Origin: Isohypsibius dastychi
Taxonomy: Eukaryota > Tardigrada > Eutardigrada > Parachela > Isohypsibiidae
Length of the DNA stretch: 27,974 bases
Direction of reading: 5' to 3'
NCBI GenBank assembly: GCA_034696485.1
Contig: JAQIWT010000216.1
Span: 1 to 27,974, forward strand
This document shows, piece by piece, positions 1-27,974 of the stretch. Both the position numbers and the translations under genes were made by a program. Positions within the stretch are counted from its first letter, which is position 1. The number at the start of each line of letters is the position of its first letter. Under the pieces are notes generated by a model. The model made no database searches, had not been told where the DNA came from, and saw only the letters and a list, made by a program, of their open reading frames with translations.

Positions 1-360
1 CGCAACGTATAGCCTGCGTCGACGTATTCGTAGACGTACGCTCGTGACTTGCCACAAAGCTGTATGTCTAAGGCTTTTATGGTTTTTGTCCCCCCGCCCG
101 AGCGGGGGGACCTTCAATCGCATCACAAAAAAATTTGAGATACGAGTGCGTAACCGATCCAAGAAAAGTTCGAGTTGGAAGTTCGAGTAAAAAGAATCTA
201 TTCAGAAATTCTGAATGGAAAAAGTTCGAAAATGACCAAGGGAATAAGTGGGACGCGTAAGTAGGTCACGCGCCTCACTGCGCCTATTGTAATTCCACTC
301 ATGCCCTGTAGGCATGGTAATAATCAACGCGCGGAACTGCCCAAAACACCCAAAAGTGGT
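1..360. other. Non-coding left edge with a G/C hairpin
   Basis: I see no convincing gene here. Positions 88-111 form a hairpin with 10-bp arms (GTCCCCCCGC / GCGGGGGGAC) and a 4-nt loop, preceded by a T run. A similar 'TTTTTGTCCCCCC' motif recurs near 890 and 11065, so this is probably the edge or a fragment of a dispersed repeat rather than a regulatory structure. Confidence 0.4.
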
Positions 361-586
361 AAAACAACCGGAAGTCATAAAAACAACCGGAAGTGACAAA
401 AACAACCGGAAGTCATAAAAACAAACGGAAGTGACAAAAACAACCGAAAGTCATAAAAACAACCGGAAGTGACAAAAACAACCGGAAGTCATACAAACAA
501 CCGGAAATGACAAAAACAACCGGAAGTCATAAAAACAACACGAAGTGACAAAAACAACCGGAAGTCATAAAACGACCGGAAGTGAT
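361..586. repeat. Tandem satellite, 19-bp unit in alternating pairs
   Basis: Twelve consecutive copies of an 18-19 bp unit with core AACAACCGGAAGT. The three bases after the core alternate strictly between CAT and GAC, so the real period is a pair of about 38 bp repeated six times. Each unit contains ACCGGAAGT, which matches the consensus core bound by ETS-family transcription factors; whether anything binds it is inference. The array continues in degenerate form at about 770-875. Confidence 0.9.
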
Positions 587-762
587 ACTTGATAATGATA
601 TTTGATAATTCATATTTCATAGTGCATAATTCATATTTCATAATTCATATTCAATATTTCATATTTCATGATTCATATCTCATATTCAATTATCATAATT
701 CATAATTCATAATTCATATTTATCACAATTCATATTTGATTTTTCATAATTCATAATTCATA
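587..762. repeat. AT-rich tandem repeat (AATTCATATTTCAT type)
   Basis: Low-complexity array of variants of TAATTCATATTTCATA lying between the two blocks of CCGGAAGT repeats. Unit boundaries drift, so it is better described as a degenerate minisatellite than as an ordered satellite. Confidence 0.8.
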
Positions 763-930
763 TGACTCGGAAGTAAGAAAAAAAAGTAGAAGGGACAAAA
801 ACAAGCGGAAGTGAGAAAAAAACAACTGGAAGTCATTAAATAACCGGAAGTGAGAAATATTGACCGGATTATTCGAAAACTTTTTTGTTTTTGTCCCCCC
901 CCCCCCCCCCAAGTGGGGGTCACCGTGACA
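763..930. repeat. Degenerate CCGGAAGT repeats and long C homopolymer
   Basis: Decayed copies of the 19-bp unit (CGGAAGT recurring four to five times) end at a run of C starting near 894, followed by AAGTGGGGGTCACC. The C-run resembles the C-rich arms at 88-111 and 11067-11100, which suggests the same repeat family. Confidence 0.6.
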
Positions 931-1316
931 TCGAGGCAAAACAAGTGCGATGTAGTTTTTACCGGATGACACAACTGATCAGACTGAGTGATAGAAGCAC
1001 AAACAATTAACCACATTCTCAAAAAACTTTTTTTTTACTCTCATGCTTCGTGCTATTTTTACCTGTCAATATCATGGATTCGAATTGTTGGAAGGAAATA
1101 AAAATCTAGTTCTTACTGTGCAAATTCACTACTTTTTCGTCATGACTTCAATAATGGTTTTTTGTTTTAAGGAATAAAAGTATTAGGTATTATAGCTTTT
1201 TGGTGGTGGGGGGCGACAATCTTCCTGAGGAAGTTGACGACCCACGACGCATTCAGGTACAGAAATATACGGCAGAGCAATGTAGGTATTTGAGTCATAA
1301 ACAAGAAAGATTATTA
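931..1316. other. No gene recognised
   Basis: AT-rich sequence with short G/T runs. I see no splice-consistent exon, RNA gene or repeat boundary that I can support. Confidence 0.4.
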
Positions 1317-1467
1317 CTCTAATCTAACGATTTATTGGCTAAGCCAAAAAGAAAATTCATTGTAGAGCGACCGTTGCCGTAGGAGAGGCAGAGAGACAGC
1401 CAGCCACACAGAGGCTTGATCTTGCCTCACTGGTTTTACTTCTTGTTTGGTCAATAAATCGTTAGAG
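1317..1467. mobile_element. Candidate short TIR element (mariner-type MITE)
   Basis: A 151-bp segment with terminal inverted repeats. Positions 1323-1337 (TCTAACGATTTATTG) are the exact reverse complement of 1452-1466. The outer bases CTCTAA/TTAGAG also match if a 5-base duplication at the left end is allowed. Both ends abut TA (1315-1316 and 1468-1469), as expected for a Tc1/mariner target site. It is too short to encode a transposase. The assignment rests on TIR and TA only. Confidence 0.5.
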
Positions 1468-1589
1468 TATGGATCAAATATAAGTTCAGGGGGACAAGAT
1501 GACTGCCCCGAGGCAGTCATAGAAAAAGCCCGCGCTTTTTTTGGGATATTTGATTTGATACAAGGGTAGGGCAGCAGTTGAAGAGTTTG

Positions 1590-2000
1590 TTTGTTCTGAT
1601 GTGCACAGGTTAATTTGCGGTATAAATCCTTCAAAACAGTTGTTCTCGCTGCGCGATACATTATGATTAGATATCAGTGGATTTTTATTACTAGTAATAT
1701 TTTTGTTACTGGCACGCAAGAAAGAATCAGAGTTCTCGAAATTTTCCGAGACTTCATCAAACATTAAGAAGGATAAACTCGACCGCTGAGTGTACTGTAT
1801 AATCTCGACTTCGCCAAAAACTTGTTTCACCTGTTCTTCCTTCACCAAACGTTATACTTACCAAACATCATTTCACCAAAAGATTCAGTGATTAGTTAGT
1901 GAACGAATGTCCCTAACTAGAAATGAAAATTTAACTAAAATTTCAGCGAATATGCGACCACCCTCATAAACAATAATCGATTTCGAACCGTCTTCTATTC
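1590..2000. repeat. Orphan copy of the GPCR 5' flank
   Basis: This segment shares blocks in the same order with the sequence upstream of both GPCR copies: GTGCACAGGTTAAT (about 1600), TTCAAAACAGTTGTT, TTACTAGTAATAT with GCACGCAAGAA, and CACCAAAAGATTCAGTGATTA (about 1872). The equivalents lie at 4590-4930, 6130-6240 and 10975-11040 plus 11640-12150. No receptor sequence is attached here, so it is a relic of the duplicated unit. Confidence 0.7.
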
Positions 2001-2964
2001 TCGTACCCATTCTAAGCAGCCCTGCAGCAGCACTAATAATAAAAGAATTTCCATGTACTATACTGCAGGTGCAGCGACCTGAAAGTTGTTTGATTGATCA
2101 ATTAGCGCAGGAAGACTGGCGGAGCGAGACGGGATACGCTGTTGTTAACAAGTAAAATTTCCTACACGGTTGATCTATTCGAAAACAATATACGGAAAAT
2201 ATTCATTTTCATGGAATCCTTAATTAAAATAAATTTTATTTTAGAACTGGTCATTTGAGAAGAAACAAACTAGAAATCTGGAAGAAAATAACTGGAAAAT
2301 CTGTTGAACTGAAAACGAAAAAAATGCGAAATCTGGAGATTTGCTCGTGTTTCAAATAAAACTGAGCTCGAATATCATCTCTATAATAGTACTCCAGATT
2401 TAGAGATGCAATTTGGTGTCAGTTGTCTGCTTCCGGTATTTCACACTGTTTCCGGTATGAATTTGCACGGTCAGAATCCAATTTCAAAAATATTATGTAT
2501 TGATGCGACGGGAGCGAATATAATAGCCATCGAAAACAGTGGACTCCACGAAAGCTGCCAATCCCGCGAAATAAGCAAAAGAAAAAAAGCAAATTGACAA
2601 GCCAGTGTGTCGCTCCGCTCGCAATGTCAAATAGAGCATCAGTGATTTTTTCGTGATTGGTTGTTGCTGTAGTTGCTAGTTCACTTTTTTTAGGTCTTTC
2701 ATGTTTCGGAATTCGGAATAGGCCGGCTGGAATAACCAATTGTGGTTCAATGTTTTAAATCAGAACTTTGGAATGTTAGATCGTGTGATAACATAACCAT
2801 GCAGAATGATTTCGCTTGTGCGGGTTCTGACTGAGTGGCCAGTGGGCAGTTTGGCTGTGCGGATTAAATCCTGGTGGTGCAGAATAGGTTTTTCTCCTCG
2901 AATATTAAATAGCGGTCAAACTTAAGGTCAGTTTGAGAAAAGCCTCCGGAAAATCCTGCCCAGT
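2001..2964. other. No gene recognised
   Basis: Short open frames on both strands (for example 2419-2739 minus) show no family motif, no signal peptide and no consistent splice sites. I read this as intergenic or degenerate repeat. Confidence 0.4.
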
Positions 2965-4560
2965 GTGCCTAGGCAAGACCGGTGAAGCTGGAGAAGGGTC
3001 ACCTGCACGTTGCGCCTAGTAGAAATTCGTGTTTCAAAACTGTGTAAACCGTTGACGGGTCAACAGAATAACTGACAGATCTGTCAGAGGTGCAATGGAA
3101 AAACAGAAAAACAAGTGAGTGTACCTGTAAGATCGACAGTTCGTGGTGCAGCAGAAAAGTGAGACAGTGAAAAATACAGAGGAATATGGACCAAAAACAA
3201 GTATGAGAGCGCGAGAAGTTGCTCCGGTAATAATAATAGTGGTTTGAGTGAGAATCTTAGTGAATTTGGACCTGATTTCTTATGATGCTGTAATAAAAGC
3301 TAGGCTGAATTAAACTGGACAAAAGAAATTCCCCAATTTGTTTGTGGATTGCTGCGACATTTTGAGCCGACGATGGAAAGATTAGACTCGAATTGGCTTG
3401 TGATTGAGATGGACCAACTTTCACGGAGCTTGACAGCAGAGCTTCTTCCCAACGACTTTGATCTGCTGCTGATTATCGCGGCTCAGTACTATGAAGATGA
3501 TCTGAAAAGGACGACAGCTAAACCTAGACATCAACCCGCGATAATTTATGCTTACTGGAGATGCTGTCACCGTCAACAAGTCGAATATCCGGATCCATAA
3601 ACGGACCAATGGATTGTGCATCCCGATGTGCCCGATGAAAGAGGAGGGGATCTGGATGAGAGTCGACCAGAAGAAGAAAATGGCCAACATGAGCGTCATG
3701 TTGTTACGGCGAACTTGGGCACCTCTTGGCACCATATTTGCAGCAACAGTACTTTGACAACGAGAACACGCGTTTTTGAGGCAGAGTACAAAATATATAA
3801 CCGCGATACTGACAATTGGCACATATTGACCAACTATTACTCCAAGCGTGTGCTTCCAAGGTTGGTTTACTATTGGCCTACAAGCGTACCATGGTGGACC
3901 TGTACCGTAAGATGCACCGATACCAAACAGAGCTGGGATTTGAGTGCTGAGCCCAATGACGCTTGACAGTAGAATTAGCAAAGCGTTGAATTTCCGGTTT
4001 TTCCAAATTGTGCATCTAGTAGGATAGAAGGTGGCGCAAAATCTGCTGATTGCCAGAAACATCTCAATCCAGAATTCCGTATAGCGTGTGGCGATGAAGG
4101 AGTAGATAGTTCCCATACAAAAGGCTTGGTTCTGAAGGATCCCATCGAAAAAATAGCGAGCAATGGTGAATAAGCTGAGTGCGGCATGAATTGCAGCGTA
4201 AACCAAGTTGAGGAATATGGTGAACAGTATCAGAGTACCAGGTCCTTGACGAAGTGTTTTCTTCGATGAAATCGCAATGATCAAGAGTAGGTCCAGAAAA
4301 GCACCACCGGCACATGCCACCACCGAGGTCCAGATAAGAAGATGAAGTTGATGTCTGTTTTCGAGGATCCAACTGGAAAAGCTGGAATTGTTACCCGGAA
4401 AGATTGTCGAGTTTGAATCAGGATGCCATATCGAGATATTCATCGTATGACCTTCTGGAGTCTACGTCTTAGTAAGCATTAACGAGACAAAACTAAGATG
4501 GACGAAATGAATGTCTATGTATGTATTTATATACGAGTTATGTGCATGTACCACAAAGGG
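2965..4560. repeat. Segmental duplication, copy 1 (contains intact GPCR)
   Basis: This block matches 9340-10960 in the same orientation. Shared landmarks are AGACCGG(C/T)GAAG near 2977/9350, GTCAACAGAATAACTGACAGA near 3058/9421, CTTGACAGCAGAGCTTCTT near 3429/9750, the whole receptor body, and the region just 5' of the receptor start. The copies differ by scattered substitutions and small indels, so the duplication is not very recent. Confidence 0.85.
3421..4443 (-). CDS. Seven-transmembrane GPCR (rhodopsin-like, orphan)
   Basis: Uninterrupted 340-residue frame with an ATG start and no intron. The N-terminus (residues 1-32) carries N-glycosylation sequons (NIS, NST, NSS). Hydrophobic segments lie at about 34-58, 68-96, 110-135, 152-176, 197-222, 249-271 and 279-300, giving seven membrane helices. 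Cys109 before helix 3 and Cys188 in the second outer loop can form the usual disulfide. The DRY position is replaced by SRF (residues 133-135, followed by CATFYP), and helix 7 has SPVSINY where NPxxY is expected. These are rhodopsin-family features with altered switch motifs, as in expanded invertebrate orphan or chemosensory receptors. The ligand is unknown. A degraded paralogue lies at 9829-10711, so this is the only intact copy in view. An intron-less frame is compatible with a retrocopy but also with ordinary family expansion. Confidence 0.8.
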   Translation of the reverse strand: MNISIWHPDSNSTIFPGNNSSFSSWILENRHQLHLLIWTSVVACAGGAFLDLLLIIAISSKKTLRQGPGTLILFTIFLNLVYAAIHAALSLFTIARYFFDGILQNQAFCMGTIYSFIATRYTEFWIEMFLAISRFCATFYPTRCTIWKNRKFNALLILLSSVIGLSTQIPALFGIGASYGTGPPWYACRPIVNQPWKHTLGVIVGQYVPIVSIAVIYFVLCLKNACSRCQSTVAANMVPRGAQVRRNNMTLMLAIFFFWSTLIQIPSSFIGHIGMHNPLVRLWIRIFDLLTVTASPVSINYRGLMSRFSCRPFQIIFIVLSRDNQQQIKVVGKKLCCQAP

Positions 4561-5582
4561 AGGGCAACAAATGAGGAATGCGTTCCTTTGTGCACAGGTT
4601 AATGTGTTGAATAAAACCTAATAACAGTTGTTAATTGCGTCGCAAATGATTATCTGATTTTGATGGATCTGAATTACTAATAATATGGCTGCACGCAAGA
4701 AGAAACCTGTTACCCCGAAAATTCGCCAGATTTCATCAAAATGAAAAACTTTGGATAGACTTGACAGCCAAGTGAATCATTTCGATGTTGCCAAAAACTA
4801 ACGTCACCTGTTTTTCCTTTACCAGAAGTTAAAGTCACCAGACATCATTTCACCAAAACATTCAGTGATTACCTAGTCAATGAATGAACGTCACTATACT
4901 AGAAATGAAAATGTTGCCAAAACTGGTACTTCTCAAAAGCTACCGGTCTTTTTGGACCCACTCTCATAATTTAATACCACCGATTCGAATTGATGTCAAG
5001 CCTTGTAAAGACCGCTTTAACAGCACTCCCATTGAAATAATTCCCATCAGCTCGAACGCTATGTCCAATTGAAATAATTCCCATTAGCTCGGACACTATG
5101 TACGCTGAACGATCGTGCAACTTGAACGCAAAAGTTTACTTGGCGTGGCTTCAGCTAATTCTAGTTAGGGAGCGTTTAACTTTCACAATGCTCCCTAATA
5201 TGGAGCATTGTGAAAGTTAAACGCTCGTCTGTCTAAAGATGAAATATTTCGATGAACGCTGTCATATAATTTATTCTCGTGAGTTGAACGCACCATCTGC
5301 CAGGATCCTTAATGTTAAATCATTGTTGCAGTTTACATCGCGAATATGTATTTCCACGCGTCGCTCTTAACATTCCGTGTCTATTGAATTTTCATTTTTG
5401 GAAGAACCGTCATCGCGCGGCAAGAAAACTACGATCCACAAAATGCAAACGCAATACCAAATGACTGTGTTTCTGGCCGCCAAATGTGATCCACAATTAT
5501 GTTTTTATTAGGTAGCACTTGTCAACCCAGCCCTTTCTCGTCACGACATTGCGTCTCATTGCCATCAGGGTGCCTTAACTTA
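4561..5582. repeat. GPCR upstream region; shared flank repeat
   Basis: Non-coding. Blocks here recur in order at 1590-2000, 6120-6830 and 10975-12160; the segment ATCCACAATTATGTTTTTATTAGG with GTCAACCCA near 5490 has partners near 6770 and 11850. It therefore belongs to the duplicated GPCR unit. The 25-bp hairpin at 5170-5226 is unique to this copy. Confidence 0.7.
5170..5226. repeat. Perfect 25-bp inverted repeat with 7-nt loop
   Basis: Positions 5170-5194 are the exact reverse complement of 5202-5226, separated by CTAATAT. A second, overlapping pairing is possible: TTAGGGAGC at 5166-5174 with GCTCCCTAA further right. The corresponding place in the paralogous flank near 6390 has only one arm-like stretch, so the hairpin arose after the duplication. 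Confidence 0.9.
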
Positions 5583-5670
5583 ATATTCATCGTGTGACCT
5601 TTTGGATGTCTACGTCATAGTAAGCATTACCGAGACAAAGATGAACGAAATGCATGTATATTTATTTACT
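5583..5670 (-). pseudogene. Truncated relic of a third GPCR copy (start codon and 5' flank only)
   Basis: The sequence AATATTCATCGTGTGACC matches the complement of the GPCR start (Met-Asn-Ile) plus its 5' flank in the intact gene at about 4436-4460 (GATATTCATCGTATGACC). It is followed by the same run through TCTACGTC, AGTAAGCATTA, CCGAGACAAA and ATGAACGAAATG. The receptor body is absent: the match stops within three codons of the ATG. It records another duplication of the unit that was cut at the start codon. Confidence 0.65.
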
Positions 5671-6119
5671 TTGTTAGGAACTATGGCAGAAAGACAAAGA
5701 TCAGAAAAAGATTTCTGAAGGGATGGAAGATCTAACGTAATGACTTACGAATTGTTGTCTACGGTTTACAGGTCACTGTTGTTCAAGAAAAACACGTACA
5801 CATCGTTCACCAAATTCACTTTATATTAAATTATTTTCTTAAATCAAAACTGCTACTTGTGCAGATCAAAAATACAAAAGCTTTAAGGACGATCAATCTT
5901 GTTCTACTTTTTCAGGGTATTTTTGTTTGACTTTTTAAATGCAAACTGACAGAGGAGTTGAACGGACTGACCCGATTCTTAACCTTCGGTTATATCGAAG
6001 CCATTCACCGTAAAGGGATAAAATAAGACGTTGCTACTTGGATACAACCTTGCGCAAAAATCTCAAGGTGGTCTTGTCAACCGAGTAAATAACGTAGGTT
6101 TAGCAAGATACTAATCTGA
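5671..6119. other. No gene recognised
   Basis: AT-rich intergenic sequence without a supportable frame or repeat boundary. Confidence 0.35.
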
Positions 6120-6830
6120 CCTGTTTTTGCTTCGCCAGGAGTTCAAGTCACCAAACATCATTTCTCAAAGAGATCCGGTGAATAATCAGTGAATGAACGT
6201 CACTATACTGGAAAAGAAAATTTAGCTAAAACTGGTACTTTTCAGGAACCACTTGTCTCTTCTGACCTACCCTCATGATCTAATACCACCACTTGATTTT
6301 CCACACCCATAAACACCGCTAGAACAGGATCCCAACAAAAAATAACTCTAGTTGACTCTAGTCAGGTCAGGAGCCATAACGAAAGCTGAGAGATCGTCTA
6401 TCTAACGATGAACAATTCCGATTAACACAGTCTTATATTTTATTCTGTTTACTTGAACGCATCCTTTACCAGGATCTTCAATATCGAATCATTGTTGTCA
6501 TACATCGCAAATTTATATTTCCCAATGAAAATGTCACAAACCTGTAACTCCGAGACAAAGTCTGAGTTTCATCGACTGAATAGCTGGTTGTTGTACGTAA
6601 TATGTTCTGACATTCCAGCTGAAGCTGACATGAACAATTGTTTTCAAGCACTATTTTCAATCTTACACGCAAGTCGCGAAATTGCGGAGTCATCAAGCGG
6701 CATGAAAATTACGATCCACTAAAAGCGAACGCAATAACAATTAATCGTGTTTATGGCTGCCAAATGCGACCCACAATTAGATTTTAATCGGTGTACTCGT
6801 CAACCCAACCCTTTCCCGTAACGATATCCC
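6120..6830. repeat. GPCR 5'-flank repeat, additional copy
   Basis: Aligns by eye with 4800-5560. Shared blocks include GAATGAACGTCACTATACT, AAAACTGGTACTT, ACCCTCATGATCTAATACCACC, TTGAACGCA(C/T)C with ACCAGGATC, and GACCCACAATTAGATTTT with GTCAACCCAACCCTTT. Small deletions distinguish the copies. There is no receptor body. Confidence 0.75.
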
Positions 6831-7805
6831 ATCACGACGTCCCATTTAAAAGTGTATCAAGAAGAAGGGGGGGGGGACTGAGGCCAGGGCCCATATAAGA
6901 TTTTTCGGACCCAAACACTCGGCCCCATATAAGAAATTTTTTTGCCCCGCATTACTGGCCGCATTTATAAAATCAATTTTTTACCCCGTATAACGTCATT
7001 TATGGGCAAAAAAGCCCGAAAATCACTCAAAAAACACGTTGTTTGGTCAAAATCGTTCATTCTGGCTCCATGGGGCCTGCAGAATTCTTGGATCTTGCAT
7101 CACAATAGCGAGCACATACCGCTGGAAATAAGAATTATTCGCCGCTGGCCCGTTGAAGTTTCAGACCTAGATACACCCATGGTCCTATTGTCGTACTTTC
7201 GTTCACTAGTGGTGCTCAGCTTGATGGATGATACACGGCCGACCTCATCGGTCAATGCTCGGCAGCGAATTAGTTTGTTTTGCCAATGCGGTGTTTATCC
7301 AAAGCGTCGGGTGCGAAAGATACATTGCGAAACGCAGACTGTTGATAACTATGAACAACCACGTTGCTGGTGCGTGTAGCACGTTTTCCGTTGATCGGTT
7401 TAGGGTGCCAAGAGAGAAGAATACAGATCATTGGTTTTTAGCAGATGTTTTCTCTCGAGCTGTGAACTGTGGAAGCTCCTGCTGACCAGGTAGGATGAAA
7501 TGAGCTTGAATATTCCTGAGCACCAAGACGGGTTAGGTGTATTGTACTGGATGCCGTGATAGATTGCTCGAAACGATCCTCACGGTCACCGCAAATCAAC
7601 ACTAACATCCGAAATGTATCAAAAGCTGATCCAGAGACGACAACCTACCACATCGATACCTTAGATGTAATTTGCGAACACCATGAATGCAGCGTGCAGA
7701 AAATGCAGAAAGAAAACCGTCGGTCTGCACCATCATGAAATCGAACATTGCTGATCTTACACACATGAACATGCTGCCCCAATAGTTTTCTACTAAGAGG
7801 CTGAC
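6831..7805. other. No gene recognised; short G-run and degenerate GGCC(C)CATATAAG repeats
   Basis: A G homopolymer lies near 6866-6876. It is followed by three imperfect copies of GGCCCATATAAGATTTTT spaced 35-45 bp apart (about 6887-6985). Open frames at 6942-7379 and 7228-7485 have no recognisable domain and overlap in different frames, so I do not call them genes. Confidence 0.4.
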
Positions 7806-8226
7806 GTTCTCCACCCGAAAACTCGGAATTCAAAGCGAAAAAACACAATCTGTGGGTTTTTTGCACTGATTTTACCTAACCAATGACTCGGTTGGATGTT
7901 GGAAAAAAAGATTACATGGAATGAAGCCATAAATGGCTCTTCCCTTGTTCAGCTCATCCATAAATGGAACCTCGAAGCTACGTTGTTGCTCTGTTTTTGG
8001 TCGGGTCGATCCTGAACCGTAAACTCCACCTGTGAGCGCTGGTTAGCACCGCAAACCAACTGCGGCCACTCTTCTACAAAAAAAGCCGTTTCTCCCTATT
8101 CTCCCTTTTCTCAGCGATGAGCCCTTATTCCCTGTCCAACCGAGTCACTAGTCAGGCAAAATTCAGTGCAAAACACCTACAGCTTGCACTTTTCTGTTCT
8201 GAATTCCTAGTTTTCGGGTGGAGAAC
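7806..8226. repeat. Imperfect inverted repeat, arms of about 91 bp
   Basis: Positions 7806-7896 and 8135-8226 are reverse complements at about 80% identity by eye, with only a one-base length difference in the aligned part. Shared blocks are TCCAACCGAGTCA, CAGTGCAAAA, GAATTCC and TTTTCGGGTGGAGAAC. The arms enclose about 240 bp with no coding potential. Weak similarity continues inward and outward, so the original inverted duplication may have been longer. Confidence 0.75.
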
Positions 8227-9009
8227 ATTGGATTGTGAGATTATTGTATCGGTCGGGAACTTGCTTCAGAGATGTCAAGTTAGCAAGGTTCGGGCTCGTA
8301 AGCATCATGAAAAAGGATTGTTGTTTGCTCATAGTAGTTGGTCAAACACAGTTTTCGTACACATTGCGCAATGGCGTGAACGTGATGCATGATGGAAATG
8401 ACAGACTGACTTGTGCCTACAACTCTCGTTTTCAGGTGCCAGGACCAGAACTATTTTGCAGTCAAACACCAGGACACCTAGTACGAGCTCAGATTAAGTG
8501 ACCGTCAAACTAAATTGTTTGGGTATTTTCAAACATTTATTACCTTCAATCGGCTTTGATGAAGCAATACACGTATCTGCTCGAAGAATTTTTCCATAAA
8601 TATAATAGAACCTGCAATCGCAGAAACTGAATGAATCATTGGATTGGTACAATGTTTTATCATATCCGTTTGATGTCGATTTTCGCGCAAGCGAAAAGGC
8701 CTACTGCAGAAGGTTGAGTAACGGAATTGTAGAAAACATGCTGGAGCTGAATTCGTCTCGAACTATGCGAAAACATATCAAGTTCTCAGAGGAAGGTTCG
8801 ACAATGTCAGCTGTCCGTTCTTTTTCCCGAGTGAACTGAAGGCTGTTTCACTTGTTTCAAACGGAGACGACCATTGATTGCTGTCGAAGAAAAACCTCCC
8901 ATGTGTGCAGTTTGCTCAACTTGAAAGACGGCAGTTCTTTGTATCGAGTGACTTGCATTGGGAAAAGGTCATGTTTCCCAATGTCCACTCAAGAAGCGCA
9001 TTTCTTTCC
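8227..9009. other. No gene recognised
   Basis: Only short overlapping frames without motifs. I see no RNA gene or TIR boundary. Confidence 0.35.
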
Positions 9010-9160
9010 AAACGTAGACTCTCCAGATCATGTTGAGTCCTCTTATGCTAGTTAAAGGAGTGCGACCCATTTCGAAATCAGATTCGAAAACGACAGAGTA
9101 AAAAAATTGGCTTTTTATTTCATAGACTCTCAATTATGTTGCCTCTAGGATAAGTCAGTC
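9010..9160. repeat. Segment duplicated at about 12608-12795
   Basis: Direct repeat. ACGTAGACTCTCCAG near 9014 matches ACGTAGAGTCTCCAG near 12608. The stretch GAAAACGACAGAGTAAAAAAAT, GGCTTTT, TAGACTCTCA, TTGCC and AGGATAA at 9084-9155 matches 12714-12785. It extends the duplicated domain beyond the GPCR units. Confidence 0.65.
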
Positions 9161-9828
9161 ATACGGTAGCCAAATTGTGTCGTCATTAAATCCTGTTTGC
9201 AAATGCCTTTCTCATCTGACAAACTCGATATCGTCCTGCCCTATTTCGGCAGCGGCAAGTATCTTTCTAGATCAAACTCGAGAGGCATGCAAATATGTGA
9301 TGGCCGCTTGTAAAAACGCATGTGTTCCATTGTTGTGCTTAAGCCAGACCGGCGAAGTGGGGCAATTGCACGTTGTGCCCAAGGGAAATTCGTGTATGAA
9401 AACCATTTAAACCGTTGATGGGTCAACAGAATAACTGACAGAGCTGTCAGAGGTGCAGTGGAAAGCTGTCAGAGAAAGCAGAATAAGTGAGTGTACAGTA
9501 TGCGAGGCAGCAGATGAATGAGACAGTGAAAATACAGAAGAATATTGGACCAAGAATAAGCATAAGAACGTGAGAAGTGACTGCGGTAGTAGTCATGGTA
9601 GTCTAGTAGAACTTAACTGGACAAACTGGACAAATCATCTATGGGTCTTTCGGTTCGGTCGCGGACTCCTTACGACATTTTGAGTCCATGATCGAAAATT
9701 CATGTTCGAATTGGCATGAACTTGAGATGACCAACTTGGGATTTCACACAGCTTGACAGCAGAGCTTCTTGCCGATGACCTCGATCTGCTGCTGATTATC
9801 GCGGCTCAGTACTATGAAGATGATCTGA

Positions 9829-10711
9829 AAGCATAAAGTCTAATTCTAGTCATGAACCTGCAATAATTCATGATTACCGGAGACGCTGTCACTGTCAACA
9901 AGCTGAATAGCCGGATCCATAAACGGACTAATGGGTTGTGCTTGGCAATGTCCCCGATGAAAGAGGCTGGAATTTGAATGAGGGTGGACCAGAAAAAGAA
10001 AATGGCCAACATGAGCGTCATGTTGTTACGGCGAGTGTGGGCACCTCTTATCGCCACATTTGCAGCAACAGGACTTTTACAACGGGAAAACAGGTTTTTC
10101 ATGCAGAGGACAAAATATATGACCGCCATACTAAGAACCGGCACATGGTGACCAACTATCACTCCAAGCATGTGCTTCCACGGTTGGTTTACTATTGGCA
10201 TGCAAGCGTACCATGGTCGACCTGTACCGTAAGATGCACCGATACCAAACAGAGCTGGGATTTGGGTGCTGAGCCCAATGACGCTTGACAGTAGAATTAG
10301 CAAAGCGTTGAATTTCCCGTTTTTCCAAATTGTGCATCTAGTAGGATAAAAAGTGGCACAAAATCTACTGATTGCCAGGAACATCTCGACCCAGAGTTCG
10401 GCATAGCGTGTCGCCGTGAAGGAGTAGATAGTCCCAGTGCAAAAGAGTTGGTTTTGAAGGACACCATCGAAAAAATAGCGAGCGATTGCGAATAAACTTA
10501 GTGGGACATGAATTGCGGCGTAGACAAAACTGAAAAATATGGTGAAAAGTATCAGAATACCAGATCCTTGACGAAGTGCTCTTTTCGACGCAGTAGCGAT
10601 CACCAAGAGTAGATCGAGAAAAGCACCGCCGGCACATGCACCACCGAGATCCAGATCAGAAGATGAAGCTGATGTTTGTTTTCGAGGAACCAACTGGAAA
10701 AGCTGGAATTG
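9829..10711 (-). pseudogene. GPCR pseudogene, paralogue of 3421-4443
   Basis: The receptor body aligns closely with the intact gene from helix 1 to helix 7; the SRFCATFYP, TQIPALFGIGASYGTG and NNMTLMLAIFFFWSTLIQIP blocks are shared. Three lesions break it. First, one base is missing near 10640, in the codons equivalent to Val-Val-Ala-Cys of helix 1, so the N-terminal tail is out of frame with the body. Second, one base is missing near 9835 after helix 7 (about residue 310), which gives an early stop at 9829 instead of the 30-residue C-terminal tail. Third, the segment encoding the first residues and the ATG lies in the opposite orientation at 10740-10820. Helix 7 reads SPVIMNY. The long frame that remains open after the first frameshift starts at an out-of-frame ATG and lacks the N-terminal sequons, so I do not regard it as functional. 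Confidence 0.8.
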
Positions 10712-10856
10712 TTAGACGTATACATCCAAAAGGTCACACCATGAATGTCTCGTTGTCTGACTCAAACAGAACCAATTTCCCGGATAACAATTCCAGCTTT
10801 TCCAATTGGATCCTTGAAAACAAACAAACAAACAAACCTTTTGGATGTATACGTCT
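10676..10856. repeat. Inverted duplication of the GPCR first-exon end
   Basis: Arm pair 1 is 10714-10734 and 10836-10856, an exact 21-bp inverted match in the 5' flank. Arm pair 2 is 10676-10713 and 10784-10821, an imperfect inverted match coding for NNSSFSxW(I/F)LENK. The order is A-B-x-A'-B', where x contains the ATG and first codons on the plus strand. A run of CAAA repeats (about 10820-10836) fills the right junction. This is what an inverted re-copying (template switch) of the start region would leave. Confidence 0.85.
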
Positions 10857-11059
10857 AAGTTAACATCACCGAGACAAAGATGGAGGAAATGTATGTATAT
10901 GGATGTACTTATATACCTGATGTGTGTGTATTTACCACAATGGTTAGACAGCAAAAAACACGTTTACGTTTTCCTATGTGCACAGGGTAATTTGTGATTT
11001 GAAACCTTCAAAACGGTTGTTATTCGCTCCGTGATTATTCATTTGATTTCTCGATGGAT

Positions 11060-11460
11060 TTTTGTCCCCCCCCCATCCCCCCCCCAGGGGGGGGGACCTA
11101 TGCGCAGCCTAGAGGTTAGGGCACTTGTGAAAAGTTTCGAGAAAAAGTTTCGTGATTGGTCCATTGGGTGGGCGGGAGGCGTGTCCAGCCAATCACGATT
11201 GCGGATTAAATCGAAACCCCGCCTCCCTAATATCAAAAAAAAGTTTCGAAAAAGTTTTGAACACGAGTGAGCGGGTACCACTCCTCACCTCGACAGCGGT
11301 CAACCAATGGTACTTTTGAACACGAGAGAGCGGGTACCACTCCTCACCTCGACAGTGGTCAACCAATGGTCATTGATGATGTAATGCATTTCTCAAGCCT
11401 AGTGGTTAGCGGGTCTCGAAAAAAGTTTTAAAAAAAGTTTCGGCAAAGTTTTGAAAAGTT
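11060..11460. repeat. Dispersed repeat: C/G hairpin, GTTTCGAAAAAG motifs and 59-bp tandem duplication
   Basis: Starts with a C run and a G run that can fold back (about 11067-11097). CCTAGAGGTTAGGGC and CCTAGTGGTTAGCGG follow at about 11108 and 11398, with several AAAGTTTCGAAAAAG blocks. A 59-bp unit is tandemly duplicated: 11255-11313 and 11314-11371 (shared GAACACGAG, GAGCGGGTACCACTCC, CACCTCGACAG, GTCAACCAATGG). GGGAGGCGTG and CCAATCA with AAAGTTT runs also occur at 27770-27840, so the family is dispersed. It splits the GPCR flank copy 10975-12160. Confidence 0.75.
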
Positions 11461-11639
11461 TCAGTGATTGCGTGATCGACCTCCTTGATTGCGCAGTTTA
11501 TTTACATATCGAAGCAAAATCAACCAAGTCGTAAACCTTAAGATATTTTTACCAACAAACAAGTTCACCAGTGAACAGAGGGGGGACAAACGAATTACGT
11601 AGTAATTCGCGGGAAACTCTGAAGTTTTCCGGGAATATT

Positions 11640-12160
11640 TATTAGTGATAATAAAGCTGCACGCAAGAAAAAGTCCGGGTCCCGAAATTTCACCAGACAT
11701 CTTCGAACTAAAACAAACCAAGGTAGACTTGGCAGGCAAATGGATAATTTCGACTTTTCCAAATACTTACGTTACCTCTTTTCTTTCTTAGGTTCCCTGA
11801 GAGGCGAACGAATCACTAAATAACTGTGATGTTGGCTTTCAAATGCGACCCACAATTAGATTTTTTATAGGTGGTACTTGTCAACCCAACCCTTTTCTTT
11901 CACGACATTGCGTCCCATTTTGGTCCCTGTTTTCTCGAAAGTTCACCAGAGTTCATCGGACTCTAAAAATCAGGGTAGACTTGACAGCCGAGTGAATAAT
12001 TCCGAATTCGCTGAATTCTTACGTCACTTGGTTTTTCTTCACCAATAGTTCACGTCACCAAACATCATTTCACCAAAAGATTTAGCGATTAGTTATCTGT
12101 AGTGACTGATTTTCACTAACTTGAAATGAATATTGAGCTAAAATTTCGGCGAGTATGCGA
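11640..12160. repeat. Continuation of the GPCR 5'-flank repeat
   Basis: Resumes the flank copy interrupted at about 11050. TTATTAGTGATAATAAAGC with GCACGCAAGAAAAA is at 11640, ACCCACAATTAGATTTTTTATAGG at 11850, and CACCAAAAGATTTAGCGATTAGTTA at 12066. Partners lie at 1690-1950, 4690-4920 and 6170-6240. The internal order is partly rearranged relative to the other copies. Confidence 0.65.
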
Positions 12161-12265
12161 CACGATAAGCAACAAAATCAAAATGAGTTAACCAATCTGC
12201 TCTTGAAATCTCATGGTAAAACCCCAGATCATACAAGAACTCGTGCTGAAAGTCCCAAACATCCA

Positions 12266-12760
12266 TTAGTAAGGGCAAAACACGATACTCCGATAAAAGA
12301 AACGACAGACATCTCCGTTGAATGTTGACGTCATCAACACACTTTCACAAGAGTGACATATTCCCAGCGAAGTTCCAACTAGATAACTTAATGGTAACAG
12401 CAGCCATCTCGGAATACTTTGAAGATCTTCCATCGACATATTGATACCGTCAATGTCACCTGGGAGATATGCTGCTGAGTAACCTATTAATCCTTCACCA
12501 TCGTAAACGTGCGTAAACAGCCCTTCCTGACTAGAATGGGATTTGGGATCTGGAGGGTCTACGTTGCAAAGGAAATGTTGAATAAATTTAATCAACATTT
12601 CTGTTGCAACGTAGAGTCTCCAGTTTATAGGTAGTCCTTCTGCTGCTGAAAGGAGGAGGAACAACAAAACAATCGCAAAACTGACTAACGGACCCGTTTT
12701 GGAAATAAATTTGAAAACGAAGGAATAAAAAAACTGGCTTTTCAATTTGTAGACTCTCAC
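12266..12760 (-). CDS. Uncertain open frame with an N-terminal hydrophobic segment
   Basis: A 164-residue frame that I do not recognise. Residues 26-44 (about GPLVSFAIVLLFLLLSAAEG) could be a signal anchor or signal peptide, followed by a mixed region with six cysteines and another hydrophobic stretch near residues 118-133. Two things argue against a stable gene. The coding sequence contains a near-palindrome (12552-12621), so two of its segments are mirror copies at DNA level. Its 5' part is also a duplicated block shared with 9010-9160, where no such frame exists. It may be a chance frame or the first exon of a degenerate gene. Confidence 0.25.
   Translation of the reverse strand: MRVYKLKSQFFYSFVFKFISKTGPLVSFAIVLLFLLLSAAEGLPINWRLYVATEMLIKFIQHFLCNVDPPDPKSHSSQEGLFTHVYDGEGLIGYSAAYLPGDIDGINMSMEDLQSIPRWLLLPLSYLVGTSLGICHSCESVLMTSTFNGDVCRFFYRSIVFCPY
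12552..12621. repeat. Near-perfect inverted repeat, 24-30 bp arms
   Basis: 12558-12581 pairs with 12592-12615 at 22 of 24 positions, with a 10-nt AT-rich loop. Pairing extends outward to GGAG/CTCC with two further mismatches. Only the right arm (ACGTAGA with TCTCCAG) has a counterpart in the paralogous block at 9014, so the left arm is probably a local inverted copy of the right. Confidence 0.85.
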
Positions 12761-13818
12761 TAATTTTGCCTGAAGGATAATTCATTCATTTCCGGGTTCA
12801 TTTGGTGACGCGTCGGCTATTACGTCTTACTATCTGGTCTGAATTCCAAACTCAAAGGCAGATCAAAAGCATAAATGCTGAGGTTTACGGTATCACTTTG
12901 ATGTTAGGATATTGATACATCGGCCGCAAAACAGGTTTGCAAACTTCAGGTCGCCATTTTGGGCGACGGGTGCCCCAGACCCAGGGCTTCATAATCCAGC
13001 AATAAAAATGCCGACTGGAATCCATTCCGTGAATGGTACTGAAAACTACGAACTGGCTGGCTTGAGAATATTGTGCGTCATCCGCCAGATGTTGTATCGA
13101 AGAGTCTTATCTGAAACATCCGCGTTACAATGTCGCGTGGTAGAAATCCGGAGCCTGTGTGCAGAGCAGCTAGTCCTCGAGAAAATATTGAACCATCCAT
13201 ATCTGTGGTACACTAGCTCACCGTAAAAGGAACCACATGGGTGACGAGGCTGGTAATGAACTCACTGAGGTCCAGCGTCACGCAGCCTACCATCATCATG
13301 GTGTCAGGGAGAAGAAAATTGGTCAACTCGAAGGTAGCGTAGCGTAAGTGAACTGCTGTTCTGCCAAGCGCGTCCTAATAATAATTCGTTTGTCGGGGTG
13401 TTCAGGTACAATCACGATTGGATCGATGAGTGGCCAGCTGCAGTTACAACCCTGTTGCTCTCGAAATTATCGGTGGCATATTGTTCGCTTTGACCGATTG
13501 TTGATTACACATTCGGACAACCTTCATGAACCTATAACGAATGTTCCAGGATGGCAAAGATGACGAAACACTCGTGGATCCTCTAGTTCTAGAAGCGGAA
13601 GAATGGGAGACAATAACAATCAATCAGCAGGACGATATATTTTTCACCCATATATATATATGTATCTCAATATGCACCGGTAGCCCTTGGGTCCATGTTC
13701 AAATGATACAATGTACGTCAATAATCCTTCGAAATGAAATAGAAAATCTAGATCTCGTTCGTAAAACACAAGCTCACGAGAACCATAAACGCTTCGATCG
13801 CTTCCTCCCACTCAGACT
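12761..13818. other. No gene recognised
   Basis: Intergenic sequence 3' of the GST gene. Frames at 12912-13226 and 13541-13915 (plus) show no domain, and the second runs antisense into the GST terminal exon. A short (TA)n run lies at about 13651-13662. I could not assign a polyadenylation site with confidence. Confidence 0.4.
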
Positions 13819-15330
13819 TCACTTTCTCAGATTTTCCCGGTTGTGCGGCTGTTTGAAATCAAGTTCCGGTCCGATCGGGACAATGCCGTTTGGATTGATA
13901 TGCAAGTGGCTTTGATAATAGTGGTTAGCAATGTGGTCCATTTTCACCGTTTCCCCAACTCCGTCCATTTGGTAGACATCCCGAACAAATCCCCACAGCG
14001 ACGGATATTCGGTCACCGACTTCCGGTTGCACTAGAACATTTCAAACATTTAACGAAAGATATCGACGTTTTCCTACTGTAGAGCTTTCTGAACAGTAAC
14101 TTCCGGTCCGAAAAACTTTGTCTCAATTCCAAGTTACGAAAGTTAATAAATCGATTCCTCGAACTATTTTCAAACTTGACTTGGAGATATTGTCGTTTGA
14201 GTCAGTTCAGCTCACCTTGAAATGAGTGTGATACACCGTGTCGAAGCGGACGAGTGATGTAAAGAGCCGGATATCGGCTTCAGTGAACTGGTCTCCGCAG
14301 AGATATCGTTGTTTCGAAAGAATTCCTTCCGCCTACGTTTCCAAAAGTGAAATACAAAAAGGTATGGCTCGAGCTTGATAGGACAACGAAATATAAAGTA
14401 CATACCTTATCCAAATGTTCGAAAACGGTCTTGACTGCAGCGTCGTAGTCTCCCTGTTTTGTGGCGAACCCGGCTTTGTAGACTCCAAGATTGATATTCC
14501 TGAAAGAGCACACAAAAGCTAGTCAGCTGTCAAAATTTCCTAAAGAATTCCGCAAAGTTGGGGTCTATACAATTTTCGATGAATTCAAACCCAAATGTCG
14601 AAATAAGAGACTAGTCACATCGAGTATGGAAAATATCCATACACATTTGACTTACGGGTGAACCCATTCATTGATCTTGTCACTTTGGGAGCGTAGTTCC
14701 TTCGGGTAAAGAACCACAGCTCTCTGTTCTTTTGTCCGACAGAACTCGTTGAATTCCTCGTTCAACATCCGAAGTATCTCCGCACTTTCATTGTTCACAA
14801 TAGTTTGTGTCTGAGAAATTCCCAACGTTAGCAGGGGTTTAGGGAATCACGCGAAAATAGTGTGTGAAATGTCACCTTTTTATCCCAAAGAAGCGGCACA
14901 GTGACTCGCCCAGAATAACCTACACAAAAATGGACAAAATAATATAAATGGAAACAAAAATTTCAGAACTTAGCGGGACCGATAAATTATCGCAGAAACA
15001 GCATAAAAGGTCACTCAGGTCAGGAAAAAATCTGCTGGACCGGAAACATGTCTAGTAAACGAGATAAGATATTTGTGAGGAGAAATCGAAAAAATGTTAT
15101 GAAACCCGGAAAAACCATCTGACAATTAAAAACCAGGCAAGCAAGACAACCGAAATAATCAAAAACCCGATGAATAAGAAACTGGGGCGAAAATGAATTA
15201 CGTCGAACGAAAATCGATGAGCATCTGTATTTTACAGCACTGTTCCTGAAATCTCACCTGGCTCGACCATTTGGTAAACTTCACGAAGATAGGACTTGTG
15301 ATTAACGTCATCTTCCGTGCATCCAGGACG
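13819..15330 (-). CDS. Xi-class GST, intact C-terminal exons
   Basis: Six exons that join without a frame error: 15330-15258 (73 bp), 14919-14876 (44), 14810-14656 (155), 14499-14406 (94), 14332-14216 (117) and 14031-13819 (213 including TGA). Acceptors are TTTCAG or TAG and donors are GTGAG, GTGACA, GTAAG, GTATG and GTGAG. They encode the end of the thioredoxin half ([24 protein letters not shown]) and the all-helical C-terminal GST domain, with [11 protein letters not shown] as the helical core motif and the family-specific tail [11 protein letters not shown]. The whole C-terminal domain is conserved to the stop codon, which shows selection until recently and makes the family assignment secure. 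Confidence 0.92.
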
Positions 15331-15432
15331 CTGAAATTATTCGGAATAACATGAAAACATAAATCAATGATAAATTATTTTCGAAAAATATAACAAAATA
15401 CAAACAAAATACATTAAGAAGCGTTTTCTTAA

Positions 15433-16417
15433 CCCATTAGTGGCCGTTGGTGATTTAAATCACCAGCAGTTCCCCGAATTATTGTGAGACATGTGATAAA
15501 CTTATGAGACCTCTGATTACAGATTCGGTAAATTTAAATCTTGTGCTACCGATGCGTAATTTTTAAAAGTTTCCTTGCTTTGGTTTTAAAGTCGAAAAAA
15601 TGAATCGAAAAGTGGCATCTGAAGGGGGTTGGGTTCCACGATCTACAACTCGATAATTATTCGATGAACAAATCTTAGAAAATTATGTTAGTTTCATAAA
15701 GAATGATAGTTGGCATATAAAATCAGTTCAAGATAAATGATCGAAAAACTTTCGAGTTTTTTTAATTCATTCATCTCTGGTGATTTAAGTCACCACTGGC
15801 CACTGAGAGGTATGAAAGTGCGGTCCCATTTTTTCTGTCTGGTCGGTGGGTCAGCTGGGCATTTGTTCTCCCCAGTTGTGAGCGAGACGAAGAGATCAAA
15901 CAAACACGATTGCGGCACGTTAATTTGTAAAGAAGACAATGCAGGCCTATTCAATGAGCTTATCTTGATCAAGCCTACTGAATGGTCGTTTCGCATTTGG
16001 GCAGCTGGCTGGTGGGGCGAGTTGTGAGGGCCAGCCGACCAGATTCCTACCGCCGAAATGGTTTAGCATTTGTGGGAGAACCGCAAAAAACAGAGTAGTG
16101 TAACTACAAACATCTTTAAGATTATCATTATTCACAAACTCTCCTGTAGTAAGATGTCTGTGGCATGAAAATATCCGCGGCAATTGCGAGAAAAAGTGAT
16201 AATGGGCAACTGGTTTCTCTCTGCCTCTCAGTCACCAGCCGGTCAAATCTGTTCCCGCGAGTGGCCACTGGTGACTTAAATCACCACTCAAGAAATCATA
16301 TTTGTGAATGAGCTAATTTTTTGAAAATAAATACAGGATCAAGATGAATCATTTTAAGGTAGCCTAGAAAGTTTCATGGAAATCGGACGATTTTAAAGGG
16401 TAGCGGCCACTAATGGG
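15433..16417. mobile_element. Nonautonomous piggyBac-type element in a GST intron
   Basis: 985-bp element with TIRs CCCATTAGTGGCCG (15433-15446) and the exact complement at 16404-16417, flanked on both sides by TTAA (15429-15432 and 16418-16421). This is the target duplication and CCC terminus typical of piggyBac. It contains a 16-bp palindrome GGTGATTTAAATCACC at 15449-15464 and one-mismatch versions at 15779-15794 and 16270-16285; two of these lie beside further GTGGCC(A) motifs. The open frame at 15737-16027 has no transposase motifs, so it needs a transposase in trans. It sits in the intron between the GST exons at 16522 and 15330. Confidence 0.88.
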
Positions 16418-16521
16418 TTAAATTTCATTCAAATTTTAATAATTAGTTAGCACTCTGTGGAAAACACAGTTGTGTTGTTCGTGGTAACTGACAACAGCCA
16501 GTCCCCACTTCCGGCACTTGC

Positions 16522-16574
16522 CTGCGGGTTAAACGCCTATCCTTTTTCCTTAGTCATAAGCCAGTCAACAGCGC
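16522..16574 (-). pseudogene. Xi-class GST, 3' part of the interrupted exon
   Basis: Reads (A)VDWLMTKEKG-stop-AFNPQ and ends at a GC donor (CAG|GCAAGT). Family members have a Trp at the stop position (KGW-x-F), so TGG has become TAG at 16537-16539. Spliced to 15330 it continues into [10 protein letters not shown] as in relatives. The first four bases after the transposon (GCGC on either strand) are one copy of the target duplication. Confidence 0.85.
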
Positions 16575-16990
16575 TTGTAGCGGGCAAAATAGTTGAGCGG
16601 TTGATTCAACTAATCAGCTTATTTGCCCGGCAAAAGAGTTGAGTCGGCAAAACAGTTGATTTTCCGAAACCTTGATTTTCATCATTCGCAGTCACTGGAT
16701 TTTCGCCAAAATTCACCGTCCGGTGTCTATCTAGAGAACTAACTGACCACTCAAGAATAGACTCGATGAAACAAGAAGATTCTACGAGGCATGTTGATTC
16801 AACTAATTTGCCCGTCAAAATCGCATGACGAAACTATTTCATGGTCTGAATGACAGTTTCTTGTGTCAGAAATCGTAATCATTTTGTGACTTCCACTATC
16901 ATTCGTTGTCGTTTACTTGTAAGTGCAAAACCAACCTCGAGTAGACATTTAGGTGACGAGAAACGGTGACATTCGGGAAATCAACTTTTT
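16575..16990. repeat. Left terminal inverted repeat of the Ginger-type element
   Basis: Matches the reverse complement of about 23275-23689. The outer 160 bp is nearly identical (CTTGATTTTCATCATTCGCAG and GTCCGGTGTCTATCTAGA shared). Similarity then declines but returns near the inner end (GACGAGAAACGG(T/G)GACAT, GAAATCAACTTT). It contains copies of a GTTGATTCAACTAA ... TTTGCCCG motif, also near 16795. Confidence 0.9.
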
Positions 16991-17137
16991 TGCCGTTCGG
17001 TTGCCTTTGACTGCCTCCGATGAGCCGTGTATATTCGAGACGTTTTTATCAACCCGACCTCCTACTTCTGGCTTTGTTGCTGGATCACATGAAGAACTTT
17101 CGCACAAACCACAGATTGCTTTAAAGATCACAATTAC

Positions 17138-17465
17138 CTTCAGAAATGTTTGGGACGTGGGCGTTGGAGCAGAATTTGCAACATCCGAAGCGTTCACGGG
17201 TCAACCCAACTGGAATGCTTTTTCGAAGATCAGCCCTGTAGTAACAGCATTTACCATGATAACGTTTGAACTTGCATTGAAGCTTGTCACAGCGGTACGT
17301 CCATTCAATTTTTGACTGCGTCGGCATTCGGCATAGGCAAATAATCTCGGTCGTCTCTGGGTCACTGCGTACTGTCTTGAGGCGAACATCTTGCTTTACC
17401 GTTCGCAACGGAAACGGGGATATAACGTGGTTCTCCAGACATTTCAACAGGTGTTTACGAAGCAT
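17138..17465 (-). CDS. Ginger-type polyprotein: C-terminal PHD-type zinc finger exon
   Basis: Starts after acceptor GGCAG (intron 17466-17530, donor GTATGA) and ends at donor GTAATT (17132-17137). The first residues, MLRKHLLKCLEN with ISPFP, are the usual C-terminal end of a Ulp1-like protease domain. They are followed by a zinc finger with the PHD ligand order: ICLC (C-x-C), RCDKLQC (C-x4-C), YHGKC (H-x2-C) and CCKFC (C-x2-C). PHD fingers bind histone tails, which in a transposon could direct target choice. A further short exon with CGLC and SSSCD (about 17040-17110) may follow; I could not fix its splice sites or a stop. Confidence 0.65.
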
Positions 17466-17530
17466 CTGCCATACAAAAGAACGGTCATATGCCATACAAT
17501 TAGATCTCGCAAACTGCTCATGCTTCATAC

Positions 17531-17920
17531 CGGCCAATCGTAGCTACAACTGGATGGATCGATAGAAGCGCCAAGTGAAACCACAGTTGCAATTGCATAA
17601 ACTCCACATACACTATTATCGGGCTGGCGTTCCACTTCGGGCCAGATGGCGTGATATTCGTCTTCACGGAATCGGAATACCGCTGCAATTTGATGCTTTA
17701 GTTGGAACTCCATTATGGATCCCTTTGTCATCCCGAGGCTATCGTAAATAAGTACTATATTGACCGCTCCAGGATGCTGATTGGCGACGACAACAAAATG
17801 ACATCCACCAACAAAAAGGATTTGTGTCTGGCGTGAACTGGCTCCGTCACATTGAAAATTTGTTCGGCGCAACTTCCATAGTTTGGCTGTTGATTCAAGG
17901 CCGTAATCCCTCGCGGATCC
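17531..17920 (-). CDS. Ginger-type polyprotein: Ulp1-like protease domain B
   Basis: C48-type cysteine protease fold. The catalytic set is visible in order: His in GGCHFVVVAN, Asp in LIYDSL, Gln in VERQPDN and Cys in NSVCGVYAIA. The preceding block DYGLESTAKLW resembles the GLQST segment upstream of the His in this subgroup. All four residues are intact and the frame is open. Ulp1 enzymes cleave SUMO-like peptides; in transposons they may mature the polyprotein or remove SUMO from it, which is inference. The acceptor at 17921-17923 (CTAG) is my best choice, and exons just upstream (17940-18120) are unresolved. This domain differs in sequence from domain A, so it is not a recent duplicate. Confidence 0.75.
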
Positions 17921-18198
17921 CTAGCTGAACAAAGTGCTGTTTCTGAGACCACTGAGATTCTGGTAGTTCGTCTTAACAAGGGACATGCTCTCTGATATGA
18001 CTGAATCGTTCAGCTTACGTTATTCTCAGTCACCCGCAGTCTATCCCCGAGTGAAAGGTTCTCGACTGTTCCTCGGAACCAAGAGACCGCGCGACAAATC
18101 TTGTCGTCTGAAAGAATTTCAGTCCGTTAACAACAGCACAGGATAACGTTCACCGGTATTACCTTCGTGGATTTTCAGTCTTAGCACAGTAGATGCCT

Positions 18199-18559
18199 AC
18201 ATCCATGCGTCATAATTGATCAGGCTTAACAACTCGTCGGAAGCCTTTGTCATAGCTGAGAAAAACGTCGCGGAATCAGCTGCAGAAACGAAAGACAAGC
18301 CCGGAACGAGCAGTCCAACAGCGAGGTATTCTCTTCTCTTAGATATTGCAAGTTCGAACTTATTCTCGGAGAGGGCAAACAACAGTGACCTTTCCATAGC
18401 GTTCAGCATCTCTGTTTGAAATATCCGCCTAAAAATCACGAACGTCTCGCTTATCTCTTCCAGACGTACATCTGGAACGCTGATTGGACTTTCTGCTGTC
18501 TCATTTTGAATTTCACGTGAGCGTAATCTAGATTCGGTCTCCTTTGCTGTCGTGGTTTC
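18199..18559 (-). CDS. Ginger-type polyprotein: linker exon between protease domains
   Basis: Open frame after acceptor GTATTCAG (18560-18567) in the same phase as the exon ending at 18678. About 120 residues: an acidic and Thr/Ser-rich start (ETTTAKETES) followed by a helical stretch including RRIFQTEMLNAMERSLLFAL and FFSAMTKASDELLSL. I see no catalytic or metal-binding motif. A GTAGGC donor directly follows TGG-AT near 18199. It probably spaces the two protease domains; an independent function cannot be excluded. Confidence 0.5.
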
Positions 18560-18677
18560 CTGAATACAAATGAATGGATCAGCTTTTGGCGTGTTGCACC
18601 TTATACAATGATCAACCGTTCCTCTCCCCCCCCCCCTGACACTGGTTTCTCATCGATTAACTGAACTTGCAGAGTAC

Positions 18678-19556
18678 CACTATCTGCCAGTTCTCTTCAC
18701 ACGTCACCTTTTTCAGGATCTTCTCAAACTCCCACTGCTGTAGAAGCGCCGGAACAAAGTCAACTTTAATGGATTCGCACTTGGGATTCCACGTTGACTT
18801 TGGATAGGGTGCTAAGCTCTCAGTCACAGGAGCTGGAATAATACTGGATCCACGAAGACACAGCTCAAACCACCGCCGAATATCCGCGATATCGAAATCG
18901 TAGTCTTTCGGGTTCCTGCCACGCGCAACAAGGTATGCAAAGACAACTGCAAACAAACCGCAACTGACACCGTCTATCTGTCGCTTCACAGCCACAGGGG
19001 CAATCCGTATCTCCGTTTCCCCACTACCGTAGCACCGCCAAATTTAAAGTTTGGACTTCCAGTTGGGCCGCATATCCAAACTATCGAAGTACAAGACTTC
19101 TCTTGTAGACTTATCCCACGATGTGACAAAGAAGTGGTTGACATCGTTGAAATGAATTTGGACGCAAACCTTGCTTTTCTCCATACCTGTGAAATTTGGA
19201 GTCTCGAGTTCGGATGAAGAGAAACATCCGGAAACTTCCGCACAAGAATCTCTGATGAGACGTGCCACGGCGAAAACGAGAATAGGGCTCAGTGGCTTCC
19301 CTTCACGGAGCTCCTGTACATCGCTTTGGAGAATTGTAAATTCTTTCACCAAGAATGCGATAGCGTTAGCACCACCAAATTTTTCAAGATTGTTTGAGGC
19401 GGCAGGTGGATTTGTAGTAGAGGAATGCTGTGTGGACTCTGGTTTGGGAGTGAATTTTGGGATGAACTGTACGGGATTCAGCGTTGGGTGATATAGCTTT
19501 AGTTGCTGATGACTGTTCAGAATTCTACGCTTCGTCCGTTCTCCTACTGTTCGTGC
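18678..19556 (-). CDS. Ginger-type polyprotein: Ulp1-like protease domain A, with in-frame stop
   Basis: Exon from acceptor GCATTTAG (19557) to donor GTACTC (18672-18677). The first part is a basic, Pro-rich linker (KFTPKPEST region). The C48 catalytic set follows: His in DVNHFFVTSWD, Asp in YFDSL, Gln in KRQIDG and Cys in DGVSCGLFAV, then ARGRNPKDYDFDIADIRRWF as in cellular and transposon Ulp1 domains. A TAA at 19044-19046 interrupts the frame between Asp and Gln. Reading continues in the same frame on both sides, and the Asp-Gln spacing (about 35 residues) suits the family only if the stop is read as a point mutation. A 35-nt intron there is possible but would shorten the spacing to about 25. 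Confidence 0.75.
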
Positions 19557-19606
19557 CTAAATGCGCTTTGTCAGAATATGCAGAAATCACTTCATAATGA
19601 ACCCAC

Positions 19607-21689
19607 TTTGTACGGCTTATCGCGTTTTGCAGGCCCTCGCAACTTTTTGTGTGCAAGGTCAGCATATGCTGGAGCCATATCGGTATCTTTCTGCAGGGCT
19701 TTCCCGCCTGAGAGGACAGATTCTGCTTCCATCTCATCACTTAGGCCCTTGCCTTGATGCACACTGAATTTCACTTCTTTGCCGCCGACCACACTTGGTT
19801 GTTCCCGGTTTCTATCGGCACCACTGGGCTGAAATTTAAGTATGCGAACGTCCTTGTTACTGATAATGTAGAACTCGTTCTGGTGGCTGATACGGACGTG
19901 GTTCTTCAGAACTTCAACAACAACTCCAGGTCCGAGGTTTTTGTCTGTTTTGGAGTGTAGTTGGTTCCCTTTCTTTCTAGGACGAAACATCACTGTCTGG
20001 CCTTCAAGAAAAGAGGAATTTTTGAGCACACCAACTGAGTTGAAATTGAATGCTAACCTTTCTGCAGTTCTACTCCACTGTTCTTGTTGCGCTTATCAAA
20101 AGAAGTTTTTTGTCGGAGTCGTTCTTTTTGAATGTTGCTCGTTACCGTATCCCGAAGCATGTTTTGAATTTCGGCATAACGTTTTACGGTCTCCAAGCAC
20201 TGCATGTTTGTTTCCACAACAAACTCGGGCGCATCCATTCTATTTAAAAACTGAATCTCGTCATCTTCGCGGTCGTCCTTGCTCGTGCTGATACGGGGTC
20301 GGAAAGTATGCATGAGTTCGAAAGGAGCAAAACCAGTTGCCGCGGACGGCCGGATATTGATCTCGAACATAACTGAGTTCAGATGCTCATCCCAATCGTT
20401 TCCAAGCTCACTAACTTTTGTTTCGAGATGCCTGAACGAAACATTTGTGATTCTCTGTTTTCGTGAAATAATATTAGGTTACCGTTTCACAGTTCCATTC
20501 ATCTTCTCAATCATCCCGTTCGCGCGGGGCGTGTATGGCCTCGTTGTCGAATGGGTGATCCCAAGAATGGCGTTCATTTCGCGGTTTAACTGCATTGAAT
20601 GAGCATTATGTGGCCGTACTCTTCTTTGGTGTTGAAAAAAACCAACCTCGTTCACGAATTCCCTCCCGTTGTCTGTGATAATACGAGGTGAGAACAGGTG
20701 CATCGGTGATGTAAATTTCTACCTGTGATAATTCTTTGAGGCGCACCAAACCGGCTGTACACTTGCTCAAACAGTGCTCTCGCCACAGTTGAGCCTTCTT
20801 TGTTTGGGAGTGGTACGGCAACTGCCATCTTCGTCCAATAATCCACAAGCGTGTGTGCGTACTGGTTTCCTCTCGAGGTGATTGGAAGTCTGATTAGGTC
20901 CATTCCGACCAGATACCAGGCTCGAGACTTGATGGTCACTTGTTGTAAGGTATCCTGTGGTTTCAGAAGACCCCTCCCACGCTTTTGACATTCCACACAT
21001 GCTTCGGTCTAAAAATGAATAAGGTGAACATGAAGTAGCAATCTGCCTGAGATTTGCACATACAACTGACAATACATCTTTTCGTATCGACCTCAAGTGG
21101 AATTCTTCGCTGATGCGTTTGATCAAGTAATCCCGACGGGCATGATTCGAGCGGCTACAACAGAAAGAGACCGACGAAGTTCAGAATGGAAGAAAAACAG
21201 ACGTATTCGTTACTCACTTGTGTTGTTCCCGAACAATCCTCTGTCGTTCTTCCTCTGTTTCTGGGTATATCACGAACTTGCCACCTGGATTTCTGATCAG
21301 AAGGACATCTCCTCTCAAACGAAACTGCTCCCATGCTTGTCGTCGAACAACTTCAGTTTTGCCCCGAGTGAGTCCATCGAGATGTTTTTTGTGGACAATG
21401 TAGTGTTTGATTGCTTTTATGTTAGGGCCAGTTTTACGTTTGTCGATCACTTCAGTACTGCATTCATCTACACATTAGATTGAAAGGTATAGAAAACCTC
21501 ACATTTTTCGTCATAATCGATTGCCACCTGAATCTGATGAGCTTTCGTTCAATTGACCCTGGTCCGAACCACTTGTTCTCGTACGTTCTGGTCGGTTGAA
21601 TCATTCGCTGTAAATTCGGTCAGCTCTCGGTCAGCCGGCTTATCGTGTAGCCGATTCACTGATTGCTGAACGTTGCTCTGGTCGACCAT
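19607..21689 (-). CDS. Ginger-type polyprotein: gypsy-like integrase (HHCC, DDE core, GPY/F)
   Basis: Exons: about 21689-21503 (start MVDQSNV; an internal intron is likely), 21467-21218, 21154-21064, 21008-20723, 20672-20647, 20589-20483, 20431-20058 and 20001-19607; all junctions from 21467 onward are in frame. The zinc site is H-x4-H-x29-C-x2-C, assembled over three exons (REQH, SNH, ACVEC). Core residues are Asp in VGMDLIRLP, Asp in IITDNGREF and Glu in NGMIEKMN, the DDE triad of retroviral/gypsy integrases. A C-terminal GPY/F-like module follows: KGQTVMFRPRKKGN and LGPGVVVEVLKNHVRIS. The enzyme would cut and join the element's ends. The chain continues into Ulp1 domain A (PYK|ARTVG). Catalytic residues are intact. 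Confidence 0.85.
20673..20722 (-). other. 50-bp intron with direct repeat at both splice sites
   Basis: In coding orientation the exon before ends AATTATCACAG|GTAG and the intron itself ends TATTATCACAG|AC, so ATTATCACAG occurs at both boundaries. Splicing joins IIT to DNGREF through the catalytic Asp codon (G|AC). The duplicated boundary is the footprint expected if the intron arose from a local duplication with a filler. Confidence 0.8.
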
Positions 21690-21982
21690 GGTTGCGCTTT
21701 AAAAAGGAGAAGCGGCATATGGAAATGATGACTTAAAATGGAGACAGGGGGGGGGGGGCGAATCCCGATACTGCAACATTGCATAAACCGTAACCACACC
21801 ATGATTCCCACTACCCCATATGTGCATATGAACTGAGAACGAGTCAAAAAAGTCGACCCAACACTTGTGTAGCTCAACTACTCAACGGTCCGTCAGCTAG
21901 CTCTTAGAAACTGATACTTCCGATTTAACGCAGAAAACCAGATAAAGGACACTTCAACACGTTTTTTCTGCTTCAAAAAAGT

Positions 21983-22534
21983 TTAAAAAAATTCAAACCT
22001 GTTTGGGATCGGCTGAATATGAGGGCGTGTTGCACCATCCCTTCCTTGATCTTGGATAATATTGCAATCGGGTATCGCAGACGGTTCAGCATGACTGTAT
22101 TGCTGATCAGTCTGGCCAGGAATCGGATGAGGTTGTACGTATGGGATAAACGAGTTACAATCTCCAAAAGAAGACATATTCCATTGATATTGCCCATGAA
22201 AATTTCTCGCATCGGTATGAGGATGAACACAAGCCTCTGGCGGCACAATCCCGTATGGTGGCTGATAAAAGTTTTGTGCATAGCGCCCAGTAGGTGGCTG
22301 ACAAATTCCCAGGGAATTACAACACGTACACATTCTCTTCCACCCAGGCCCATGGCAAAAACCATGCATACAGTTCTGTCCTACCTCGTGCCACTGGTGA
22401 TAAACTGGGCCATTCAAGGTACCAGATGAACTCTGTGGGACGAAACCTGAGTGACAGTCCTGTTGAAACGGTAAGTTTGCCTGGAACGGTCGAGACGATC
22501 CATCATTCGCGGGATTGGAGAATGGGAACTGATT
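21983..22534 (-). CDS. Ginger-type element: Pro/Gln/Tyr-rich N-terminal exon
   Basis: Open frame from ATG (MNQFPFSNPA) of about 183 residues, rich in Pro, Gln, Tyr, His and Cys, with YQPPYGIVPP and PYVQPHPIPGQ stretches and a Cys cluster (CMHGFCH, MCTCCNSLGIC). It resembles a disordered or gag-like N-terminal region rather than an enzyme. A possible donor (AACAG|GTTTGA) lies at the end, but I could not find the splice that links it to the integrase exons, so it may be a separate small protein. The frame can be extended upstream only without an ATG. Confidence 0.45.
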   Translation of the reverse strand, partial: NQFPFSNPANDGSSRPFQANLPFQQDCHSGFVPQSSSGTLNGPVYHQWHEVGQNCMHGFCHGPGWKRMCTCCNSLGICQPPTGRYAQNFYQPPYGIVPPEACVHPHTDARNFHGQYQWNMSSFGDCNSFIPYVQPHPIPGQTDQQYSHAEPSAIPDCNIIQDQGRDGATRPHIQPIPNRFEFF

Positions 22535-23274
22535 CATCACGTCTAGCAATCTGCAAGGTGTCGTAAAATTCAGATACACAGCCCATACGCTGCTTTCGGG
22601 GAATGGGTTCACATTGAGAACCGTTCCTAAACACTGACGCAATCAGCCAGACGACAACAACCGCTGCTACCTTCTGACAGCGTTATCTCACTTTCAGCCT
22701 TTTGGCATGCTTTCAATCGGCGGCATGTCCTTTGAAGTGAACACAAAAGAGATATGTATCACTGAAGTTTTTCCAGCTGATTGCCAACTGCCTTTTAGAG
22801 TACTGCTTATGCTTCAGATCCAGACATCATTCAGTTCAATTAAGAATCAGGTTGATTTACATACGCCAATGGTTCAACGCACAAAGACAGCCGCCAAGCA
22901 GTGACCTGAAACCACTTAAACTAGAGAAAGAGGAGCATTTCGTGAACAAGGTAATATTGTTGCTTCACTATCTTGCTGCGCTCAAACACGGAAGGGCATC
23001 TTGATTCGGATATTTCGATGTCCAAAACTTGAACCACCAACAGTATCGCTTTCGACTGTCGGCAAACCGCAAACTGAAAATGGGTGGTGGAATTGCATCA
23101 CAGACATGAACCACCCGAATCGAGCTGAGTAGATTCTGTACTTTAAAGAATCAATTATTTTGCCCGTTTGAACATCGGGCAGATAAGTTGATTCAACTAT
23201 TTTGCCCGTTTGCACATCGGGCAAAAAAGTTGATTCTTCAAAGGTACCGCGGTCACACAGTGTTCGAGCGTCAG
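22535..23274. other. Non-coding 5' region of the Ginger-type element
   Basis: Lies between the first coding exon and the right inverted repeat. It holds the paired GCCCGTTTG-ACATCGGGCA subterminal repeats (about 23160-23230), each of which can form a small hairpin. The element's promoter should be here; I cannot identify it. Confidence 0.5.
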
Positions 23275-23689
23275 CAAAGTTGATTTCTCAGATGTCCCCG
23301 TTTCTCGTTACTAAAATGTCCATTTGAGGTGGTTTTTGCATTTATAGATAATGAACAACCAATATTGATGGCGGTCTTGAAAAAATTGCGAGATCTGACG
23401 CAACAAACTGTCAGTTAGACGATGAAACAGTTGTGCCATGCATTGTTAACGGGCAGATCAGTTGAATTGCCATGCCTGATGGACAATTCTTATTTCATCG
23501 TTTCCACTCTCAGGTGATCAGCTAGTTTTCTAGATAGACACCGGACGGGGAATTTTGGTGAAAATCTAGTGACTGCGAATGATGAAAATCAAGGTTTCGG
23601 AAAATCAACTGTTTTGCCGACTCAACTCTTTTGCCGGGCAAAAAAGTTGATTAGTTGAATCAACTGCTCAACTATTTTGCCCGCTACAA
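23275..23689. repeat. Right terminal inverted repeat of the Ginger-type element
   Basis: Reverse complement of the left repeat. Just inside it, at about 23150-23240, lies a tandem pair of ATTTTGCCCGTTTGNACATC with GGGCA and AAGTTGATTC, giving a cluster of subterminal TTTTGCCCG/GTTGATT sites that could be integrase binding sites. Confidence 0.9.
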
Positions 23690-23751
23690 ATGCTCATCGA
23701 AATTGCGTCTTCCAGTCCCTTCAGTTTTCTCGCGATGATGGCGCGATGTGC
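23690..23751 (-). pseudogene. Xi-class GST, 5' part of the interrupted exon
   Basis: Begins after CTTTTCAG at 23752 and reads AHRAIIARKLKGLEDAISMS, matching the family block just after the catalytic Cys-Pro-x. It runs straight into the inverted repeat of the transposon at 23689. Together with 16574-16522, minus one 4-bp duplication, the exon is 111 nt, phase 0 at both ends. Confidence 0.88.
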
Positions 23752-23956
23752 CTGAAAAGAAACAAACAAGTGAAAAGAAGCTGAAATGCAAAATCTCATT
23801 AAGGACTGGAATCGCACGACAAATTATCAACAAATAAATCCGAAATAATTCTGGTTACTCAATTCAAATTTTACTGAATAAGAAATGGACAGGAAAAAAC
23901 CCAAATAAAAACTGGCAGATTAAGTCCAGAATCATCCACCTTCCGGTGCAACTTAC

Positions 23957-24028
23957 AAACGGACAAGCCCAGGAGACGTAGAGATGATACCGTCCAGCTT
24001 CCGCTTTATATTCCAACCACTCCATCCA
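23957..24028 (-). CDS. Xi-class GST, exon with catalytic cysteine
   Basis: Reads about WMEWLEYKAEAGRYHLYVSW then ACPF and ends at donor GTAAGT (23951-23956). The AGRYHLYVS-x-ACP block is diagnostic of glutathionyl-hydroquinone reductases, with the Cys as nucleophile. The 5' boundary is uncertain: an AG lies at 24029-24030. No suitable in-frame ATG with the conserved N-terminal residues is visible before the plus-strand Ig frame at 24108. The first exon is probably further right or lost. Confidence 0.8.
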
Positions 24029-24107
24029 CTTTTGACAACGGTACACGAATTAATACTTCCCTCCCTCATCCCATCATGGTCAAAAGTGACTATCTAAATT
24101 CAAACGG

Positions 24108-24836
24108 ATGTCGACATTGTCATCTACCAATATGCCTCATTCTAATGACCATTTGTCAGGAGGACCGGATATCCTTCTTTCTCTCACATCACGGGATCAA
24201 AAGAAATCTTTCACAAGCATGACGATTGACCTCACTGAACGGATAAGTTTTGATTGTTTCTACCGAGAATCAGGAGTGTGTACGGAAGAGCCTGTCTTCA
24301 CAGGAACCGATTTAGCTCTTCGAAAGTTTCAGATCCCTGAACACCATTCTGGTTATAAATGGAAAGATATTCTAAACTGGCATCGGATACGGAGAGACCT
24401 GAACAATGGCCCTCTTACTTTATCCATGAATGAGAATGACACAGGGAATTACTCCTGTGCATGCGGCGCAACTCGATCAAACAACGTTCTGCTATATGTG
24501 AATCGGTTGAGCTCTGCTGTTGTGATGCCTTCTCCGAACATCAATGATGTCAATTTTCTTGAGGGTGGAGACGGATTACTAATTCTCAGCATTATCCCAC
24601 CGTTTAACGAGAAAGATATCACATGTATAGCTCCAAATGGCTTCAATATCCCAGTTCACCGGCATGACACAAATCAGGTGGCGTTCGATCTGGGAACTGC
24701 TGACAGAAATCATAGTGGTGTTTATCATTGTACGAGCTCAAAAGCACAATTTGACCTTCCATGGAAAAGTCAGCTAGTTAAAATTGCTGACGTTGACTGC
24801 AATGCCGTGAAAATCAACGCGAAAGTACACTGTTAG
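24108..24836 (+). CDS. Two-Ig-domain protein (fragment or secreted form)
   Basis: 242-residue frame. Ig domain 1 spans about residues 28-130: Cys in ISFDCFY, Trp in LNWHRI, then NENDTGNYSCACG, the D-x-G-x-Y-x-C signature of the F strand. Domain 2 spans about residues 137-225: Cys in DITCIAP and NHSGVYHC. There is no transmembrane segment and the frame ends in ...KVHC-stop. The true start is unclear. The in-frame ATG at 24108 gives no signal peptide, CATTTGTCAG at 24150-24159 is a good splice acceptor directly before GGPDILL, and another frame from ATG 24076 encodes a hydrophobic stretch (LPICLILMTIC). Ig domains of this kind occur in invertebrate receptors and secreted recognition proteins; I cannot assign a specific family. 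It lies head-to-head with the GST gene. Confidence 0.65.
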   Translation: MSTLSSTNMPHSNDHLSGGPDILLSLTSRDQKKSFTSMTIDLTERISFDCFYRESGVCTEEPVFTGTDLALRKFQIPEHHSGYKWKDILNWHRIRRDLNNGPLTLSMNENDTGNYSCACGATRSNNVLLYVNRLSSAVVMPSPNINDVNFLEGGDGLLILSIIPPFNEKDITCIAPNGFNIPVHRHDTNQVAFDLGTADRNHSGVYHCTSSKAQFDLPWKSQLVKIADVDCNAVKINAKVHC

Positions 24837-25589
24837 TCAGTGTCAACGTTAATTCAACAGGGTTCTTCGATATTAGGGGGGAGAGGTAGACAAGGGGGAT
24901 AAAATTGTGATTTTAGAGAACTTGTCAAAATTAGCGGTTTAAACTTGAATTCGTACCTGTAGCTATCATGATGAATGACTTACGATGATGTTTTTGACTC
25001 AAAAACAGATTTTCAGCGTAAAAAAGTGTTTCTGAGAGAATGCTGTGTCACCCCGATCATATTCAAAGCTACTCATGCTGCTTCAGTTCAATCCAGAATA
25101 TGTCGATGTGACAGATCAAGAATATTGGAGACCAGAATTGGGGGCTGCATAAAGATCTCAGAAAGCGATAAGAGCAGGACCCGTTTCGATAGAGAACTCA
25201 GAGAGAAATTTGCAAATATCAACGGGGCCTGAACGCAAAAAAAATTGCACAGGTTGACAAAGCCGCTATAAAAATATTCCAAAAATATGACCGTGTTGGT
25301 TGAAAAATCTAGTTTTTTTCAACATCAGAAGTAAATTTGTGTCACCCAAAGAAGACATTCAATAAGTAAAAGATGCTGATGTGGAATACGCGATTATATC
25401 GCATTGTGTGTCCAAATAATGAGAGCGAGTAACACATCGTTAAAGTGATTGCTTTTATGGCAGCGCGGCAGAGTCAATGACAGAAGGAAAGAAAGGAAAG
25501 CTGGGCAGTCTAGCATAGGTATCCCGAACAACATCAAGCAAAAAACATCGAAGCTGAATGAATAAACATAAACCAGATATCAGTGATCA
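24837..25589. other. No gene recognised between the Ig gene and the P-type transposase
   Basis: A G-rich stretch (about 24877-24898) and a short open frame at 24975-25232 without motifs. The 3' end of the P-type element should lie here, but I found no inverted-repeat partner because the other end is outside the window. Confidence 0.4.
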
Positions 25590-27544
25590 TTATTTTTTTT
25601 GTTTCTGGTCTCGTTTGACCTGCGCCATATTTCGAGCATGTTGCTCGGTTGCTTCAGTTCTTCGAATATATCCACTCAGAACTGTCTTCGCTAAAGTCCG
25701 AAAAATCCGATTCCACCACAGTTCTGTATTTTGATCACAAGACGAACAAATAGTTAGAACTGATGGGCACTGTGCTTTAAAATACTCCATTCCCAACAAT
25801 TCCAGTAGCTTCACTTGATGACTGATCGAGCGAAAATATTTTCCGGCTTCATCCGAACCCACAATCGTTTGAACGCGATATAAGCAATCAGCCGCTCTCA
25901 CAACCACCTCAGTCGGATATGTCAGCGCACCACGGTCGATTGACAAAAGATATGCATAGCATTCAGGTTCTTCGGTAACCATCGAGCGGTTCTGATCGAA
26001 AGTTTGCTTGCACTCGATGCAGCTTTCAGAAGTCTTTCTCCAGTGACTTTTAAGCTTCATGACGGCATACCCGCTGATGACAGTCAGTGACTCAAGTTCT
26101 GGTTATGTAATCCCATCACTGTCAAATTCAGCAGAATTGATAGCATATCGAAAAAAATCCAGCATCGCATCGTCCGTCATCTCAGTGTTATGGTCTATGG
26201 CGTTCTTCCAAAATGGAACGTTTGACGTTTTGTACGCTATCAAATAACTGAATTATTATACTGAGGTGATGAGCGGATGACGCTTTCTAACCTTTCAAGC
26301 AGTTTATAATAAGGGTTTTTTTAGTCGCTTCCAACATCTCACTTATTGAAACAGCATACTTTGCACCGCATAACTGACGAACCCAACCAAAAAACCCCTC
26401 CAGGTGATCGGTTGTAATCTTTCCAAGGAGAACATAATCCACACCTGTATAGTATGAAGTATAAATGGTGTTCACGAAAATAAACTAAAACTACAAACAT
26501 CTATTTACCTCTTTGGTTGAGCATGTACTCTACATACATCAGCGTGACATTTATTTGTTTGATGAGTGCCGTGAATGTCTGCTCCGTTAAACCGTAGAAC
26601 TGGTTGGCGCCAGGTTTCTGAACTTCGGTTTTCCATTTGATCAGCATTGACAACAGCTCTCGTAAAAAACCAAGTCTGGAATCGTTGATGCTTCTCAGCG
26701 GCTCTTGGAAAAGGTCACGGCTGAACTTCCCCTGTTGTGGGAAGCGAACATTGTTCATCTTGTACCAGCGATTGAATAGGTCTAAAAAGTCGGCAGTAGT
26801 TTCCCAGTTGGATAGCTGAAATTGTGGTTTCGCGCCGATGTAGCGAAGAGTACTGACGGTCGAGTCATCGAAAATGACCCGTGCTAATCTGACGTTCTGC
26901 TTCGCTAGATTGGTGGGGTAAAGAGCGTCCTTAGATAGTTTGTGGGACAATCGCACGGTCCCACAGTCTATCTGATGGAGATTTCTCAGAGTCATGAAGT
27001 TTGCTTTCACTGCTATTGATTCTGACCAATCAAGACCTGGGCGCGGGCCTTTTGGAACAGGATAAAGAAAAACGCAGTTTGTACCCGATCTGAGCCAGTT
27101 GTTCCTGATACACTTGAGGATGTGTATGTAATCAAACGTGAAGTATAAAGGCCTTGGGGAAGGATTGGCTGCGTTGAACTTGCAGTAGGAGTTGTTTTGA
27201 GGCATGAGTCCGATTTCATTTTCGGGTTGGTTGTTCTTGATGAATAGCAATCTAGAATTCAAAAACATTAACAACTATCTTAACCACAGAAATTTGCATT
27301 ACCTGAACGCTTTGTTGTTGACGGCATTGTTATCGCTGACAAGAGTAACAACTTCGAGCGACATTTTCTCCAGTGCAGTTACTATTTCTTCGATTTTGTC
27401 CGCTACAAATTCCGCCGTGAGATTTTTCACCGGATATATTCCGAGTGGTAGTTTGATACGTGAAAGCAACCCAACGACCATGAAAGTCAAGGCGGTGCCG
27501 GCTTTCTCTCCTAACTGACTCTCATTCATTGCTGCACCAAAAAT
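25590..27544 (-). pseudogene. THAP9/P-element-type transposase, 5'-truncated, one in-frame stop
   Basis: Four exons in order: 27544-27303, 27251-26509, 26444-26292 and 26236-25590; introns are 51, 64 and 55 bp and all junctions keep frame. Family blocks visible: LVSDNNAVNNKAF (RNase-H-like core, catalytic Asp), LYFTFDYIHILKCIRNNWL (second Asp region), TADFLDLFNRWYKMNN, TTDHLEGFFGWVRQLCG (the conserved DHLE-x-FFG element near the catalytic Glu), then ISGYAVMKL, SCIECKQ and YLLSIDRGALTYP of the C-terminal region. These enzymes move P-type elements by cut-and-paste. The N-terminal THAP zinc finger is not in the window; the first exon seen begins mid-protein. TAA at 26103-26105 falls in the last exon between domains, with the frame continuing on both sides. 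Confidence 0.85.
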
Positions 27545-27974
27545 CTGCAAAGTTAAAAATATAACTTCCGTTATTCTGACTGTTCTGAGCATACTTTCCA
27601 GTAAGAAGAAAAGACCGACGCATACTTCAGACCGTGAATTACAAAAAAAACGGTAGTAGGAGTAGGCAAAGCTAGCGAGGCAGACCAGGCGGGGGGTATG
27701 CCAGTGGGTTTAAGGTTTTGAAAACGTTTTAACATATGAATCTATGAAAATTTGAAAATGGGAGGCGTGGCCTAAAAACTTTTTATACTGGGGGCCGGGC
27801 CAGCCGGCCAATCAGAGAAACCTTTTTCAAAACTTTTTGCCTCGTCCTCCAGCGGTCCACTGTAGATGAAGGGATTTTTGGGGTGGACAAAAAACTGGCA
27901 AAAAATTAAAATTCGATGTTTTTTGCTTTCTAAGCGAAAAATGTTTGAAAAGTTCATGAATTTCAAAAAGTTCC
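27545..27974. repeat. Right edge: transposase intron/flank and dispersed repeat
   Basis: From about 27750 the sequence carries GGGAGGCGTGGCC, GCCGGCCAATCAGAGAAAC and AAAACTTTTT runs like the repeat at 11130-11260 (GGGAGGCGTGTCC, CCAATCACG, AAAGTTTCG). GCAGACCAGGCGGGGGGTA lies near 27680. No coding sequence is supported. If the repeat lies inside the transposase gene it would be in an intron; otherwise it marks where the gene was truncated. Confidence 0.5.

Follow-up and report, generated by a model that had tools for sequence, protein, structure and literature searches.

We propose, with moderate confidence, that the DNA analysed here (the window, a stretch of 27,974 nt from the tardigrade Isohypsibius dastychi) contains a decayed Ginger-like cut-and-paste DNA transposon of an animal, whose family would encode a single large spliced transposase bearing an H2C2 and DDE integrase, a C48 (Ulp1) protease domain (A), a linker, a second C48 domain (B) and a PHD-type finger, with distinct roles for A and B. 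The element lies on the minus strand and spans 7113 bp (about 7.1 kb). Two receptor-type ORFs point to an animal source. That one element holds two C48 domains differing from each other, along with a PHD-type finger, as claimed in the original prediction, was confirmed by the gene model and by the same order in four other loci of the assembly.

Element ends and target sites

The inverted arms of the element (16570-16999 and 23265-23694) are 430 nt long and 81% complementary. Six of the 430 arm bases are target duplication, and the terminal inverted repeats (TIRs) proper measure 424 bp. The tips of the window element are TGTAGC; TGTAG stands at both ends, and the TGTNR tips and TIRs of Ginger1 are thus present.

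16576..16999, no strand assigned: TIR, 3' side with respect to the coding strand; tip TGTAGCGGGC
23265..23688, no strand assigned: TIR, 5' side with respect to the coding strand; tip TGTAGCGGGC
16570..16575, plus strand: one copy of the target duplication, AGCGCT; the other copy, at 23689-23694, is AATGCT (plus strand), a 4/6 match

The duplication of the window copy has therefore decayed, with four of its six bases in agreement. A complete relative of 8.3 kb on contig C1525 (1683-9961) has the exact 6-bp duplication AGCGTG. For the analysis of target sites, 19 end pairs were picked by eye among the matches listed, with C521, C502, others without plainly single-element ends and all single ends omitted. 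The duplications were exact at 6 bp in 12 of the 19 pairs, compared with 3/342 in the control at 6 bp; five of six bases agreed in two further pairs, and the fit was poor in C977, C204, C766, C87 and the window. Exact duplications of 4 or 5 bp were seen in 0/19 pairs, and the 4-bp duplication of Ginger1 (CCGG or CCGT/ACGG) was rejected on these counts. The insertion sites with their 6-bp duplication are mostly CG-centred. A Gypsy LTR retrotransposon was also rejected, because the ends are inverted and not direct LTRs, and because no reverse transcriptase domain was detected by Pfam in 10 ORFs of the window element.

Gene model and protein domains

The minus-strand gene model has GT-AG introns and joins, in a single frame, the H2C2 zinc finger, the DDE core, domain A, the linker, domain B and a C4HC3 finger, as listed below; in this model A and B each show His, Asp, Gln and Cys.

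21999..22537, minus strand: exon 1, upstream of the integrase, Pro/Tyr/Asn/Gln-rich and probably disordered; 38-39% identical in C499
21558..21696, minus strand: exon 2 of the gene model; join to the next exon tentative
21064..21467, minus strand: region before the H2C2 zinc finger and first half of the finger (exons 21467-21218, 21154-21064); Pfam Integrase_H2C2 in the C1525 copy
20058..21008, minus strand: integrase core, preceded by the remainder of the zinc finger; made up of exons 21008-20723, 20672-20647, 20589-20483 and 20431-20058, with conserved D, D and E
19607..20001, minus strand: integrase C-terminal region; GPG at the GPY/F position
18831..19397, minus strand: C48 domain A, inside exon 19556-18678; broken by TAA at 19044-19046
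18163..18559, minus strand: linker exon, matched in four other loci of the same class; broken by TAG at 18197-18199
17531..18107, minus strand: linker end and the greater part of C48 domain B; frame change near 18019-18018, TAG at 17921-17923
17121..17465, minus strand: last exon, with the C-terminal helix region of domain B and the C4HC3 PHD-type finger

The first ORFs of C1525, C1514 and C469 have a make-up like that of exon 1, judged by eye. With these three in-frame stops and one frame change, the window copy is dead. An intron at 18018-17921 in the first gene model was rejected, because the four other copies have coding sequence there; the introns placed at the equivalent position in C499, C1525, C1514 and C469 are artefacts of the aligner's broken reference.

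The H2C2 and DDE residues are conserved in the three copies aligned. Both motifs had been named in the original prediction and stand, whereas the GPY/F motif also named there does not: its position reads GPG in the window, C499 and C1525, and no GPY/F is present in C1514 and C469. Likeness to the YPYY motif is partial, seen by eye without a reference alignment. In an integrase tree built without Repbase references, the window class, C254 and protein P0002 form a clade with 100/100 support, apart from six reverse-transcriptase-type rows, and protein P0003 has no firm place. The zinc-ligand pattern of PHD fingers is C4HC3, and the eight ligands are invariant in 7/7 sequences of the PHD-type finger, whose best solved relative is YNG1 (E 0.27).

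The active site of Peptidase C48 (Ulp1) consists of His, Asp, Gln and Cys, in this order, and all four residues are kept in the eight domains A and B of the four non-window loci. The two domains are 22-26% identical to each other and are homologous by hhalign (E 1.7e-14); in the tree, A forms its own group with 100/100 support. Purifying selection on A and B is similarly strong (dN/dS 0.06-0.15), the two unsaturated pairs out of ten giving 0.147 and 0.063 for A and 0.132 and 0.153 for B. Compared with solved structures, a joint A+B profile placed SENP5 on top (E 6.8e-4); A alone matched SENP chains at E 0.16 or worse, after short matches to other proteins, and B alone matched one Ulp1-like protease only (E 0.5). 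For A and the domain B exon, the structures predicted by AlphaFold (pLDDT 39 and 45) were too poor for fold comparison. The Pfam check suggested in the original prediction succeeded for the integrase of C1525 (rve, 3.8e-14; Integrase_H2C2, 3.5e-10) and not for the other domains of the window copy, where the C48 match of A is under the cut-off, B has a weak C39 match and the PHD finger is undetected; the B-type domain of C254 passes the C48 cut-off. Since Pfam barely detects the C48 and PHD domains, the case is built on profiles, catalytic residues and relatives.

Relatives in the assembly and age of the C48 pair

Integrase, A, linker, B and PHD-type finger occur in the same order and on the same strand in five loci: the window (C216), C499, C1525, C1514 and C469. 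The four other models of this first class are 41-73% identical to the window protein, and six intron positions, equal in phase and at most one residue apart, are common to all five. Over the whole length between integrase and PHD finger, no stop was found in either C499 or C1525; C1514 and C469 each contain one in-frame stop just behind domain A, perhaps an unresolved intron. The single spliced polyprotein of the original prediction is thus borne out at the sequence level, by one frame, GT-AG introns and the two stop-free copies.

The further check proposed there, whether both C48 domains are always present in other copies, was positive for C499, C1525, C1514 and C469, and not for every related integrase locus. 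C755 and C161 carry exons of a related integrase; over the 4.0 and 2.5 kb read there, respectively, no match to A or B was as good as E 0.1. In C161 the integrase is followed directly by the end of a C48 domain plus a PHD-type finger (E 4e-4), and the locus looks internally deleted; neither of the two was found in the 4.0 kb of C755, and C1531 is a fragment with the integrase C-terminal piece only. The statement that every locus with this integrase carries both C48 domains was dropped on account of these three loci. Two B-only loci, C35 and C128, look truncated, because no integrase was found alongside and the match starts within the linker or within B. Other integrase matches (such as C134, C1604, C1255 and C287) were kept outside the class counts; the long frames at many of them may be Gypsy elements. 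As the better-preserved relatives keep both proteases, the pairing of A and B is taken to be real and long-standing.

Two C48 domains likewise occur in a second class of elements (C254, C471), in the order B-type, PHD, A-like (named C), with C at the end of the frame. An initial single-C48 reading of these loci was rejected when the domain A profile found the second C48 behind the PHD finger, and with it a simple insertion of A before B-PHD was dropped. Two C48 domains are present in 2/2 second-class loci readable behind the PHD finger; the contig of C609 ends too early. A linker common to both classes is unsupported (hhalign probability 1.9%, E 0.025).

Because two C48 domains are also found in the second class, the A and B pair is probably older than the split of the two element classes. 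An independent gain of the second C48 in each class, with A and C not being one domain, is the less probable reading, although it deserves some weight: C sits elsewhere in the frame and is far diverged, and the grouping of A with C has support of only 84/89 and 86/90, where long branches meet. Against it, in profile comparisons C scores better with A than with B (E 4.9e-8 vs 2.2e-6; for C254, 31.9 vs 16.4 bits), and the N-terminal stretch of C aligns with an extension of A that is absent from B. We suggest, tentatively, that these elements may form an unrecognised Ginger-like group, with a maintained, non-redundant pair of A-type and B-type C48 domains that was present in the ancestor of both classes and was kept despite a reshuffle of the order (A-linker-B-PHD vs B-PHD-A), and with insertions that are staggered by 6 bp and mostly centred on CG.

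Comparison with known elements and putative roles of A and B

Ginger1 elements are characterised by TGTNR tips, a 4-bp CCGG or CCGT/ACGG duplication, TIRs of 40-270 bp, H2C2 and DDE residues, GPY/F and a single Ulp1 or OTU domain at the C-terminus (Bao et al. 2010, PMC2836005). The window family shares with them the Gypsy-like H2C2 and DDE integrase, the TGTNR tips, the TIRs, a CG-core target and the C-terminal Ulp1, and with Ginger1-9_HM the combination of Ulp1 and PHD (PMC2836005). Membership in Ginger1 as defined was not sustained: the window family has two C48 domains and not one, a duplication of 6 bp and not 4 bp, TIRs of 424 bp against 40-270, and no clear GPY/F; its elements measure 7.1 and 8.3 kb, those of Ginger1 about 2.6-7 kb, and it has about ten introns where Ginger1 has 0-4 (PMC2836005). 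The name "Ginger-like" is therefore used, on the basis of the 6-bp duplication.

Ginger2/Tdd elements likewise have a Gypsy-like integrase and TIRs; their duplications are of 4 or 5 bp (PMC10045372), lengths for which no exact case was seen here. IS3EU/GingerRoot elements share the 6-bp duplications, whereas their tips are mostly TA...TA and they lack the HHCC motif (PMC10045372), against TG...CA and H2C2 in the window family. Among single proteins, P0001 (514 aa, SWIM-type, C48 and PHD) resembles the window family in having a C48 followed by a CxC-type finger (B vs P0001, hhalign E 1e-17), but it has no integrase and one C48, and its SWIM and PHD were read by eye, Pfam listing C48 only. P0003 (653 aa, integrase and one Ulp1-like domain) has the His/Asp/Gln/Cys residues (hhalign E 1.5e-9 to B and 7.2e-7 to A), but a single C48 and no PHD, and no C48 is in its Pfam list. 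We know of no C48 pair in Ginger2/Tdd.

No relative with both C48 domains was found outside the assembly. The protein search with the C499 protein gave no relative among 7364 candidates, and that with query A2 gave one match, P0001, among the best 7995 candidates scored (most shared words); viral contigs searched with profiles A3 and A4 and genome contigs searched with query A2 gave no match. This absence says little, because the searched collections are poor in animal sequence. No report of two Ulp1 domains in one transposon was found by title or abstract start, in a search covering few subscription journals.

In the proposed mechanism, the transposase would begin with a probably disordered N-terminus, followed by integrase, A, linker, B and finger in one spliced protein. 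The integrase would bind and act on the long TIRs, inserting with the 6-bp stagger, mostly at CG-centred sites, that is seen in the duplications. B and the finger form a C48-PHD module resembling those in other animal transposon proteins. This module may dock on chromatin and clear the transposase, or the repair or silencing proteins present at the site, of SUMO or a related modifier. A would be a second protease, older and diverged, whose active site is complete and which is under selection; it presumably acts on a substrate other than that of B (a different modifier, chain type or partner).

Polyprotein cutting by one of the C48 domains had been suggested in the original prediction. As a processing protease, A would cut the polyprotein so as to separate the integrase from a B-PHD protein, in the manner of viral C48-like proteases; its position between the two in the window class and the variable stretch behind it fit this reading. 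We nevertheless regard it as improbable, since among the Gly-Gly sites examined none is conserved between domains across four copies, the only one common to them lying inside B, and C1525 has no Gly-Gly outside B; self-cutting is thus unsupported, and the A-like domain of the second class, at the frame end behind the PHD finger, is poorly placed to release others. Two different, putative roles in SUMO/ubiquitin-type deconjugation are likelier. The homology of A and B might also make A a spare duplicate without its own role, but this is quite improbable given the comparable selection on both, the four active-site residues kept and the separate tree group of A. Least probable is an origin of A and B from two nested or fused elements or two adjacent genes: the A+B arrangement is not described in the literature found and its halves are joined at the sequence level, yet the equal order in five loci, the common introns, the frame that stays open in both C499 and C1525 and the lack, in the window, of anything tip-like between A and B all speak for one gene. 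Domain B lacks termini of its own, in agreement with the single element first described.

Why so many eukaryotic transposases bear a SUMO/ubiquitin-type protease is an open question, which this family makes testable, active site by active site. Two unlike proteases, both with complete active sites, are selected together in one transposase, and a second class has them in another order; the 6-bp, mostly CG-centred duplication widens the known behaviour of Ginger-like elements. If the proposed roles are true, one transposition cycle would handle two different ubiquitin-like modifiers or targets.

Structure and decay of the window element

The inverted-repeat element in the window spans positions 16576-23688 (7113 bp) and carries a 6-bp duplication at its flanks. 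The repeat search delimited arms of 430 nt with 81% complementarity, six bases of them belonging to the duplication, and the tip sequence at both ends is TGTAGC. Predicted exons bounded by GT-AG on the minus strand encode, in one frame and in this order, an H2C2 zinc finger, the DDE core, two C48 protease domains, A and then B, with a linker between them, and a cysteine-rich finger, which bears out the original prediction of one element with an integrase, two C48 domains and a finger. The window copy itself is dead, with three stops and a frame change; the copy in C499, another contig of the assembly, has sense codons in place of the domain A and linker stops. The features are as follows (weaker matches to the first exon occur in contigs C873 and C454):

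22537-21999, minus strand: first exon, Pro/Tyr/Asn/Gln-rich, 38-39% identity to C499; tentative join to the integrase exons
19044-19046: TAA stop in domain A
18197-18199: TAG stop in the linker
near 18019-18018: frame change
17921-17923: TAG stop in domain B

In the window element and its relatives, a motif resembling GTTGATTCAACTA with TTGCCCG is repeated many times at the inner ends; these repeats are possible transposase binding sites. Elsewhere in the window, P-element-like transposase pieces (Pfam TNP-like RNase H and GTP-binding insertion) were observed at 26501-27709, minus strand, and two similar rhodopsin-type receptor ORFs at 3421-4461 and 9812-10711, minus strand, the second slightly under the Pfam cut-off; the two ORFs are perhaps a local duplication. 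Short inverted repeats around GGTGATTTAAATCACC at 15429-16421 perhaps mark a small non-autonomous element.

Distribution of the two proteases in the assembly

In the assembly (30.4 Mb, 1648 contigs), window domain B was matched at at least 48% identity in seven loci: the window contig (C216), C499, C1525, C469, C35, C1514 and C128. Domain A is present in five of them; the domain A search of the assembly did not find it in C35 and C128, where no integrase is among the matches listed and the similarity begins in the linker or in B. Six intron positions are common to all five spliced models, in the same phase and at most one residue apart. The models were guided by the window protein, so that weakly similar stretches are uncertain; one such stretch, after domain A, contains a single stop in both C1514 and C469. 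C499 and C1525 read from integrase to PHD finger without any stop, and C1525 holds a whole element (1683-9961, 8279 bp) with both tips and the exact duplication AGCGTG. The two-protease transposon is a family and not an accident. A 2.9-kb non-autonomous relative (C609:7120-9978; exact duplication TACGTA) keeps part of the PHD exon (74% DNA identity), and a lone domain A relative (37%) lies at C218:11527-11961, with no integrase or B among the matches listed.

A second class, in C254 and C471, encodes an integrase, a B-type C48 domain and a PHD finger. Its reading as a single-protease element was dropped when a profile search of the frame showed another C48 domain (C) that follows the finger within one open frame; C609, the third locus, lies on a contig that stops short of this position. 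Thus, both classes keep two C48 domains, in differing order. By profile comparison, C is nearer to A than to B (31.9 vs 16.4 bits in C254, 18.0 vs 7.6 bits in C471; hhalign E 4.9e-8 vs 2.2e-6), and its Gln is one residue farther from the Cys. Trees group A with C against B and the second-class B-type domains (support 84/89 and 86/90), which is moderate evidence because long branches meet. The long inverted repeats of C254 (8787-9407 and 15529-16135) have TGTAGC tips, and the flanks, TGCGCT and AGCGCG, match at four of six bases.

The original prediction had proposed checking whether both C48 domains are always present. Five loci have both, C35 and C128 are without A, and two further loci with related integrase exons, C755 and C161, showed neither A nor B at E 0.1 or better in the stretches read. 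At C161:27500-30000, the related integrase has a C48 tail and a PHD-type finger (E 4e-4) immediately behind it, so this is apparently an internally deleted element; neither was found in the stretch of C755 read. C1531 has an integrase C-terminal piece only. Over the loci classified, and given these exceptions, the protease pair is typical of well-preserved copies and not proven for all. Other C48-like matches, to A and C, lie at C1043:6873-7499 and C740:8182-8733 in long open frames of 2027 and 837 aa that may belong to other mobile elements, and the strongest Pfam C48 match of the assembly (C393:11539-11838, E 1.5e-8), with no DNA likeness to the window element, is perhaps a host Ulp/SENP gene.

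Target sites and classification

Flanks were read for 19 elements that have a tip at each end, picked among the matches listed. A 6-bp duplication is exact in 12, agrees at five of six bases in two more and at four of six in the window element, and fits poorly in four; pairing flanks of differing elements gave 3/342 exact matches, and no exact 4-bp duplication was seen (0/19). CG stands at the centre of 11 of the 12 exact duplications. In C204 (14490-16166) and C766 (729-1447), the 6-bp sequence of the left flank is found again on the right, separated from the tip by five extra bases (TACGC and CGTGT, respectively). Ginger1 duplications are described as 4-bp CCGG or CCGT/ACGG (PMC2836005), and a 2023 paper puts the length at 4 bp for Ginger1 and at 4 or 5 bp for Ginger2 (PMC10045372). 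The elements read here and Ginger1 have the CG core in common; the stagger differs.

Since several Ginger1 marks fail in the window element (duplication length, TIR length, one protease, GPY/F), it is described here as Ginger-like and kept out of Ginger1. The integrase tree unites the window class, C254 and P0002 in a clade with 100/100 support, separate from six rows that carry reverse-transcriptase-type domains; it does not settle the window class as one clade against C254, nor the placement of P0003, a protein that combines an integrase with a single Ulp1-like domain. Titles and abstract starts, with partial literature coverage, yielded no description of a transposon with two Ulp1 domains, and "Ulp1" is absent from the main text of the 2026 Imagin paper on a domesticated Ginger1 integrase (PMC12863088). 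Protein, viral-contig and genome-contig searches, covering little animal sequence, found no relative with both domains outside the assembly.

Conservation and possible roles of the proteases

When A and B of four loci are aligned, all eight domains share the His, Asp, Gln and Cys without variation. The other A domains are 51-52% and the other B domains 49-60% identical to those of C499, and the four B domains are 22-26% identical to C499 domain A. The A and B profiles match each other at E 1.7e-14; Pfam scores of both are under the cut-off. Against solved structures, the joint profile ranks SENP5 first (E 6.8e-4) and the single profiles match weakly. Selection is seen in the two unsaturated pairs out of ten per domain, with dN/dS of 0.147 and 0.063 for A and 0.132 and 0.153 for B, the dead window copy being a member of one unsaturated pair. 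From these sequence comparisons, both proteases look alive in relatives of the window copy. The finger keeps its eight zinc ligands unchanged in 7/7 sequences; its nearest solved structure is the YNG1 finger, at E 0.27 only, and predicted structure models were too poor for use.

Being a DDE cut-and-paste transposon, the element very likely works like Ginger1. The original idea of polyprotein cutting by one of the proteases loses support, because the sole Gly-Gly that four copies share falls within B and no further one exists in C1525. The A-like domain of the second class stands at the end of the frame. Bao et al. suggest that DNA repair factors may be what Ulp1/OTU domains act on, either while transposition is under way or afterwards (PMC2836005). 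In the window family, B and the finger would act at chromatin, stripping SUMO or a like modifier, and A would act on something other than the target of B.
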